From Bacteroidaceae bacterium (lineage in GTDB: Bacteria; Bacteroidota; Bacteroidia; Bacteroidales; Bacteroidaceae): 64,000 nucleotides of DNA. The position numbers and the translations under genes are program-made. The stretch spans positions 62,001 to 126,000 of the forward strand of contig JAFTYI010000008.1 in assembly GCA_017464815.1 (NCBI GenBank), read 5' to 3'. The notes beneath the pieces were generated by a model. That model had not been told where the DNA came from. It did not search any database and saw only the letters and a program-made list of their open reading frames with translations. This document shows positions 1 to 64,000 of the stretch, piece by piece (position 1 is the first letter of the stretch; each line of letters begins with the position of its first letter).

Positions 1-1296
1 TTCACCAGTTCCATTGCCTGGTATCCCTCTCTCAACATCTGCTATTCGGTAGGTGTCGACGGCATTTCAGTGGCCATGCTTCTGCTCTCGGCCATCATTG
101 TCTTCACCGGTGTGTTCGCCTCATGGCGTCTGCAACCGCTGACGAAGGAGTATTTCCTCTGGTTCACCCTCCTGTCAATGGGTGTGTTCGGCTTCTTCAT
201 CTGCACCGACCTCTTCACCATGTTCATGTTCTATGAAGTGGCGCTCATCCCCATGTACCTGCTCATCGGCGTGTGGGGAAGCGGCAAGAAGGAGTATTCG
301 GCCATGAAGCTGACCCTGATGCTGATGGGAGGTTCGGCCTTCCTGCTGATAGGCATCTTGGGCATCTACTACGGCAGTGGTGCCGACACGATGAACCTTC
401 TTGAGATTGCCGCCAAGGGCAACATCCCCGTGGAACAGCAGCTCATCTGGTTCCCCCTCACCTTCCTCGGATTCGGAGTGTTGGGTGCCCTCTTCCCCTT
501 CCACACATGGAGCCCCGACGGTCACGCCTCAGCTCCCACGGCCGTGAGTATGCTTCACGCCGGTGTGTTGATGAAGCTCGGAGGCTACGGATGCTTCCGC
601 ATTGCCATGTATCTGATGCCCCAGGCAGCCGACGAGTTGGGATGGATATTCCTTGTGCTCACCGGCATCTCGGTTGTTTATGGAGCCTTCTCAGCTTGCG
701 TACAGACCGATTTGAAGTACATCAACGCCTACAGTTCGGTGAGCCACTGCGGCCTGGTGCTCTTTGCCATCCTGATGATGAATCAGACGGCCTGCACGGG
801 TGCCGTGCTCCAGATGCTCAGCCACGGACTCATGACCGCCCTCTTCTTTGCTCTCATCGGTATGATTTACGGACGGACACACACCCGCGACGTGCGCGAG
901 CTTTCGGGTTTGATGAAGGTAATGCCCTTCCTCGCCGTTTGTTACGTGATTGCCGGACTTGCCAACTTGGGACTCCCCGGCCTCAGCGGATTCATTGCCG
1001 AGATGACCATTTTCAACGGAGCCTTCCAGCTCGATGACCCCTTCCACCGCACGTGGACAATCATCGCCTGCTGCTCCATCGTCATCACGGCCGTCTATAT
1101 CCTCCGCCTGGTAGGCAAAATCCTCTATGGCACCTGCACCAACAAGCACCACCTTGCCCTGACCGATGCCACATGGGACGAGCGCACCGCCGTCATCATC
1201 CTCATCGCCTGCGTGGCCGCCCTCGGTATTGCACCTTGGTGGATCAGTGATATGATTAGTGAAAGTGTAGTGCCGGTGACCGACCTGTTCAGATAA
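1..1296 (+). CDS. nuoM: NADH-quinone oxidoreductase subunit M, 5' end outside window
   Basis: Antiporter-like membrane subunit of complex I, which couples quinone reduction to ion translocation in the inner membrane. The frame is open from base 1, so the gene starts upstream; the visible part begins FTSSIAWYPS and includes the typical GVDGIS stretch. The conserved block FPFHTWSPDGHASAPTAVS is followed by SMLHAGVLMKLGGYG, the antiporter-family helix with conserved His and Lys. Many hydrophobic segments continue to the C terminus (about 430 residues visible, of roughly 490-500 usual). nuoN follows at 1463, so this is the end of a nuo operon. NuoL is the main alternative, but the length, the NuoN neighbour and the motif wording favour NuoM. 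Confidence 0.95.
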   Translation, partial: FTSSIAWYPSLNICYSVGVDGISVAMLLLSAIIVFTGVFASWRLQPLTKEYFLWFTLLSMGVFGFFICTDLFTMFMFYEVALIPMYLLIGVWGSGKKEYSAMKLTLMLMGGSAFLLIGILGIYYGSGADTMNLLEIAAKGNIPVEQQLIWFPLTFLGFGVLGALFPFHTWSPDGHASAPTAVSMLHAGVLMKLGGYGCFRIAMYLMPQAADELGWIFLVLTGISVVYGAFSACVQTDLKYINAYSSVSHCGLVLFAILMMNQTACTGAVLQMLSHGLMTALFFALIGMIYGRTHTRDVRELSGLMKVMPFLAVCYVIAGLANLGLPGLSGFIAEMTIFNGAFQLDDPFHRTWTIIACCSIVITAVYILRLVGKILYGTCTNKHHLALTDATWDERTAVIILIACVAALGIAPWWISDMISESVVPVTDLFR

Positions 1297-1299
1297 CAG

Positions 1300-1447
1300 A
1301 CCCTCCCCCATCCCCTCCCTCTATGGAGGGGAGAGAAGGATACTACAGCAATAATATAATTAATAATGAATAGAGACAAATAATATAAATGATTAACAAG
1401 ACTATTCCTTCTCCCCTCCATAGAGGGAGGGGATGGGGGGAGGGTCT
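1300..1447. repeat. Inverted pair of a CCCTCCC...TCTATGGAGGGG dispersed repeat between nuoM and nuoN
   Basis: The left copy (about 1300-1345) contains ATCCCCTCCCTCTATGGAGG and the right copy (about 1403-1447) is its reverse complement, flanking an A/T-rich 60-base core. Each arm can itself fold through CCCTCC/GGAGGG. Related copies lie at 40976-41187 and, degraded and translated, at 8151-8188. The element sits between two genes of one operon, so it is probably transcribed and could act as an internal mRNA hairpin. Confidence 0.8.
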
Positions 1448-1462
1448 GATAAGATTTATTAC

Positions 1463-2905
1463 ATGGATTACTCACAATTCCTCATACTGAAAGAAGAGCT
1501 GTCGCTGATAGCCGTCATCGTCATCTTGTTTGTGGCCGACCTGCTCTTCCTTAGCCCCGATGCCCACAAGCACGGAGGCAAGCCGGTGTTGAACACCATC
1601 ATCCCCGTCGCACTGTTGTTGATACACACGCTCATCACCATCGTGCCGGGCCCCGAAGCCGAAGCCTTTGGAGGCATGTATCAGAATGCCCCCGTGCAGA
1701 GCATCGTCAAGTCCATCCTCAGCGTGGGCACACTCATCGTCTTCCTGATGGCTCACGAGTGGATGAAGTTGCCCGACACGGCACACAAGCAGGGCGAGTT
1801 CTACTTCCTCACCCTCTGCACCCTGTTAGGTATGTATTTCATGATTTCAGCTGGCCACTTCCTGATGTTCTTCATCGGATTGGAGACCGCCTCCATCCCC
1901 ATGGCAGCTCTCGTGGCCTTCGACAAGTATCGCCACCACTCGGCCGAGGCAGGTGCCAAGTACATCCTCACGGCACTCTTCTCCAGCGGCCTGTTGCTCT
2001 ATGGCCTCTCGCTGCTCTATGGCACCACGGGCACACTCTACTTTGCCGACCTGCCCGCCCACATCGACGGCAGCCCCATGCAGATTGTAGCCTTCGTCTT
2101 CCTCTTCTCAGGCTTGGGCTTCAAAATCTCCCTCGTGCCCTTCCACCTCTGGACAGCCGACGTTTACCAGGGTGCCCCCTCTACGGTGACAGCCTACTTG
2201 AGCGTCGTTTCCAAGGGAGCCGCCGCCTTCGTGCTGATGAGCCTCCTCTACAAGGTGTTCACCCCTATGGTCGACGATTGGCAGACAGTGCTCTACTGGG
2301 TCATCATCGCCTCCATCACGCTGGCCAACCTCTTTGCCCTGCGCCAGGAGAACATCAAGCGCTTGATGGCATTCAGCAGCATCTCACAAGCCGGTTACAT
2401 CATGCTCGGCGTCATTGCAGGCACGGCACAAGGTATGACCGCACTCATCTACTACGTGCTCATCTACCTTTTTGCCAACCTCTCGGTGTTCACCGTCATC
2501 ACCATCGTGGCACTACGCAGCCACAAGTTCACGGTTGAAGACTACAACGGCCTCTACAACACCAACCCCAAGATAGCCTTCCTGCTCACGTTGGCCCTCT
2601 TCTCGTTGGCCGGCATTCCCCCGTTTGCAGGCTTCTTCTCGAAGTTCTTCATCTTCGCTGCCGCTTTCGAGGGAGGTTGGCACATGCTGGTGTTCATCGC
2701 CTTGGTCAACACCGTGCTTTCGCTCTACTACTACCTGCGCATCGTCAAGGCCATGTACATCTGCAAGAGCGACGAGCCGATAGCCCCCTTCCGCTCCGAT
2801 AACTACACCCGTGCCGCCCTCATCATCTGCACCCTTGGCATCATCCTGTTCAGCATTGCCAGCAGTGTGTACGAAACCATCGGCAACTATGCTTTCGGCA
2901 TGTAA
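1463..2905 (+). CDS. nuoN: NADH-quinone oxidoreductase subunit N
   Basis: Complex I membrane antiporter-like subunit, about 480 residues with 13-14 hydrophobic segments. The block [20 protein letters not shown] followed by [12 protein letters not shown] carries the conserved lysine helix of NuoN, and [17 protein letters not shown] is the usual second Lys/His helix region. I place the start at the ATG of [13 protein letters not shown]; the upstream in-frame ATG at 1433 lies inside the G-rich repeat that separates this gene from nuoM. It is the last gene of the nuo operon: a palindrome ending in a T run follows at 2940. Confidence 0.95.
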
Positions 2906-2939
2906 CATCCGATAAAGGCACAAGATTACGGACTCCATT

Positions 2940-2994
2940 GCGCGGATTACACGGTGTTGTCTTCATTCAACGCCGTGTAATCCGCGCTTTTTTT
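2940..2994. terminator. Palindrome GCGCGGATTACACGG with T run, ending the nuo operon
   Basis: A perfect 15-bp inverted repeat (2940-2954 with 2973-2987) is followed by CTTTTTTTG. It has the form of an intrinsic terminator. It also belongs to the dispersed CGCGGATTAC palindrome family found at 31221, 49641 and elsewhere in this window, so a repeat seems to have been recruited as the terminator. Confidence 0.75.
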
Positions 2995-3811
2995 GCCCTT
3001 TCGAAAAGCTTTCTGCAAAACAATTCAGCATTTAGAATCAGTTCGCTACCGTTCATCAAAAATATTTCTATTTTTTCACATCCTTTACATTGTAAACATT
3101 TCGCCGATTGCAATGTAAGGAAACGAAAAAAATGCGCTTCTCCATCGGCATCATCCCAAGGCTAAGCCCACCTTAACCCAAGGCTGAGGTTGCCTTATCC
3201 ATGGGCTGAGCATCAGCCATTTATGACCCGATTAAAATTCTGCCCATTTTTCGTGCGGAAGAAAACTCGTGTGCATACAGGCGATTCTCACGCGGCCAGT
3301 TTTGCATAATTATGCAGTGAGGGGTGTATAATTATGCATTCGAGTGCGTTATAAAAACAATGGCAAACTCTATTCGACGACGCCTTTCGGCAGTACCTAT
3401 CCTAAACATCCGCTCTTTCGCTCCTAAACGTCCGTCGAAGAACTCCTGAATTTCCAACGGTGCGCAACTGCGCACGGATGCAACCACTCCTAAATTTCCG
3501 CGCATGTTTAGGAGCGGATGAGTGGAAACGCCCGTTTGAGGCCAGCTCTCCAAGCCTTCCTCTTCCCTTCCTTATGCATATTTATGCGGAAGTCTGCCCG
3601 TTTCGTAGTGCGTTGCTTCAACGAAATAGGAACGAAATAGAAGTGCGTGATTTATTACTAGGGGGTGTAAAGGAAAAGTGCAAGCAAAACATTCTAAGCA
3701 GTCCCACTGTTTTAGGGGGACGAGCCTTCAGGCGGAGGGGGTAAAACATGTTCTTCAACACATTTCCAAAAATTCTTCATTCTTCACTCCTCACTCTTCA
3801 TTTATATTTTG
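2995..3811. other. Gene-free stretch before the defence island
   Basis: I find no convincing protein gene here. Short frames exist, but they lack family features and a plausible initiation context. The stretch holds a run of imperfect units at about 3150-3225 built on CCAAGGCTNAG..TTGCCTTA/CCATGGGCTGAGC, two TTTTGCATAATTATGC-like inverted segments near 3300-3335, several CTCCTAAAYNTCCG-type units at 3409-3500, and an exact hairpin CTCCTAAA/TTTAGGAG at 3487-3514. It looks like accumulated repeat debris at an island edge. Confidence 0.5.
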
Positions 3812-3819
3812 TATCTTTG
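3812..3819 (+). promoter_or_regulatory. Bacteroides-type -7 element TATCTTTG for the putative ncRNA
   Basis: TATCTTTG matches TAnnTTTG and predicts a start near 3825. No good TTG lies at the expected -33 distance. The next 350 bases are highly structured and end in an intrinsic terminator, which supports this as a real promoter. Confidence 0.6.
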
Positions 3820-3825
3820 TCCCGC

Positions 3826-4178
3826 TACTTCACCCAATGCCTTTCATAAGAGCAAAGGATGGGGTGGCGGACATATATGAAAAGGCGTTTACGACGCTTT
3901 GGTTTTGACGGTTGGAAATCCTGAGAAAATTTCAAATGAATGTCAGAAGCAAAGCAACGGTAGATGCCCCTTGGATGTGTTGTATGCACTCCCGCGCTTT
4001 ACCGCTTAGCGGCCCTTGGTGTATCCGTATGCCAAAGGCCAACTTTTGGTATAGGCCGAGTGTTATATCTATACATTCGGCGTGGGGTTTTCTGAAGTTG
4101 CTCGTTTCGACATTCGGGCAATTCTCAGGAGCCTCTAACCGTGAAGCGAGCGACGATGCAGGGCTTCACGTCTTTTTT
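3826..4178 (+). ncRNA. Putative structured RNA of about 350 nt, family unknown
   Basis: Between the -7 element at 3812 and the terminator at 4140-4178 the sequence folds into several separate helices that I can pair by eye: CCGC/GCGG (4002-4012), TATGCCAAA with TTTGGTATA (4028-4053), GCCGAGTGT with ACATTCGGC (4055-4081), TTGCTCG with CGGGCAA (4098-4121), and CGTGAAGC with GCTTCACG (4140-4170). Several helices use G-U pairs, which is expected of RNA and not of a DNA palindrome. I do not recognise RNase P RNA, tmRNA or 6S RNA motifs. The frame at 3912-4205 reads as low-quality protein. From memory, similar non-coding sequence recurs in Bacteroides genomes, but I cannot name it. It lies directly upstream of the defence operon. 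Confidence 0.55.
4140..4178 (+). terminator. Intrinsic terminator of the putative ncRNA
   Basis: An exact 8-bp stem CGTGAAGC/GCTTCACG with a 15-base loop is followed at once by TCTTTTTT. It lies 78 bases before the helicase start codon, so the ncRNA either ends here or acts as an attenuated leader of the helicase operon. Confidence 0.65.
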
Positions 4179-4255
4179 ATATCTGTACCAAAGGGAAAAA
4201 CTTAATCATCCACACGATTACCAACATCGGTTAGCCCTGGCCGTCAGGAAACGGC

Positions 4256-7200
4256 ATGAAGCTGATAGACAACATACACGACCGGTTGAAGGACGACCTC
4301 GCCACCGAGATTCGCTCGGGTAGCCGCGTGGCCATTGCTGCCTCGTGCTTCTCTATCTACGCTTTTGAGGAGTTGAAGAGCCAGTTGGCCGGCATCGACG
4401 AGTTGCGCTTCATCTTCACCTCGCCCACCTTTGTCACTGAGAAGGCCAACAAGCAGAAGCGCGAGTTCTACATCCCCCGCCTCAACCGCGAACGCAACCT
4501 CTATGGCTCGGAGTTTGAAGTCAAGCTTCGCAACGAACTCTCCCAACGAGCCATTGCCCGCGAGTGTGCCGAGTGGATACGGCAAAAGGCCTGCTTCAAG
4601 AGCAACCGCACGGGCGAGCAGATGCAAGGCTTCGCCACCGTGGACGACAAGGCCTATATGCCCATCACGGGCTTCACCACCGTAGAGCTGGGATGTGAGC
4701 GCGGAGACAATGCCTACACCATGATCAACAAGTTCGAGGCTCCCTTCTCGCAATCTTACCTTTCGCTCTTCGACCAGATTTGGAACGACACGGCCAAGAT
4801 GCAGGTAGTTACCGACGAGGTGCTCGACAACATCACCAATGCCTACAAGGAGAATGCCCCCGACTTCATCTACTTCGTCACCCTCTACAACATCTTTCGT
4901 GAGTTCTTGGACGACCTTTCCGAAGACACCTTGCCCAACGAAGCCACCGGTTTCAAGGACAGCGTCATTTGGGGAAAACTCTATAACTTCCAGAAGGATG
5001 CCTGTCTGGCCATCATCAACAAGTTGGAGAAGTACAACGGTTGCATCCTGGCCGACTCCGTAGGTTTGGGTAAGACCTTCACCGCCCTTTCCGTGATCAA
5101 ATACTATCAGCAACGAAACAAGAACATCCTGGTGCTTTGCCCCAAGAAACTCAACGAGAACTGGATGACCTATCGGAGCAACTATCGCAACAACCCTTTG
5201 ATAAAGGACCGATTGCGCTACGATGTATTGTTTCATACCGACCTCTCGCGCATGAGTGGCGAGTCGAACGGTCTCAACCTTGAACTCTTCGAGTGGAGCA
5301 CCTACGACCTCATTGTCATCGACGAGTCGCACAACTTCCGCAACGGAGGAAAGGTGACGACGGATGAGAATGACGAGAATCCGCGTGAAAACCGCTACCT
5401 GCAATTGCTCAACAAGGTCATCCGCAAGGGGGTGAAGACCAAGGTGCTGATGCTCTCGGCCACACCCGTGAACAACCGCTTCAATGATTTGAAGAATCAG
5501 ATTGCACTCGCTTACGAGGGAGACTCTGAAAACATCGATGGCCTGCTCAACACGAGCCATAGCATCGACGACATCTTCCGTCAGGCACAAGCGGAATATA
5601 ACCGTTGGTCAAAGCTTCCGCCCGAAGGACGCACCACCAAAGAACTTCTGAATCGCCTGAGTTTCGACTTCTTCGAAGTGCTCGATAGCGTCACCATTGC
5701 CCGTAGCCGTAAGCACATCGAACAATACTACGACACCACCGACATCGGTAAGTTCCCTACACGACTGACACCCATTGCTCGCCGTCCACACCTAACCGAC
5801 TTGGATAGTGCCATCAATTACAATGAGATATACGGGATAGTCAGCCACTTGAATCTGGCCATATACACCCCGTCGGACTTCATCCTGCCAAGCAGGTTGT
5901 CTAAATATGTAAACATCACGAGTGAAGAGGAGTACTCCGGCCTTACCATGAAAGGGCGCGAACGGGGTATCCGCAAGTTGATGAGCATCAACCTGCTCAA
6001 ACGCCTCGAAAGTTCGGTCAACTCCTTCCGATTGACGCTCGAACGCATCAAAGGCTTGATTGCTTCGACGATAGACAGAATTAATTCTTTAGACGCAGAC
6101 GACGCGGATAACACAGATTATTCTTTATCCCATCCGCATGGTAAGATTAAATCCGCGTCATCCGCGTCATCCGCGTCTGAAAAATTATTCATTGAAGTAG
6201 AGGAATTAGACACCGACTTCGACTTCGACGACCGGGAGACAGATATGTTCATCGGTGGCAAGAAGACGAAGATAGCCCTGCAAGACCTCGATTACATTGC
6301 TTGGCGCAGCTATTTGAAGGAGGATTTGGAGAATTTGAATCTGCTGCTCCTCATGCTTGCCGACATCACTCCCGAGCACGATAGCAAACTCTTGCAACTC
6401 ATTGACGACCTCCGCCATAAGTTTGCCAACCCCATAAATGGTAATAACAAGAAGGTCATCATCTTCACTGCTTTTAGCGACACGGCCGAATACCTTTACG
6501 ATTGCCTGGCCGAGCGCATCAGGGAGAAACATGGTTTGCACACCGCCCTTGTCACCGGTCAGGTGGAGGCTCGTACCACCTTGAACCTTCCTCGGGGTGA
6601 GAAGCTCGACTTCAACAAAGTGCTCACCCTCTTTTCGCCCATCTCCAAAGAGGGGCATACGGTTTATCCCCACTTATTCAAAACTCATTTTTCATCCGCA
6701 GATGACACAGATTGCGCAGATTATTCTTTTTCTCATCCGCATGGTAGAATTAAATCCGCGTCATCCGCGTCATCCGCGTCTGAAAAATTCTCGATTGACG
6801 TTCTCATCGCCACCGATTGCATCAGTGAAGGTCAAAACCTGCAAGATTGCGACTATCTCATCAACTACGATATCCATTGGAACCCCGTGCGCATTATCCA
6901 GCGCTTTGGGCGAATTGACCGTATAGGAAGCAAGAACGATGTTATCCAACTCGTCAACTACTGGCCCGATATGGACTTGGACGAATACATCGACCTCAAA
7001 GGGCGTGTGGAAGCCCGCATGAAAGTGTCGGTAATGACCAGTACGGGCGATGACAACCCCATTTCTCCTGAAGAAAAGGGAGATTTGGAGTATCGTCGTG
7101 AGCAACTCAAGCGCCTGCAAAGCGAAGTGGTGGATATCGAAGAGATGAACACCGGCATCAGCATCATGGACTTGGGGTTGAACGAGTTCCGCCTCGACCT

Positions 7201-7747
7201 GCTTGCCTATATGCAAGACAATCCCAATATCGAGCACACCCCCTTTGGTCTTCATGCCGTAGTTCCTGCTTCTGAGGCTTGCCCTCCAGGGGTAGTATAT
7301 GTATTGAAGAACCGAAACAACGGAGTGAACATCGACCGTAAGAACCGTTTGCATCCGTTTTATATGGTGTACATCTCCGCGGTTTGTCATGCTGAGCAAA
7401 GCGAAGCATCTGTGAACGTTAGCAATAATAATCATTCTCAGATATTCATCAACCACCTTCAACCGAAGGAACTGTTGGATTGTATGCGCCTTCTCTGTAA
7501 AGGTAAAAATACTCCCAATATGGACATCTGCCGGGAGTTCAACCGCATTACTCGTGACGGAAAGAACATGCAACACTATTCTGAACTGTTGGGCGATGCC
7601 ATCTCCTCCATCATCCACGTAAAGGCAGAGAGCGACATCGACTCCTTCCTCAGTGGTGCACAAGGTTCGCTCTTCACCGAAGAGATACGAGGATTGGATG
7701 ATTTTGAATTGATATGTTTCCTCGTAATTCAACATCCCCAGACATAA
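4256..7747 (+). CDS. SNF2-type helicase with PLD-like N-terminal region, defence-associated
   Basis: An ATP-dependent DNA translocase of 1163 residues. The N terminus (about 1-180) resembles a phospholipase-D-like domain. The SF2 core has Walker [10 protein letters not shown] at 266-274, DESH at 356-359, SAT at 401 and motif [12 protein letters not shown] near 882. The ATG at 4256 follows a purine-rich AGGAAA. DUF4391, mod and res lie downstream on the same strand, an arrangement that I associate with anti-phage helicase/methylase/restriction loci. The gene carries three in-frame foreign repeats at residues about 612-641, 813-842 and 1043-1052, all between conserved motifs. Whether the enlarged protein is active is unknown, but there are no stops or frameshifts. 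Confidence 0.85.
6091..6178 (+). repeat. In-frame palindromic element, copy 1, inside the helicase gene
   Basis: The left arm 6091-6119 (AGACGCAGACGACGCGGAT...) pairs with the right arm 6150-6178 (...ATCCGCGTCATCCGCGTCT) around a 30-base loop. The translated product includes [10 protein letters not shown] and [19 protein letters not shown]. The same palindrome lies between genes at 23981, 38379 and elsewhere, so this is an inserted dispersed element that happens to be open in this frame. Confidence 0.9.
6694..6781 (+). repeat. In-frame palindromic element, copy 2, inside the helicase gene
   Basis: The arms 6694-6722 and 6753-6781 enclose a 30-base loop nearly identical to that of copy 1. It encodes [19 protein letters not shown], almost the same peptide in the same reading frame as copy 1. 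The left arm has decayed (more mismatches to the family consensus) while the right arm is intact. Confidence 0.9.
7384..7412 (+). repeat. In-frame fragment of a GCTGAGCAAAGCGAAGCATC-type dispersed repeat
   Basis: The stretch TGTCATGCTGAGCAAAGCGA... matches a short repeat that I know as widespread in Bacteroidetes intergenic DNA (TGTCATnCTGAGCgAAGCgAAG). It is translated as [10 protein letters not shown] between two segments that look conserved (HPFYMVYIS before, [18 protein letters not shown] after). Confidence 0.65.
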
Positions 7748-7790
7748 CCATCTTCTTTTAATTTTTAACTTTTAATTTTTAATTTAATAA

Positions 7791-8405
7791 ATGTACGGCC
7801 TACCACAAAGCACCGAAGTAAAGAAGCAACTTCCGAAGCGTGCCATCTATGCGAAGTTCGACATGTCCGCCTCGCAACGCGAAAGTTTCGATGCCGACGT
7901 GAGCACACTATATATAATAGGTATAGTGTCGCCTCGCACCGTGCCCGCCATCGCTGAGGGAATGGATGTGAAAGAAATCTATGTGCTGGCCTTGCAGATG
8001 AAGCGCAAGGAGTACGACGCGAAGAACATCACGCTACTCACCCGTCTCATCCCCCAACGGATGGTGTTTGCCCTGCAATACGAGGAGGAAGTACAGTTTG
8101 CCATCTACCACACCAAGTTGATATGCTCTGAATGGATGTCTCGTGATGCAGACTCCTTCCCTATAGGGGAGGTTGGGAGGGGTCTCCTCAATCTTGACAC
8201 CGTATGGGAAAACCTTGTGCGGGGCATCGGGGGGATATTACCTGAAGAAAATTTCTCCCTCACGGAGCAAATATTTTTTTCAGACCTGAGAGAAAAAACG
8301 CTCAAGCAAATAGCCACTCTTGAGCGCAAAATGGCGAGTGAGAAACAGCCACGAAGGAAGCGCGAATTATTTGAACAGATTAAGGAATTGAAAAAGCAAC
8401 TATAA
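7791..8405 (+). CDS. DUF4391 domain protein
   Basis: A soluble protein of 204 residues beginning MYGLPQSTEVKKQLPKRAIY, which I recognise as DUF4391. Its biochemical role is unknown; it accompanies helicase/methylase defence loci, so a role as adaptor or assembly factor is inferred. The C terminus (from about residue 165) is rich in charged heptad-like sequence and may form a coiled coil. It starts 43 bases after the helicase stop in an A/T-rich gap and is followed 2 bases later by mod. Residues about 120-133 (DSFPIGEVGRGL) come from a dispersed repeat inserted in frame. Confidence 0.8.
   Translation: MYGLPQSTEVKKQLPKRAIYAKFDMSASQRESFDADVSTLYIIGIVSPRTVPAIAEGMDVKEIYVLALQMKRKEYDAKNITLLTRLIPQRMVFALQYEEEVQFAIYHTKLICSEWMSRDADSFPIGEVGRGLLNLDTVWENLVRGIGGILPEENFSLTEQIFFSDLREKTLKQIATLERKMASEKQPRRKRELFEQIKELKKQL
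8151..8188 (+). repeat. In-frame copy of the GGGGAGG/CCTCCCC dispersed repeat inside the DUF4391 gene
   Basis: GACTCCTTCCCTATAGGGGA followed by GGTTGGGAGGGGTCTC is, in reverse complement, like the repeat between nuoM and nuoN and the block before DUF456. It is translated without interrupting the gene. Confidence 0.7.
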
Positions 8406-8407
8406 TT

Positions 8408-10249
8408 ATGGAAAAACTAACCATGCAGAGCCACGATGTAATTGGCTCGAACACACGGAAGATTGCTGAACTCTTCCCTCATTGCGTCACTGAACGGAGG
8501 GGAAAGGATGGCACGCTTGAACTTGCGATTGACTTTGAAAAGCTGCAAGCAGAATTGAGCAACGAACTCATTGGCGAAGGCGAAGAGCGATACCAATTCA
8601 CTTGGCCGGACAAGCGGAAGGCCGTGAGGGAGGCGAATGTAAGCACTACATCCACCCTTCGCCCTTGTCGCGAAGAGAGTGTGGATTTCGACAACACACA
8701 AAACCTCTATATCGAAGGGGATAACCTTGAGGTGTTGAAGGTGCTTCGCGAAACCTATCTTGGCAAGGTAAAGATGATTTATATTGACCCGCCTTACAAT
8801 ACGGGCAATGACTTTGTGTATAATGATGATTTTGCTCAAAGCAAAGGTCATTTCGAGCAAGCAAGCGGACTCTTTGATGAAGAGGGCAACCAAACCATTG
8901 AGTCGATGCAACGCAATACCGAGAGCAACGGTCGTTTCCACACAGATTGGCTGAATATGATTTACCCTCGCCTTAAGGTCGCAAAAGACCTATTAGCGAA
9001 TGATGGTGCCATATTCATATCTATTGGAGATGATGAAGAGGCTAACCTTATCAAAATATGCGATGAGGTTTTTGGTGAACATAATTTCATAGCAAGTATA
9101 TGCCATAAACACAGGGCATCTGTTTCCAATGACAGGATAATATCTGAGAATCACAATCATTTAGTGTTTTATGCGAGAGATATATCAGTGATGTTTGCTA
9201 ACCAAAAGTTAATTGGAGAAGACCCAAAACTTGAAGGATTCAAATATTCAGACGAAAAAGGTGATTACAAACTGACTCCCGTAGATGGTCCCGGTGGAGC
9301 CAAGAAAGGTAATCCTCATTATGAGTTTTTGGGGGTAGAAGGCTATTGGCGATATTCCAAAGAGACGATGCAGCAGAAGTATGATGCGGGATTGATAGTA
9401 AGAACGCCTAATGGTTTACAGCAAAAGTATTATCTTGAGCAAGCAAAACAGACTCGACAAACAGTTACAACTTGGTGGGATGCAGACTTTCTAACATCAA
9501 CTGCAACAAAGGATTTTGCCACCTTGATGGGTGGTAAATACTTTGATAATCCTAAAAGTGTGAATTTGCTATTACGAACATTAAGGATGATAACTAAATT
9601 CTCATCAGATTCTATTATCCTCGACTTCTTCTCTGGCTCTGCAACAACAGCTCACGCTGTAATGAAACTCAATGCCGAAGATGGAGGAAACCGAAAGTTC
9701 ATTATGGTGCAACTTCCTGAAAAGACGGACGAGAAGAGCGAAGCCTATAAGGCGGGATATAAGAACATTTGCGAGATAGGGAAAGAGCGCATCCGCCGTG
9801 CAGGAAAAAAGGTGAAGGAAGAGGCTGGTTTGCAAGGTCAACACCTCGACACTGGTTTCCGCGTATTGAAACTCGACTCGTCGAACATGGAAGATGTCTA
9901 TTATACGCCCGCAGAGTTTGAGATGGGTTCACTCTTTGCCGAAAACGTGAAGGCTGACCGCACGAGCGAAGACCTGCTCTTCCAAGTGATGCTCGACCTG
10001 GGCATTGAACTATCCGCCAAGATTGAGACCGAGCGGATTGCCGGAAAGAGCGTCCACGTGGTAGATGACAACTATTTGGTGGCTTGCTTCGACCGCGATG
10101 TGAACGAATCGACCATCACCGAGATAGCCAAGCGGAAGCCTATCTACTTCGTGATGCGCGACGCCTCGGCCACGAACGACAATGTGATAGACAACTTCGA
10201 GCAGATATTCCGTCACTACTCATCCGAGACAACGTGCAGAATGATATAA
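8408..10249 (+). CDS. mod: Type III restriction-modification DNA methyltransferase (Mod)
   Basis: A 613-residue adenine DNA methyltransferase using S-adenosylmethionine. Catalytic motif IV is DPPY at residues 127-130 (IDPPYNTGNDFVYND), and SAM-binding motif I (DFFSGS) follows near 406-411. This is the beta order expected of type III Mod subunits. The middle (about 180-400), where target recognition sits, has distinctly more A/T-rich codons than either end, which suggests domain exchange. It starts 2 bases after DUF4391. The nuclease partner is the res gene at 11038, separated from it by the MntA/HepT pair. A solitary, epigenetic role is possible but less likely with res intact. Confidence 0.92.
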   Translation: MEKLTMQSHDVIGSNTRKIAELFPHCVTERRGKDGTLELAIDFEKLQAELSNELIGEGEERYQFTWPDKRKAVREANVSTTSTLRPCREESVDFDNTQNLYIEGDNLEVLKVLRETYLGKVKMIYIDPPYNTGNDFVYNDDFAQSKGHFEQASGLFDEEGNQTIESMQRNTESNGRFHTDWLNMIYPRLKVAKDLLANDGAIFISIGDDEEANLIKICDEVFGEHNFIASICHKHRASVSNDRIISENHNHLVFYARDISVMFANQKLIGEDPKLEGFKYSDEKGDYKLTPVDGPGGAKKGNPHYEFLGVEGYWRYSKETMQQKYDAGLIVRTPNGLQQKYYLEQAKQTRQTVTTWWDADFLTSTATKDFATLMGGKYFDNPKSVNLLLRTLRMITKFSSDSIILDFFSGSATTAHAVMKLNAEDGGNRKFIMVQLPEKTDEKSEAYKAGYKNICEIGKERIRRAGKKVKEEAGLQGQHLDTGFRVLKLDSSNMEDVYYTPAEFEMGSLFAENVKADRTSEDLLFQVMLDLGIELSAKIETERIAGKSVHVVDDNYLVACFDRDVNESTITEIAKRKPIYFVMRDASATNDNVIDNFEQIFRHYSSETTCRMI

Positions 10250-10307
10250 ATAGAGAGAAAAGAGAGAAAAAAAGAGTAAACCATAACACTGACTGAAAGA
10301 AAATTGT

Positions 10308-10315
10308 TACCTTTG
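10308..10315 (+). promoter_or_regulatory. -7 element TACCTTTG for the MntA/HepT pair
   Basis: TACCTTTG lies 25 bases before the preferred ATG at 10340. It gives the toxin-antitoxin pair its own promoter inside the restriction-modification locus. No clear -33 TTG is seen. Confidence 0.6.
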
Positions 10316-10339
10316 CAGAAATTATAGATGTTTGTAGTT

Positions 10340-10648
10340 ATGAACAGTGCCACAAGAAACAACATTATCCCTGCACTTCAAGGGTACTTTGCCACTCAAC
10401 CTGTAGCCAAAGCATGGTTGTTCGGCTCCTATTCGCGCGGTGAAGAAAGGCCCGAAAGCGATGTGGACATCTTAGTTGCGTTTGATAAAAATGCGAAAAT
10501 AAGCCTGTTCAAATACGCAAACATTATTTGTCAGTTAGAAGAGTTGCTGAAGCAGAAAGTTGATTTGGTGGAGGAAGGTACCTTGCTCCCTTTTGCACAA
10601 CAGACGGCAAACAATGATAAGGTCTTGATTTATGAGAGAGGTAATTAA
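10340..10648 (+). CDS. mntA: MntA-like minimal nucleotidyltransferase (antitoxin)
   Basis: A small nucleotidyltransferase of about 100 residues. The signature GSYSRGEERPESDVDILV has the GSx(10)DxD form needed for metal and nucleotide binding. In studied MntA/HepT pairs this protein AMPylates the HEPN toxin to silence it. An in-frame ATG at 10328 would leave almost no leader after the promoter, so I prefer 10340. It overlaps the HEPN gene by 17 bases, as is typical of this module. It sits between mod and res. Confidence 0.85.
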   Translation: MNSATRNNIIPALQGYFATQPVAKAWLFGSYSRGEERPESDVDILVAFDKNAKISLFKYANIICQLEELLKQKVDLVEEGTLLPFAQQTANNDKVLIYERGN

Positions 10649-10976
10649 AGACAGAGGACGACTCGAACACATGTTGACCGCCATAGAAAATGTGGAGGAG
10701 TTTACAAAGGATATCCATGAGGAGGACTTTGTGAAGAGTAAACTCTTGTTTTTTGCCGTAGTCAAGAACATAGAAATTGTGGGCGAAGCAACCTATATGC
10801 TGACAAAGGAATTCAAACAATCCCATTCGTCAATTCCTTGGCAAGTTATCGAAAAGATGCGCCACGTCCTTGTACATGGATATTACACTATTTCCCCGGA
10901 AAAAGTATGGGAAACGGTGCAGGAGGATTTGCCTGTATTGAAAAGGCAAATCGTGTCATTGTTGAAGGACGAATAG
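10632..10976 (+). CDS. hepT: HepT-like HEPN domain ribonuclease toxin (DUF86)
   Basis: A 114-residue all-helical HEPN protein. The motif RHVLVHGYY near residues 77-85 contains the R-x4-H catalytic signature followed by a tyrosine that, in characterised HepT proteins, is the AMPylation site. The family cleaves RNA when not silenced by its MntA partner, encoded immediately upstream with overlap. Its placement inside a type III R-M locus suggests a back-up abortive response or an addiction function for the locus; this is inference. Confidence 0.85.
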   Translation: MREVIKDRGRLEHMLTAIENVEEFTKDIHEEDFVKSKLLFFAVVKNIEIVGEATYMLTKEFKQSHSSIPWQVIEKMRHVLVHGYYTISPEKVWETVQEDLPVLKRQIVSLLKDE

Positions 10977-11037
10977 ACTTCAGGTAACGATTCTTTCAGT
11001 GACAAGTGGATGGTAAAAGTGAAACCATACATTCGTC

Positions 11038-14000
11038 ATGAAATTCAAATTTAAAATCCAACAGTACCAGACGGAGGCGGTGGAGAACACCGTGGCCGTA
11101 TTCAGAGGCCAACCCTCGCACAGGATGGCTGAATACCGGCGTGACTTGGGCCGACGCCAACAACAACAGATAGAGTATGAAGGGGAGACAGGATTCCGCA
11201 ACCACCGCATAGAGTTGGAGGGGCGGGAGTTGCTCAAGAATATCCATGCCATACAGAACCTCTATGACATCACTCCCTCACCCACACTGGCCAAAGGAGT
11301 AGGTGCGGTGAACCTCGACATCGAGATGGAGACGGGCACGGGTAAGACCTACGTCTATATCAAGACGATGTTTGAGCTGAACAAGCAATACGGGTGGAGC
11401 AAGTTCATCATTGTGGTGCCCAGCATTGCCATCCGCGAAGGGGTGGCCAAGAGTTTCAAGATGCTGGAAGAGCACTTTATGGAGCACTACGGAAGGAAAG
11501 CCCGATGGTTTATCTACAATAGCGGAAACCTGCAACAACTGGACAGCTTCTCGTCCGACTCGGGATTGAGCGTGATGATTATCAACACGCAAGCCTTTGC
11601 CGCCTCGATGAAGGAGGGTGGCAAGAGCAAGGAGAGCCGCATCATCTACTCCAAGCGTGATGAGTTCGGAAGCCGGAGACCCATCGACGTGATAGCTGCC
11701 AACCATCCCATCGTCATCATGGACGAGCCACAAAAGATGGAGGGCGATGCCACACAAGCGGGTATCAAACGGTTCAATCCGCTCTTTGTGCTCAACTACT
11801 CGGCTACACACAAGACGAAGCACGACACCATCTATGCACTGGACGCACTGGATGCTTACCGGCAGAAGTTGGTGAAGCGTATCCACGTGAAAGGCTTTGA
11901 GGTGAAGAACCTGCGAGGCACGAGCAGTTACCTCTATCTGGACAACATTGTACTATCGCCCAAACGTCCGCCCGAAGCCCGCATAGAGATAGAGACAAAG
12001 ACGGCATCGGGCACCATTGTGCGCAAAATAAAGACCTTCGGCGTGGGTGATAGCTTGCGTGAAGAGTCAGGATTGGCCGAATACGAAGGGTTTACCGTGT
12101 CGGAAATCAATGTGAACGGGTATGTGACCTTCCTCAATGGCACGACCATTCGCCGAGGCGAAGTGATAGGCGACACCAACGAACTGAACATGCAACGGGT
12201 GCAGATAAGGGAGACCATCATGTCGCACTTTGAGAAGGAACGCCAATTGTTCAAACGGGGCATCAAGTGTCTGTCGCTCTTCTTCATCGATGAAGTGGCG
12301 AAATACAAGAGCTACGATGAAGAGGGCAATGAGGTGAAGGGCATCTTTCAACGGATGTTTGAGGAAGAGTATTCACGCCTGGTGAGCAATGAGTTCCATA
12401 TTTGGGACGAAGAGTACAACGAATACTTGCGCCGCTTTATGCCCAAAGATGTGCACCGCGGATATTTCTCCATCGACAAGAAGACCAACCGCATGGTGGA
12501 TAGCAAGATAGAGAAGAAGACGGGACTTTCGGACGACATCTCCGCCTACGAACTCATCTTGAAGAACAAAGAAAGGCTATTGAGCTTTGAAGAGCCGACC
12601 CGCTTCATCTTCTCGCACTCGGCACTTCGCGAAGGTTGGGACAATCCGAATGTCTTCCAAATCTGTACACTCCGCCACTCCAACTCCACTACGGCCAAGC
12701 GTCAGGAAGTGGGACGAGGATTGCGCCTTTGTGTGGATAAACACGGCACGCGCATGGATGCAGAGTTACTTGGCGAAGACGTGCACGAGGTGAACAAACT
12801 GACGGTGATAGCCAACGAAAGTTATGCCGACTTCACCACGGCACTGCAACGCGAGACACGCGAAGTGCTCCGCGAACGTTCGGCCAAAGCCACGGTCTCT
12901 TACTTCACCGGCAAACAAATCAAGCTGGGCGAGGAGATATACACCATCAGCGAAACGGAGGCAAGCCGTATCATCATCTATCTGGAAGACAACGGGTATA
13001 TTGACGACAACAAGAACATAACGCCCGAATACCGCGAGGCGGTAGCTAACGGACAGGTTGCTCCCTTGCCTCAGAAATTACAACCGATAGCCGAGGGGGT
13101 AACACGCCTTATCAACTCCATCTTCGACCCGAAGGCACTCGACGACATGGTAGTGGAGGAGAAAACCTCTACACCGGATAACAAGTTGAACGAGAATTTC
13201 GACAAAGCAGAGTTTCAGGCTCTTTGGAAGGAAATCAATCACCAATATGTCTATACGGTGAGCTATGATAGCAACGAACTGATAGAGAAAGCTATCCTGC
13301 ACATCAATGCCGAACTGGAGGTGAAGCAACTCCGCTACGTGATGGTGGAGGGCACGCAAGACGAAAGCCAAGTGGCAGAGTTTGGAGACACCCGTTCGCA
13401 ATCGCGCGAGCTGACCGATGTGTGCACCTCGACCGTCAAGTACGACCTTGTGGGAGACATTGCCAAAGGGGCAAACCTGACGCGGCGCACGGTGGTGAAG
13501 ATATTGCAAGGCATAAGGCCGAACAAACTCTATCTGTTCAAAAACAACCCCGAAGAGTTTATCCGCAAGGTGGTGAGCATCATCAAAGAACAGAAATCGA
13601 CGATGATTGTAGAGCACATTCACTACAACATCACCGAAGGAAAGTACGATAGCGACATCTTCACCGTAAAAAGCAAGATGGACTTTGACCGCGCTTACGA
13701 AGCGAAGAAGCATGTGACCGACTATGTGTTCAGCGACAGTAAGGGCGAACGCCAGTTTGCCCACGACCTGGACGAAGCCAATGAAGTGGTGGTGTATGCA
13801 AAACTTCCACGCACTTTCCAAATACCTACACCCGTAGGGAACTATGCCCCCGACTGGGCTATAGCCATGAAAAAGAATGATGTGAAACATATCTTCTTCA
13901 TTGCCGAAACGAAAGGCTCGATGTCGTCCATGGACTTGTCCGCCATCGAAAAGGCAAAGATTGAATGTGCCGAGAAACTCTTCAATTCCATCTCTACAGC

Positions 14001-14067
14001 TAATGTGAAGTATCACAAAGTGGCGACTTATCAGGACTTGATAGATGGGATGAATGCAGTAGGGTGA
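11038..14067 (+). CDS. res: Type III restriction enzyme, Res subunit
   Basis: A 1009-residue SF2 helicase-nuclease. Walker A is TGTGKT at 99-104, the DEAH-box variant is DEPQ at 229-232, and a C-terminal helicase motif VI-like stretch is QEVGRGLRL. At the C terminus PD at 938-939 (PDWAIAMKK) and ExK at 957-959 (AETKG) form a PD-(D/E)xK nuclease. With Mod it would cleave DNA carrying unmethylated sites in inverted orientation. The start ATG follows ATTCGTC. The last 132 coding bases, plus the terminator's left arm, are duplicated at 15421-15574. Confidence 0.92.
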   Translation: MKFKFKIQQYQTEAVENTVAVFRGQPSHRMAEYRRDLGRRQQQQIEYEGETGFRNHRIELEGRELLKNIHAIQNLYDITPSPTLAKGVGAVNLDIEMETGTGKTYVYIKTMFELNKQYGWSKFIIVVPSIAIREGVAKSFKMLEEHFMEHYGRKARWFIYNSGNLQQLDSFSSDSGLSVMIINTQAFAASMKEGGKSKESRIIYSKRDEFGSRRPIDVIAANHPIVIMDEPQKMEGDATQAGIKRFNPLFVLNYSATHKTKHDTIYALDALDAYRQKLVKRIHVKGFEVKNLRGTSSYLYLDNIVLSPKRPPEARIEIETKTASGTIVRKIKTFGVGDSLREESGLAEYEGFTVSEINVNGYVTFLNGTTIRRGEVIGDTNELNMQRVQIRETIMSHFEKERQLFKRGIKCLSLFFIDEVAKYKSYDEEGNEVKGIFQRMFEEEYSRLVSNEFHIWDEEYNEYLRRFMPKDVHRGYFSIDKKTNRMVDSKIEKKTGLSDDISAYELILKNKERLLSFEEPTRFIFSHSALREGWDNPNVFQICTLRHSNSTTAKRQEVGRGLRLCVDKHGTRMDAELLGEDVHEVNKLTVIANESYADFTTALQRETREVLRERSAKATVSYFTGKQIKLGEEIYTISETEASRIIIYLEDNGYIDDNKNITPEYREAVANGQVAPLPQKLQPIAEGVTRLINSIFDPKALDDMVVEEKTSTPDNKLNENFDKAEFQALWKEINHQYVYTVSYDSNELIEKAILHINAELEVKQLRYVMVEGTQDESQVAEFGDTRSQSRELTDVCTSTVKYDLVGDIAKGANLTRRTVVKILQGIRPNKLYLFKNNPEEFIRKVVSIIKEQKSTMIVEHIHYNITEGKYDSDIFTVKSKMDFDRAYEAKKHVTDYVFSDSKGERQFAHDLDEANEVVVYAKLPRTFQIPTPVGNYAPDWAIAMKKNDVKHIFFIAETKGSMSSMDLSAIEKAKIECAEKLFNSISTANVKYHKVATYQDLIDGMNAVG

Positions 14068-14089
14068 AAACAAAGAATGGAGGAACTGA
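13936..14089 (+). repeat. 154-bp direct repeat, copy A (3' end of res)
   Basis: It starts TTGTCCGCCATCGAAAAGG and ends AATGGAGGAACTGA. Copy B at 15421-15574 has the same length and differs at only about six positions. The pair brackets a 1.3-kb cassette with two gene units. Confidence 0.95.
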
Positions 14090-14117
14090 ACGCATAATCA
14101 GTTCCTCCATTCTTTTT
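14075..14117 (+). terminator. Terminator of res
   Basis: A perfect 15-bp stem, GAATGGAGGAACTGA with TCAGTTCCTCCATTC, has an 8-base loop and is followed by TTTTTC. Its position 8 bases after the res stop and the U tract make it a strong intrinsic terminator; it can also serve the convergent small gene at 14118. Confidence 0.85.
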
Positions 14118-14369
14118 CTACTTCCTCATCAACCTGATGAACCACTCTTCTTGTGGGTCATCAGCGTGGAAATAGCCTTTTCCATCGCCACCCAAGTCCC
14201 AAGGACTCATAACCTCAATGGTGAAGACGGGAAGTTTTTCGTAATCTCCTACACTAATAAGCCGATGCTCCCGGCGACGGAATTTGCGGTTACACACTTG
14301 CTTGCCCCGCTTCTGCGACTTGCAACAAACGTAGCAAGAAACGGGTGTCCGTTTTCTACTTCTGCTCAT
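14118..14369 (-). CDS. Small basic protein with Cys cluster, Bacteroidetes family
   Basis: An 83-residue protein starting MSRSRKRTPVSCYVCCKSQK. Four Cys residues fall within about 15 positions near the N terminus, before an RRREHR stretch; this could bind a metal or nucleic acid. The C terminus ends EEWFIRLMRK. I recall similar short MSRSRKxTP proteins as conserved hypotheticals in Bacteroidetes, with no assigned function. It is convergent with res, shares its terminator hairpin, and sits inside the segment bracketed by the 154-bp repeats. The opposite-strand frame at 14064-14453 has no such features. Confidence 0.6.
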   Translation of the reverse strand: MSRSRKRTPVSCYVCCKSQKRGKQVCNRKFRRREHRLISVGDYEKLPVFTIEVMSPWDLGGDGKGYFHADDPQEEWFIRLMRK

Positions 14370-14553
14370 ATTGCCTTGAATGTTTATGAGAGGTCACAAC
14401 GTCTCGTCGTGCCACTCGGTTATACATTACAAGGCCGTAAAGAAAAAATGTGATACCATTTTGTTTGAATCTTTAATGAATGACTTCTTGTCGGCAAAGA
14501 TACGACAAATACCCTAAATGAACGAAAATAAAGGCAAAAACTGGGCTTTTATT

Positions 14554-14583
14554 TTGTTTTTCTGTTGGGTTTCACTACTTTTG
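14554..14583 (+). promoter_or_regulatory. Promoter TTG-N19-TACTTTTG for the zeta-like module
   Basis: The TTG at 14554-14556 and TACTTTTG at 14576-14583 have 19-base spacing, a good match to the Bacteroides sigma consensus. It starts transcription about 25 bases before the small upstream gene at 14612. Confidence 0.75.
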
Positions 14584-14611
14584 CCACAGATTAAAATAAA
14601 AAGAGACGATC

Positions 14612-14821
14612 ATGTCAGAGAAGGAGATGAATGCGTACAGATTCGGAGTTGGTGAAGAGCCAACCGATGAAATGCTGGAGCAGATAATGAAAGAGGTTGC
14701 CCAAGAGGCTCGCGAAAGCAACGCGAAGGCTATGGGTGAATTCTTCGATTCTTTGAATCGCGAAGCAAGAGCGATAAAAAGGGAATGGTCGAACCGTCAA
14801 ACCAGAGTCATCAATGGGTAA
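14612..14821 (+). CDS. Small acidic protein, putative antitoxin of the zeta-like kinase
   Basis: A 69-residue, mostly helical, acidic-then-basic protein (MSEKEMNAYRFGVGEEPTDE...). I recognise no family. Its last 8 bases overlap the start of the zeta-like kinase gene, and the two share one promoter, the arrangement expected of an antitoxin made just ahead of its toxin. It does not resemble classical epsilon in sequence. Function is inferred from context only. Confidence 0.6.
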   Translation: MSEKEMNAYRFGVGEEPTDEMLEQIMKEVAQEARESNAKAMGEFFDSLNREARAIKREWSNRQTRVING

Positions 14822-15434
14822 CTTAGAACATCGCCCGTTACTGATAGTCATTGCCGGGCCTAACGGGTCGGGTAAGACTTCTGTGACTTCACGACTTCTT
14901 AAACACGAATGGGTAGAAGATTCGGCATATATAAATCCTGACAATGTAGCAAAAGATCTGTTTGGAGATTGGAACTCCAAGGAAGCTGTGCTTAGTGCCG
15001 CAAACTATTGTGCCGAATGGAGAGAAAGATGCTTGGCAGAGAAGAAAAGTCTTATCTTTGAAACAGTGATGTCTGCTGACGATAAAGTCGATTTCATCTT
15101 GCGTGCGAAAGAAGCAGGCTTCTTTGTAAGAATCTTCTTCATTGCTACTGCAAATCCAACAATCAATGCAGCTCGAATAGCGGGTCGTGTAATGAAAGGT
15201 GGACATGATGTGCCTATTACCAAAATCGTTTCGAGATACAGAAAGTCTATCTATAATTGCATAAAGATTTCCAGTTTCGTTGACCGTCTCTATGTCTATG
15301 ACAACTCCGTGGATGGAGAAGAAGCAAAACTGCAATTCCGTTTAGTGAATGGTGTTATGGGTAAAATGTATGTAACCGATGTGCCTAAATGGGCACAAGC
15401 CATATTACCCGACACGGAATTTGTCCGCCATTGA
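14814..15434 (+). CDS. Zeta-toxin-like P-loop kinase
   Basis: A 206-residue protein with Walker A GPNGSGKT at 15-22, the strand LIFETVMS near residue 80, and a basic lid RIAGRVMKGGHDVPITKIVSRY near 121-141. These match zeta-toxin/AAA_33 kinases; classical zeta phosphorylates UDP-N-acetylglucosamine, but the substrate here is unknown. Its final residues (about FVRH) and stop are read from the duplicated 154-bp segment of res, so the end of this protein was created or altered by the duplication. The overlapping small gene upstream is the likely antitoxin. Confidence 0.8.
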   Translation: MGNLEHRPLLIVIAGPNGSGKTSVTSRLLKHEWVEDSAYINPDNVAKDLFGDWNSKEAVLSAANYCAEWRERCLAEKKSLIFETVMSADDKVDFILRAKEAGFFVRIFFIATANPTINAARIAGRVMKGGHDVPITKIVSRYRKSIYNCIKISSFVDRLYVYDNSVDGEEAKLQFRLVNGVMGKMYVTDVPKWAQAILPDTEFVRH

Positions 15435-15574
15435 AAAAGCAAAGATTGAATGTGCCGAGAAACTCTTCAATTCCATCTCTACAGCTAAAGTGAAGTATCA
15501 CAAAGTGGCGACTTATCAGGACTTGATAGATGGGATGAATGCAGTGAGGTGAAAACAATGAATGGAGGAACTGA
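15421..15574 (+). repeat. 154-bp direct repeat, copy B
   Basis: A near-identical copy of 13936-14089. Its first 14 bases finish the zeta-like gene, and its last base directly abuts the stop codon of the minus-strand DUF3791 gene at 15575. It can again pair GGAGGAACTGA with TCAGTTCCTCC at 15592-15602. Confidence 0.95.
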
Positions 15575-15784
15575 TTAATATGCCGTTTGTCTCAGTTCCT
15601 CCAATATATTGTCTACAATATACTGGTCGCTCATCAATTGGAGTCCGGAGGTTGAGTCTGCCAATTGCAAACTAGTTTCTGTTGAGTAATATAAGTCCAA
15701 AGCACGTTCTGCTTCTATCTGAAGCACTTCGGCAAGCATCATTATTACATGGCTCTGTTTGCGCCATAATACGGTGTCTCTCAT
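15575..15784 (-). CDS. DUF3791 family small protein (third gene of the module)
   Basis: A 69-residue protein (MRDTVLWRKQSHVIMMLAEV...) that I recognise as DUF3791. It overlaps the upstream DUF3990 gene by one base (TAATG), so the two are translationally coupled. It shares a general pattern with the first gene of the module at 16296-16544, giving a DUF3791-DUF3990-DUF3791 order. An antitoxin or immunity role towards DUF3990 is inferred. Confidence 0.7.
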   Translation of the reverse strand: MRDTVLWRKQSHVIMMLAEVLQIEAERALDLYYSTETSLQLADSTSGLQLMSDQYIVDNILEELRQTAY

Positions 15785-16296
15785 TATTGTATCTCCTCTA
15801 TATTTAGAGTTTGACTTTCAACATATTTCAAGTATTTGTCAATCACGGATTGATTTAGTATGCAAATTTGATGATTGACTTTTTTATAACGCAATTGTCC
15901 TAACGCTTGTTCAGCTGTGATAATTCCTTTTTCATAATCTTCCACCGTGTCGATGACATTATCATTGGCCACACCACCTTCTATTACATCAAAATCAGAT
16001 GAAACGTCTTTCCCATTCCGGCAATCTACCACGTAATTCAACCATTCAAGATTGTATGCGTCAAATATTTTAAAGCGAATACCATCAGCCTTTGCTGCGC
16101 TTTCATTGAACACGTATGAAGTTACCACAGGTTTTCTATTTCTTCCTCTCCTGCTTGCTATGATTGTAGCCCATGCTTGAGCTTGCTCCATGATACTAGT
16201 GAGATAGAATCCCTGACCGAAATCCAAGTTTTTTCGTCCCGCTCTAGCCAAAGGTTCTACAACGGCGATATATGACCCATGATAAAGTGTTTTCAT
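15784..16296 (-). CDS. DUF3990 protein, predicted ADP-ribosyltransferase-fold
   Basis: A protein of about 170 residues starting MKTLYHGSYIAVVEPLARAG. The LYHGS opening, the GQGFYLTS strand and the later FDVIEGGVANDNV segment match DUF3990, which I place in the ADP-ribosyltransferase superfamily (H of YHGS, Y of GFYLT). The start at 16296 gives a TAATG one-base overlap with the preceding DUF3791 gene; the frame extends upstream but without family similarity. A toxin acting by ADP-ribosylation is a plausible inference; the target is unknown. Confidence 0.75.
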   Translation of the reverse strand: MKTLYHGSYIAVVEPLARAGRKNLDFGQGFYLTSIMEQAQAWATIIASRRGRNRKPVVTSYVFNESAAKADGIRFKIFDAYNLEWLNYVVDCRNGKDVSSDFDVIEGGVANDNVIDTVEDYEKGIITAEQALGQLRYKKVNHQICILNQSVIDKYLKYVESQTLNIEEIQ

Positions 16297-16544
16297 TATT
16301 GTACTACTTCTTTGCTCTCTTTTTCCCAATTATTCAGAGTTTCAATTGTGTCTTCTACGACCCAATCCAGACTTTGAGTGTGCAACATATCGTAATGACG
16401 GAACAAACGACCATGAATCAACCCTTGCGCTTTCAAGCGCTTGTGCATCATTTGGCCACTCATGCTTTGCTTTTTCGCACTAGCTTCGATGGCCATTACC
16501 GCAAAATGCACTTTTCGATATATATCGGTTTGCTGCTCTGTCAT
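16296..16544 (-). CDS. DUF3791 family small protein (first gene of the module)
   Basis: An 82-residue protein starting MTEQQTDIYRKVHFAVMAIE. Its HKRLKAQGLI and HYDMLHTQSLDWVVEDTIETL segments fit DUF3791. Its stop overlaps the DUF3990 start by one base. A TATCTTTG promoter lies 27 bases upstream, so I start at 16544 and not at an earlier in-frame ATG, which would lie upstream of the promoter. A putative antitoxin produced first, as is usual for toxin-antitoxin operons. Confidence 0.7.
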   Translation of the reverse strand: MTEQQTDIYRKVHFAVMAIEASAKKQSMSGQMMHKRLKAQGLIHGRLFRHYDMLHTQSLDWVVEDTIETLNNWEKESKEVVQ

Positions 16545-16570
16545 ATAGCTAATATTGTTATATCTGATTG

Positions 16571-16578
16571 CAAAGATA
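16571..16578 (-). promoter_or_regulatory. -7 element TATCTTTG for the DUF3791-DUF3990-DUF3791 operon
   Basis: Minus-strand TATCTTTG lies just upstream of the first ATG. A TTG occurs about 23 bases further upstream, slightly farther than ideal. Confidence 0.65.
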
Positions 16579-16803
16579 ACTCTTCTTCGCGAAAAAACAT
16601 GCAAAACAAAACTATTTTTTCACTTTCTCGTTCCAAAGTATTGACTACAGCAGTGGATGGGAGTAAATTTGCAATGAAGATGTTACGAGTCGTGCGTTAC
16701 TGACATCTTACCATTCACCAACAACAAATCGGCAAATCGTGCGTTTATTTATAAAGAAATGTAAATACTTTGCTTTTCTGTCTTTACACTGACGGGATTG
16801 CAT

Positions 16804-16811
16804 TATCTTTG
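16804..16811 (+). promoter_or_regulatory. -7 element TATCTTTG for tamB-bamA-like operon
   Basis: TATCTTTG predicts initiation near 16818. This excludes the in-frame ATG at 16798 as the start of tamB and supports the ATG at 16858. Confidence 0.65.
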
Positions 16812-16857
16812 CTCCCTGAAAAGAAGGGGTTCCCTTCGAGCATGGACGTGCGTAGGA

Positions 16858-19800
16858 ATGGACATTCGTAAACGGACATATATAGGACGGATTGTGGCGC
16901 TGCTCATGGCGGCTCCCATCGTGGTGTTTGTGGCACTGCTGACCTTGCTCTATCTGCCTCCAGTGCAACACTGGGCGGTGGAGAAGGCGGCGCGTGTGGC
17001 TTCGGACGCTACGGGTATGGACATCCGCGTGGGGCGCATCCGCTTGGCCTTTCCGCTCGATTTGGCGGTGGAGAATGTGGTGGTGAGCGAGGGGCGACAC
17101 GCCGACTCGTCGGTCACCAGCGACGGATTGCGTGCCGACACGTTGGCTGCCATCGGTGAACTGCGCACGGGCGTGGCCGTGTGGCCTCTGCTGCGCGGAC
17201 AGGTGGAGGTGAGCGGCATTTCGCTCACACGGGTGATGGCCCACACGGAAGGGCTGATTCCCTCGGTGGAGGTGGACGGGCAAATCGGACAATTGCATCT
17301 GAGGGGTGCCGACGTCGACTTGGCAACAGAGACGGTGGAGGTAAAAAGTCTGACGTGGCACGAAACTGATGTGGCACTGACCCTCCACGCCGACACGACT
17401 TCACGCGACACGATTTCTTCCCCCGTGAGGTGGAAATTTTTTCTCCGTAGGGCAAAAATCGAGCGGGTGAACTTCAGCTTGCAGATGCCTGCCGACACCA
17501 TGAGGCTGACGGCCGGATGGAAGCAGGCACAGGTGAGGGAGGCGGCCGTCGACTTGGGCACCTCGGCATACGGTGCGAGCCACTTGGCTTTGAACGACGG
17601 ATTTGTGACCTACGACGCCAATGCACAACTGCCGGCAAAGGGATTTGACCCTCGCCACCTGTCTGCATCGGAGATGGAGGTGGCGGCCGATTCGATTCTC
17701 TACCAAGGTGAAGAGATGAGGGCCATCGTCCACCAGCTGGCACTCAACGAACGCTCGGGGTTCCGCCTGACACACACCGAAGGAGACTTCCAGATGGACA
17801 GTTCAGGAATAAGGCTACATCACCTCAGGACAAAGGCTGCATCATCCTACGCCCAAGCCGACATCAGCTTACCATGGGAGGCACTGAGGGGAAATGGGAT
17901 GGAGCGGATGAAGGCTTCGGTCGAAGGAGAGGTGAGTCTGGCGGACGTGGACAAACTCTATCCGCTGGACATCGGCCACCACTCGCCCTTGCACTTCCGC
18001 ATCGGCCTACAGGGCAACATGAGGCGCTTGCGACTGGACACCTTGGCCATCAGAATGGACAGCGTGGCCACAATGAGCGCAAGCGGCGAAGCAAGCCACC
18101 TGACCGACGACGAGCGCCGCACGGGCAGCCTCACGTGGAAAGCCGTGGCACACGACCTCAACACCCTGGCTCCACTGATGACGACCACGGACAGGGCGTC
18201 GGTGGCCATTCCCCAAGGATTGAGAGCCAAGGGCACCGTGGAGGCGAACAAGACACGCTACGAAGCCCGCCTGCACCTGCATGAGCAGGAGGGATGGCTG
18301 GCTGCCAGAGGACACTACGACACCCGCTCACTGGAGTATGCCTTGGGCGTGCGTGCCGACAGCCTGCCCTTGCACCGCTTCCTGCCAAAGGATTCAATCG
18401 GCCACCTCACCGCCCGCATCCGTGCCGTGGGAAGGGGCACCGACCCGTATGCTCCCGCGACCCACTTGGCGGCCAACGTCCATGTCGACAGCCTGCAATA
18501 CGGCACACAACTGATTTCACACATCGACTTGAAGGCTTCATTGGAGGAGCATCGGGCACACGTGGCACTGGACAGCCGCAACCCGTTGCTAGAGATGGCG
18601 GCACGCGTCGACGGTCTTCTGCATCGCGACTCGCTGAAAGCCAAAGCCACGGTGGAGGTGGAGAGCACACAACTCCCTCCCTTGCAGATGATGGAGACAC
18701 CGCTGAAGGCTACGGCACAGGTGGATATGCGCCCCCACTCCCTCCATGCACAGGTGACGACGGGCGACTTCCTACTGAAGCTGAACAGCGCGAACGGCCT
18801 CGACTCGCTCATCGGAGGCATCACCTCCTTTGTGCAAACCCTGCAGGCTCAACTGGCGGAGCGGAGCGTGGACATCGGCCAGGCTAAGCGCCTGCTGCCC
18901 GACATGAATCTGACACTGAACACGGGGAAAGAGAACCCCATCGCCCACTACCTGCGCCACACGAGCGGCATCAGCATGGAGGAGGCCGATGTGGAGATTC
19001 TCGCCTCGCCCGCCTCGGGACTCTCAGTCAACGGCAACGTGCACCGCCTGCGCACCGACAGCCTTGAGCTCGACACCATCAGGCTTGAAATGACCACAAT
19101 GAAGGACACCACCCTCGTTGCCAACCTTGCCGTGAGCAATGCGCCCGGCAAGCGCAAACCCGTGTTCACCGCCAACCTTGGCGGAGTGGTGGGCAAGAAG
19201 ACGAGCAGTGTGCAAGTACACTTCCACAACGGCAAGGGCGAGCTGGGATTGGAGTTGGGTGCCCGCGCCCGCTTGGAGGAGGAGGGCATGCGCCTGACCT
19301 TCTTCCCCGAACGGCCCACCATCGGTTTCCGCCAATTCACGTTGAACGACAGCAACTATGTTTTCCTCAGCGACTCGGGTCGCATTGCGGCCAACGTCAG
19401 GGTGCTCGACAATGCCGGCACTGGCCTCCGCCTCTACTCGTCGCCCAACGAGGAGGCGTTGCAAGACCTCACCGTCGACCTCACCCGCCTCCATATTGAA
19501 GAGATATTGACGGTGCTCCCCTACGCACCCGACATTGCCGGCGTGCTGAACACCGAACTGCACTACGTGAAGAGCATTGCGGCCTCCACCTTCTCGGGCA
19601 GCATGCAGGTGAACGACTTGGCGTACGGAGGCTATGCACTGGGCACCGTGGGGATGGAGGCGGCCTATCTGCCCACCTCGCGTCAAGAGCACCTGGTGAG
19701 CGTGCAACTGACACACGACGACACCATGATAGCCACCTTGGATGGCAAGTACCGCTCGGACGGAGCAAGCGACGAACCGCTCACGGCCGACATCCACCTC

Positions 19801-21345
19801 GAACAGTTTCCCGTGGAGATGGCAAACGCCTTCATGCCGCGCGACATCGTGACCCTGGACGGATGGCTCAGCGGCGAACTATCCGTCAAAGGGGAGCCAT
19901 CGGCGCCACGCATCAACGGCGAGGTGCGCTTCGACTCAGTGCAGGTGCACTCGCCCCTCTACGCTCTTGACTTGCGCGTTGACAAGACTCCCATAAACGT
20001 GACCGACAACCACCTGACATTCGACAACTTCCCCATCTATGCCAAAGGGAAAAATCCCTTCACACTGACGGGTAGCGTCGACTTGGGCGACTTTTCCCAC
20101 ATGAGGGCCGACCTGCAGATGAGAGCCGTCGAATACGAACTGCTCAATGCCAAGAAGAACCGCAACTCGGTGCTTCACGGGCGGGTGTTCGTCTCCCTCT
20201 TCTCCACCATCAAAGGCGAGCTGACAAGCCCCGTCATCCGCGGCCGCATGGAGGTATTGGGCAACACCGACGCGACCTACGTGCTGAAGGAGTCGCCCCT
20301 GACGGTGGAAGACCGCTTGGGAAGCATGGTCACCTTTACCAACTTCAACGACACACTGGTCACCCCCAAGAAGGAGAAAGAGGTGACACTGGGCGGAGTG
20401 GACATGTTGCTCGACGTCCACATTGACCAAGGGGCACAGGTGGAGGTCAACCTCGGAAGCGACAACTACGTGGAGGTGCAGGGCGGCGGCGACCTGGCGA
20501 TGCAATACACCCCGCAAGGCGACCTACTGCTGACAGGGCGCTACACACTCACCAACGGCGAGATGAAGTACTCCCTGCCCGTCATCCCCCTGAAGACCTT
20601 CAAGATTGCCAGCGGCAGCTACGTGGAGTTCACCGGCAACCCGACCAACCCCTACCTGAACATTGCTGCCACCGAACGGGTGCGCACCTCGGTGACCGAG
20701 GAGAACAGCTCGCGCTACGTCAACTTCGACGTGGGCGTCTCCATCACCAACAGCCTAGACAACATGGGAGTGGCCTTCACCCTGGAAGCACCCGAGGACG
20801 TGAGCCTGCAAAACCAGTTGGCCGCCATGTCGGCCGAAGAGCGCGGCAAGCTGGCCGTGACGATGCTGGTGACAGGCATGTACGCCGGCGGACAAGGCTC
20901 CGGCGGCGGGTTCAACACGGGCAACGCCCTCAACTCCTTCCTGCAGAGCGAAATATCCAGCATCGCCGGCAGTGCACTGAAGACGGTGGACGTCAGCATC
21001 GGCGTGGAGGGCAACTACGCAGCCGACGGCACCACGCAAGGCGGCACCGACTACTCGTTCCGCTTTGCCAAGCGATTTTGGAACAACCGCCTGAGTGTCA
21101 TCATCGGCGGACGCATCTCAACGGGCAACGAGGCTGTGGCCGAGGGGGAGGGGAACTCCTTCATCGACGACATTTCGCTTGAATGGAGGCTCGACGACAG
21201 CGGCACACGCTACGTTAAACTATTCCACACCCGCAACTACGAGAGCATCCTCGAAGGGGAAATCATCGAGACGGGTGTCGGTCTGGTGCTCCGCCGCAAG
21301 GTGAACAAGTTGGGAGAATTGTTTATTTTCAGAAGAAAGGAATGA
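16858..21345 (+). CDS. tamB: TamB-like translocation and assembly module protein
   Basis: A protein of 1495 residues, an AsmA/TamB family bridge between inner and outer membranes. The N terminus is a single membrane anchor after a basic stretch (RKRTYIGRIVALLMAAPIVVF). Long beta-rich repeats follow, and the C terminus has the DUF490/TamB domain (for example QGDLLLTGRYTLTNGEMKYS and a final beta-barrel-like RTYV-type segment). Family members transport phospholipid between membranes or assist outer-membrane protein insertion. Its stop overlaps the ATG of the BamA/TamA-like gene (ATGA), the classic tamA/tamB partnership in reversed order. Confidence 0.88.
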   Translation: MDIRKRTYIGRIVALLMAAPIVVFVALLTLLYLPPVQHWAVEKAARVASDATGMDIRVGRIRLAFPLDLAVENVVVSEGRHADSSVTSDGLRADTLAAIGELRTGVAVWPLLRGQVEVSGISLTRVMAHTEGLIPSVEVDGQIGQLHLRGADVDLATETVEVKSLTWHETDVALTLHADTTSRDTISSPVRWKFFLRRAKIERVNFSLQMPADTMRLTAGWKQAQVREAAVDLGTSAYGASHLALNDGFVTYDANAQLPAKGFDPRHLSASEMEVAADSILYQGEEMRAIVHQLALNERSGFRLTHTEGDFQMDSSGIRLHHLRTKAASSYAQADISLPWEALRGNGMERMKASVEGEVSLADVDKLYPLDIGHHSPLHFRIGLQGNMRRLRLDTLAIRMDSVATMSASGEASHLTDDERRTGSLTWKAVAHDLNTLAPLMTTTDRASVAIPQGLRAKGTVEANKTRYEARLHLHEQEGWLAARGHYDTRSLEYALGVRADSLPLHRFLPKDSIGHLTARIRAVGRGTDPYAPATHLAANVHVDSLQYGTQLISHIDLKASLEEHRAHVALDSRNPLLEMAARVDGLLHRDSLKAKATVEVESTQLPPLQMMETPLKATAQVDMRPHSLHAQVTTGDFLLKLNSANGLDSLIGGITSFVQTLQAQLAERSVDIGQAKRLLPDMNLTLNTGKENPIAHYLRHTSGISMEEADVEILASPASGLSVNGNVHRLRTDSLELDTIRLEMTTMKDTTLVANLAVSNAPGKRKPVFTANLGGVVGKKTSSVQVHFHNGKGELGLELGARARLEEEGMRLTFFPERPTIGFRQFTLNDSNYVFLSDSGRIAANVRVLDNAGTGLRLYSSPNEEALQDLTVDLTRLHIEEILTVLPYAPDIAGVLNTELHYVKSIAASTFSGSMQVNDLAYGGYALGTVGMEAAYLPTSRQEHLVSVQLTHDDTMIATLDGKYRSDGASDEPLTADIHLEQFPVEMANAFMPRDIVTLDGWLSGELSVKGEPSAPRINGEVRFDSVQVHSPLYALDLRVDKTPINVTDNHLTFDNFPIYAKGKNPFTLTGSVDLGDFSHMRADLQMRAVEYELLNAKKNRNSVLHGRVFVSLFSTIKGELTSPVIRGRMEVLGNTDATYVLKESPLTVEDRLGSMVTFTNFNDTLVTPKKEKEVTLGGVDMLLDVHIDQGAQVEVNLGSDNYVEVQGGGDLAMQYTPQGDLLLTGRYTLTNGEMKYSLPVIPLKTFKIASGSYVEFTGNPTNPYLNIAATERVRTSVTEENSSRYVNFDVGVSITNSLDNMGVAFTLEAPEDVSLQNQLAAMSAEERGKLAVTMLVTGMYAGGQGSGGGFNTGNALNSFLQSEISSIAGSALKTVDVSIGVEGNYAADGTTQGGTDYSFRFAKRFWNNRLSVIIGGRISTGNEAVAEGEGNSFIDDISLEWRLDDSGTRYVKLFHTRNYESILEGEIIETGVGLVLRRKVNKLGELFIFRRKE

Positions 21346-23828
21346 GGGTTATGAAAGGAGATATTATGAAAGGAGTTAATGGAGTTAAAGGAGTTAGAGG
21401 AGTTAGAGGAGATATCGCTTCGCTTTGCTCGTTAGGAGTTAAAGCCAATCGTTTTGCTTGCATAATTGCTTGCATGATTACAAAACATTTGGCTAAGCTG
21501 GCAAAGCCTGCGATAACTCCTTTAACTCCTAAGCCCAAAGGGCTGATAACTCCTTTAATAATAATCCTCACCGCCTGCAGCACTACACGCAACCTGCCCG
21601 AGGAGGAGACGCTTTACACGGGCATCAAGCGCATTGAGTATGTCAACGACAGCGCCCTGCGACACACCGAAGCCGCCCTTGACGAGGTGGAGGCCGCCTT
21701 GGCTTATCCGCCCAACAACGCCATCTTTGGCAGCTCGTCCTACCGCTTCCCGCTCCCCTTCGGCCTGTGGGTCTACAACGCCTTTGTCAACCACCAGCGG
21801 GGTGTGGGCAAATGGGTGTTCAACAACTTTGCCGCCGAGCCGGTCTATATGTCAGCCGTCAATCCCGAGGTGCGCAGCAAGGTGGCCACCAATCTGCTCC
21901 GCGACTACGGTTTCTTCCGTGGGCGGGTGGCGAGCGAGGTCATTCCCCAGAAGAACCCCCGCAAGGAGAAGGTGGCCTACCGCGTGAATGCCGGACACCT
22001 CTTCACCCTCGACTCCATCCAGTACCGCCGCTTTCCCTACGTGGCCGACACGCTGATACGTTTCACGGCAAAGGAGAAGTTGTTGCATGCGGGCGACCCC
22101 TTCAGCGTTGTCCAACTCGAGAGCGAACGCAACCGCCTCTCTACCCTTTTCCGCAACAACGGCTACTACTACTATCGGGGCGACTACATCACCTTCCGCG
22201 CCGACACCATCCAGCGGCCGGGCCATGTGTGGTTGCAGGTGCAACCGCGCGAAGGACTCCCCTCCGTGGTAAACCGCCAATGGTATATTGGCAAAACCGT
22301 GGTGAACCTGCACAACAACAACCGCCGCCAGCTGGAGGACACGCTGCAAATCCGCCACCTGACCGTCAACTACACGGGTAAGAAGCCGCCCCTGCGTCCC
22401 GGTGTGCTGTTCCACAACTTCCGCTTCCGCCACGGTGACCTCTATTCGCAAGAGAAGCAGCGGCTGAGCCAAGAGAACATGGCACGTATGGGGGTGTTCA
22501 GCTCGGTGGACATGCAGTTTGTGCCACGCGACACCACCGCCACGTGCGATACGCTCGATGTCGTGGTCAGCGCCACCTTCGACAAGCCCTTGGATGTGGA
22601 GTTGGAGGTGAACGCCACCAGCAAGAGCAACGACCAGATAGGCCCCGGACTCTCCTTCGGCGTGGCCAAAAAGAACGTTTTCCGCGGGGGCGAGACCTTC
22701 TCGGTGAAACTGGATGCCTCCTACGAGTGGCAGACGGGTGGGACGGCCACGGGCAAGAGTGCCGAAATCAACTCGTGGGAGCTGGGCCTCTCCACCGCCC
22801 TCACCTACCCGCGCCTGATGTTTCCCGGGTTGAACACCCGCCGATTCCGCTTCCCTGCACAGACGGAGTTCAAGCTCTACGCCAACCAGTTGAACCGCGC
22901 GGGATTCTTCCGCCTGCTGTCGTTCGGGGGTAACGCCGTCTACTCCTTCCAACCGACGCGCACATCGAAGCACACCTTCACCCCCTTCCGCCTGACCTTC
23001 AACATGCTGCAGAGCCACACGGCCAAGTTCGACTCCATCATGGAGCAGAACCGTGCCCTGGCTATCAGCTTCCGCGACCAGTTCATCCCCGCCATGAGCT
23101 ACACCTACACGTTCGACGACGCCAGCATCACCTCGCGCCGCCACCACACTTGGTGGAGTACGACAGTGACCTCGGCAGGCAACGTCACCTCGGCCCTCTA
23201 CGCCCTGTGTGGCAGCCCCTTCAGCAAGCGCGACAAGTCGCTCCTTGGCAACCCCTTCGCCCAGTTCTTCAAAGCCACTACCGAACTGCGCAACCTCTTC
23301 AAGGTGCGCGGCCGCACCCACGTGGCCACCCGCCTGATGGCCGGTGTCATCATTCCCTACGGCAACTCCCAGTATGCTCCCTACAGCGAACAGTTCTACA
23401 TCGGCGGAGCCAACAGCATCCGTGCCTTCACGGCCCGCACCATCGGCCCCGGCAGTTTCCATCCCGAAGAGAGCACCTATTCCTACCTCGACGAGACGGG
23501 CGACGTCAAGCTGGAGGCTAACGTGGAGTTGCGCTTCCCCATCGTGGGCAACCTCTATGGCGCCACTTTCCTCGATGCGGGAAACGTCTGGCTCCTCCAC
23601 CCCCAAGCCGACCGCCCCGGCGGCACACTCACACTGAACGACCTTTGGAACGACATCGCCCTTGGTACCGGCCTTGGCTTGCGCTACGACCTTGAGTTCC
23701 TCGTCCTGCGCCTCGACCTCGGCATCGCCATCCACGTACCCTATGACACGGGCAAAAGCGGCTACTACAACATCCCACGCTTCAAGGACGGGCTCGGCCT
23801 CCACCTCGCCGTGGGGTATCCGTTTTAA
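21342..23828 (+). CDS. BamA/TamA-like outer-membrane protein, lipoprotein-type signal
   Basis: A protein of up to 828 residues, POTRA-like region then a 16-strand barrel (Omp85 type); the C-terminal half contains YIGGANSIRAFTARTIGPG, a typical barrel-family segment, and it ends in ...LAVGYPF. It should act with TamB. The signal is a lipobox, ILTACSTTRN near residue 78, unusually far from the first ATG because about 60 residues are encoded by an inserted 9-bp-period repeat (GVNGVKGVRGVRG...). ATGs at 21342, 21351 and 21366 are all possible; the first overlaps the tamB stop. The true N terminus and lipidation are uncertain. Confidence 0.85.
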   Translation: MRVMKGDIMKGVNGVKGVRGVRGDIASLCSLGVKANRFACIIACMITKHLAKLAKPAITPLTPKPKGLITPLIIILTACSTTRNLPEEETLYTGIKRIEYVNDSALRHTEAALDEVEAALAYPPNNAIFGSSSYRFPLPFGLWVYNAFVNHQRGVGKWVFNNFAAEPVYMSAVNPEVRSKVATNLLRDYGFFRGRVASEVIPQKNPRKEKVAYRVNAGHLFTLDSIQYRRFPYVADTLIRFTAKEKLLHAGDPFSVVQLESERNRLSTLFRNNGYYYYRGDYITFRADTIQRPGHVWLQVQPREGLPSVVNRQWYIGKTVVNLHNNNRRQLEDTLQIRHLTVNYTGKKPPLRPGVLFHNFRFRHGDLYSQEKQRLSQENMARMGVFSSVDMQFVPRDTTATCDTLDVVVSATFDKPLDVELEVNATSKSNDQIGPGLSFGVAKKNVFRGGETFSVKLDASYEWQTGGTATGKSAEINSWELGLSTALTYPRLMFPGLNTRRFRFPAQTEFKLYANQLNRAGFFRLLSFGGNAVYSFQPTRTSKHTFTPFRLTFNMLQSHTAKFDSIMEQNRALAISFRDQFIPAMSYTYTFDDASITSRRHHTWWSTTVTSAGNVTSALYALCGSPFSKRDKSLLGNPFAQFFKATTELRNLFKVRGRTHVATRLMAGVIIPYGNSQYAPYSEQFYIGGANSIRAFTARTIGPGSFHPEESTYSYLDETGDVKLEANVELRFPIVGNLYGATFLDAGNVWLLHPQADRPGGTLTLNDLWNDIALGTGLGLRYDLEFLVLRLDLGIAIHVPYDTGKSGYYNIPRFKDGLGLHLAVGYPF
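21354..21560. repeat. 9-bp-period repeat AGAGGAGTT with inverted partner, translated
   Basis: Units AAAGGAGTT, AATGGAGTT, AAAGGAGTT, AGAGGAGTT, AGAGGAGAT run at about 21368-21412. Their complement AACTCCTTTAACTCCTAA lies at 21514-21531 and AACTCCTTTA at 21548-21557. The two halves could form a hairpin over the translation start region of the BamA-like gene. Confidence 0.85.
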
Positions 23829-23980
23829 AAGGCCACACTAACTTTCCCAAAGGAAAGAGAGCAAAGCTACAAACCACGAGCAAGTTTAATCATCTGCATC
23901 AAAAAAAAGAAATGAATTATAACCCACCTTCATTGGCAGAAAAACATGTAACGAGGGTTGTCAAAATGCACTCATTTCAT

Positions 23981-24082
23981 TTTTTAGACACGGATAACAC
24001 GGATAACGCAGATAAATTATAACCTATCGGGTATAATAATCAAGAAAATCCGCGTCATCCGCGTTATCCGCGTCTAAAAAAT
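23981..24082. repeat. Dispersed CGCGGAT palindrome between convergent genes
   Basis: TTTTTAGACACGGATAACAC... pairs with ...CCGCGTTATCCGCGTCTAAA about 50 bases away. It lies between the BamA-like gene and the convergent M16 peptidase gene, where a bidirectional terminator would be expected; both ends carry T/A runs. It is the same family as the copies inside the helicase gene. Confidence 0.85.
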
Positions 24083-24101
24083 CAGTTATGACACACCCTC
24101 A

Positions 24102-25337
24102 TTACCTCTTTTTATAATAAAGTACCGAACAGTTCTCGGGACGGAACATGTGGGCGGCTACGCGACGGATGTCTTCGGCCGAGACGGCACGGTAGGCCGA
24201 CACTTCGGTGTTCACATCTTCAGCACGGCTGAGAAGTTCGAAGTAGGCCAAGTTGACGGCATTGTTCAAGAAGTTGGTCCCCTTGAAGGTCTGCTCGGCC
24301 TCGAAACGGTTTTTCACCTTTTCCAGTTCTTTCTCGTCGGGCAGAGTGTGGCTGAGAACTTCCAGTTCAGCCCACACAGCCTCTTCGGCTTGGGAAAGGG
24401 AGACGCCGGGCGCGGGCTTGCCGGTTATCTGCAGGAGGCCCGCATCGGTGCTGCCCGTGATGTAGGCGTCCACGTGGGTGAATACTTGACGCACCTTTAC
24501 CAGATGGCTGATAAGACGGCTGGAGGTGCCATTGGCCAAAAGGTCGCTCAACATGTCCACGGCATAGTAGTCGGGGTGAAGACGGGGACAAGTGTGAAAG
24601 GCCATGTACAAAGCATCCAATGGCACGGGGCGCTCGACCTCCATGCGGCGGATGGCGGTCTGCACGGGTTCCTCGGGCAGACGGCGCGGCAGCACATCTC
24701 TTGTGGGAATGGGGGCAAACCACTTTTCGGCCAAGCGCACCACTTCGTTGAACGGAATATTTCCCGTGACGGCCATCACGGCATTGTTGGGGGCATAAAA
24801 GCGATAGTAAAACTCCTTTACCTCGTCGAGCGTGGCTTCGGCAATGTGGCTCAGCTCCAACCCTATCGTCGGCCAACGGTAAGGGTGCACCTTATAAGCC
24901 ATGCTGCGCATCAGATGGCTGGCATCGCCGTAGGGCTGGTTCAGATGGCGTTGCTTGAACTCCTCCATCACCACGCCGCGCTGCACGTCCAAACTTTCGG
25001 GGGAGAAGGCCAAGCCGAGCATACGGTCCGACTCGAGCCAGAAGCCTACTTCGACATTCTGCTTGGGAAGGGTCAGGTAGTAGTTGGTGAGGTCGTTGGT
25101 CGTCCAGGCATTGTTTTCACCACCGGCGCACTGCACGGGGGCATCGTAGTCGGGGATGTGCACCGAGCCTCCGAACATCAGGTGTTCAAACAGATGGGCA
25201 AAGCCCGTCCGGGAAGGATCTTCATCACGAGCGCCAACGTCGTACACCACGTTGATGGCCACCATCTGAGTGGTGGTGTCCTCGTGGTGTACGATGCGCA
25301 GACCATTGGTCAGTGTGTGTCGGTTTATTGCAATCAT
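24102..25337 (-). CDS. M16 family zinc metallopeptidase
   Basis: A 411-residue insulinase/pitrilysin-type peptidase. The zinc motif HLFEH is at residues 48-52 (HxxEH), with the downstream glutamate expected near 120-130 (SPESLDVQRGVVMEEFKQR). No signal peptide is visible, so it is probably cytoplasmic. The start overlaps the stop of the cyclophilin gene by 4 bases (ATGA). It is the last gene of a five-gene minus-strand run. Such half-size M16 proteins usually pair with a second half; no partner is present here, so it may act as a homodimer. Confidence 0.9.
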   Translation of the reverse strand: MIAINRHTLTNGLRIVHHEDTTTQMVAINVVYDVGARDEDPSRTGFAHLFEHLMFGGSVHIPDYDAPVQCAGGENNAWTTNDLTNYYLTLPKQNVEVGFWLESDRMLGLAFSPESLDVQRGVVMEEFKQRHLNQPYGDASHLMRSMAYKVHPYRWPTIGLELSHIAEATLDEVKEFYYRFYAPNNAVMAVTGNIPFNEVVRLAEKWFAPIPTRDVLPRRLPEEPVQTAIRRMEVERPVPLDALYMAFHTCPRLHPDYYAVDMLSDLLANGTSSRLISHLVKVRQVFTHVDAYITGSTDAGLLQITGKPAPGVSLSQAEEAVWAELEVLSHTLPDEKELEKVKNRFEAEQTFKGTNFLNNAVNLAYFELLSRAEDVNTEVSAYRAVSAEDIRRVAAHMFRPENCSVLYYKKR

Positions 25338-26095
25338 TCAACCACCACGACTTTACGGATAACAACATCCTGCTCGGGGCGGTCGGAGCGGTTGGTCTTC
25401 ACCTGCTGGATGGCATCAATCACCTCCATGCCCTCGACTACCTCGCCAAAGACGGTGTACTGATTGTCGAGATGCGGAGTGCCACCCACGGTGGTGTAGG
25501 CCTCAATCTGCTCGGGAGTAAACTTGAAGATGGGTTCGTCCGCCACCTGTGCCTGCGCCTCGGCCACCAGTTGCTCCTGCAATTGCTGCAAACCATTCAT
25601 ATCGTTGTTCTTGCGCAGCTTATAGATTTCCTTCATGTGTTGGCGAGCCAGAAGGTCAAAGGCGGTCTTCAGCTTCATCTGGTTCAGTTGGTTTTCCATC
25701 CCTGCTATCTGAGCGGGGGTAAGGACTTGTCCGGTCACGATGTAGAACTGACATCCCGAAGAGCGACGCTCGGGGTTCACCTCGTCGCCCTGACGGGCAG
25801 CAGAGAGGACTCCTTTCTTGTGAAAATAGCGGGGATAGACAAACTCGGCGGGAAGGGTGTAACCGGTGTCGCCCATGCCCAGCATCTTGCCTGCAGGAGC
25901 GCCCTTCGAATCGGGGTCGCCGCCTTGAATCATGAAGTTCTTGATGACACGGTGAAAGAGGGTGCCATCGTAGAAGTTCTCCTTAGCCAACTTGACGAAG
26001 TTGTCGCGATGTTGCGGTGTTTCGTCGTAGAGTTTCACAGTGATATTTCCTTTTGATGTCTCAATCCGACAGATTGTTTGCTTGTTTGTTTCCAT
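25334..26095 (-). CDS. Cyclophilin-type peptidyl-prolyl isomerase with helical insert
   Basis: 253 residues. The cyclophilin core is clear: GTLFHRVIKNFMIQGGDP near residues 45-62 and NQYTVFGEVVEGMEVIDAI near the C terminus. Between them an insertion of about 80 charged, mostly helical residues (QLNQMKLKTAFDLLARQHMKE...) separates two halves of the fold; I recall this insert as a feature of Bacteroidetes cyclophilins. No signal peptide. It lies one base downstream of xseB and overlaps the M16 gene by four. Confidence 0.9.
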   Translation of the reverse strand: METNKQTICRIETSKGNITVKLYDETPQHRDNFVKLAKENFYDGTLFHRVIKNFMIQGGDPDSKGAPAGKMLGMGDTGYTLPAEFVYPRYFHKKGVLSAARQGDEVNPERRSSGCQFYIVTGQVLTPAQIAGMENQLNQMKLKTAFDLLARQHMKEIYKLRKNNDMNGLQQLQEQLVAEAQAQVADEPIFKFTPEQIEAYTTVGGTPHLDNQYTVFGEVVEGMEVIDAIQQVKTNRSDRPEQDVVIRKVVVVE

Positions 26096-26096
26096 A

Positions 26097-26303
26097 TTAT
26101 TCTTCTTTGTTTTCTTCCAATATGTGTTTTACTTGTTCTTCGGTTTTATAGAGTCTGTCCCTGCATTGCGCCAACAGAGCCTTCACCTCTTCCAAGGTGT
26201 CGCACAGTTGGTCGATTCCCAGTTCGTTGCTCTCCATGCCGGCCACGAGTTGCTCCAGTCGGGCCATGGCCTGTTCGTATGTCAATTTTTCGTTTTCCTT
26301 CAT
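26097..26303 (-). CDS. xseB: Exodeoxyribonuclease VII small subunit
   Basis: 68 residues, MKENEKLTYEQAMARLEQLV..., the short helical XseB fold with the usual YExAMxxLExIV-like opening. It forms exonuclease VII with XseA, degrading single-stranded DNA. The start overlaps the xseA stop (ATGA). The longer upstream in-frame extension is antisense-like junk inside xseA. Confidence 0.93.
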   Translation of the reverse strand: MKENEKLTYEQAMARLEQLVAGMESNELGIDQLCDTLEEVKALLAQCRDRLYKTEEQVKHILEENKEE

Positions 26304-27547
26304 ACTATTTCTTTTATCTCTTTTACTTCTGAAACGATTGTCCCCTTTGCCACCCGGGTATGCATCACATCTCCCTCGTGCAGGGCTGAGGCGTCGGTCA
26401 CAGCACGGCCATTCACCGTGGTCAGGCTGAATCCTTTGGAAAGGATGCGTCCGACATCGCAAGCGTCGGTGCGCTGTGCCAGAAGTTGCAACTGATGACG
26501 CTTGGCTTGCAACATCAATGCAGTGACCGAGGTGAGCCGTCCCCACAGGCGCGTCTGCCTCTCCCTCTCATGGGCAATCCTGAAGGTGGCCATTTGTGGC
26601 AGACGCAACACCATATCGGCCAACCGTCGGCGCTGCTTGGCCAACAGGTCGGCCGTCCATGCCTGAACGGATTCGGCCAAAGCCTCCAAACGCAAAGCTG
26701 TTTCGTGTGCCCGACTTATCAGGAACTCGGCGGCAGCTGTAGGTGTCTTCACACGGGTGTGGGCCACCATGTCGAGTACGGTGTCGTCGCGCTCATGGCC
26801 GATGCCCGTAATGACGGGCAAGGGGAATTGGGCACAAGCGGCAGCCAGCAGGTAGGTGTCGAAGCCCGAAAGGTCGCTGACGGCTCCTCCGCCACGGATG
26901 ATGACCACTGCATCCCACTCATCGAGGGAAGCATGAATGTGGTCAAGAGCATCCAAGACTGATGCCTCTACCCTATCGCCTTGCATGATGGCAGGAATAA
27001 GTGTGGGATAGAACTGCAATCCGTAGGGATTGGAAGATAGTTGATTACAAAAATCGCCGTAGCCGGCAGCCGTGGGGGAAGAGATGACGGCTATACGCTG
27101 TGGCAGGATGGCCAGAGGCAGTTCTTTGTTAAGAGAGAGGACGCCCTCCTCCTCCAACTGGCGAAGAATCTCGCGCCGACGACGCACCATGTCGCCCACG
27201 GTATAAGAAGGGTCGATGTCCGTCACCGTCAACGAATAGCCATACAATTCGTGAAACTCTACCCTCACCTGCACCAACACCTTGATGCCAGCCGAAAAAG
27301 GCTGTCCTGTCTCGCGCTCGAAATAGGGGCGCAACAAGCGGAAGACATTGCCCCAAATTGTGCCTCGGGACTTGGCAATCAACGAGTGGTTGCGGGTGTC
27401 CTTCTGAACAAACTCTACATAGCAATGCCCTGCGGCATTCACGCGCACATCGCTCAGTTCGGCCTGCACCCAGCAGTCATCGGGCAAGGCACGGGACAGG
27501 GCCTGACGCACCCGGCTATTCAGTTCGTAGAGAGTCAGTGGCTGCAC
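26300..27547 (-). CDS. xseA: Exodeoxyribonuclease VII large subunit
   Basis: 415 residues with an N-terminal OB-fold (SRVRQALSRALPDDCWVQAELSDV...) and the catalytic core with IAVISSPTAAGYGDF, VVIIRGGGAVSDLSGFD and PVITGIGHERDDTVLDMVA, all standard XseA motifs. It processes single-stranded DNA in repair together with XseB. It starts one base after the sensor kinase stop, so the two are very likely co-transcribed. Confidence 0.95.
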   Translation of the reverse strand: MQPLTLYELNSRVRQALSRALPDDCWVQAELSDVRVNAAGHCYVEFVQKDTRNHSLIAKSRGTIWGNVFRLLRPYFERETGQPFSAGIKVLVQVRVEFHELYGYSLTVTDIDPSYTVGDMVRRRREILRQLEEEGVLSLNKELPLAILPQRIAVISSPTAAGYGDFCNQLSSNPYGLQFYPTLIPAIMQGDRVEASVLDALDHIHASLDEWDAVVIIRGGGAVSDLSGFDTYLLAAACAQFPLPVITGIGHERDDTVLDMVAHTRVKTPTAAAEFLISRAHETALRLEALAESVQAWTADLLAKQRRRLADMVLRLPQMATFRIAHERERQTRLWGRLTSVTALMLQAKRHQLQLLAQRTDACDVGRILSKGFSLTTVNGRAVTDASALHEGDVMHTRVAKGTIVSEVKEIKEIV

Positions 27548-27548
27548 G

Positions 27549-29894
27549 TCACTCGTTTTTTAGATTCTTAAAGACTGTTTCCAAAAGTTCCTTCTGAATG
27601 GGCTTGGACAGGAAGTCGTTGCACCCGGCAGAGAGTGCGTCGTTGCGATTGGACTCAAAAACACGACCAGAAGTGGCCACGATGCACACATCGGGATTGA
27701 ACGAACGAATCCGACGGGTAGCCTCCAAACCATCCATCACCGGCATGTCGACATTCATAAATATCAAGTCGTAAGCCGTCTTCCCGGCTTTCGTCACAGC
27801 CTCGTCACCATTGCGGGCATGCTCCACAAGCGAACAATTCTTCAACATGCGTTCCAACAGCAGGTAGTGGTTTTCGTTGTCCTCGGCCACCAGTACCTTC
27901 AGACCTATTCCATTGGAAATTCCCAAATCTTCGCTAACCGACGGCGCATCATCCTTTTCGTCCTCATTTTCACGACCTTCGCGGCAAATCTCAATCTGCT
28001 GACAGGGGAACCATGCCTTGAAGGTGGACCCTACGCCAACCTCTGACTCCAAACCGATGTTTCCACCCATGGCTTCCATGATGGCCCGACAGATGCTCAT
28101 TCCCAAGCCTGTGCCTTGTGCGAAATCGTTGAGTTTGTAGAAGCGCTCAAACACCATTGCTTGCTTTTCCTTCTCGATGCCGATGCCCGTGTCTTCCACA
28201 TACACCAGTATTCCTTCTCCTTCCATGCGGTATCCCATGCGTATGTGTCCCTTCGTGGTGAACTTCATGGCATTGGTCACAAAATTGGTCACCACTTGAC
28301 TCATGCGGTTGCGATCCAATGTCACCAGACAGGTGTCGTAGGGAGCATCCAACAACAGCTGGACCTGACCACGTCCGCGCATCCGCTGCTCCATTGCCGC
28401 ATATATCTCAGCAAACAAATGAGCGACATCGAAACGTTCGGGACGCAAGTCAATCATACCAGCCTCCATCTTTGACAGGTCAAGGATGTCTCCAATCAAG
28501 CGCAGGAGCAGGTCGTTATTGGTGTGTATGATTGTCCAATACTCCTCTCGCTCTTCAGGGACATCGGTCTCCTTCAACAGTTCACTGAATCCCACAATGG
28601 CGTTCAGCGGAGTGCGTATCTCGTGACTCATGTTTGCAAGGAAGGCACTCTTCAGCTTGTTGCTCTGCTCAGCTTGTTCCTTGGCCACCGCCAATTCATC
28701 ATTACGGATTTTCAACACACGATTGACCCGCTTGTTCCTTTGCAGAAGGAGGAAGATGAAGGTTGTCATCAACAGGAATATCAAGGTCAGCGCTATTGCT
28801 ATTCCCAGATACTTCTGATAGCGTTGTACCTCTTCGTCCACTTCGGAGACGAAGACTGTGTCCTCGGGCAACTGGTCCTCCGTCAGGCCGTATTCCTCCA
28901 TCTTTTCACGACTGAAGATGTACTTGCTCTCGGTGAATTTGAAGGTGCTTTCGCTTGACTCGCCCGTGTTATACCGGTGAATGTCTTCTACAATATGCTC
29001 GATGTTCCACTCCGGTTGGGGGATGTATCCGCCTACAGCCCATTCGCCCAAGCCTACTCCTGTCATTGTGAAGACGGGCAAATCGAAACCTTCGGGGAAG
29101 ATTTCCTTAATAGAACTTTCCTGATAATAGCGGCCGCTCTTGTCCACACGCCACGTGCCGAGCAACACCACCGACTTCTCTGGCAATGAGCGCATACGAA
29201 CCCTGATTTGTGACATCGAGAAGCTCAGTCCTCTGAGTGAAGCCAAATTCAGTTCGGGGTATTTCTCTACGATAACTTCACGCATCAGTGTACCCAACGC
29301 TGCACCTTCGTAACTGTTGTCGGTGACAAAGGCAATGCGCACGGTGTTGGGGTATATCTTCTTGATCAGCTCGATGTTGGCCTCTACATCGTAGCGGTTC
29401 ATCATCCCCCCCGTGTGGCCGCGGGTACGGGCCATGGCACACAGATCCAGTTTTTCGGGATACCAATAGAGGAAGTCGGGCATGTTGGCAGGGATGGGCA
29501 CACCGAACTCATCCATGTAGCAACCATAGAAAGGCACATCGGGGATTGTCGGCTGCTCCAAATAAGAAATCCAGGCTTCGTGTCCAAGCAACACGACCGC
29601 AGCAAGTTCATCTTCGGTATACCGCTTGAGCATGTTGGCCATGTCTGGCACCCACTCGTGACTACTCTCAAACCCCAAGAAACCCATGTAGGCGATTGTG
29701 CTGGTATAGTCGTACTTCTTCTCGGTCATCAATTGCTCGAACTTCTCCATGAACCGGGCAGTACGCTCCGAATCCGAGGAGTAGGAACTGATTACCAGTA
29801 CGGTCTTCTTGGTATCACGGGCTTGCGCCTGCACAGACACTGTAGCCAGGAGGCAAAGCAGCATCAATAGACATATTCTGACAGTTGTTTTCAT
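27549..29894 (-). CDS. Hybrid sensor histidine kinase with degenerate receiver
   Basis: 781 residues: signal peptide (about 1-24), a periplasmic sensor of about 320 residues resembling ABC-transporter substrate-binding domains, one transmembrane helix ([21 protein letters not shown]), HisKA with [10 protein letters not shown] (H424), HATPase with GIGIEKE and QGTGLGMSI, and a C-terminal receiver. The receiver retains the acidic pair (VAEDNE), Ser and Lys (ATSGRV, SKPI), but the normal phosphoacceptor is Asn714 in [13 protein letters not shown], so phosphotransfer to it is not expected. No DNA-binding output domain. It heads a run including xseA, xseB, a cyclophilin and an M16 peptidase. Confidence 0.9.
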
Positions 29895-29938
29895 CTGAAC
29901 AATCGAGTTTTTCTCTTTATGGTAATGATTACAGAAGG

Positions 29939-29946
29939 CAAAAGTA
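29939..29946 (-). promoter_or_regulatory. -7 element TACTTTTG for the sensor kinase operon
   Basis: Minus-strand TACTTTTG lies 45 bases upstream of the kinase ATG. It probably drives the whole kinase-xseA-xseB-cyclophilin-M16 run, since no later gap can hold a promoter. Confidence 0.6.
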
Positions 29947-29998
29947 TAAAGAATTCATCTTATGACGAAACTTTTGCTCAGAAAAATTCACTTGAGAA

Positions 29999-31018
29999 TC
30001 ATTTCCGGCCATGCAAGAGGACGTAGAGGATGACGGGCACACCCAATAATGGTGTGACAGCACTCAACGGGATTGCCCCCTTGTCGCCAGGCAATGTACA
30101 AATAAGGTTACACAGCAATGCCACGGTTGACCCCGTCAGCAACGACAAGGGCATCAGCAGACGATGGTCGGCCTTGCGGAGCAACAGACGCGCCATGTGG
30201 GGGACGGCCAAGCCAAGGAAAGAGACGGGGCCACAAAAGGCGGTGGTGGCAGCTGACAAGACTCCGGTCGTCAACAGCAAGTAGAGGCGCGTGCGACGGA
30301 CATTGACTCCCAAGTTCCCCGCGTAGTGATAGCCCAACAGCAAGGCATTCAATGGTTTCGCCATCAACAATGAAGCCATCAGCCCGACCAGCACCAACAG
30401 GGCAAACCAGGGCATCTGTCCCATGGAGACACCGCCGAAGCTGCCCATCCCCCACACCATGTAGGAGTGTACCCCCTCGGCCGTTGAGAAGAAGTTGAGC
30501 AGTGAAATGACGGATGACCCGACGTACCCAATCATGATACCCACTATCAGCAGCATGATGTCGCTCCGTAGCAAGGTGGAGAAGAACAGCAACAGCCCCA
30601 TCACAACCATGGCTCCCACAAAGGCTGCCACCGTGACGGCGAGGAACCCTCCCAAGGCCATCTTGCCAGCCATCAGGCTTCCCCCACTGAGGAGCATCAC
30701 CAAGGCTACTCCCAAGCTTGCTCCCGAGTCGATGCCCAGGATGGAGGGACCGGCCAAGGGATTGCGGAAGACCGTCTGGAGCATCAGGCCACCCGCAGCC
30801 AGGGCCGCGCCACACAGCAGGGCCGTCAATGCCTGTGGGAGTCGGGCTTCCAGGACGATGAACTGCCACGAGGGGCGCACAGCATCCGCCTCCCCCGTCA
30901 GCACACTCCACACCTCGGAGACCGGTATGTCCACTGAACCGACAAACAGGTTTGCCACAAACAAGAGCAGCGTCAGCACTCCCATCAGCGCTATGTACAT
31001 TCTTTCACGAGCCATCAT
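29999..31018 (-). CDS. FecCD-type ABC transporter permease (iron/B12 type)
   Basis: About 340 residues with roughly ten hydrophobic helices. The family stretches LEARLPQALTALLCGAALAAGGLMLQTVFRNPLAGPSILGID and FCGPVSFLGLAVPHMARLL are clear. It would form the inner-membrane channel for a siderophore, haem or cobamide transporter. No ATPase or binding-protein gene is adjacent on either side, so it depends on partners elsewhere or is a relic. The start is set at MMARERMYIALMG; further upstream the frame runs through a 21-bp tandem repeat. Confidence 0.88.
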   Translation of the reverse strand: MMARERMYIALMGVLTLLLFVANLFVGSVDIPVSEVWSVLTGEADAVRPSWQFIVLEARLPQALTALLCGAALAAGGLMLQTVFRNPLAGPSILGIDSGASLGVALVMLLSGGSLMAGKMALGGFLAVTVAAFVGAMVVMGLLLFFSTLLRSDIMLLIVGIMIGYVGSSVISLLNFFSTAEGVHSYMVWGMGSFGGVSMGQMPWFALLVLVGLMASLLMAKPLNALLLGYHYAGNLGVNVRRTRLYLLLTTGVLSAATTAFCGPVSFLGLAVPHMARLLLRKADHRLLMPLSLLTGSTVALLCNLICTLPGDKGAIPLSAVTPLLGVPVILYVLLHGRK

Positions 31019-31118
31019 TCTATTACTCTCTATACCAAAGAAAAGCAGGTCGGTTACCCAAACAGATTGCAGCCTCACCGAGTTGCCCCATAAGCCTCCT
31101 CGAAGGACGATGAGACGG

Positions 31119-31199
31119 ACTATGGAAGTCAGCCTCTTGACTATGGAAATGCAGACATGGATTATGGAAGTGCAGACATGGACTATGGAAGTCCATAAC
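31119..31199. repeat. 21-bp tandem repeat, nearly four units
   Basis: Exact-period units begin at 31119, 31140, 31161 and 31182, each starting A(C/T)TATGGAAGT or a close variant; the middle two end GCAGACATGG. It lies upstream of the FecCD permease gene. Confidence 0.9.
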
Positions 31200-31220
31200 C
31201 AAGGTGTGCTACAACACAAA

Positions 31221-31306
31221 TTTAGGCACGGATTACATAGACTGACACGGTCATTATACTCATTGTGTATAAATTATCCGTGAAATCCGTGTAATCCGTG
31301 CCTAAA
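31221..31306. repeat. Dispersed palindrome, TTTAGGCACGGATTAC type
   Basis: The left arm TTTAGGCACGGATTACATAG pairs with the right arm CCGTGTAATCCGTGCCTAAA. It lies between the divergent-looking FecCD upstream region and the end of rpmE2, and is the same structural family as the copies at 2940 and 49641. Confidence 0.85.
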
Positions 31307-31367
31307 GTAGGGGGTGTTCGTATATAACCACCCTCTTGTTTCCGATGAAACCCTTGCGGTAATCTTC

Positions 31368-31622
31368 TTACTTCTTGCGGGCGTTACCGTAGCGGCTCAT
31401 GAACTTATCCACACGTCCGGCGGTGTCAACCAACTTAGACTTACCAGTGAAGAAGGGGTGTGAGCTACTTGAGATTTCGACCTTCACTACGGGGTAGGTC
31501 TCGCCTTCGAACTCTACTGTTTCGGTAGTCTTGCAAGTAGAGCGAGTCAGGAACATATCGCCGTTAGACATGTCTTTGAACACTACGGGACGATAGTTTT
31601 CAGGATGAATACCTTTTTTCAT
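31368..31622 (-). CDS. rpmE2: 50S ribosomal protein L31 type B
   Basis: 84 residues, [20 protein letters not shown]... with [24 protein letters not shown], the standard L31 fold. The zinc-binding CxxC of type A is absent, so this is the zinc-independent type B form. Monocistronic, with its own promoter at 31707. Confidence 0.96.
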
Positions 31623-31706
31623 TGTTATGCTTTATCTTTTAATTATTATATACTTAACTACTATTGCTGGTAACAATAATGTGTAATGGTCTGTCAATTC
31701 AGGGCG

Positions 31707-31737
31707 CAAAGGTACGGCTTTTATTTATAACAGGCAA
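31707..31737 (-). promoter_or_regulatory. Promoter TTG-N20-TACCTTTG for rpmE2
   Basis: Minus-strand TACCTTTG (31707-31714) has a TTG at 31735-31737. The leader is about 80 bases. Confidence 0.75.
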
Positions 31738-31776
31738 GTTTTTTAAGGAAAATCTCTCAATTTTGCGTCAATGGCT

Positions 31777-31806
31777 TTGTCATTCCGAGGCTCTGCATTA
31801 TCTTTG
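31777..31806 (+). promoter_or_regulatory. Promoter TTG-N19-TATCTTTG for the MFS gene
   Basis: The TTG at 31777-31779 and TATCTTTG at 31799-31806 have ideal spacing. The leader contains GACCCG...CGGGTC, which can form a short hairpin just after the start site. Confidence 0.75.
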
Positions 31807-31887
31807 CGACCCGTAAAGGGGACCTTCGGGTCTTTGGAGAGAAGAATCTAACCTATAACAATAACCTTTTAAACAGTAAAAGAATAC

Positions 31888-33264
31888 ATGACAGAAAAGA
31901 TTAAAGCAACGTTGAGAGACTCCAATGCAGCGCGTTGGACGGCTCTCGTAATCGTGTCGTTCACGATGATGTGGGGTTATTTCCTCACGGATGCCATGTC
32001 TCCCCTGATGACCATGTTGGAGGTGGAGATGAACTGGTCCAGCTCGGACTTCGGCATTTTCAACTGGTCGTATTGTTGGTTCAACGTGTTCCTCTTCATG
32101 CTCATCTTCGGTGGCATCATCCTCGACAAGATGGGCGTACGCTTCACGGGACTGACGGCCTGTGCCCTGATGGTCATTGGTGCCTTCATCAAGTACTATT
32201 CGGTGGAGTACATCTCTCCCGCCCCCGAAGCGGGCACCATCTTCGGCATCCGCACCCAGGTGGTGATGGCCAGCCTTGGTTACGCCATCTTTGCAGTGGG
32301 AACCGAGAACTGCGGCATCACGGTGACAAAGGTCATTGCCAAGTGGTTCAAGGGCAAAGAGATGGCCTTGGCCATGGGTTCCCAGGTGGCAGTGGCCCGC
32401 CTTGGCACGGCGCTGGCCATGATTGTGAGTCCGCTCATTGTGAAGAACTTCAGCATGTCCACTCCGCTCCTGCTTGCCCTTATATTATTAGGTATAGGAC
32501 TGTTGGCCTACATGGTCTTCTGCGTGATGGATGCCCGCCTCGACAAGCAGCTCACTGCCGAGCAGGGCGAGGATGGCGAGGACGACACGTTCCACATTGC
32601 CGACCTGAAGGCCATCGTCAGCAGCAAGGGCTTCTGGCTCATTGCCCTGCTGTGCCTGATGTTCTATTCGGCCGTCTTCCCCTTCATGAAGTATGCCACT
32701 TCACTGATGGAGAACAAGTATGGCATGGCCAACGAGTGGGCGGGCTGGATTCCTGCCCTCATCCCCATGGGCAACCTGATTATGACTCCCCTCTTCGGCG
32801 GCATCTATGACAAGCATGGCAAGGGTGCCACCATCATGATTATCGGTTCGGCCATGCTCATCATGGTGCACGTGCTGTTTGCCTTGCCTGTGCTGAACTA
32901 CTGGTGGTTTGCCGCCTTCATTGCCATCGTGCTGGGTGTAGCCTTCTCGCTGGTTCCCTCGGCCATGTGGCCCAGTGTGCCCAAGATTATCCCCGAGAAG
33001 CTCTTGGGTTCGGCCTATGCCCTCATCTTCTGGGTGCAGAACATCGGACTGGGCTTTGTGCCCCTGCTTATCGGCTGGTTGCTCAACGAGTACTGCATCA
33101 CCGGCGAACGGGTTGTCGACGGACAGACATTCATCCAGTATGACTACACGCTGCCCATGTGCGTGTTTGCCCTCTTCGGCATCGTGGCACTGGCTCTTGC
33201 GTTCGCTTTGAAGAGAGAGGACAAGCGTAAGGGATATGGCCTCGAGGAAGCAAATATCAAGTAA
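31888..33264 (+). CDS. Major facilitator superfamily transporter
   Basis: 458 residues, twelve predicted membrane helices with a charged central loop (DKQLTAEQGEDGEDDTFHIADLK near 225). Motif A-like FGGIILDKMGVRF follows helix 2. It resembles broad-range MFS carriers; from memory the closest eukaryotic relatives are MFSD1-type proteins, but no substrate can be read from the sequence. Single gene with its own promoter. Confidence 0.85.
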   Translation: MTEKIKATLRDSNAARWTALVIVSFTMMWGYFLTDAMSPLMTMLEVEMNWSSSDFGIFNWSYCWFNVFLFMLIFGGIILDKMGVRFTGLTACALMVIGAFIKYYSVEYISPAPEAGTIFGIRTQVVMASLGYAIFAVGTENCGITVTKVIAKWFKGKEMALAMGSQVAVARLGTALAMIVSPLIVKNFSMSTPLLLALILLGIGLLAYMVFCVMDARLDKQLTAEQGEDGEDDTFHIADLKAIVSSKGFWLIALLCLMFYSAVFPFMKYATSLMENKYGMANEWAGWIPALIPMGNLIMTPLFGGIYDKHGKGATIMIIGSAMLIMVHVLFALPVLNYWWFAAFIAIVLGVAFSLVPSAMWPSVPKIIPEKLLGSAYALIFWVQNIGLGFVPLLIGWLLNEYCITGERVVDGQTFIQYDYTLPMCVFALFGIVALALAFALKREDKRKGYGLEEANIK

Positions 33265-33289
33265 AAAGGCAAGTTTTATAGAAAAATGT

Positions 33290-33319
33290 TTGTGTTTTCC
33301 CAAATAAGCCTTACCTTTG
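33290..33319 (+). promoter_or_regulatory. Promoter TTG-N19-TACCTTTG for the DUF3332 gene
   Basis: The TTG at 33290-33292 and TACCTTTG at 33312-33319 fit the consensus with ideal spacing. Confidence 0.75.
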
Positions 33320-33363
33320 TCAGCGGAAAACAAACCTATTAGTAATATTAAAGACTTACAAGT

Positions 33364-33918
33364 ATGAAGAAGTTTAAAGTTAGCGCCATGTGCGCAGTGT
33401 TGTGCGGTAGCATGATGTTCTCATCATGTATCGGTTCGTTTGCCTTGTTCAACAAGGTGAAGGATTGGAACGAGGGTCTGACTGACAGCAAGTTTGTGAA
33501 CGAGCTTCTGTATCTGGCCATGTGGATCGTGCCTGTGTATGAAATCTCTTTCTTTGTGGACAACGTGCTGTTGAACAGCATCGAGTTCTGGACAGGCAAC
33601 AACCCTGTAGCCAACGCCGGTGAGGTGAAGACAGTGAAGGGTCAGAACGGTGACTACCTGGTGAAGACCAACGCCGACGGCTACACCATCACCAACGAGG
33701 CTGGTCAGGAGATGACACTGAAGTTTGATGCCGAGGCTCAGAGCTGGAGCGTGATGAACGGCCAGGAGGCTATCGAGCTGTTGAGCATCAACGGTGACGG
33801 CACTGTGAACATGAACTTGCAGAACGACACCTACATGCAGGTGACTCTCGACAATGCCGGCCTGATGGCTGCCCGCCAGGCCACTTCGGCCCAGACTTGC
33901 GGCTTTGCTATGAGATAA
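33364..33918 (+). CDS. DUF3332 lipoprotein-like exported protein
   Basis: 184 residues. An N-terminal signal ends in SSCIGS with a Cys at about 22, consistent with lipidation, followed by FALFNKVKDWNEGLTDSKFVNELLYLAMWIVPVYEIS, which I recognise as DUF3332. A hydrophobic segment near residues 45-70 could be membrane-embedded. Function unknown. The very regular use of common codons and a strong promoter suggest good expression. Its stop codon lies inside a 69-bp tandem duplication that carries the terminator. Confidence 0.85.
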   Translation: MKKFKVSAMCAVLCGSMMFSSCIGSFALFNKVKDWNEGLTDSKFVNELLYLAMWIVPVYEISFFVDNVLLNSIEFWTGNNPVANAGEVKTVKGQNGDYLVKTNADGYTITNEAGQEMTLKFDAEAQSWSVMNGQEAIELLSINGDGTVNMNLQNDTYMQVTLDNAGLMAARQATSAQTCGFAMR

Positions 33919-34049
33919 GCAGTGATGCATGAGTAAAAGAGAAGGGGCACTCCGAGGAGGAGTGTCCCTTTTTTGTGGATGAGACAAGCAGTGATGCACG
34001 AGTAAAAGGGAAGGGGCACTCCGAGGAGGGGTGTCCCTTTTTTGTGGGT
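33912..34049 (+). terminator. Tandemly duplicated terminator (two 69-bp units)
   Basis: Each unit (33912-33980 and 33981-34049) contains an AGCAGTGATGCAYGAG segment and the hairpin GGGGCACTCC/GGAGTGTCCC or a near variant, ending in TTTTTTG. The duplication begins just before the stop codon of the DUF3332 gene, so the second copy repeats the coding tail outside the gene. Two terminators in series would make read-through into the convergent manA very low. Confidence 0.9.
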
Positions 34050-34125
34050 TCTGTTTTGAGGGGAGAGGGGGCAGAAGGAGGAGCAAAAAGAAGCAAGAGG
34101 AGGAAGAGGGGCAGAGGGATGCCGC

Positions 34126-35181
34126 TTACCTCTTCGTCAAGTGGAGGAAGCGGGAGACTGAGCGGAGGAGGCTGCGGTCCTTGTTGTCGATGAAGGCATC
34201 GAGGATGCGGCAGAGGCCGCGGCTTTCATCGGGCAGGATGTCGTAGTCGGCCACGGAGGCGGGAATGAGGCAGGTGTGACCTTCGGAGAGGGCCACTTCG
34301 GTGCCGTTGGTGCGCAGTCGGATGCGGCAGCTTCCCTGCAGGCACATGGAGATGATGAAGGAGTCGTACTTCACCAGGTCGCGGTGTATGGGGCGGTAGA
34401 CTTCGTTGATGCGGACGGTGAAGTGGGGTGTGTCGAGCACGAGGCTTGCCCCGTTTTCCCGCAGGGCATACTGGGTGCGGTATTCGCTCTCGACGGTGTA
34501 GTCCAGTGCCTGGGCGGCCAGTTCGGTGTGGAGCTGTCGGGGCTGTCCGTCCATTCCCGGCCGGTTGTAGTCGAAGATGCGGTAGGTGACGTCGCTGCTC
34601 TGTTGCACCTCGGCCAGCCTTATTCCCCCGCAGATGGCGTGCACGCGGCCGGCGGGGAGGTAGAAGACGTCTCCGCGGCGGACTTCGTGGCGTGCCAGGA
34701 CGTCGGTGATGCTGCCGTCCTCCACGCGGCGGCGGTATTCATAGGGGGTGATAGTCTCTTTGAAGCCGGCATAGAGGTAGGCTCCGGGCCGGGCGTCGAT
34801 GACGTACCACATCTCGCTTTTGCCCAGTTTGCCGTGTTCGCGGCGTGCCATAGTGTCGTCGGGGTGCACTTGGATGCTGAGGTCCTGTTCGGCATCGATG
34901 AACTTCACCAGCAGGGGCAGTTCTCCTCCGTGGCGGCGTGCCACCTCCTGGCCCAGCACCTCTTGTGGGCGGGCGGCGATGAGCTGGTCCAGCGGTGTGC
35001 CCTCGAGCGGGCCGTTGGCGATGGTGCTGACGGCCGAGGGCACCACACTCACCTCCCACGACTCGCCGATGGGTTCGGCGTCGGCGGGCAGTCCCTTCCA
35101 GGGCTTCAGGCCGCGGCCTCCCCACACCACGGGGTGGAGGTTGGGGCGGAAGAGCAGGGGATACAATTCGGTCTGTTTCAT
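34126..35181 (-). CDS. manA: Mannose-6-phosphate isomerase, class I
   Basis: 351 residues. Zinc-site motifs are present: LSIQVHPDD near 100-108 (QxH) and GDVFYLPAGRVHAICGG near 170-186. It interconverts mannose-6-phosphate and fructose-6-phosphate in the cytoplasm, feeding GDP-mannose/fucose synthesis or mannose use. The start at MKQTELYPLLFRPNLH is supported by the promoter just upstream; the longer frame would begin before it. Confidence 0.93.
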   Translation of the reverse strand: MKQTELYPLLFRPNLHPVVWGGRGLKPWKGLPADAEPIGESWEVSVVPSAVSTIANGPLEGTPLDQLIAARPQEVLGQEVARRHGGELPLLVKFIDAEQDLSIQVHPDDTMARREHGKLGKSEMWYVIDARPGAYLYAGFKETITPYEYRRRVEDGSITDVLARHEVRRGDVFYLPAGRVHAICGGIRLAEVQQSSDVTYRIFDYNRPGMDGQPRQLHTELAAQALDYTVESEYRTQYALRENGASLVLDTPHFTVRINEVYRPIHRDLVKYDSFIISMCLQGSCRIRLRTNGTEVALSEGHTCLIPASVADYDILPDESRGLCRILDAFIDNKDRSLLRSVSRFLHLTKR

Positions 35182-35239
35182 ACTCCTTTCTTTGCAACTT
35201 TCAGGTGGAGGGGCCGGTGTGGCTCCTCCGTTCCGCGGA

Positions 35240-35270
35240 CAAAGGTATGTAATTTCTTTGGATGGTGCAA
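35240..35270 (-). promoter_or_regulatory. Promoter TTG-N20-TACCTTTG for manA
   Basis: Minus-strand TACCTTTG (35240-35247) with TTG at 35268-35270. It is divergent from the promoter at 35343. Confidence 0.75.
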
Positions 35271-35342
35271 ACTTCGCTCTGCTTTTTGTGGCCAGAAGGG
35301 AGGAACCCACCTCCCCCGCCCTCTTTTCCTCATAAATAAGGA

Positions 35343-35373
35343 TTGTCCGTTTCGGGGAACGGGCGTACCTTTG
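35343..35373 (+). promoter_or_regulatory. Promoter TTG-N20-TACCTTTG for the calycin-like gene
   Basis: The TTG at 35343-35345 and TACCTTTG at 35366-35373. The transcript's leader then contains the 9-bp-period array at 35403-35452. Confidence 0.75.
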
Positions 35374-35402
35374 CAGCCGGAAATAAAGAGGGGTTGACTG
35401 AT

Positions 35403-35452
35403 GGGAGCTATAGGGACTACAGTGGCCATAGGGGCTATAGGGACTATAGGGG
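35403..35452. repeat. 9-bp-period array, GGGACTATA type, in a 5' leader
   Basis: Consecutive 9-mers GGGACTACA, GTGGCCATA, GGGGCTATA, GGGACTATA. The same unit type recurs at 36047-36093, so the two arrays flank the calycin-like gene as direct repeats. Confidence 0.85.
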
Positions 35453-35511
35453 AAGAGGAATAGAAAGGAAGAAATAATAATAAGAGAAAAGGATATATAA
35501 CAATAAGAGAA

Positions 35512-36048
35512 ATGGATATGAAAAGACTGAAGATGCTTCCCTTGGTGCTGATGGCACTATGTGCGGGATTTGCCTTTGTGGCTTGTAGTGATGACGATGA
35601 CGAACCGAAGTTGACGATTGACCCGGTGATGGGCACTGCCGAGTGGGCTGCCGGCGAATACGTGGGCACCACGCTGACCGACCTCGACAGCCGGGGCATG
35701 GTGATGCGCATCGACACGACTTATGACCAGCCCGTCACCCTGGGCTTGAACGAGCAGAAGGAGCTGGTGCTGACCTACCACAACTGGACTGACCACACGG
35801 GCATGAGCTATGGCGACTTCCGCATCCTGCCCTTGGAGACGGTGGCTACGGAAGAGGGGGTTGTCGTCAGCGGCGAGTGCACCGACAGCCTCTACAAGGC
35901 GGGCGTGGGCTACCCTGCCACACTGAAGGTGGCGGGCACCATCAGCGGCGAGCCGAAGGTGGCCGACCTGACCATGAACATCGACCTGGTGGTAAGCCCC
36001 AAGATGACGCTGAAGTTCACGCTGGAGTATGAGGGGGGAGAGAGATAG
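35512..36048 (+). CDS. Calycin-like small lipoprotein
   Basis: 178 residues. Signal sequence with lipobox FVACSDDDDE; the Asp run after Cys may influence surface export. The rest is beta-rich with EYVGTTLTDLDSRGMVM..., DFRILPLE and a final KMTLKFTLEYEG strand, which fits the calycin-like/lipocalin-like domain of Bacteroidetes. It presumably binds a small ligand or supports the TonB-dependent receptor whose start codon lies inside its 3' end. Confidence 0.75.
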   Translation: MDMKRLKMLPLVLMALCAGFAFVACSDDDDEPKLTIDPVMGTAEWAAGEYVGTTLTDLDSRGMVMRIDTTYDQPVTLGLNEQKELVLTYHNWTDHTGMSYGDFRILPLETVATEEGVVVSGECTDSLYKAGVGYPATLKVAGTISGEPKVADLTMNIDLVVSPKMTLKFTLEYEGGER

Positions 36049-38362
36049 GAACTATAGTGGCTATAGTGGCTATAGGGGCTATAGGGACTATAGAAAGAGA
36101 ACAACATTGACCATAATGCTCGCCTTGGCGGGCATTATGTCGTTGGGGGCGAGGGGGGCTGACAGTGTGCGGGTGGTGGACATCGAGGCGGTGACCATCG
36201 TTTCGCAGCCTAAGACGCATGCGCCCCTGAGGCAACAGCCGCTGGCCGCCACACTGGTGGGGGCGGAGGTGCTGAGGGAGCAGGGCGTCGAGTCGGTCAA
36301 GGGGCTGTCGGGCCTGACGCCGAACCTCTTTATCCCCAACTATGGGAGCAGCCTCACCTCGGCTATATATATAAGAGGTATAGGCTCGCGCATCAACTCG
36401 CCCGCCGTGGGCATCTATGTCGACAACATTCCCTACACCGAGAAGGCTGCCTTTGACTTCCCCTTCATGGACGTGGAGCGGGCGGACGTGCTGCGCGGTC
36501 CCCAAGGCACGCTCTACGGGCGCAACACGATGGGGGGCCTGGTGATGCTCTACACCCGCAGCCCCTTGCGCTCGCCGGGGATGGAGGCTGCCTTCGGAGG
36601 GGCCTCGGCCGACATGAGCTACCATGCCTCGGTGAATGCCCGCTACAGGCTGACGGAGCGCACGGGCCTCTCCTTCGGGGTGAAGGTGAACGAGGCGCGA
36701 GGCATGCGCCGCAACGTCACCACCGGCCGGTGGGCCGAGCGGAAGGAGGGGCTGGGCATCAGCCTGCGCCTGCTGCACCTGGCCTCGGAGCGCCTGCGCA
36801 CCGACTTCACCCTGCGCTATGACCAGACGGACGAGCGGGGATATCCCTACCAGTACAACGGCTCGCTTGAGGATGACGGCGGACGATTCGACCACCTGGT
36901 GGGGCGGATAAGCAACAACCGCCCCCACGGCTACCGGCGCGACCTGGTGAACGCGGCTGCCCACCTGCAGTGGAGGCTCGACGGGCTTACGCTGAGCAGC
37001 GTCACAGGCTACCAGTGGCTGACGGATGACATGCGCATCGACCAGGACTTCCTTGCCGACGACATCTTCACCCTGAGGCAGCGGCAGCGGATTCACACCG
37101 TGAACCAGGAGCTGACCCTGAAGAGCCCCACCCACCGGCGGTGGCAATGGGTTGCCGGGCTGAGCGGCATGATGCAGTGGACGAGGGCGGATGCGCCGGT
37201 GGACTTCTACACCGACGGGGTGGCCATGATTCAGCGCGCCATGGACGAGGGGATGAAGGATGCCCCCGTGCGCGTGCAGCTCACCGACGAGCGGCTCCAC
37301 ATCCCCGGCCTGTTCCACACGCCAGTGAGGAGCATCGCCCTGTTCCATCAGAGCGACATCCGCCTGAGCGACAGGCTGACACTGACGGCGGGACTCCGCC
37401 TCGACCATGAGCGGCAGGCCATCGACTACGCCACGCGCACGACGGTGAACACCCTCTTCACCGGCATGGGACTGGTGGCCCAACCGGGGCATAAGACGGT
37501 CAGCTACACGGGCGACTTCCACAAGCGGCAGACCCACCTGCTGCCCCGCCTGGCCCTCAGCTACGCGACGGGGGCCGGACGCATCTATGCCTCGATGAGC
37601 AAGGGACTGCGCTCGGGGGGATACAACATGCAGATGTTCAGCGAGATAATCCAGCAGAGCTTCCGCTCGGAGGCGCTGACCGACGAGCAGGTGAGGCAAC
37701 AGATAAACTACGACCCCGAGTGGAGCCTCAACTACGAGGTGGGCACCCACCTGACGCTCCTCGAGGGACGGATGACGATGGACGCGGCACTGTTCCTCAT
37801 CGCCACGCGCGACCAACAGGTCTCCCGCTTCACGCCCGAGGGGCTGGGGCGCATACTGGTGAACGCCGGGCGGGCACGCAGCCAGGGGGGCGAGCTGTCA
37901 GTGACGGCACAGCCCACCACCGACCTTACGCTGAGCCTCCACTACGGGTACACCCACGCCACCTTCACCCGCTACGACGGCGGCACCTCCGACTCGGGCG
38001 AACGGACCGACTACACGGGCAACCGCGTGCCCTTCGCCCCGGAGCACACGCTGAGCCTCGGCGCCCGCTACGACCTGCACCTGGCGTCCAAGCCACTGGG
38101 CCTCGGCCGCATCACCCTGCGCACCGACTACCAAGGGGCCGGCCGCATCTGGTGGACCGAGGCGAACGACGCCCACCAGCCCTACTACGGCCAGCTGCAC
38201 GCCGGACTGACGCTGCACTTCCCGCGGGTGGAGCTGGACCTCGGCGGGCGGAACCTGACGGATGCCCGGTTCGACACCTTCCGCTTCCACAGCATGGGGC
38301 GCGACTTCTCGCAGGTGGGACGGCCAAGGGACTTCACTGCCACAGTGAGGTGGAGACATTGA
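36029..38362 (+). CDS. TonB-dependent outer-membrane receptor
   Basis: Up to 777 residues. A plug domain (VEAVTIVSQP-like start, SAIYIRGIGSRINSPAVGIYVDN, RGPQGTLYGRNTMGG near 150-165) precedes a 22-strand barrel ending DFTATVRWRH. No carboxypeptidase-like N-terminal domain, so it is not a SusC protein; iron-siderophore or cofactor uptake is likely. If translation begins at 36029, a peptide of 3-residue repeats (YSGYSGYRGYRDYR), encoded by a 9-bp array, precedes the hydrophobic signal; an ATG at 36116 would skip it. It overlaps the calycin-like gene by 20 bases. Confidence 0.88.
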   Translation: MRGERDRNYSGYSGYRGYRDYRKRTTLTIMLALAGIMSLGARGADSVRVVDIEAVTIVSQPKTHAPLRQQPLAATLVGAEVLREQGVESVKGLSGLTPNLFIPNYGSSLTSAIYIRGIGSRINSPAVGIYVDNIPYTEKAAFDFPFMDVERADVLRGPQGTLYGRNTMGGLVMLYTRSPLRSPGMEAAFGGASADMSYHASVNARYRLTERTGLSFGVKVNEARGMRRNVTTGRWAERKEGLGISLRLLHLASERLRTDFTLRYDQTDERGYPYQYNGSLEDDGGRFDHLVGRISNNRPHGYRRDLVNAAAHLQWRLDGLTLSSVTGYQWLTDDMRIDQDFLADDIFTLRQRQRIHTVNQELTLKSPTHRRWQWVAGLSGMMQWTRADAPVDFYTDGVAMIQRAMDEGMKDAPVRVQLTDERLHIPGLFHTPVRSIALFHQSDIRLSDRLTLTAGLRLDHERQAIDYATRTTVNTLFTGMGLVAQPGHKTVSYTGDFHKRQTHLLPRLALSYATGAGRIYASMSKGLRSGGYNMQMFSEIIQQSFRSEALTDEQVRQQINYDPEWSLNYEVGTHLTLLEGRMTMDAALFLIATRDQQVSRFTPEGLGRILVNAGRARSQGGELSVTAQPTTDLTLSLHYGYTHATFTRYDGGTSDSGERTDYTGNRVPFAPEHTLSLGARYDLHLASKPLGLGRITLRTDYQGAGRIWWTEANDAHQPYYGQLHAGLTLHFPRVELDLGGRNLTDARFDTFRFHSMGRDFSQVGRPRDFTATVRWRH
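36047..36093 (+). repeat. 9-bp-period array, TAGTGGCTA type, translated into the receptor N terminus
   Basis: Units of the form TAGKGRCTA repeat five times with exact 9-bp spacing. In the receptor frame they give Tyr-Ser-Gly / Tyr-Arg-Gly triplets. Confidence 0.85.
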
Positions 38363-38378
38363 CAGTCCCTGACAATAT

Positions 38379-38480
38379 TCTTCAGACGCGGATGACGCGG
38401 ATAACGCGGATTTCTTTTTGCCACTCATCGGGAAGACAATAAAGAATCCGCGTCATCCGCGTCATCTGCGTCTAAGAAAT
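38379..38480. repeat. Dispersed CGCGGAT palindrome between convergent genes
   Basis: TTCAGACGCGGATGACGCGG at the left pairs with CCGCGTCATCTGCGTCTAAG at the right, with a 30-base loop. This copy is closest in sequence to the two translated copies in the helicase gene. It separates the receptor gene from the convergent HU-like gene. Confidence 0.88.
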
Positions 38481-38490
38481 AAGGGAGCAC

Positions 38491-38943
38491 TCAGGTGGAT
38501 TCTCCCTCCCCCTTCAAATAGTCAGCCACCGACGCATACGTCACCCCGTCCTTCACCACGGGGCCAAGCTCAAAGGTGAGGTTCTTTACCACCCGAGTCC
38601 TCAGCTCCTTCGAGGGGGTGAAGAGGATGCGCGGCTCGCGCACCATGCGCGCGGGGTGGTAGTCGCGGATGTCGTCCGCCCCATCGCTCTTGAAGGTGAG
38701 GCGAAAGTGGCCAAGGTGCCCTAATCGCACAGTGTGCCCCTGCAAGAGTTGTGAGATGGCATACTCGCCAAAAAGTTCTAGTGCCCCCTCCAGTTCCATA
38801 GGAGTCATGGAGGTGTTGCGCGTGGCTGCGCGCGCCATTTGCCTGACGGACAGGCTGCCATTGCTCACGGCCGTGCCGTACCATTTCATTTTCCCATGAG
38901 GATTCCTCGGGTCGCCTCTCCTCACTAATTTCACTTTAGTCAT
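38491..38943 (-). CDS. HU-family DNA-binding protein
   Basis: 150 residues, MTKVKLVRRGDPRNPHGKMKWYG..., followed by a classical HU arm region (LGHLGHFRLTF, HPARMVREPRILFTPSKELR). This longer HU-like type is common in Bacteroidetes and often lies near mobile or variable loci. The start at 38943 is preferred because the in-frame ATG further upstream adds an unrelated TIWYKLKIID. A 24-bp iterated sequence array lies 54 bases upstream and may be its operator. Confidence 0.82.
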   Translation of the reverse strand: MTKVKLVRRGDPRNPHGKMKWYGTAVSNGSLSVRQMARAATRNTSMTPMELEGALELFGEYAISQLLQGHTVRLGHLGHFRLTFKSDGADDIRDYHPARMVREPRILFTPSKELRTRVVKNLTFELGPVVKDGVTYASVADYLKGEGEST

Positions 38944-38996
38944 ATCAATTATTTTCAGTTTGTACCATATTGTCACACCCCTGTCTCATATCAACC

Positions 38997-39092
38997 GACA
39001 CCTTAGGTGTTACCTTAATTGACACCTTAGGTGTTACAGTTACCGACACCTTAGGTGTTACTCTCGCCAACACCTTAGGTGTCATCCGCCGC
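38997..39092. repeat. 24-bp iterated array containing ACACCTTAGGTGT, four units
   Basis: Units start at 38997, 39021, 39045 and 39069 with exact 24-bp spacing. Each carries ACACCTTAGGTGT, a near-perfect palindrome; the remaining bases vary. It lies between the divergent HU-like and GH43 genes, 54 bases from the first and about 170 from the second, and looks like a set of regulator sites. Confidence 0.9.
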
Positions 39093-39226
39093 CTCCCGCC
39101 TATCTCCCCACCACCGCCACAGGCATCTGCCTGCAAATATACAACCTATCTGATAAAAAATGACACTTCGGGGAGAAAAATCATCACATTGAGGCAAAAA
39201 ATGGCGGGACATCACGGGATTTTCCG

Positions 39227-39234
39227 TATCTTTG
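39227..39234 (+). promoter_or_regulatory. -7 element TATCTTTG for the GH43 gene
   Basis: TATCTTTG lies about 30 bases upstream of the preferred ATG. No -33 TTG is evident, which fits a regulated promoter. Confidence 0.65.
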
Positions 39235-39264
39235 CACCAAATAACCCAAACAACTAATAAGGAA

Positions 39265-40956
39265 ATGAAACTAAAGACCATGAGTGCGCTCATGCTGACG
39301 GCGCTGATGAGCACCGGAGCAGCCCTGGCGCAAGAGAGTGAAAAACCCTACGTGTCGGACGTGTGGGTGGCCGACCTCGGAAACGGCAAGTACCATAACC
39401 CCATCCTGTGCGCCGACTACAGCGACCCCGACGTGTGCCGCGTGGGCGACGACTACTACATGACGGCCTCCAGCTTCAACTGCCTGCCGGGTCTGCCCAT
39501 CCTCCACTCCAAGGACCTCGTCAACTGGACCATCATCGGCCACGCCGTGGCACACACGCTGCCCCCGGTGGAGACCCCCGAGCGGCCGGAGCACGGCAAC
39601 CGCGTCTGGGCACCGGCCATCCGCCATCACAACGGCACTTTCTACATCTTCTGGGGAGACCCCGACCAGGGAGCCTATATGGTCTCCACCAAAGACCCCG
39701 CGGGCACATGGACGGCCCCGAAGCTCATCAAGCCCGCCAAGGGACTGATTGACACCTGCCCCCTGTGGGACGACGACGGCAAAGTCTACCTCTACCATGC
39801 CTACGCGGGAAGCCGCGCCGGGCTGAAGAGCATCCTCGCCGTCTGTGAACTCGACCCCGAGACCCTCGAGGCCACCACACAGAGCCGCATCATCTTCGAC
39901 GGACACATCGACCACCCCACATGCGAGGGAGCAAAGATACACAAATACCAGGGCAAGTACTACCTCTTCCACCCCGCCGGCGGCGTGGCCACGGGATGGC
40001 AGGTGGTGGAGCGTGCCGACCACCCCTACGGACCCTTTGAGTGCAAAACCGTCCTGGCACAGGGAGGCACCACCATCAACGGCCCCCACCAGGGAGCATG
40101 GGTGGACACCCCGACGGGTGAACACTGGTTCTTCCACTTCCAGGACGTGGGAGCCTACGGCCGCCTGGTGCACCTGCAGCCGATGGAGTGGCGCGACGGG
40201 TGGCCCGTCATTGGCGTGGACAAGGACGGCGACGGCTGTGGTGAGCCCGTGCTGACCTACCGCAAGCCGAACGTGGGCAAGACCTATCCCATACAGACCC
40301 CCCAGGAGAGCGACGAGTTCGACGGACTCACCCTGGGCAAGCAGTGGCAATGGCATGCCAACATCAACGAACTGTGGGCCTACTACGCAGGCGACAAGGG
40401 ATACATGCGCCTCTACTCCTACCCCGTCGTAGAGGACTACAAGAGCCTTTGGAGCGTGGCCAACCTGCTCCTGCAGAAGACGCCCGCCTTCAACTTCGCC
40501 GCCACCATGAAGCTCACCTTCCACCCCAGCGAGAAGTACACGGGCGAGCGCACGGGCCTCGTCGTGATGGGGCGCGACTACGCCGGCCTCATCCTCGAGA
40601 ACACCCAACAGGGCCTCGTGCTGAGCCAAGTGGAGTGCAAGAGCGCCGACAAAGGCAAGGCCGAGCAGGTGAAAGCCTCCACCCCGCTGACCGATGGCAC
40701 CGTCTACCTGAAGGCCATCTTCAAGACCGACGCCACCGAGAAGAAAGCATTCGCCGACAAGGGCGACCGCGTAGTCACCTGTGAGTTCCTCTACAGCACC
40801 AACGGCAAGAGCTTCAAGAAACTGGGCACCCCCTTCCGCGTGCGCGAAGGCCAGTGGATTGGAGCCAAGATGGGCACCTTCTGCACCCGTCCCCACATGG
40901 TCACCAACGACGGCGGCTGGGTGGATGTCGACTGGTTCCGCGTGACGAAGAAGTAA
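39265..40956 (+). CDS. Glycoside hydrolase family 43, xylosidase/arabinofuranosidase type
   Basis: 563 residues with a signal peptide (MKLKTMSALMLTALMSTGAALAQ). The five-bladed propeller shows the usual acids: Asp in CADYSDPDV (general base), Asp in DTCPLWDDDG, and Glu in HPTCEGAKIH (general acid). A C-terminal beta-sandwich begins near DEFDGLTLGKQWQWHAN. It should release arabinose or xylose from plant side chains outside the cytoplasm. It starts a region rich in pectin-related genes. The exact linkage cannot be told from the sequence. Confidence 0.9.
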   Translation: MKLKTMSALMLTALMSTGAALAQESEKPYVSDVWVADLGNGKYHNPILCADYSDPDVCRVGDDYYMTASSFNCLPGLPILHSKDLVNWTIIGHAVAHTLPPVETPERPEHGNRVWAPAIRHHNGTFYIFWGDPDQGAYMVSTKDPAGTWTAPKLIKPAKGLIDTCPLWDDDGKVYLYHAYAGSRAGLKSILAVCELDPETLEATTQSRIIFDGHIDHPTCEGAKIHKYQGKYYLFHPAGGVATGWQVVERADHPYGPFECKTVLAQGGTTINGPHQGAWVDTPTGEHWFFHFQDVGAYGRLVHLQPMEWRDGWPVIGVDKDGDGCGEPVLTYRKPNVGKTYPIQTPQESDEFDGLTLGKQWQWHANINELWAYYAGDKGYMRLYSYPVVEDYKSLWSVANLLLQKTPAFNFAATMKLTFHPSEKYTGERTGLVVMGRDYAGLILENTQQGLVLSQVECKSADKGKAEQVKASTPLTDGTVYLKAIFKTDATEKKAFADKGDRVVTCEFLYSTNGKSFKKLGTPFRVREGQWIGAKMGTFCTRPHMVTNDGGWVDVDWFRVTKK

Positions 40957-40975
40957 AGGGGAGAGAAGACCCTAC

Positions 40976-41187
40976 AGACCCTCCCCCGGCCCCTCCAGTA
41001 AGGGGAAGACCCTCCCCCAGCCCCTCCCTCTATGGAGGGGAGATAGATAGTAAGGTAAATAAATAATAAGTAGTAAACAGGCGGACAGCTCCCTCCCCTT
41101 CATAGAGGGAGGGGCAGGGAGTGGGTCCGCAATCAGACATTCCACTTCTCCCCTCCCTAGAGGGAAGGGTCGGGGGTGGGTCTCTTT
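40976..41187. repeat. Cluster of CCCTCC/GGAGGG dispersed repeats
   Basis: At least three copies of the element seen between nuoM and nuoN: two forward copies at about 40976-41045 and two reverse-type copies at about 41088-41187, one containing CTCCCCTCCCTAGAGGGAAG. They fill the gap between GH43 and the DUF456 gene and can form alternative large hairpins. Confidence 0.85.
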
Positions 41188-41192
41188 AGAGT

Positions 41193-41696
41193 ATGGACAT
41201 CTTCCTCATCATCCTCGGCATCCTCTGCCTCATCACCGGCCTGGCAGGCTGCATCCTGCCCATGCTGCCCGGTCCGCCCGTGGCCTACGCCGGAGTCATC
41301 CTGTTGCACCTGACCGGCCAGGTCGACCTCTCGACCACCGAACTGGTGGCGGGTCTCCTGCTCGTCATCCTCGTGCAAGTGCTCGACTACGTCATCCCCA
41401 TGCTGGGCACCAAGTACAGCGGCGGCGGCAAGTGGGCCAACCGCGGCACCCTCATCGGCACCCTCCTCGGCATGTTCTTCCTGCCCTGGGGCATCGTCAT
41501 CGGACCCTTCGTAGGCGCCTTCATGGGAGCCACCAAGGACGGCATGGACAACACCCAAGCCCTCAAGGCCAGCTTCGGCTCCCTCCTCGGCTTCCTCTTC
41601 GGCACCGTGCTCAAGTTCGTCCTCTGCGGCTACTTCATCTGGATCTTCATCCGCGAGCTGATAATGGTCCACATGGAAGCCCTACAATCCTTCTAG
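41193..41696 (+). CDS. DUF456 membrane protein
   Basis: 167 residues with four or five hydrophobic helices: MDIFLIILGILCLITGLAGCILPMLPGPP..., then DYVIPMLGTKYSGGGKWANRG, the glycine-rich signature of DUF456. Function is unknown; proteins of this type are small integral membrane proteins. Start just after a repeat cluster, so the promoter may lie within or before the repeats. Confidence 0.9.
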   Translation: MDIFLIILGILCLITGLAGCILPMLPGPPVAYAGVILLHLTGQVDLSTTELVAGLLLVILVQVLDYVIPMLGTKYSGGGKWANRGTLIGTLLGMFFLPWGIVIGPFVGAFMGATKDGMDNTQALKASFGSLLGFLFGTVLKFVLCGYFIWIFIRELIMVHMEALQSF

Positions 41697-41811
41697 CCCC
41701 CTAAGGCCCTTAGAGTCCCTAAAGCCCCTAAAGACCCTAAAGACCTTAAAGACCCTAAAGACCTTAAGCACCCTTAACCCCCATCAACCCCATCAACCCC
41801 ATCAGCCCCCT
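41697..41811. repeat. 9-bp-period array switching from CCCTAAAGA to CCCATCAAC units
   Basis: Units such as ACCCTAAAG and ACCTTAAAG run for about nine periods, then change within the same register to CCCCATCAA repeats. It fills the whole gap between DUF456 and folB. Confidence 0.88.
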
Positions 41812-41814
41812 CCC

Positions 41815-42201
41815 ATGACCATCCTCTCCTCCACCATCCTCCTCCCCCAAATGACCTTCCACGCCCACCACGGCGTGATGCCCCAAGAGCGCCTCGTCGG
41901 TGCCCAGTTCACCGTCTCCATCGAAGCCACGGTCCCCTTCGAAGAAGCCCTCCTCACCGACCGCCTCGAAGGCACCGTCAGCTATGCCGACATCCACCAA
42001 GCCGTCAAAGAAGAGATGGCCATCCCCTCCGCCCTCCTCGAACACGTCGCCGGCCGCATCGCCCGCCGCCTCTTCCACGACTTCCCCCTCATCACCGCCC
42101 TCAAGCTCGAGCTGATGAAGCACAACCCACCCATGGGAGCCGACATCCCCGCCGCCGGCATAAGGATTGAGGTTACCCGAAACTCCCACCCCACCACCTA
42201 A
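41815..42201 (+). CDS. folB: Dihydroneopterin aldolase
   Basis: 128 residues, with FHAHHGVMPQERLVGAQFTV near 17-36 (the conserved Glu-type site), SYADIHQAVKEEM and LLEHVAGRIARRL. It forms 6-hydroxymethyl-dihydropterin in folate synthesis. It sits between two 9-bp arrays with only 3 bases of spacer at its 5' side, so its ribosome-binding region is made of array sequence (CCCTCCC). Confidence 0.92.
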   Translation: MTILSSTILLPQMTFHAHHGVMPQERLVGAQFTVSIEATVPFEEALLTDRLEGTVSYADIHQAVKEEMAIPSALLEHVAGRIARRLFHDFPLITALKLELMKHNPPMGADIPAAGIRIEVTRNSHPTT

Positions 42202-42207
42202 CCCCGG

Positions 42208-42407
42208 TCCCATCAGACCCATCAGGCCTATCAAGCCCATCCAACCCATCAGACCCATCAGGCCCATCAAGCCTATCCAACCCATCAACCCCATCAGGTC
42301 CATCAAGCCTATCCAACCCATCAACCCCATCAGGTCCATCCAATCCCATCTAGAGAGTCTAGATTGTCTAGAACTTCTAGATTGTCTAGAGCGCCTAGAA
42401 CTTCTCC
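42208..42407. repeat. Two adjoining 9-bp-period arrays: CCCATCARG then TCTAGANNN
   Basis: About sixteen units of CCCATCAAG/CCTATCCAA type (42208-42349) in exact 9-bp register pass into six TCTAGA-based units (TCTAGAGAG, TCTAGATTG, TCTAGAACT, TCTAGATTG, TCTAGAGCG, CCTAGAACT; 42350-42403). TCTAGA is self-complementary, so the second array can fold on itself. Confidence 0.9.
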
Positions 42408-42431
42408 CCCTCCCTCCCCCCAACCAAAAAA

Positions 42432-42459
42432 GGGCGCACCGTCTCCGGTGCGCCCTTCT
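42432..42459. terminator. Bidirectional terminator between folB and the GH105-CE12 gene
   Basis: GGGCGCACCG and CGGTGCGCCC form a perfect stem with a 4-base loop, preceded by AAAAAA and followed by a T-containing stretch. It serves the convergent genes on both sides. Confidence 0.8.
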
Positions 42460-42478
42460 CCATATCCTCTCCCTCTCA

Positions 42479-44404
42479 TCAGAGGTCACTGAAATCAAAG
42501 TACTTCACATGCTGCTCCAAGCGCGGTATCTGGTTGCACACCGCCGAGATGAGCGACCAAGCCACACGGTGGGCACCATAGACATTCAAGTGAGTGTCGT
42601 CCTGCAACCCCTTGGGATGCGAGGGCGAACCCTTGGGCAACCACATGAACAGGCGCTTGGAATCCTCGGGTCCCATAGGCTCCACTATGCCGTGAGTGAT
42701 GGCATTGGCATCCACAAAGTAAGCCGCCGTCTGCTCAGCCACCCGACGCGGAGGCAACAGGTAGTCGCCATGGGTGCAAGTCAGGCGCTGGCCGTCGAAC
42801 TTGCGGCGCACAATGGCATTGAAGAGCACGGGGATGCCGCCACGCTGGCGGGCCTCCATCACAAAGCGGCGCAAGTTGGCATCGAACGTGCCGCCGGGGA
42901 CGGTATAGACCGCCTCCTTGTTGTACTTCTCATCGTTGTGACCAAACTGAATGAACACATAGTCGCCCGGACGGATGCGGGCAAGCACCTTGTCCCAACG
43001 GCCTTCGTTGATGAAGCTCTTGGTGCTGCGTCCGTTCTGTGCATGGTTGTCCACCTCCACGGCATCGGTGAAGAAGTGCTGGAGCACCATGCCCCATCCA
43101 CGCTCGGGACTGCCGTTCTTCATGCTCTTGTTGGCCATCGTAGAGTCGCCAATCATCAGGATGCGAATCTTGCCATGCTTGTTCTCCACCGTCACCGGTC
43201 CCTCATGGGGAGTCAGGCGCTCACGCTCCAAGCAGACATTGATGAAGGGGCCGATGGCCTTCGGGTCGTTGTCGCGGATGGTCTCGTTGATGTAGTATTC
43301 ATAGTTACCCGAGCGCATGTTCTTGCCTCCCAATCCGGCCACGGCACAGCAGTCGGTGATGGAGACCAGTCCCTTCTTGCCGACCTTGATGAAGCGCTTC
43401 ATGAAGCCTTCGAAGCCCTTGTCGGCCACCTTCATATAGGAGGCCGGCACCACGCCGAGGCGGATTCCCTTGTAGAGCGTGTAGATGAACATGGCCGACA
43501 CGGTAGACTCCAAGTAGTTGCCCTTGTCGCCACTGCGGTCGAGCACCTGATACCACAGGCCCGTCTTGCTGTCCTGATAACGCTCAATCTGCTTCACCAC
43601 ATTGTCGAGGATAAGCAGCAGGGAGTCGCGGTTCGGCTCGTCCACGGGAATGAACTCCAACGACTCGACCAAGGCCATGGCAAACCATCCCATGGCACGT
43701 CCCCATGAGTGGGCGCTCTGGCCGGTCGTCTTGTCGCACCAGAACTGCTCGCGGCTCTCGTCCCACGCGTGCTTGTAGAGACCGGTAGCGGGGTCGTAGG
43801 TGTGGCGGGCTACCACACAGAACTGGTTGATGACGTCCTGAAAAGCCTCGGGCTTGTCATACCGCGCGGCATACTCGGCATAGAAGGGGCAGCCCATGTA
43901 GAGGCCGTCGAGCCACATCTGGTGGGGATAGACCTTCTTGTGCCAGAAGCCTCCCTCCTTGGTGCGGGGCTGACCTTCAAACTGTGAATACATCAGGTCG
44001 AGGGCCTTCTTGTACTTCTCCTCACCCGTACGCGCGTACATATTAAATAATATCTTACCGGTGTTCACGCGGTCGAGGCTGTACTCCTCGCGCTTGTAGG
44101 CCACCACGGTGCCATCCTCGCGCACCATCGTGTCGCAATAGGACTCGGCATAGTCAAAGTAGCGGCTGTCGCCGTACATCTCCTCGAGTCTGAGGAAGGC
44201 CTGCAACTCCACTCCATGGCAGTAGTCCCACTTGAGTTTGGGTTGGAAATCGAGTTGCCACGACTCGGGGCAACGCACCATCTCCGACTCGGCCAATCTC
44301 ACCGACATCGGTAACTTCTCACTAATCTTTTCAGTCTGCGCCCGCAGTGGTAACGCACACAACAGAGCCATCGCTCCGCAAAGGGATAATAAGATTCTTT
44401 TCAT
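42479..44404 (-). CDS. GH105 unsaturated rhamnogalacturonyl hydrolase fused to CE12 acetylesterase
   Basis: 641 residues with a signal peptide. The first two thirds are a (alpha/alpha)6 barrel of GH105 type (WDYCHGVELQAFLRL, HQMWLDGLYMGCPF, SAHSWGRAMGWFAMAL, LGGKNMRSGNYEYY). From about residue 415 an SGNH esterase follows: IGDSTMAN (Ser), NGRSTKSF (Gly), FGHND (Asn), DDTHLN (Asp/His). Together they would remove terminal unsaturated galacturonate and acetyl groups from rhamnogalacturonan. The domains usually occur as separate proteins, so this is a useful fusion. The divergent gene is an uronate transporter. Confidence 0.9.
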   Translation of the reverse strand: MKRILLSLCGAMALLCALPLRAQTEKISEKLPMSVRLAESEMVRCPESWQLDFQPKLKWDYCHGVELQAFLRLEEMYGDSRYFDYAESYCDTMVREDGTVVAYKREEYSLDRVNTGKILFNMYARTGEEKYKKALDLMYSQFEGQPRTKEGGFWHKKVYPHQMWLDGLYMGCPFYAEYAARYDKPEAFQDVINQFCVVARHTYDPATGLYKHAWDESREQFWCDKTTGQSAHSWGRAMGWFAMALVESLEFIPVDEPNRDSLLLILDNVVKQIERYQDSKTGLWYQVLDRSGDKGNYLESTVSAMFIYTLYKGIRLGVVPASYMKVADKGFEGFMKRFIKVGKKGLVSITDCCAVAGLGGKNMRSGNYEYYINETIRDNDPKAIGPFINVCLERERLTPHEGPVTVENKHGKIRILMIGDSTMANKSMKNGSPERGWGMVLQHFFTDAVEVDNHAQNGRSTKSFINEGRWDKVLARIRPGDYVFIQFGHNDEKYNKEAVYTVPGGTFDANLRRFVMEARQRGGIPVLFNAIVRRKFDGQRLTCTHGDYLLPPRRVAEQTAAYFVDANAITHGIVEPMGPEDSKRLFMWLPKGSPSHPKGLQDDTHLNVYGAHRVAWSLISAVCNQIPRLEQHVKYFDFSDL

Positions 44405-44470
44405 TCTTATAAAGCATTAATTAAATAAGTTCTTTCATGTTAATTAGGTCTGTGTCCGCCTAATTCGCTG

Positions 44471-44501
44471 CAAAATTATCCAAAATTCCTTGTAAATCCA
44501 A
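44471..44501 (-). promoter_or_regulatory. Promoter TTG-N20-TAATTTTG for GH105-CE12
   Basis: Minus-strand TAATTTTG (44471-44478) with TTG at 44499-44501. It overlaps the opposite promoter at 44490-44520, so only one of the two may be open at a time. Confidence 0.7.
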
Positions 44502-44520
44502 GAAAAAGGCCGTACCTTTG
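44490..44520 (+). promoter_or_regulatory. Promoter TTG-N20-TACCTTTG for the hexuronate transporter
   Basis: The TTG at 44490-44492 and TACCTTTG at 44513-44520. The divergent, overlapping layout suggests joint control of import and depolymerisation. Confidence 0.75.
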
Positions 44521-44557
44521 GCGACAAATTTCATTTACTAATCAATTAACTGGTATC

Positions 44558-46021
44558 ATGGGTATCAATCAGAACTACAAAAAGACCAATTTCAGATGGG
44601 TGATGTGCGCTCTGCTGTTCGTCGCCACAACGGTCAACTACATGGACCGTCAGGTACTTTCGCTTACCTGGAAAGACTTTATCGCGCCCGAGTTCCACTG
44701 GACGGACGCTAATTACGGTGACATCACCGCAGTATTCTCAATCGTGTATGCAATCTGCATGCTCTTTGCCGGCCGTTTCGTTGACTGGATGGGAACCAAG
44801 AAGGGCTTCCTCTGGGCTATCGGTGTGTGGAGTGCCGGTGCCTGCTTGCACGCCGCTTGCGGATGGGCAACTATGCAGGTCGAGGGCATCAGCTCTGTGG
44901 CTGAAATGACAGCTGCCACAGGTGCCGTTGCAGTTTCTATCGCAACAGTCAGCGTATGGTTCTTCATCGCTGCACGCTGCATCCTGGCTCTCGGTGAAGC
45001 AGGTAACTTCCCCGCAGCCATCAAGACTACCGCCGAGTACTTCCCCAAGAAGGACCGCGCATTTGCCACTTCAGTGTTCAACGCCGGTGCCTCTGTAGGT
45101 GCCCTTGCTGCTCCTGCCACCATTCCCTTGCTGGCTCAGTACTTCAAGGATAAAGGCGTTGGTGGCGGTTGGGAGATGGCCTTCATTATCATCGGTGCCC
45201 TCGGTTTCTTGTGGATGTTCTTCTGGGTATTCCTCTACAGCAAACCTCAGGAAAGCAAGTATGTAAACAAAGCCGAGTTGGAATACATCGAGCAGGACAA
45301 GGATGACGAACCTGTAAAGGCCGAAGGTACTCCCGAGCGCAAGCTCTCATTCATGGAGTGCTTCAAGTTCAAGCAGACATGGGCCTTCGCCGTAGGTAAG
45401 TTCTTCACCGACGGTGTGTGGTGGTTCTACTTGTTCTGGGCTCCCGCCTACTTCTCTGACCAATATGGCTACAGTTCATCATCTTCAATGGGTATCATGC
45501 TCATCTTCACGCTGTACCTCATCGTAACAATCCTCTCACTCTACGGTGGCTATCTGCCCAAGTTGTTCGTTGAGAAGCAAGGTATGAACCCCTATGCAGG
45601 TCGTATGAAGGCTATGCTCATCTTCGCCTTCTTGCCTCTGCCCGCATTGTTTGCTCAGAGCATGGGAGAACTCTCTGTGTGGTGGCCCGCCATCATCATC
45701 GGTTTGGCCGGTGCCGGACACCAGGCTTGGAGTGCCAACCTCTTCTCGACCATCGGTGACATGTTCCCGAAGAGCGCTATCGCCACCATCACTGGTATCG
45801 GTGGTATGGCCGGTGGTATCGGTTCATTCCTCATCAACAAGGGTGCCGGTGCACTGTTCACTTACTCTGAAGAGGCCGGACAGGCCTTCACCTTCATGGG
45901 ATTCGAAGGCAAGCAGGCCGGTTACATGATCGTGTTCTGCATCTGCGCCGTGGCCTACTTGGTTGCATGGTCTATCATGAAGACTCTTGTGCCGAAGTAC
46001 AAGCCCATCGTGGTTCGCTAA
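44558..46021 (+). CDS. exuT: ExuT-like hexuronate MFS transporter
   Basis: 487 residues, twelve helices, of the anion:cation symporter (ACS) family. The N terminus reads NYMDRQVLSLTWKDFIAPEFHWTD, which is typical of galacturonate/glucuronate carriers. Motif A appears as GRFVDWMGTKKGF. It would import uronates released by the surrounding pectin enzymes. Codon use is highly biased, suggesting strong expression. Strong terminator downstream. Confidence 0.88.
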   Translation: MGINQNYKKTNFRWVMCALLFVATTVNYMDRQVLSLTWKDFIAPEFHWTDANYGDITAVFSIVYAICMLFAGRFVDWMGTKKGFLWAIGVWSAGACLHAACGWATMQVEGISSVAEMTAATGAVAVSIATVSVWFFIAARCILALGEAGNFPAAIKTTAEYFPKKDRAFATSVFNAGASVGALAAPATIPLLAQYFKDKGVGGGWEMAFIIIGALGFLWMFFWVFLYSKPQESKYVNKAELEYIEQDKDDEPVKAEGTPERKLSFMECFKFKQTWAFAVGKFFTDGVWWFYLFWAPAYFSDQYGYSSSSSMGIMLIFTLYLIVTILSLYGGYLPKLFVEKQGMNPYAGRMKAMLIFAFLPLPALFAQSMGELSVWWPAIIIGLAGAGHQAWSANLFSTIGDMFPKSAIATITGIGGMAGGIGSFLINKGAGALFTYSEEAGQAFTFMGFEGKQAGYMIVFCICAVAYLVAWSIMKTLVPKYKPIVVR

Positions 46022-46063
46022 TTGCATCCGCATAAGGAGCATCTATATAGCATATAATAAAGG

Positions 46064-46107
46064 AAAGAGGTTGTGTCCCAAGGCGGACACAACCTCTTTC
46101 TCTTTTT
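46064..46107 (+). terminator. Terminator of the hexuronate transporter gene
   Basis: AAAGAGGTTGTGTCC pairs exactly with GGACACAACCTCTTT around a 6-base loop, followed by CTCTTTTT. Confidence 0.9.
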
Positions 46108-46211
46108 ACTTTCCGCCATCAAGGAGCGAATAAATATGCAAGAAGTAATCAATATGATGCTTTTTAATATTTTTTGTGTTAAGTGTACGCACACATTTAA
46201 GCAAAAAGTTG

Positions 46212-46219
46212 TAATTTTG
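46212..46219 (+). promoter_or_regulatory. -7 element TAATTTTG for the oad operon
   Basis: TAATTTTG lies about 70 bases before oadG. The leader between holds GGCCTAAAGGCC, a short palindrome. The -33 region is not a clear match. Confidence 0.55.
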
Positions 46220-46289
46220 TGCGTTTTTCGGCCTAAAGGCCCTCTTTCCCCTTGATATAGGAATAAAACTTTAATAATTAAATAGATTT

Positions 46290-46553
46290 ATGGAAAATAT
46301 AGGTTTAGGACTTATGCTGATGGTAGTGGGTATGATTACCGTTTTCGCCATCCTGCTTATTGTCATCTATCTGAGCCAACTGCTCATCGCGATAGTCAAC
46401 AAAGTAGCTCCCGAGGAGGTAGTTGTGAAGAAAAGCACTGCAACATCCTCAGCACCTGCAGTGATTGACCCCAATACCATGGCAGCCATCAAGGGTGCGG
46501 TAAACATTGTGACCGGTGGCAAGGGTAAAGTAATGAAGGTTGAAAAAATATAA
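46290..46553 (+). CDS. oadG: Sodium-pumping decarboxylase gamma subunit (OadG-like)
   Basis: 87 residues with one N-terminal transmembrane helix (MENIGLGLMLMVVGMITVFAILLIVIYLSQLL) and a soluble, Pro/Ala-linked C-terminal tail. This matches the small gamma/delta subunit that anchors the carboxyltransferase to the beta channel. First gene of a three-gene operon. Confidence 0.88.
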   Translation: MENIGLGLMLMVVGMITVFAILLIVIYLSQLLIAIVNKVAPEEVVVKKSTATSSAPAVIDPNTMAAIKGAVNIVTGGKGKVMKVEKI

Positions 46554-46570
46554 TATAACATAAAGACACA

Positions 46571-48394
46571 ATGAAGAAAGAAGTAAAATTCAGCTTGGTC
46601 TTCCGCGACATGTGGCAGAGTGCCGGAAAGTACGTGCCCCGCGTAGACCAATTGATGAAGGTGGCTCCTGCCATCATAGAGATGGGATGCTTTGCCCGAG
46701 TGGAAACTAACGGCGGTGGATTCGAACAGGTCAATCTGCTCTTTGGTGAAAACCCCAACAACGCCGTGCGCCAGTGGACAAAGCCTTTCCACGAAGCAGG
46801 CATACAGACACACATGCTCGACCGCGCCTTGAACGGACTGCGCATGAGCCCCGTGCCGGCCGATGTACGCAAGCTGTTCTACAAGGTAAAGAAGACACAG
46901 GGAACTGACATTACCCGTACTTTCTGTGGACTGAACGACATCCGTAACATTGCCCCCTCTATCGAGTACGCCAAGGCGGCAGGCATGATTTCACAGTGTG
47001 CTCTCAGCATCACACATTCACCCATCCACACGGTGGAGTACTATGTGAACATGGCCAAGCAACTCATCGACCTGGGCGCCGATGAAATCTGCATCAAGGA
47101 TATGGCCGGAATCGGACGTCCCGTTTCATTGGGAAAAATTGTTGCTGGCATCAAGGCCATCAAGGATATCCCCATCCAGTACCACTCACATGCTGGTCCG
47201 GGCTTCAACATGGCTTCAATCTTGGAGGTGTGCGAGGCAGGTTGCGACTACGTGGACGTGGGTATGGAACCGCTCTCATGGGGAACCGGTCACGCCGATG
47301 TCATCAGTGTGCAGGCCATGCTGAAAGATGCCGGATTCCAAGTGCCCGAAATCAACATGGAAGCATACATGAAGGTTCGTTCGCTCGTGCAGGAGTTTAT
47401 GGATGACTTCCTCGGACTCTACATTTCACCCAAGAACCGTCTGATGAACTCGTTGCTCATTGGTCCGGGTCTGCCTGGCGGTATGATGGGATCACTCATG
47501 GCCGACCTTGAAACCAACCTGGAGAGCATCAACAAATACAAGGCCAAGCGCAACATGAAATTCATGACGCAGGACGAACTGCTCATCAAACTCTTCAACG
47601 AGGTGGCTTACGTATGGCCGCGCGTGGGTTATCCCCCATTGGTGACCCCCTTCAGCCAGTATGTGAAGAACCTCGCTCTGATGAACGTCATGCAGATGGA
47701 GAAGGGCAAGGAGCGTTGGGGCATGATTGCCGACGACATTTGGGACATGCTCCTCGGAAAGGCCGGACAGTTGCCTGGCGAACTGGCTCCTGAAATCAAA
47801 GAGAAAGCCGAAAAGGAGGGACGCAAGTTCTTCACCGGCAATCCGCAGGACAACTACCCCGACGCACTCGACAAGTTCCGCGTGTTGATGAAGGACAAGG
47901 GTTGGGATATGGGACAGGACGACGAAGAGCTCTTCGAATACGCCATGCACCCTGCCCAGTATGAGGCTTACAAGAGCGGAAAGGCCAAGCAGGACTTCCT
48001 TGAAGACGTGGAAAAGCGCCGCATGGAGAAGAAGGCAGGAACGGCTCCCACCGAGCCCCAGACACTGACCGTCGACGTGAATGGCACGGCTTACCGCGTG
48101 ACCGTAGCTTATGGCGACGTGAAACCCGAAACCTCTCAGGCCGCCGCTGCTCCCGTAGGCGAAGGCAAGGACATCCTTTCTCCGTTGGAAGGCAAGTTCT
48201 TCTTGACAAAGACCGCACAGGAGACTCCGTTGAAAGTGGGCGACAAGGTGAACGAAGGCGATGTCATCTGCTATGTGGAGGCTATGAAGACCTACAACGC
48301 CATTCGTGCCGAGTTCGGTGGCACCATCACTGCCATCTGTGCCAACCCGGGCGATGCTGTATCTGAGGACGATGTGTTAATGAAAATTGGATAA
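46571..48394 (+). CDS. oadA: Oxaloacetate decarboxylase alpha subunit with C-terminal biotin domain
   Basis: 607 residues. N-terminal carboxyltransferase TIM barrel with metal ligands H-S-H in IQYHSHAGPGFNMAS near 205 and the lysine region EICIKDMAGIGRP near 180; the usual DxHQS start is present as RDMWQS, with the His replaced by Trp. The C terminus is a biotinyl domain with YVEAMKTYNAI (biotinylated Lys near residue 573). It transfers carboxylate to biotin; the beta subunit then decarboxylates it and exports sodium. Pyruvate carboxylase-type 5S alternatives are less likely given the gamma and beta neighbours. Confidence 0.9.
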   Translation: MKKEVKFSLVFRDMWQSAGKYVPRVDQLMKVAPAIIEMGCFARVETNGGGFEQVNLLFGENPNNAVRQWTKPFHEAGIQTHMLDRALNGLRMSPVPADVRKLFYKVKKTQGTDITRTFCGLNDIRNIAPSIEYAKAAGMISQCALSITHSPIHTVEYYVNMAKQLIDLGADEICIKDMAGIGRPVSLGKIVAGIKAIKDIPIQYHSHAGPGFNMASILEVCEAGCDYVDVGMEPLSWGTGHADVISVQAMLKDAGFQVPEINMEAYMKVRSLVQEFMDDFLGLYISPKNRLMNSLLIGPGLPGGMMGSLMADLETNLESINKYKAKRNMKFMTQDELLIKLFNEVAYVWPRVGYPPLVTPFSQYVKNLALMNVMQMEKGKERWGMIADDIWDMLLGKAGQLPGELAPEIKEKAEKEGRKFFTGNPQDNYPDALDKFRVLMKDKGWDMGQDDEELFEYAMHPAQYEAYKSGKAKQDFLEDVEKRRMEKKAGTAPTEPQTLTVDVNGTAYRVTVAYGDVKPETSQAAAAPVGEGKDILSPLEGKFFLTKTAQETPLKVGDKVNEGDVICYVEAMKTYNAIRAEFGGTITAICANPGDAVSEDDVLMKIG

Positions 48395-48397
48395 AGC

Positions 48398-49633
48398 ATG
48401 GAAGATATATTTGTAAAACTGTATGAGATGACGGCATTCAGCAACATCATTGCCAATCCGTCGTTCCTCGTCATGTATGCCATCGCGTTCGTATTGCTCT
48501 ACTTAGGTATCAAGAAACACTACGAACCGTTGTTGCTTATCCCCATCGCCTTCGGAGTGTTGCTGGCCAACTTCCCCGGTGGAGAGATGGGAGTCATCCA
48601 AGCCGACTCCAACGGTATGGTGATGGTAAATGGCGTGGCCAAGAACATTTGGGAAATGTCTCTGCCCGAGATTGCTCACGACCTCGGCATCATGAACTTC
48701 CTCTATTACATGCTCATCAAGACCGGCTTCCTGCCCCCTGTCATCTTCATGGGCGTAGGTGCACTCACCGACTTCGGACCGATGTTGCGCAATCTGCGCC
48801 TCTCCATCTTCGGTGCAGCAGCCCAGTTGGGTATTTTCACCGTGCTGTTGGTAGCCATTCTCATGGGCTTCACTCCGCAAGAGGCTGCATCGTTGGGCAT
48901 CATCGGTGGTGCCGACGGCCCTACTGCTATCTTCACCACCATCAAGTTGGCTCCTCACTTGCTCGGCCCCATCGCCATTGCGGCTTACTCCTACATGGCA
49001 TTGGTGCCCGTTATCATTCCCTTGGTAGTGAAGTTGCTTTGCACCAAGAAGGAACTGATGATTAACATGAAGGAGCAGGAGAAACTCTATCCTTCGAAGA
49101 CCGAAATCAAGAACCTGCGTGTCTTGAAGATTGTCTTCCCCATTGCAGTGACTACCGTTGTGGCCATCTTCGTCCCCACAGCCGTATCATTGGTGGGTAT
49201 GCTCATGTTCGGTAACTTGATTAAAGAGATAGGTTCGGACACCAGCCGCCTCTTCGATGCTGCCAGCAACAGCATCATGAATGCAGCTACCATCTTCCTG
49301 GGACTTTGCGTAGGTGCCACCATGACCTCTGAAGCATTCCTCAATTGGACAACCATCGGCATCGTTATCGGCGGCTTCCTTGCTTTTGCACTTTCTATCG
49401 CCAGCGGTATCCTCATGGTGAAGATATCCAATCTCTTCAGCAAGAAGAAAATCAATCCGCTGGTGGGAGCTACCGGTCTCAGTGCTGTGCCCATGGCTAG
49501 CCGTGTTGCTAACGAGATTGCCACCAAGTACGACCCGAAGAACCACGTGTTGAACTACTGCATGTCCAGCAACATCTCGGGCGTTATCGGTTCAGCCGTA
49601 GCAGCGGGTGTGCTGATTTCGTTCCTGCAATAA
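48398..49633 (+). CDS. oadB: Sodium-translocating decarboxylase beta subunit
   Basis: 411 residues, nine or more helices. The GGADGPTAIFTTIKLAP stretch near 168-184 contains the conserved Asp of the sodium site, and the C terminus has the SNISGVIGSAVAAG helix. It decarboxylates carboxybiotin and moves Na+ out of the cell. It starts 3 bases after oadA. Methylmalonyl-CoA decarboxylase beta subunits are close relatives, so the exact substrate of the complex rests on OadA. Confidence 0.93.
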   Translation: MEDIFVKLYEMTAFSNIIANPSFLVMYAIAFVLLYLGIKKHYEPLLLIPIAFGVLLANFPGGEMGVIQADSNGMVMVNGVAKNIWEMSLPEIAHDLGIMNFLYYMLIKTGFLPPVIFMGVGALTDFGPMLRNLRLSIFGAAAQLGIFTVLLVAILMGFTPQEAASLGIIGGADGPTAIFTTIKLAPHLLGPIAIAAYSYMALVPVIIPLVVKLLCTKKELMINMKEQEKLYPSKTEIKNLRVLKIVFPIAVTTVVAIFVPTAVSLVGMLMFGNLIKEIGSDTSRLFDAASNSIMNAATIFLGLCVGATMTSEAFLNWTTIGIVIGGFLAFALSIASGILMVKISNLFSKKKINPLVGATGLSAVPMASRVANEIATKYDPKNHVLNYCMSSNISGVIGSAVAAGVLISFLQ

Positions 49634-49640
49634 AATAATC

Positions 49641-49716
49641 AGGCGCGGATTACACGGATTACACGGATAAAGAGCATTTTTCAATCCGTGTTTATCCGCG
49701 TAATCCGCGCCTTTTT
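49641..49716. repeat. Dispersed palindrome, AGGCGCGGATTACACGG type
   Basis: The left arm AGGCGCGGATTACACGGATT pairs with the right arm AATCCGTG..TAATCCGCGCCT, followed by TTTTT. It ends the oad operon and immediately precedes the GH28 gene; an in-frame ATG at 49688 lies within the right arm. Confidence 0.88.
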
Positions 49717-49750
49717 CGTACTATTATTAACTCCTAAATCTTATCCTATT

Positions 49751-51169
49751 GTGAAAAAGAACTTCCTTTTACTGGCAACATTCATCTGCTGCCTTTCTGC
49801 CACATCGCAAACAAGCAACAACGAACCCATTGAGATTACCCAAGCCTTTGAAGAGGCCAAGAAGATTGAGAAGAGCATCAAGCTGACCTCTTTCCCTGCC
49901 CGCTTGTATAATATTGTAGACTTCGGTGCCAAGGCCGACTCACCCGAAGAGCCTTGTCACGAGGCCATCAATGAGGCCATTCTGCGATGCAATCAGGACG
50001 GTGGCGGCACGGTGCTCATCCCCAAAGGCACCTTCTACACAGGTCCTATCACCTTGAAGAGCAACGTCAACCTCCACATCGAAAAGGGAGCCGTGCTGAA
50101 GTTCGACACCGACCAGAGCCTCTACTTCCCACCCGTGATCACCCGTTGGGAGGGATTGGACTGCTACAACGCCCACCCGCTCATCTACGCCTATGGCGAA
50201 ACAAACATTGCCATCACCGGCAAGGGAATCATGGACGCACAGGGCGACGCCGACCACTGGTGGTACATGGCCAACGGACGCTACAAGATTGACAACGGCA
50301 AACCCACCCAAGCCGATGGCGGACGCAGACGCATGCTGGCCTTGGGCGAACGTGGTGCTCCCATGCACGAGCGCATCTTCACCCCCGAGGAGGCCATGCG
50401 TCCCCAGTTTGTCAACCTCTATCGTTGCACCCGGGTGCTTATCGAGGATGTCACCTTCCTGAACTCTCCCTTCTGGACGCTGCATCCACTCATGTGTGAA
50501 AGCCTTATCGTGCGCGGTGTCACCATCGAGAACGATGGCCCCAATGGCGACGGTTGCGACCCCGAGTCGTGCAAGAACGTCCTCATCGAGAACTGCATCT
50601 TCAACACCGGCGACGACTGCATAGCCATCAAGAGCGGACGCAACAACGACGGACGCAAGTGGAACATCCCCAGCGAAAACATCATCGTGCGCGGATGCAC
50701 CATGAAGAACGGACATGGTGGCGTGGTCATCGGCAGTGAAATCTCTGGCGGATACAAAGGCCTCTATGTGGAGGATTGTTACATGGACAGCCCCAATCTG
50801 GATCGCGTTATCCGCATCAAGACCAGCACCTGCCGGGGTGGCACCATCGAGGACATCTTCGTGCGCAACATCAAGGTGGGCGTCTGCCGCGAGGCCGTGC
50901 TCCGCATCAACCTCAAGTACGAGTCACGCGAGGAGTGCGAACGTGGCTACATCCCCACCGTACGCAACGTGTGGATGAACAACGTCACCTCTGGCGGAAG
51001 CAAGTACGGCGTGCTCCTCATCGGCCTGGACGACAGTGAAAACATCTACGACATCAACGTCAGCAACTGCCAGTTCAACGGCGTGACCCATGCAGGGGAA
51101 AACATCACCGGCCTGACGCACAACATCAACATCAAGGACTGCACCGTGAAGATGGCCAAGAAGCGTTGA
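49751..51169 (+). CDS. Glycoside hydrolase family 28, polygalacturonase-like
   Basis: About 470 residues: signal peptide (KKNFLLLATFICCLSATSQ) and a right-handed beta-helix. Catalytic signatures are NGDGCDPESC, FNTGDDCIAIKSGRN and GHGGVVIGSE, followed by RIKTS. It hydrolyses galacturonan in pectin, exo- or endo- not determinable. I prefer a GTG start at 49751 because it directly precedes the signal peptide; the ATG at 49688 is inside the dispersed palindrome and would put an odd hydrophobic stretch before the signal. Confidence 0.9.
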   Translation: MKKNFLLLATFICCLSATSQTSNNEPIEITQAFEEAKKIEKSIKLTSFPARLYNIVDFGAKADSPEEPCHEAINEAILRCNQDGGGTVLIPKGTFYTGPITLKSNVNLHIEKGAVLKFDTDQSLYFPPVITRWEGLDCYNAHPLIYAYGETNIAITGKGIMDAQGDADHWWYMANGRYKIDNGKPTQADGGRRRMLALGERGAPMHERIFTPEEAMRPQFVNLYRCTRVLIEDVTFLNSPFWTLHPLMCESLIVRGVTIENDGPNGDGCDPESCKNVLIENCIFNTGDDCIAIKSGRNNDGRKWNIPSENIIVRGCTMKNGHGGVVIGSEISGGYKGLYVEDCYMDSPNLDRVIRIKTSTCRGGTIEDIFVRNIKVGVCREAVLRINLKYESREECERGYIPTVRNVWMNNVTSGGSKYGVLLIGLDDSENIYDINVSNCQFNGVTHAGENITGLTHNINIKDCTVKMAKKR

Positions 51170-51236
51170 CGCAACATTCCCATCTGCGCCCCCTCGATTC
51201 CTTTGCTTAACCGCATAAGCACATAGGTTTTTACTC

Positions 51237-51322
51237 CTTATCACATCTGTGATGAAGTTTGCTCACAGCCGTGAGCAAACTTCATCACAGATGTGGTTAA
51301 ACTTCATCACGGATGTGATAAG
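51237..51322. repeat. Large inverted repeat with one left arm and two right arms
   Basis: CATCTGTGATGAAGTTTGCT... (51244-51266) is perfectly repeated in inverse at 51271-51293. A second inverse copy, CTTCATCACGGATGTGATAA (51302-51321), can pair with the outer part of the left arm. The two pairings are mutually exclusive. No gene covers the stretch from 51170 to 51488. Confidence 0.9.
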
Positions 51323-51488
51323 GTCCAAAGATTACCGACTTTATTCATCAGACATCCCATACCTGCGCACTTCGCGCCCATATCTTAACCTCATCATATA
51401 CGCATTGTACGGATTCCGGCACAGTGATGTCCCCATCGGAAGGTATACAAAAAAAGCGTGATGAACAAGTCTGTTCATCACGCTCATG

Positions 51489-51576
51489 TGGCGGAAAGGG
51501 AGGGATTCGAACCCCCGGTGCCTCTCAGCACGGCGGTTTTCAAGACCGCTGTAATCGACCACTCTACCACCTTTCC
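51489..51576 (-). tRNA. tRNA-Ser, anticodon UGA
   Basis: The minus strand begins GGAAAGGTGGTAGAGTGG and ends CCCTTTCCGCCA with encoded CCA. The anticodon arm CGGTCTTGAAAACCG has a 7-base loop with TGA in the anticodon position. A long variable arm (GTGCTGAGAGGCAC) and the T arm GGGGGTTCGAATCCC confirm a class II serine tRNA of 88 bases. Confidence 0.97.
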
Positions 51577-51662
51577 AAACTCCTTTGGAGGAGGGCTTCC
51601 TTTCAAAAGCGATGCAAAGGTACGCCGACTTTTTGAATCTTGCAAATTATCCACCTATTTTT

Positions 51663-51693
51663 TTGCTCAAAAAGCGTAAAAATCGTAATTTTG
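51663..51693 (+). promoter_or_regulatory. Promoter TTG-N20-TAATTTTG for mutS2
   Basis: The TTG at 51663-51665 and TAATTTTG at 51686-51693. The leader of about 130 bases ends in an A/T-rich segment (ATTCATAATTCATAATTAAA) before the ATG. Confidence 0.7.
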
Positions 51694-51829
51694 CACTCCG
51701 AAAGCCCCAAGAACCACCCCCGCATAAACGATAACAGTGAAGAAAGGGGGGATATCCATACTTGGTTCTGGCGGAACCTTCATCCGTTCCGCCATCATAA
51801 TTGATGATTCATAATTCATAATTAAAAGA

Positions 51830-54352
51830 ATGATTTATCCACAGAACTTCGAACAGAAAATCGGTTTTGACCAGATACGCCTGCTGCTGAAAGAGAAATG
51901 CCTGAGCACCTTGGGAAGCGAGCGGGTGGAGGCAATGGAATTCACAGACTCGGCTGACACCATTCACGAGCAGCTGGACAGGGTTTGTGAATTCATCCGC
52001 ATCGTTGAAGAGGAGGACAGTTTCCCCGACCAATACTTCTACGACCTGCGCCCGTCTCTGAAACGGATACGGGTGGAGGGTATGTACATGAACGAGCAGG
52101 AGCTGTTCGACCTGCGCCGTTCCGTGGAGACAATCAATGGCATCGTCAGCTTTCTGCAACGCAGCAACGGAGAGGAAGCTCACGACGGAGAGGAGGAAGG
52201 AGCCTCGCCCTATCCTGCCCTTAAGAAGTTGGCGGGCGACGTAATGGTCTATCCCCAACTGTTGGGCAGGATTGACGCCATACTCGACAAGTACGGAAAA
52301 ATCAAGGACAATGCTTCGAGCGAACTGTTGCGCATCCGCCGCGAACTGGCACAGACGACCAACAGCATCTCGCGAAGCCTCAACAGCATCCTGCGCAACG
52401 CCCAGTCCGAGGGTGTGGTGGAAAAGGATGTCACCCCCACCCTGCGCGACGGACGACTGGTGATACCCGTAGCACCGGGATTGAAACGGAAGATAAAAGG
52501 CATCGTACACGATGAGTCGGCCACGGGAAAAACTGTCTTCATCGAACCGGCCGAAGTTGTGGAAGCCAACAACCGCATCCGCGAACTGGAGGGAGAGGAA
52601 CGACGCGAAATCATTCGCATCCTGACGGAGTTCTCCGCAACGCTTCGTCCCATGATTCCCGACATTCTGCAATCCTATGAGTTCTTGGCCGAGATAGACT
52701 TCATCCGTGCCAAAGCCCATTTTGCCATACAGACGAAGGCCATCAAGCCGACCGTCGAGAGGAAACAGATTCTCGACTGGACAACGGCCATCCACCCCTT
52801 GCTCCAGCTCTCGCTGGCCAAGCATGGCAAGAAGGTCGTCCCTCTGGACATCGAGCTGAACCGTCGCCAGCGCATCCTGCTCATCAGCGGTCCGAATGCG
52901 GGAGGAAAGTCGGTCTGCCTGAAGACCGTCGGCCTCTTGCAATACATGCTCCAGTGCGGCCTGCTCATCCCCGTGCACGAACGTAGCCACGCGGGCATCT
53001 TCAGCAGCATCTTCATCGACATCGGCGACGAACAGAGCATCGAGAACGACCTGAGTACCTACTCGTCACACCTGCTCAACATGAAGAACATGCTGCGCCA
53101 TTGCAACGAGCGGAGCCTGCTGCTCATCGACGAGTTCGGCAGCGGCACCGAGCCTCAGATTGGTGGCGCCATGGCCGAAGCCATCCTCAAACGGTTCAAC
53201 CAACGACGGGCTTTCGGAGTCATCACCACCCACTATCAGAACCTGAAACACTTTGCCGAAGACCACGAAGGCATTGTCAACGGCGCCATGCTCTACGACC
53301 GCCACCAGATGCAGGCACTCTTCCAATTGCAGATAGGCAACCCGGGCAGTTCGTTTGCCGTGGAGATTGCCCGCAAGATAGGGCTCCCCGAAGAGGTGAT
53401 AGCCGATGCATCGGAAATTGTGGGAAGCGAATATATTCAGAGCGACAAATACCTGCAGGACATCGTGCGTGACAAACGCTACTGGGAAACCAAGCGACAG
53501 AACATCCGCCAACAGGAGAAGAAGATGGAGGAGACCATCAGCCGCTACGAGACGGAGTTGGAGGAGCTGAACAAAAGCCGCAAGACCATCCTGCGCACGG
53601 CCAAAGAGCAAGCCGAGCAACTGCTTCAGGAATCAAATGCCAAGATTGAGAACACCATCCGCACCATCAAGGAGAATCAGGCGGAAAAGGAACGCACCCG
53701 ACTGGCCCGTCAGGAACTGAACGACTTCCGCGACACACTGGCCGAGCAGGAAAAAGTCGAAAAGGAGGCTGCCATCACACGCAAGATGGAGCGTCTGCGT
53801 GAAAAGCAGAACCGCAAAAAAGAGAAGAAGAGCAAGACTACTCCGAACGCACAACCGGCCCAACATGTTGAAAAACCTCAGCCACCAGCCATTACCGCCG
53901 GTACATACGTACGCCTGAAGGGACAGACATCCACCGGACAAGTTGTGGAAATCAATGGTAAAAATGCAACAGTCATATTCGGAATGTTGAAATCAACCGT
54001 AAAGGTAGAACGTCTGGAACTCTCACAGGCACCCAAAGAGAGCACCCCGAAAGCAGTCACCTTCGTCAGCAAACAGACTCAAGACGAGGTGTACGAAAAG
54101 AAGCTGCATTTCAAACAGGACATCGACGTGCGTGGTATGCGTGGCGATGAAGCCCTGCAAGCTGTCACCTACTTCGTCGATGATGCCATCCTGTTGGGCA
54201 TGAGCCGCGTGCGCATACTTCACGGCACGGGCAACGGCATCCTTCGTACCCTCATCCGTGATTATTTGTCCGGCGTTCCCGGCATTGCCCATTTCCACGA
54301 CGAGCACGTACAATTCGGTGGTGCAGGAATCACAGTTATAGACATCGAATAG
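51830..54352 (+). CDS. mutS2: Endonuclease MutS2
   Basis: 840 residues. The ATPase has Walker A GPNAGGKS at 354-361 and the Walker B LLLIDEFGSGTEP near 430, followed by long coiled-coil residues (about 530-660, EKKMEETISRYETELEELNKS...). The C-terminal Smr domain is DVRGMRGDEALQAVTYFVDDAILLGMSRVRILHGTGNGILR, with the HGxG motif that carries nuclease activity. It lacks the mismatch-recognition domain of MutS; family members suppress recombination or act in ribosome rescue. Monocistronic with strong terminator. Confidence 0.94.
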   Translation: MIYPQNFEQKIGFDQIRLLLKEKCLSTLGSERVEAMEFTDSADTIHEQLDRVCEFIRIVEEEDSFPDQYFYDLRPSLKRIRVEGMYMNEQELFDLRRSVETINGIVSFLQRSNGEEAHDGEEEGASPYPALKKLAGDVMVYPQLLGRIDAILDKYGKIKDNASSELLRIRRELAQTTNSISRSLNSILRNAQSEGVVEKDVTPTLRDGRLVIPVAPGLKRKIKGIVHDESATGKTVFIEPAEVVEANNRIRELEGEERREIIRILTEFSATLRPMIPDILQSYEFLAEIDFIRAKAHFAIQTKAIKPTVERKQILDWTTAIHPLLQLSLAKHGKKVVPLDIELNRRQRILLISGPNAGGKSVCLKTVGLLQYMLQCGLLIPVHERSHAGIFSSIFIDIGDEQSIENDLSTYSSHLLNMKNMLRHCNERSLLLIDEFGSGTEPQIGGAMAEAILKRFNQRRAFGVITTHYQNLKHFAEDHEGIVNGAMLYDRHQMQALFQLQIGNPGSSFAVEIARKIGLPEEVIADASEIVGSEYIQSDKYLQDIVRDKRYWETKRQNIRQQEKKMEETISRYETELEELNKSRKTILRTAKEQAEQLLQESNAKIENTIRTIKENQAEKERTRLARQELNDFRDTLAEQEKVEKEAAITRKMERLREKQNRKKEKKSKTTPNAQPAQHVEKPQPPAITAGTYVRLKGQTSTGQVVEINGKNATVIFGMLKSTVKVERLELSQAPKESTPKAVTFVSKQTQDEVYEKKLHFKQDIDVRGMRGDEALQAVTYFVDDAILLGMSRVRILHGTGNGILRTLIRDYLSGVPGIAHFHDEHVQFGGAGITVIDIE

Positions 54353-54400
54353 TGCGTGTTTCCGGCTTTTGGCAGAGAAGCAAAAGAGCCTTGAACAAAG

Positions 54401-54461
54401 AGTCAGTCCGAAAAGCAGGCCGCAAGATCATTTTGCTTGCAACCCACTTTTCGGACTGACT
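54401..54461. terminator. Hairpin between mutS2 and the PepSY-like gene
   Basis: AGTCAGTCCGAAAAG pairs with CTTTTCGGACTGACT at 54447-54461; an inner AAGCA...TGCTT stem extends it. It lacks a long U tract, but its position between convergent genes suggests termination both ways. Confidence 0.7.
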
Positions 54462-54468
54462 TCGATAT

Positions 54469-54918
54469 TCAATCATCCAAGCGGAGGAAATTACCCATAT
54501 TGTCAAACTCCACCTCCAAGCCGTTTGACAACTTCAGTTCATATCCACGCCGATTATGCTTGATTTTCTTCACCTTGTAATCGCCGTAATAGCGATCGAT
54601 GTACTTCTTGATTGACACAGGAATGAGGTTGGCAGGCACGGCTTGAGGATGACTTTCAACTTCCTGCCACTGACCTTTCGTGTTGAATTCCAATTCGGTA
54701 CCATCGGACAAACGAACGTCATACCCCTCGGTGCGGAAGAGACTCTTATCCACTTTCAGATACGAAATCATCGCCTTAGGGAAATAAGTCTTAATCATAT
54801 CCCTAGCCTCAGCGGGCAACAGAGACACGTCCTGAGTCACCCTGTCACGCGCACATGCCACCGACACGACAAGCAGCATGATGCTTACTAAACTAACTAA
54901 TCTTTTCATTTTCTTCAT
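54469..54918 (-). CDS. PepSY-like exported protein
   Basis: 149 residues with a signal peptide (MKRLVSLVSIMLLVVSVACA). Two similar halves contain YLKVDKSLFRTEGYDVRLSDGTELEFNTKGQW and KVKKIKHNRRGYELKLSNGLEVEFDNMGNF, the tandem PepSY-like (DUF2874) repeat. Periplasmic, function unknown. The ATG at 54918 lies within the left arm of a hairpin; 54909 is a possible alternative. Confidence 0.82.
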   Translation of the reverse strand: MKKMKRLVSLVSIMLLVVSVACARDRVTQDVSLLPAEARDMIKTYFPKAMISYLKVDKSLFRTEGYDVRLSDGTELEFNTKGQWQEVESHPQAVPANLIPVSIKKYIDRYYGDYKVKKIKHNRRGYELKLSNGLEVEFDNMGNFLRLDD

Positions 54919-54955
54919 TCTGTTTTAAGTAGAATCATACCTCTAAAACAGAATG
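54916..54955. repeat. 12-bp inverted repeat upstream of the PepSY-like gene
   Basis: CATTCTGTTTTA (54916-54927) is exactly repeated in inverse as TAAAACAGAATG (54944-54955). The minus-strand ATG of the PepSY-like gene falls in its last arm, so the hairpin could terminate the DUF4738 transcript or hide the start codon. Confidence 0.7.
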
Positions 54956-54968
54956 AGCAAAGAATGGT

Positions 54969-55523
54969 TCAAGGGTTTCTGCCTGGAATTTCGTCTTCCA
55001 ACACACTGCCTTTATCAATGCGCACACTTCCATCGGTGGAGACAAGCACACACAAAGGGACAAACAAGTCAGTCTGAGGATGACACACACTGGCAGCAAA
55101 ACGCATTTTACCGTTCACCACCTTATCAAAGACCAACCCCTCAAGAATAGCCTTGGACAAAAAAGAGGACTCCACCTGTGAAGAGAAATCGCGCTTGGTA
55201 AAACGCTTGGTCAGAACCGTTTTGCCATTCCGGGTGATGTTCAACGCTATCTCATTGTCAACAAAGATGTTTCCCTGTTCATCCTTCACCTTTGGCAACT
55301 GGGATGAAGGGGCACGGTCTATCTGATAGCGAAACGCTGCTTCACCAATCGTCACATCCCCTTTTGCCGAAGATTGTTGCATGGAAAACTCTCCCGACTG
55401 GGAGTTTCCCGACAATTGATAAGCACGTTCATTCACCTTCTCAGTCTTGTCGGCACCTTGTCCGCATGACAGGAAAAGGCAAGCAGATATACCAAACGAT
55501 ATAATAAGATACAACTTGTTCAT
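54969..55523 (-). CDS. DUF4738 lipoprotein
   Basis: 184 residues with lipobox ACLFLSCGQG. The remainder, including AFRYQIDRAPSSQLPKVKDEQGNIFVDNEI and a C-terminal AASVCHPQTDLFVPL stretch, matches DUF4738 as I recall it. Periplasmic or outer-membrane-anchored; function unknown. Start at 55523 precedes the signal; a longer frame adds an unrelated 12 residues. Confidence 0.8.
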   Translation of the reverse strand: MNKLYLIISFGISACLFLSCGQGADKTEKVNERAYQLSGNSQSGEFSMQQSSAKGDVTIGEAAFRYQIDRAPSSQLPKVKDEQGNIFVDNEIALNITRNGKTVLTKRFTKRDFSSQVESSFLSKAILEGLVFDKVVNGKMRFAASVCHPQTDLFVPLCVLVSTDGSVRIDKGSVLEDEIPGRNP

Positions 55524-55602
55524 TCCTACAGCTTTTATTTCTAGGATGCAAAGGAACAAAAAACATCCGAAACAAACAAGTTATCAGGAAATAAATCATA
55601 CA

Positions 55603-55656
55603 AAAAAGCCGTTGGACGGTCGAATTCATGACATGAACCCAACCACCCAACGGATT
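55603..55656 (-). terminator. Terminator downstream of the DUF4890 gene
   Basis: On the minus strand ATCCGTTGGGTGG pairs imperfectly with CCGTCCAACGG, followed by CTTTTTTG. It separates DUF4890 from DUF4738. Confidence 0.8.
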
Positions 55657-55686
55657 TTGTTCCTTATATGACGAGGAATTCACCGC

Positions 55687-56202
55687 TTATTGGTTGCCAC
55701 CGCCAAAGCCGCCACGGTTTCCACGAGGGCCACCACCTTGACCGCCCGGTCCACCCCGACGATTGCCCTGACGGAAGCCCTGCGGACGTTCCTTCTGCAT
55801 CTTCTCAAACTCGACAAACTGTTCTTCTGTAAGAACGGCCTTCACCAGAGTCACATAATTATTCTGCATCTCGGTCATTTTCTTTTCACGCTCCTTGCGC
55901 ATCTTTTCACGTTCCTCGGGAGTCATTTCCTGACGCTCTTGGGGATTACCCATCTGCGGACGCTGGCTCATCATCTCGGTCACCAGTGCTTCGTTCAGCA
56001 CTTTCATCTGCTCAATCTGCTTTTCCGTCAACTTCAATCGCTCTATCTGGCGATCAGTCATCATCTTCACCATCTGCTCTTTGTTGGGAGCACGCATTCC
56101 ACCAGGACGCTGGCCACGCTGACGTCCCTCACCTTGTCCCTGTGCCAATGCACACACACTCATTGCCATGAAGGCAAACAAAATCAAACCTAACTTTTTC
56201 AT
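55687..56202 (-). CDS. DUF4890, Spy/CpxP-like exported protein
   Basis: 171 residues. A signal peptide (MKKLGLILFAFMAMSVCALAQ) precedes a highly charged helical region with REKMRKEREKKMTEMQNNYVTLVKAVLTEEQFVEFEKMQ, reminiscent of Spy/CpxP LTxxQ motifs, and a Gly/Arg/Gln-rich tail (GGPGGQGGGPRGNRGGFGG). Probably periplasmic, stress-related or chaperone-like by analogy. Confidence 0.82.
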   Translation of the reverse strand: MKKLGLILFAFMAMSVCALAQGQGEGRQRGQRPGGMRAPNKEQMVKMMTDRQIERLKLTEKQIEQMKVLNEALVTEMMSQRPQMGNPQERQEMTPEEREKMRKEREKKMTEMQNNYVTLVKAVLTEEQFVEFEKMQKERPQGFRQGNRRGGPGGQGGGPRGNRGGFGGGNQ

Positions 56203-56463
56203 TTTTCTTGGTGCTTTTTTTAATTAAAACTATCTTATTGTTAATTCGGTTAATCTCACCACGTTTTGCACCTATGACAAGGAAAAGCCACAAAAGGTTT
56301 AATCGGAGTTTTCAAAAAAAAGAGAATAAAGACAACTCATAATGCGACTTAACTTTTACACCCATAAATGCCATGTTGAGTTTGCATTTTAGCGTCCAGA
56401 AAAGAAAAGGAATGTTAATAAATCACGATTTGAGAAAAAATAAGCCAAATTATTCTGCATTTC

Positions 56464-56496
56464 TTGCTGCCGATATCCATTTGTTTTCTACTTTTG
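56464..56496 (+). promoter_or_regulatory. Promoter TTG-N22-TACTTTTG for the Pif1-like gene
   Basis: TACTTTTG at 56489-56496 precedes the ATG at 56515; a TTG lies 22 bases upstream. It rules out the in-frame ATG at 56464. The stretch 56203-56463 shows no other gene. Confidence 0.65.
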
Positions 56497-56514
56497 CAAG
56501 TAATTTGCATAAAC

Positions 56515-58521
56515 ATGAAACAGGAGGGACACATCGACACGGACAATGCGGAGTTTCAAGATGCGCTGCGCTTGATTCAATACACCCGCAACTCAGTGTT
56601 CCTGACAGGAAAAGCCGGCACGGGTAAGTCCACCTTTCTGCGATATGTATGCAACCACACGAAGAAGAAGCACGTGGTGTTGGCCCCTACGGGCATTGCG
56701 GCCATCAACGCCGGAGGCAGCACGATGCATAGTTTCTTCAAGTTGCCCTTTCACCCGCTGCTGCCCGACGACCCGCAGTATTCGCCCAAGCGAATCAGGG
56801 ACACGCTGCGCTACTCGTCATCGCACGTCAAGTTGTTGAGGGAAATTGAGCTTATCATCATCGACGAGATTTCCATGGTGAGGGCTGACATCATCGACTT
56901 CATCGACAAGGTGCTGCGCATCTACACCCGTAATTTGCGCGAGCCATTCGGTGGCAAACAGGTACTGTTGGTAGGTGATGTCTATCAGTTGGAGCCGGTG
57001 GTGAAGAGCGACGAACGGGAGATTCTGAACCGTTTCTACCCTAACCCCTACTTCTTCTCGGCACGGGTCTTCCGCGAGATGGAGCTAGTGAGCATCGAAC
57101 TGAAGAAGGTGTACAGGCAGAGCGACAGAGCATTCATCAATGTGCTTGACCGCATACGCACCAATACGGCCGGTGCGGCAGAGTTGCAGTTGCTCAACAC
57201 CCGCGTGGGCGGAACGTATGAAGCGAAGAGCGACCTCTACATCACCCTGGCCACCAAGCGCGACAGCGTGGATTTCATCAACGAACAGCGCTTGAACGAA
57301 CTGCCGGGAGAGGCCATCAGCCTCATGGGCAAGATTGAGGGAGAATTTCCCGAAAGCAGCCTCCCCACATCCATGAATCTGGAGTTGAAACCGGGGGCGC
57401 AAGTGATCTTTGTAAAGAATGATATGGAGAAGCGGTGGGTCAACGGCACACTGGGTACCGTGTCGGGCATCGACATGAATGGCGAACTGGTACACATCGT
57501 CACCGAGGAGGGACACGAGTATGACGTTGAGCAGGCCCTGTGGAGCAACGTGCGCTACCACTACAACGAACAGGAGAAGAAGATTGAGGAAGAGGTGCTG
57601 GGCACCTTCACCCAGTTTCCCATCCGACTGGCTTGGGCCATTACCGTACACAAGAGTCAGGGATTGACCTTCAGCCGGGCAGTCATCGACTTCACTGGAG
57701 GCGTGTTCGCTGGCGGACAGACCTACGTGGCACTGAGCCGATGCACCTCGCTCGACGGCATCCGACTGAAACGCGAAATCACACGAAGCGACATCTTCGT
57801 ACGTCCGGAAATCGTGCAGTTTGCCGAGACCTTCAACAACCGCCATTCCATCGACCGCGCCCTGAAGCAGGCACAGGCCGACGTGCAATATGCCGCCGCC
57901 GTCAACCACTTCGACAAGGGGGAGTTTGCCGAGTTTCTGGAGGAGTTCTTCAAGGCCATCCACTCGCGCTACGACATTGAAAAGCCGAATGTGCGCCGCC
58001 TGATACGCCGTAAGCTGGGCATCATCAACCAATTGAGAGACGAGAACTCCCGCCTGAAGGAAGAGATGCACCACATGCAGGAAGGGTTGAAAAAGTATGC
58101 CGACGAATACCTGCGCTTGGGCAACGAATGCATCACTCAAGCACGCGACAATCGTGCGGCGCTGGCCAACTACGAAAAGGCCTTGCAACTGTATCCACGC
58201 CACACGGAAGCGTTGGTTCGCAAAGGGGTGACGTTGCACGACGAACAAGCCTACGAACTGGCTCTCGAGTGCTTCAACGAAGCCATCCGGCTGAGTCCCG
58301 TACTGTTCAAGGCCGTGTACAATCGGGGAAAAACGCATTTGGCCATGAAGCGCCCGGCCGAGGCTGCCGCCGATTTGGACAAGGCCACCACCCTGAAACC
58401 CAAGCATGCCAAAGCCCACCAACTGTTCGGTGATGCCTTGCATGCCTTGAATAAAGAGGAAGAAGCCATCATCCATTGGGAACTGGCAGCACGCCTCAGA
58501 GAAGAGAAAGGAAAAGTGTAA
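56515..58521 (+). CDS. Pif1-like helicase with C-terminal TPR repeats
   Basis: 668 residues. SF1 helicase with Walker A TGKAGTGKST at 31-40, DEISM, and the C-terminal UvrD-like motifs AWAITVHKSQGLTFSRAVID and YVALSRCTSLDGI, typical of Pif1/RecD-like enzymes. From about residue 530 it carries TPR units (ALANYEKALQLYPRHTEALVRKG..., ALECFNEAIRLSP..., AAADLDKATTLKPKHAKAH). It presumably unwinds G-rich or forked DNA while docking to a partner through the TPRs. I know this fusion as common in Bacteroidetes. Confidence 0.88.
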   Translation: MKQEGHIDTDNAEFQDALRLIQYTRNSVFLTGKAGTGKSTFLRYVCNHTKKKHVVLAPTGIAAINAGGSTMHSFFKLPFHPLLPDDPQYSPKRIRDTLRYSSSHVKLLREIELIIIDEISMVRADIIDFIDKVLRIYTRNLREPFGGKQVLLVGDVYQLEPVVKSDEREILNRFYPNPYFFSARVFREMELVSIELKKVYRQSDRAFINVLDRIRTNTAGAAELQLLNTRVGGTYEAKSDLYITLATKRDSVDFINEQRLNELPGEAISLMGKIEGEFPESSLPTSMNLELKPGAQVIFVKNDMEKRWVNGTLGTVSGIDMNGELVHIVTEEGHEYDVEQALWSNVRYHYNEQEKKIEEEVLGTFTQFPIRLAWAITVHKSQGLTFSRAVIDFTGGVFAGGQTYVALSRCTSLDGIRLKREITRSDIFVRPEIVQFAETFNNRHSIDRALKQAQADVQYAAAVNHFDKGEFAEFLEEFFKAIHSRYDIEKPNVRRLIRRKLGIINQLRDENSRLKEEMHHMQEGLKKYADEYLRLGNECITQARDNRAALANYEKALQLYPRHTEALVRKGVTLHDEQAYELALECFNEAIRLSPVLFKAVYNRGKTHLAMKRPAEAAADLDKATTLKPKHAKAHQLFGDALHALNKEEEAIIHWELAARLREEKGKV

Positions 58522-58582
58522 AAAAAGAGTATATAAAAAAGAGTAACCAAAACAAAACTAAAAACTTTAAAAACAACAACGC

Positions 58583-61279
58583 ATGAAAAAGATTGCGAAA
58601 ATTACAGGAATTGTCATTGCGTGCATCCTGTCCCTCATGTTCATCCTCCCGTTTGCCTTCCAAGGCAAAATCAAAGAGGTGGTCATTGCAGAGGGCAACA
58701 AGATGCTGAATGCAGAATTCGGGTTTGATGGGCTGAACATCAGTCTGTTCAGAGATTTCCCCAAAGCATCCGTAGGTCTTGAAGGCTTTTGGCTGAAAGG
58801 CATCAATGAGTTTGAAAACGACACACTGCTCTATGCTGGAGAAGTGCAAGTGGCAGTGGACGTGATGTCGCTCTTCGGCGACACGGGCTTCGACATCTCC
58901 AAAGTGTTGCTGGCCGACACAAAAGTGAAGGCCATCGTGTTGGAAGACGGCCGTCCCAACTGGGATGTGATGAAGCCCGACACCACGACCGTGGAGGAGG
59001 AAGACACCACAAGCACGGGGGCATTCCGCATCAAACTACAGCAACTGAAGGTTGACAACCTCAGTGTCATCTATGACGACCGCCAAAGCAACATGTATGC
59101 CGACATCCAAGGCTTCAATGCCACCTGTTCGGGAGACATGACGGCCGACAACACCCTCCTCAATCTGGAAGCGCTCATTCAGGCACTCACGTTCAAGATG
59201 GACGGTGTCCCCTTCCTGAGCAAAGCACGCATTGCAGCCGAGCTCAACGTGGATGCCGACCTGAAGAACAGCAAGTTCACTCTCAAAGAAAACACCGTGG
59301 CCCTGAATGCCATCAAGGCCGGCATCGACGGATGGGTGGCCATGCCTGCCGATGCACCCATGAATATGGACCTGAAGCTGAAGACATCTGACATCAATTT
59401 CAAGGAGATTTTGTCACTCATCCCCGCCATCTATGCCAAGGACTTTGAAACACTGAAGGCCAATGGGACGGTCAGCCTCAACGCATTTGCCAAGGGCGAA
59501 ATGGTAGGCGACAGCATTCTCCCCCTGTTTGAAGCCGACATGATGGTAAAGGACGGTTCATTCCGCTACCCTGCTCTGCCCGCTGGTGTGGAGGCCATCA
59601 ACGTGACAGCCTCCGTGAAAAACCCCGGTGGCCCGTTGGATGCCACAGAGGTAAACGTCAGCCCGTTCAGCTTTAGCATGTTGGGCAATGCCTTTGCCAT
59701 CACCGCACAGGTGAAGACACCCATCAGTGACCCCGACTTCAACCTGACGGCCAACGGCACACTTGACTTGGGACAAATCAAAAACGTCTACCCATTGGAA
59801 GAGATGAGTCTGAACGGCGTGGTAAAAGCCGACATGAATTTGAGCGGACGCCTCTCCTATATAGATAAGGAGATGTACGACAAGTTCAACGCAACAGGCA
59901 GCATCAACCTGCGGGACATGGTGCTGACGATGAAGGACATGCCCAACGTGTCAATTGAAAAGTCTACGTTTGCCTTTACCCCGAAGTATCTTAACCTGAG
60001 CGAGACCACCGTACACATCGGCAACAACGACATCACCGCCGATTGCCGCTTCGAGAACTACTTGGCCTTTGCCCTGAAGGGGAAAACCTTGAAAGGACAA
60101 CTGAACGTGCAGAGCAACCACTTCAACCTGAACGACTTCATGACAGCCGAAGGCGACACCGTGATAGCTGCCGCCACTGACACAACGGCCACAACAGCAT
60201 CCGAAGCTACGGGTGTCATTGTGGTACCGAAGAACATCGACTTCAACATGAATGTAGACATGGCAGAAATCCTGTTCGACAAGATAGCCATCAAAAATCT
60301 CGACGGCAAACTGCTCATCAAGAATGGCACCGTGGACATGAAGAACCTCTCCATGAACACCATGGGCGGAAGTGTGGTGATGAATGGAGCCTACTCTACT
60401 GCACAAAGCGAGACAAGCCCGACCTTGAATGCCTCCTTTGCAATGAACGGACTCTCATTCTCACAGACATTCAAGGAGCTGGACATGGTACAGAAAATGG
60501 CTCCTATCTTTGAGAACCTGAAAGGAAACTTCTCAGGAAAGATGCAGCTTGACACAAGACTCGACAGCGTGATGTCCCCCATCTTCAGCACGACCAATGG
60601 CAGTGGAAGCCTCAGCACGAAGAACCTGAACCTCTCAGGAGTAGCCATCCTCGACAAGATTGCCGACGCCACCAACTATTCAGCCCTGAAGAACCTCAAT
60701 GTAAAGGACATGAACATTGACTTCACCATCAAGGAAGGCCGCGTCAACACCAAGCCTTTCGACATCAAGGTGGGTAACATGAACCTCAACCTCAGCGGTT
60801 CGACCGGACTCGACCAGACGATTGACTACACCGGCAAGCTGAAACTGCCCGCATCGGCAGGGAACATAGCAGCACTCACCACCATCGACCTGAAGATTGG
60901 AGGCACATTCACATCACCCAAGGTATCAGTCGACACCAAGAGCATGGCCAAACAAGCTGCTGCAGCAGCCACCAACAAAGCCATCGAAGCCATTGGCGAC
61001 AAACTAGGCGTAGACCTCAGCGATGCCGAAAAGCAAAAAGAGACCTTGGTAAATGCTGCCAAACAGGCCGCTGAAAGTCTGGTAAGAGAAGCCGAAAAGC
61101 AAAAGGTGAACCTCGTAAACAAAGCCGGCGACAATGTCCTGAAGAAATTAGCTGCCGAGAAAGCGGGTGAAGCCATTGTCAACGAAGCCAAGAAGCAAGG
61201 TGACCGACTTATCGAAGAAGCCATCGAAAAGGGAGATGCCCTGATTGAAAAAGCCAAGAAAGGCGAAGCAACAGAATAA
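58583..61279 (+). CDS. AsmA-like protein
   Basis: 898 residues. A membrane anchor near the N terminus (MKKIAKITGIVIACILSLMFILPFAF) precedes an AsmA-type domain (LNAEFGFDGLNISLFRDFPKASVGLEGFWLKG...) and a C-terminal AsmA_2 region. The last 120 residues are Ala/Lys/Glu-rich helix (AAKQAAESLVREAEKQKVNLVNKAG...). Inner-membrane anchored and periplasmic, a candidate for lipid transport or outer-membrane assembly like TamB. It starts 61 bases after the Pif1-like gene and may be co-transcribed. Confidence 0.85.
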   Translation: MKKIAKITGIVIACILSLMFILPFAFQGKIKEVVIAEGNKMLNAEFGFDGLNISLFRDFPKASVGLEGFWLKGINEFENDTLLYAGEVQVAVDVMSLFGDTGFDISKVLLADTKVKAIVLEDGRPNWDVMKPDTTTVEEEDTTSTGAFRIKLQQLKVDNLSVIYDDRQSNMYADIQGFNATCSGDMTADNTLLNLEALIQALTFKMDGVPFLSKARIAAELNVDADLKNSKFTLKENTVALNAIKAGIDGWVAMPADAPMNMDLKLKTSDINFKEILSLIPAIYAKDFETLKANGTVSLNAFAKGEMVGDSILPLFEADMMVKDGSFRYPALPAGVEAINVTASVKNPGGPLDATEVNVSPFSFSMLGNAFAITAQVKTPISDPDFNLTANGTLDLGQIKNVYPLEEMSLNGVVKADMNLSGRLSYIDKEMYDKFNATGSINLRDMVLTMKDMPNVSIEKSTFAFTPKYLNLSETTVHIGNNDITADCRFENYLAFALKGKTLKGQLNVQSNHFNLNDFMTAEGDTVIAAATDTTATTASEATGVIVVPKNIDFNMNVDMAEILFDKIAIKNLDGKLLIKNGTVDMKNLSMNTMGGSVVMNGAYSTAQSETSPTLNASFAMNGLSFSQTFKELDMVQKMAPIFENLKGNFSGKMQLDTRLDSVMSPIFSTTNGSGSLSTKNLNLSGVAILDKIADATNYSALKNLNVKDMNIDFTIKEGRVNTKPFDIKVGNMNLNLSGSTGLDQTIDYTGKLKLPASAGNIAALTTIDLKIGGTFTSPKVSVDTKSMAKQAAAAATNKAIEAIGDKLGVDLSDAEKQKETLVNAAKQAAESLVREAEKQKVNLVNKAGDNVLKKLAAEKAGEAIVNEAKKQGDRLIEEAIEKGDALIEKAKKGEATE

Positions 61280-61285
61280 TTCATG

Positions 61286-61346
61286 CGCACACAGACACCT
61301 GAAGAGAGAGGAAAGCCTCCCAATCCCCGTGTCTGTGTGCGTTTTT
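61286..61346 (+). terminator. Terminator of the AsmA-like gene
   Basis: CGCACACAGACAC pairs exactly with GTGTCTGTGTGCG, 30 bases apart, followed by TTTTTG. Confidence 0.9.
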
Positions 61347-61401
61347 GTTTCAAATTCCCACAATTAAGACAAGCAATCAACAACATATCAGAGAAACACT
61401 T

Positions 61402-61785
61402 ATGGAGAAAATCATCACAAAAATCGGAACCTGCACCCCTACTGGTGAACTGAAAATAGAAAAGGACGCCCTTATGGACTTGTACGACGACGACGAGATA
61501 CTCTCCATGCCCAACAGCCCGGAGAAGTTCGAATACTTGCTTTCATTAGCAGACCACTACCACCAACAGAATTACGATGCCGAAGCCTTACGCTTGTACG
61601 AACAAGTTTTCCACAGTTTCCCTTGGGAATGCACTGGCAAAGAACGGGAATTTTTCGAACGCTCCATCAAGGGACTTTCAGCCTTATGCAGCAGCGAAAA
61701 CGAATACGTTTGGGAAGTGAGCAGCCAACTTGTTGGCGACTATATGATTTGGGAAGAGGAGGAAATGAACAATTTGAAAAGATAA
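61402..61785 (+). CDS. Small unknown cytoplasmic protein
   Basis: 127 residues, MEKIITKIGTCTPTGELKIEK..., acidic, mostly helical. The stretch FEYLLSLADHYHQQNYDAEALRLYEQVFHSFP looks like a single TPR-type helical hairpin. No signal peptide and no recognised family. It ends MNNLKR, and its 3' end forms a perfect 12-bp inverted repeat with the convergent degraded gene at 61792. Confidence 0.6.
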   Translation: MEKIITKIGTCTPTGELKIEKDALMDLYDDDEILSMPNSPEKFEYLLSLADHYHQQNYDAEALRLYEQVFHSFPWECTGKEREFFERSIKGLSALCSSENEYVWEVSSQLVGDYMIWEEEEMNNLKR

Positions 61786-61807
61786 ACGCACTCACCTTTT
61801 CAAATTG
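61770..61807. repeat. 12-bp inverted repeat at converging gene ends
   Basis: CAATTTGAAAAG and CTTTTCAAATTG face each other across 14 bases; both gene ends encode Asn-Leu-Lys-Arg-stop. It could be a bidirectional terminator or mark a duplication of the gene end. Confidence 0.7.
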
Positions 61808-62046
61808 TATTTTGCTCCACAATCGAGGATATATTCCAATATCTCCCTGAAACAATCTTTCACATAAGACGTACGTGCAATATAACCATTTCCACCGAAC
61901 TCATCCAACAGATGACTCAGAACTTCTCCTTTAGATAATTTAAGATGTGCCTCCATCACATCCAAATCATCAACATCTATCGTCGCTGTTGTCTCATCTT
62001 TTGAAACATCGCAAAAACCTTCAGGATAATCACACCCATCATTGTA
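61792..62046 (-). pseudogene. 5'-truncated gene remnant
   Basis: The minus strand is open for about 85 codons and reads as a sensible acidic protein (YNDGCDYPEGFCDVSKDE..., MEAHLKLSKGEVLSHLLDEF, KDCFREILEYILDCG), but there is no start codon before an in-frame TAG at 62047-62049. Just beyond lies a sequence break, CTTCAAAAAGTAGACACTAA, that may be a mobile-element end. I know no family for it. It seems the C-terminal half of a gene cut by an insertion or deletion. Confidence 0.5.
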
Positions 62047-62094
62047 CTAGCTTCAAAAAGTAGACACTAAAAATAATTTTAGTTAAAATAGTGT

Positions 62095-62123
62095 TTGTAT
62101 TATTGCGAAAAGTTGTATATTTG
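62095..62123 (+). promoter_or_regulatory. Promoter TTG-N18-TATATTTG for the DUF4143 ATPase gene
   Basis: The TTG at 62095-62097 and TATATTTG at 62116-62123. The first of four 33-bp iterons overlaps the space between the two elements, so a bound protein would block the promoter. Confidence 0.65.
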
Positions 62124-62216
62124 CACCGTAAAATATTGCAAAAAGTTGCAAGTTCATCATGGAAATCCCTGCAAAAAGTTGCAAATCCATGACTAAAACT
62201 ACTGCAAAAAGTTGCG
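62103..62216 (+). repeat. Four TTGCAAAAAGTTGCA iterons at exact 33-bp spacing
   Basis: Fifteen-base repeats start at 62103, 62136, 62169 and 62202. The middle two are identical in the 14 bases TGCAAAAAGTTGCA; the outer two have one or two changes. The 18-base intervals are unrelated in sequence. The array spans the promoter, leader and up to 17 bases before the ATPase start codon. Confidence 0.92.
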
Positions 62217-62232
62217 AAACAATTACTACATC

Positions 62233-63531
62233 ATGCTTAAAAGGAAGGTTATCAACGAGTTAAAAGCCTGGAAGGAAATTCATCCCAGGAAAGCCCTTTT
62301 AATAAAAGGAGCGCGTCAGGTAGGCAAGACTACCACAATACGTCTATTCGGAACAACAAACTATAAGAATTTTATAGAAATAAACTTTGAGAAATCCCCA
62401 TTGGCCAAACAGGCTTTTGCAGGTAATTTGGATGCACAAACCATCATTTTGAACCTTTCGGCCATGGGATATGGTCCTTTTGAAAAAGGAAAAACATTGG
62501 TCTTCTTTGATGAGATACAAAGCTGTCCGCAAGCCCGTACTGCCATTAAATTTTTGGTTGAAGATGGAAGATGTGATTATATTGAATCTGGTTCCTTGTT
62601 AGGTATCAATTATAAAGATGTATCCTCCTATCCGGTAGGGTTTGAGCAACAGTTGGATATGTACCCACTTGATTTCGAAGAGTTTTTATGGGGATGTGGA
62701 GTTTCCGAAGAAGTCATATCCTCTTTGCGGCAAGCTTATGAGACAAACTCCCATATCCCTGATTTTCTCCACGAACAAATGACAGTTTATCTGCGTCAGT
62801 TCCTGATTGTCGGTGGTATGCCCGAAGCAGTACAAGCGTTTATCAATAATCATGACTTGAGCACAACCATCCGCATACAAAAGAATATCGTGAGCAGCTA
62901 CCGTGATGACATTGCCAAGTATGCTGCTAATGAAAAGCATCTGGCCAAGAAGGTCTTTGATGCCATTCCGGAACAGTTATGCAAAAAAGACAAACGGTTC
63001 GTTTTGGCAAGCCTTGAAAAGGGAGCATCACAGCGAAAATATGGTGATGCCACAGAATGGTTAGTGGATGCAGGGATTGCCTATTTTTCATTCAATGTCA
63101 GCACATTGGAATTGCCTTTCTCGTTTCTTGAGAAACGTAATCTTTATAAACTGTTTATGCTTGACACCGGGCTTTTGTGTAGCATGTCGCTTAACGAAAT
63201 GCAGTTTTTTGTCCTTAACGGAGACATCGGAATTAACGAAGGGGCTTTGACAGAGAACTTTGTTGCTACCGAACTGGTCAAGCATGGAAAGAAACTGAAC
63301 TATTATGATAAGAAGAGCCGTCAAGAACTTGACTTCATTTTCAATGATAGTGGAAAGATTGGTATTATCGAGGTGAAGTCAGGTAATGATTATCAAAGAC
63401 ATGCTTCACTTTCAGCAGCCCTGAATGAATCTCCTCAGCGGATAAGTCGTGCTATCGTTCTCAGTAAATTCAATATTAGCACATCCGATAATGTCAGATA
63501 CTATCCGCTATATATGACAATGTTCCTATAG
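62233..63531 (+). CDS. AAA_14/DUF4143 ATPase
   Basis: 432 residues. Walker A GARQVGKTT at 26-34, Walker B-like TLVFFDEIQSCPQA near 88-101, and a C-terminal DUF4143 nuclease-like domain with LDFIFNDSGKIGIIEVKSGN (D..E.K signature). Such ATPases are common mobile-island genes of unknown role, often present in many copies in Bacteroidetes. The ATG at 62233 is preferred; a TTG in the same frame lies 21 bases earlier within the last iteron. Codon use is more A/T-rich than neighbouring genes, suggesting transfer. Confidence 0.88.
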   Translation: MLKRKVINELKAWKEIHPRKALLIKGARQVGKTTTIRLFGTTNYKNFIEINFEKSPLAKQAFAGNLDAQTIILNLSAMGYGPFEKGKTLVFFDEIQSCPQARTAIKFLVEDGRCDYIESGSLLGINYKDVSSYPVGFEQQLDMYPLDFEEFLWGCGVSEEVISSLRQAYETNSHIPDFLHEQMTVYLRQFLIVGGMPEAVQAFINNHDLSTTIRIQKNIVSSYRDDIAKYAANEKHLAKKVFDAIPEQLCKKDKRFVLASLEKGASQRKYGDATEWLVDAGIAYFSFNVSTLELPFSFLEKRNLYKLFMLDTGLLCSMSLNEMQFFVLNGDIGINEGALTENFVATELVKHGKKLNYYDKKSRQELDFIFNDSGKIGIIEVKSGNDYQRHASLSAALNESPQRISRAIVLSKFNISTSDNVRYYPLYMTMFL

Positions 63532-63534
63532 ACA

Positions 63535-63578
63535 AACTCCGTTCACGAACCGAGCAAATGCGGTAGGTGAACGGAGTT
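63535..63578 (+). terminator. Hairpin downstream of the ATPase gene
   Basis: AACTCCGTTCAC pairs with GTGAACGGAGTT, 20 bases apart, just after the stop codon. No U tract follows. Confidence 0.6.
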
Positions 63579-63686
63579 AACAGTTTATGTGAAAGGCATC
63601 AATAGTGCGCGTTGCAAACGCGAGGCTCATAACATCCACATTTTTCGGCAAAGCCTCAAGGGAACTTCAAATGCGGATGGACGGGG

Positions 63687-64000
63687 TTATTCAATATCAT
63701 CTATAGCTATGCGCAATCCAATCTTCGATGTACAAAAATCCCATGTAGGGGTATCAGAATGATATAAAGTTGAAGCATTACTCTGTGCAGTCTTACCATT
63801 TCCCTACTACTTCGTTACTCCACCAACACAATTATTATACATGAAGCAAGCATCCCCATGGAAGAAAGTGGCAACCGTCTTGGTCGGTTTCTTGTATTCC
63901 ACTTCATTTGAATCATTTAACACATATAGTTCTATAGACAACAATGCTTCAGACAGAGCCAACAGATAACTGCCACCCAAGTCCGAATAGGAGGCAACGT
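63687..64000 (-). pseudogene. C-terminal part of a gene interrupted by two tandem TAG stops
   Basis: On the minus strand, one frame from the window edge reads ASYSDLGGSYLLALSEALLS..., then TKTVATFFHGDACFMYNNCV GGVTK, two consecutive TAG codons (63804-63809), then GNGKTAQSNASTLYHSDTPTWDFCTSKIG LRIAIDDIE and a final TAA. The part after the stops is as protein-like as that before it, so the stops look like inactivating changes in an exported or surface protein. Family not identified; the gene's 5' end is outside the window. Confidence 0.5.

Follow-up and report, generated by a model that had tools for sequence, protein, structure and literature searches.

Three in-frame inserts in the gene of a PLD/SNF2-type helicase of a Bacteroidaceae genome match repeats that are dispersed in the same genome. 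Comparison with homologues indicates that the two palindromes among them (type A) are insertions of a dispersed element, and the third insert, as judged by its sequence, is derived from a repeat family (type C) that is unrelated to the type A palindromes. The same comparison indicates that the site of the third insert is a recurrent landing place, where other extra segments were taken in, several of them dispersed repeats or hairpins.

The helicase gene and its three inserts

All coordinates refer to the window, that is, the whole stretch of 64,000 nucleotides that was analyzed. The helicase gene (4256..7747, + strand; 1163 aa) has Pfam matches to SNF2-rel_dom and Helicase_C, and its best PADLOC match is HKD+Snf2; these matches suggest a helicase of the antiviral type. 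The open reading frame stays open across all three inserts. A DUF4391 gene (7791-8405) adjoins the helicase gene, and genes for a type III methyltransferase (8408-10249) and a type III restriction enzyme (11038-14067) are located in the same neighbourhood, all on the + strand and together spanning 7791..14067. The end of the restriction gene is covered by the first copy of a 154-nt direct repeat (13936-14089 and 15421-15574, 96% alike).

The first type A copy (6085..6184, +) has its arms at 6092-6118 and 6151-6177 and encodes a 33-residue peptide. The second copy (6688..6787, +; arms 6695-6721 and 6754-6780) is located directly upstream of a conserved stretch of the helicase. Both are about 100 bp long and can be aligned without gaps, agreeing at 86 of 100 positions and being mismatched at the other 14. 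The right arm of each copy consists of three exact ATCCGCGTC units; the left arms have decayed, that of copy 2 the most. When their folding was compared with that of dinucleotide shuffles, copy 1 scored z -7.8 and copy 2 z -5.2, with none of 200 shuffles folding as well, although random windows of genes of this kind also reached z < -3 in 8 of 120 cases (5% point -3.1). An earlier note on this DNA, made from the sequence alone, had described two copies of a palindrome with 29-bp arms that lie in one frame of an SNF2 gene and give nearly the same peptide. The place, the frame and the peptides hold, but the pairing of the arms was overstated, the left arms being degenerate.

The third insert (7385..7430, +) is an in-frame addition to the two copies seen before. 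It corresponds to one arm of the type C repeat (TGTCATGCTGAGCAAAGCGAAGCATCTGTGAACG), its peptide being in frame, and it forms no hairpin alone (z +0.3, no better than shuffles). Half-sites of the type C repeat number 53+46 in the own genome, versus 0+0 for the reversed control.

The left end of the type A element, TTTTTTAGACGCGGATGA, contains stop codons that close two of the three forward frames. Because the element is a palindrome, the same closure applies to the other strand, and only the peptides DAD...SAS or DAD...PRH can be encoded. The common frame of the helicase copies is therefore a property of the element, and the stop codons at TTTTTTAGACGCGGATGA rule out selection on the peptide as its cause. 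The shared frame and peptide are thus no sign of selection on the peptide; besides, the two copies are nearly identical. A unit of 9 nt means that units can be gained or lost with the frame kept, which would aid survival of the element in genes.

A structure model of the helicase was based on 37 aligned sequences and was too weak for a fold search (mean pLDDT 57.9, pTM 0.43). Low-confidence coil is predicted for residues 615-671, 810-843 and 1044-1060, the last of these between two strands. The model thus suggests that the inserts sit in coil between secondary-structure elements, although low pLDDT would give coil for any unaligned insert. That the insertions fall between helicase motifs, as previously proposed, is roughly true, except that the Pfam Helicase_C match (823-891) begins within insert 2. 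The helicase with its inserts presumably still works, and the peptides encoded by the inserts are probably neutral.

The helicase was compared with two sets of homologues. The family set comprises 27 sequences from 26 other genomes of the family (E<=1e-100). The named set started from 56 loci of named genomes, of which 43 were kept after removal of 3 incomplete loci and of 10 whose matched range contained a stop or a frameshift; the two sets (27 + 43 = 70 rows) share some sequences. All three inserts are absent from 27 of 27 family homologues and from 43 of 43 clean named homologues, the nearest of which (L181) is 87% identical to the helicase. At site 1 the helicase has 39 residues, versus medians of 13 and 14 in the two sets; at sites 2 and 3 it has 43 and 24 residues, respectively, versus a median of 7 for both. 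Such an alignment had been proposed in the earlier note, and its outcome, 70 homologues without the inserts, supports the view that dispersed palindromes were inserted. The same note had named the same peptides at the same positions in unrelated lineages as evidence against it; what was found at those sites instead were other extra segments, several of them repeat-derived. The relatives are too divergent at the insert sites to place exact junctions or a target duplication, and this includes the 83-88% identical relatives of the glycoside hydrolase described below.

Some homologues themselves exceed the median length, L187 and L188 by 9 residues at site 1, and L141, L181 and L189 by 8-9 residues at site 2. 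The latter three have short C-rich sequences there, whose folding does not surpass that of shuffles (z -0.7 to -1.0). These C-rich sequences resemble CCCTCCCTCTATGGAGGGG hairpins, pairs of which are present at 1305-1439 and 41007-41183 of the window and represent another dispersed inverted-repeat family.

A high-copy element family and its hosts

The own draft genome comprises 2,633,653 bases in 58 contigs and is 78.68% complete. A pattern of two arm units has 70+77 matches in it, versus 1+0 for the reversed control, and a pattern of three units has 49+56, versus 0+0. A sister type has 156+147 matches, also versus 0+0. The clean reversed controls imply that the pattern copies are not due to chance. 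The two types are distinguished by their units, GACGCGGAT in type A and CACGGATTA in the sister type, B, whose unit in the window is GGCACGGATTACACGGAT; intermediates occur, for example in the glycoside hydrolase gene described below. Typical type A copies are 100-104 bp long. In the stretches around listed matches, exact runs per arm were of two units in 107 cases, of three in 76 and of four in 1.

In the window, type A palindromes are located between genes at 23980..24081 (-), inside an outer inverted repeat GAGGGTGTGTCA/TGACA, and at 38378..38479 (+). Type B palindromes are located between genes at 31218..31309 (+; GGCACGGATTACA units) and 49635..49718 (+), and a short one with 20-nt arms and an 8-nt loop is present at 2940..2987 (+). 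The earlier note had reported the same palindrome at 23981 and 38379 and a related form at 2940, 31221 and 49641. This distinction corresponds to the two types, the first two being type A and the other three the sister type. Intergenic copies, the lack of which the note would have taken as evidence against insertion, are abundant in the own genome.

The window and the stretches fetched around listed matches contain at least 150 clusters, at least 109 of them with two or more matches and at least 91 with both arms; the clusters with one match include chance ones. A donor copy with the loop of the helicase copies was found neither elsewhere in the fetched stretches nor in a peptide search of 15 genomes. 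According to gene calls made with our own codon-score script, 43 of 109 clusters lie between unidirectional genes, 38 between convergent and 4 between divergent ones, 17 lie at the edges of stretches and 7 inside genes, one of these 7 calls (L065) being doubtful. The median distance to the 3' end of a gene is 29 nt, and it is at most 50 nt for 54 of the 81 measurable clusters. Many type A copies are enclosed by an outer inverted repeat, GAGG(G/C)TGTGTCA, seen at 17 distinct sites (18 pairings, two of them at one site) in stretches that were chosen for holding elements; it may represent terminal inverted repeats like those of a MITE, or a terminator, which it resembles. An Rfam search of the window returned one tRNA and nothing else.

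The window contains other repeats as well. Unrelated tandem arrays of AAAGGAGTT, GCTATAGGG, CCCTAAAGA and CCCATCAAG have a period of 9 nt, which equals the length of a unit in the arms of the palindromes; arrays of this period are present at 21369-21411, 35407-35452, 36045-36093, 41699-41809 and 42209-42350. A 69-nt terminator-like hairpin unit is present as a tandem duplicate (94% alike) at 33910-34047.

The three-unit pattern was detected in 24 of 251 genomes of the family. Within the genus it is present in 10 of 15 genomes, with up to 84+81 matches (genome G123, a second species), and outside the genus in 14 of 236 genomes of the same family, with at most 8 matches each. In a draw from the phylum, 5 of 198 genomes matched including the own one; the others had 1 to 5 matches, some of them plain tandem runs, and there was one match of the reversed control. 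High counts are thus confined to the genus, and abundance is characteristic of it. Over 4,007 bases, no difference separates the helicase locus of G123 from a record of Bacteroidaceae bacterium RGIG6310 (sheep rectum), and that of genome G193 is likewise identical to RGIG3992 (roe deer cecum) over 5,352 bases, which places the genus of the window among herbivore-gut Bacteroidaceae. Spread of type A by phages was considered and rejected; there were 0 exact matches in IMG/VR for type A and 3 for type B.

In-frame repeats at one helicase loop and in other genes

At site 3, 6 of the 43 named homologues (L141, L151, L156, L162, L173 and L181) have 8 to 20 extra residues, the sequences of which differ. 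Those of L156 (z -6.4) and L151 (z -4.3) are clear hairpins; those of L162 (z -3.3), L181 (z -2.7) and L173 (z -2.4) are within or near the background, and that of L141 is a direct repeat (z +0.6). When the inserts were compared with their own 9-15-kb loci, several further matches were found for L141 and a few for L151 and L162, and for L156, L173 and L181 there was no independent match in these loci beyond weak ones or their own arms. The alignments firmly support that extra sequence recurs at this site; that all of it would be mobile palindrome is not firm. The peptides at one site are unlike one another across homologues and, from their sequences, appear to be of low complexity.

Other genes also contain in-frame copies. 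In a glycoside hydrolase 2 gene (contig C52) an intermediate-type palindrome in frame is followed by a repeat-like segment, and this insert is absent from 6 of 6 aligned homologues, five of which are 83-88% identical. A Toprim/DnaB-type gene (C49) has a composite insert. Of nine viral homologues, which are 39-46% identical, eight are without it and the ninth does not cover the site. A type C palindrome is present, together with a VPSVSSV segment, in the DUF7833 ORF directly before this gene.

G123 provides a further case: an interdomain linker of a mobile-element protein, which we take to be VirE/DUF3987-like, contains an in-frame type B palindrome (z -8.0); this copy is read in another frame of the unit (HGFHGLHG...PCNPCNPC). 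A relative of this protein in the own genome (contig C22), for which Pfam gave no match, carries a composite insert in the corresponding linker. The linker is hypervariable across the family: of ten segments besides that of G123, three had z -3.8, -3.6 and -3.2, and the others found were at -2.1 or weaker. For the C22 and L305 proteins, no relatives were found among viruses. In a related mobile protein (L332), the linker sequence is KDLKDLKDLKDL; this is a 9-nt direct repeat in translated form and resembles the CCCTAAAGA array of the window. Furthermore, L041 (contig C22) and L364 (the first bases of contig C14) seem to be parts of one mobile-element gene split at a composite repeat.

Only a few percent of the copies lie inside genes. 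When a spanning ORF with coding-like flanks was required, this applied to 5 of 110 clusters of the own genome, one of them (L044) a chance match, and to 1 of 64 in G123; the C22 gene is open through its insert yet failed the coding-flank score.

Spread of the elements and comparison with known repeats

We consider it probable that the host carries REP-like, non-autonomous palindromic elements, some landings of which in genes were tolerated in frame. The elements are about 100 bp long, each arm being built from two to four units of 9 nt, and would spread as insertions mainly into transcribed space behind genes. Few would have landed in genes, and these are seen where 25-70 extra residues are bearable and the element is open in frame. 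Both palindromes in the helicase would then be copies of type A, of which the second may be a local duplicate of the first, and the third insert would derive from a separate repeat family.

As the means of spread we tentatively favour, by a weak preference, the mechanism that has been proposed for REPs, in which a Y1/HUH transposase acts in trans and copies the element as a single strand; hairpin-associated template switching is almost equally likely. Matches to Y1_Tnp were found in 5 of the 15 genomes of the genus, all five of which have elements; five element-bearing genomes of the genus, for example G137 (32+31 matches) and G207 (38+41), are without a Y1 match, these genomes being incomplete. 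In three of the five, the match is part of a 345-347-aa protein with a long C-terminal extension (L228, L229 and L230, the last at G000:C11:13136-13387), and in the other two the ORFs are shorter. A RAYT partner was sought in five fetched stretches around Y1_Tnp ORFs, which held no 9-nt-unit or type C repeat. The hairpins may be selfish DNA, as the earlier note implied; no mobilising enzyme flanked by the elements or otherwise linked to them was found.

Whether copy 2 was inserted independently, or arose through gene conversion or template switching with copy 1 as its source at a distance of 603 bp, is close to balanced, with the chance of local derivation slightly below even. The copies share a 34-nt loop that is present in no other fetched stretch, the peptide search of the 15 genomes gave E < 1e-11 for these two only, and their alignment is free of gaps; however, their left arms and flanks differ, and a donor with the 34-nt loop may be missing from a genome that is 79% complete. 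It is unlikely that the inserts are useful, with selection maintaining loops of repeat origin because they diversify the proteins of defence and mobile elements. In-frame copies are found in a small number of genes, which often have more than one (the helicase has three, the DUF7833 ORF two kinds, and its neighbour and the C22 gene composites) and are mostly defence or mobile-element genes, but the same bias is expected if only dispensable genes and loose loops survive, and the peptides are of low complexity and dissimilar at the same site.

Two further explanations fare worse. A repeat-rich, metagenome-assembled draft could contain artefacts, and contigs do break at such repeats, as illustrated by the mobile gene whose halves lie at the ends of C14 and C22. 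The helicase gene, however, is well inside a 198-kb contig and open through three inserts, and chance joins cannot account for all of the in-frame copies in a second genome and the differing inserts that named genomes have at these sites; an assembly artefact is thus very improbable. It is hardly credible at all that the helicase had the inserts ancestrally and that they were lost in others. No observation speaks for this, the 70 homologues of the two overlapping sets are without them, and repeats that match the insert sequences are scattered over the own genome.

Beyond the preferred account of REP-like elements, it is conceivable, but rather doubtful, that across Bacteroidales the same permissive loops of DNA-processing proteins from defence systems and mobile elements take up, time and again and in frame, short palindromes and 9-nt repeats from unrelated families, so that new protein sequence keeps arising. 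The unit of 9 nt, which allows gain and loss of units in frame, would perhaps be why such elements persist in genes. Protein-coding palindromes were first held to be peculiar to Rickettsia and were later found with REPs of other bacteria, and the present case adds a high-copy family in gut Bacteroidales and three repeat inserts in one gene. One loop taking in different repeats in several lineages is a natural replication that separates the doing of the element from the tolerance of the site, and it makes testable whether noncoding repeats steadily supply protein loops. Annotators should be aware that a low-complexity segment of this kind may be a translated repeat rather than a domain.

Rickettsia palindromic elements (RPE) are reportedly the subject of papers by Ogata. 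According to one paper, RPE are dispersed palindromes of about 100-150 bp, some of them in frame in unrelated genes and missing from orthologues, and nearly half of the copies in R. conorii are inside ORFs (PMC10969869). Insertion in frame into genes of unrelated proteins, absent from orthologues, is also seen here, and to this extent the RPE pattern seen in the earlier note stands; it is not confined to Rickettsia, though, and the share of copies in ORFs is a few percent here versus nearly half in R. conorii. Compared by description and not by sequence, the elements also differ from RPE in their arms of 9-nt units and their Bacteroidales host. Small mobile repeats with open frames in annotated genes, the enterobacterial repeat units RU-1 to RU-3 or intragenic MITEs, are described in another paper (PMC2759123). 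The likeness, again by description only, lies in a mobile repeat with an open frame inside genes, and the difference in the host.

According to a third paper, REPs are present in high copy near 3' ends, between convergent or unidirectional genes; in-frame intragenic REPs occur in several species, sometimes two per gene, leaning to genes for DNA synthesis/replication and repair; and CGTC repeats, with stems of 8-9 bp and loops of 4-5 nt, have been reported in Bacteroidetes (PMC3733652). Our elements resemble REPs in their extragenic position at 3' ends. They differ from CGTC REPs in their arms of about 27 nt, built of 9-nt units, and their loops of tens of nt, and from GTAG REPs in that no RAYT flanked by repeats was found. 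A literature search with the exact sequence of the element gave 0 matches, and no such element in Bacteroidales was described among the matches listed for open-licence papers. In-frame palindromes as a principle are already known from Rickettsia and other bacteria; within the literature searched, the element family, its Bacteroidales hosts and the repeated capture of unrelated repeats at one loop are new.
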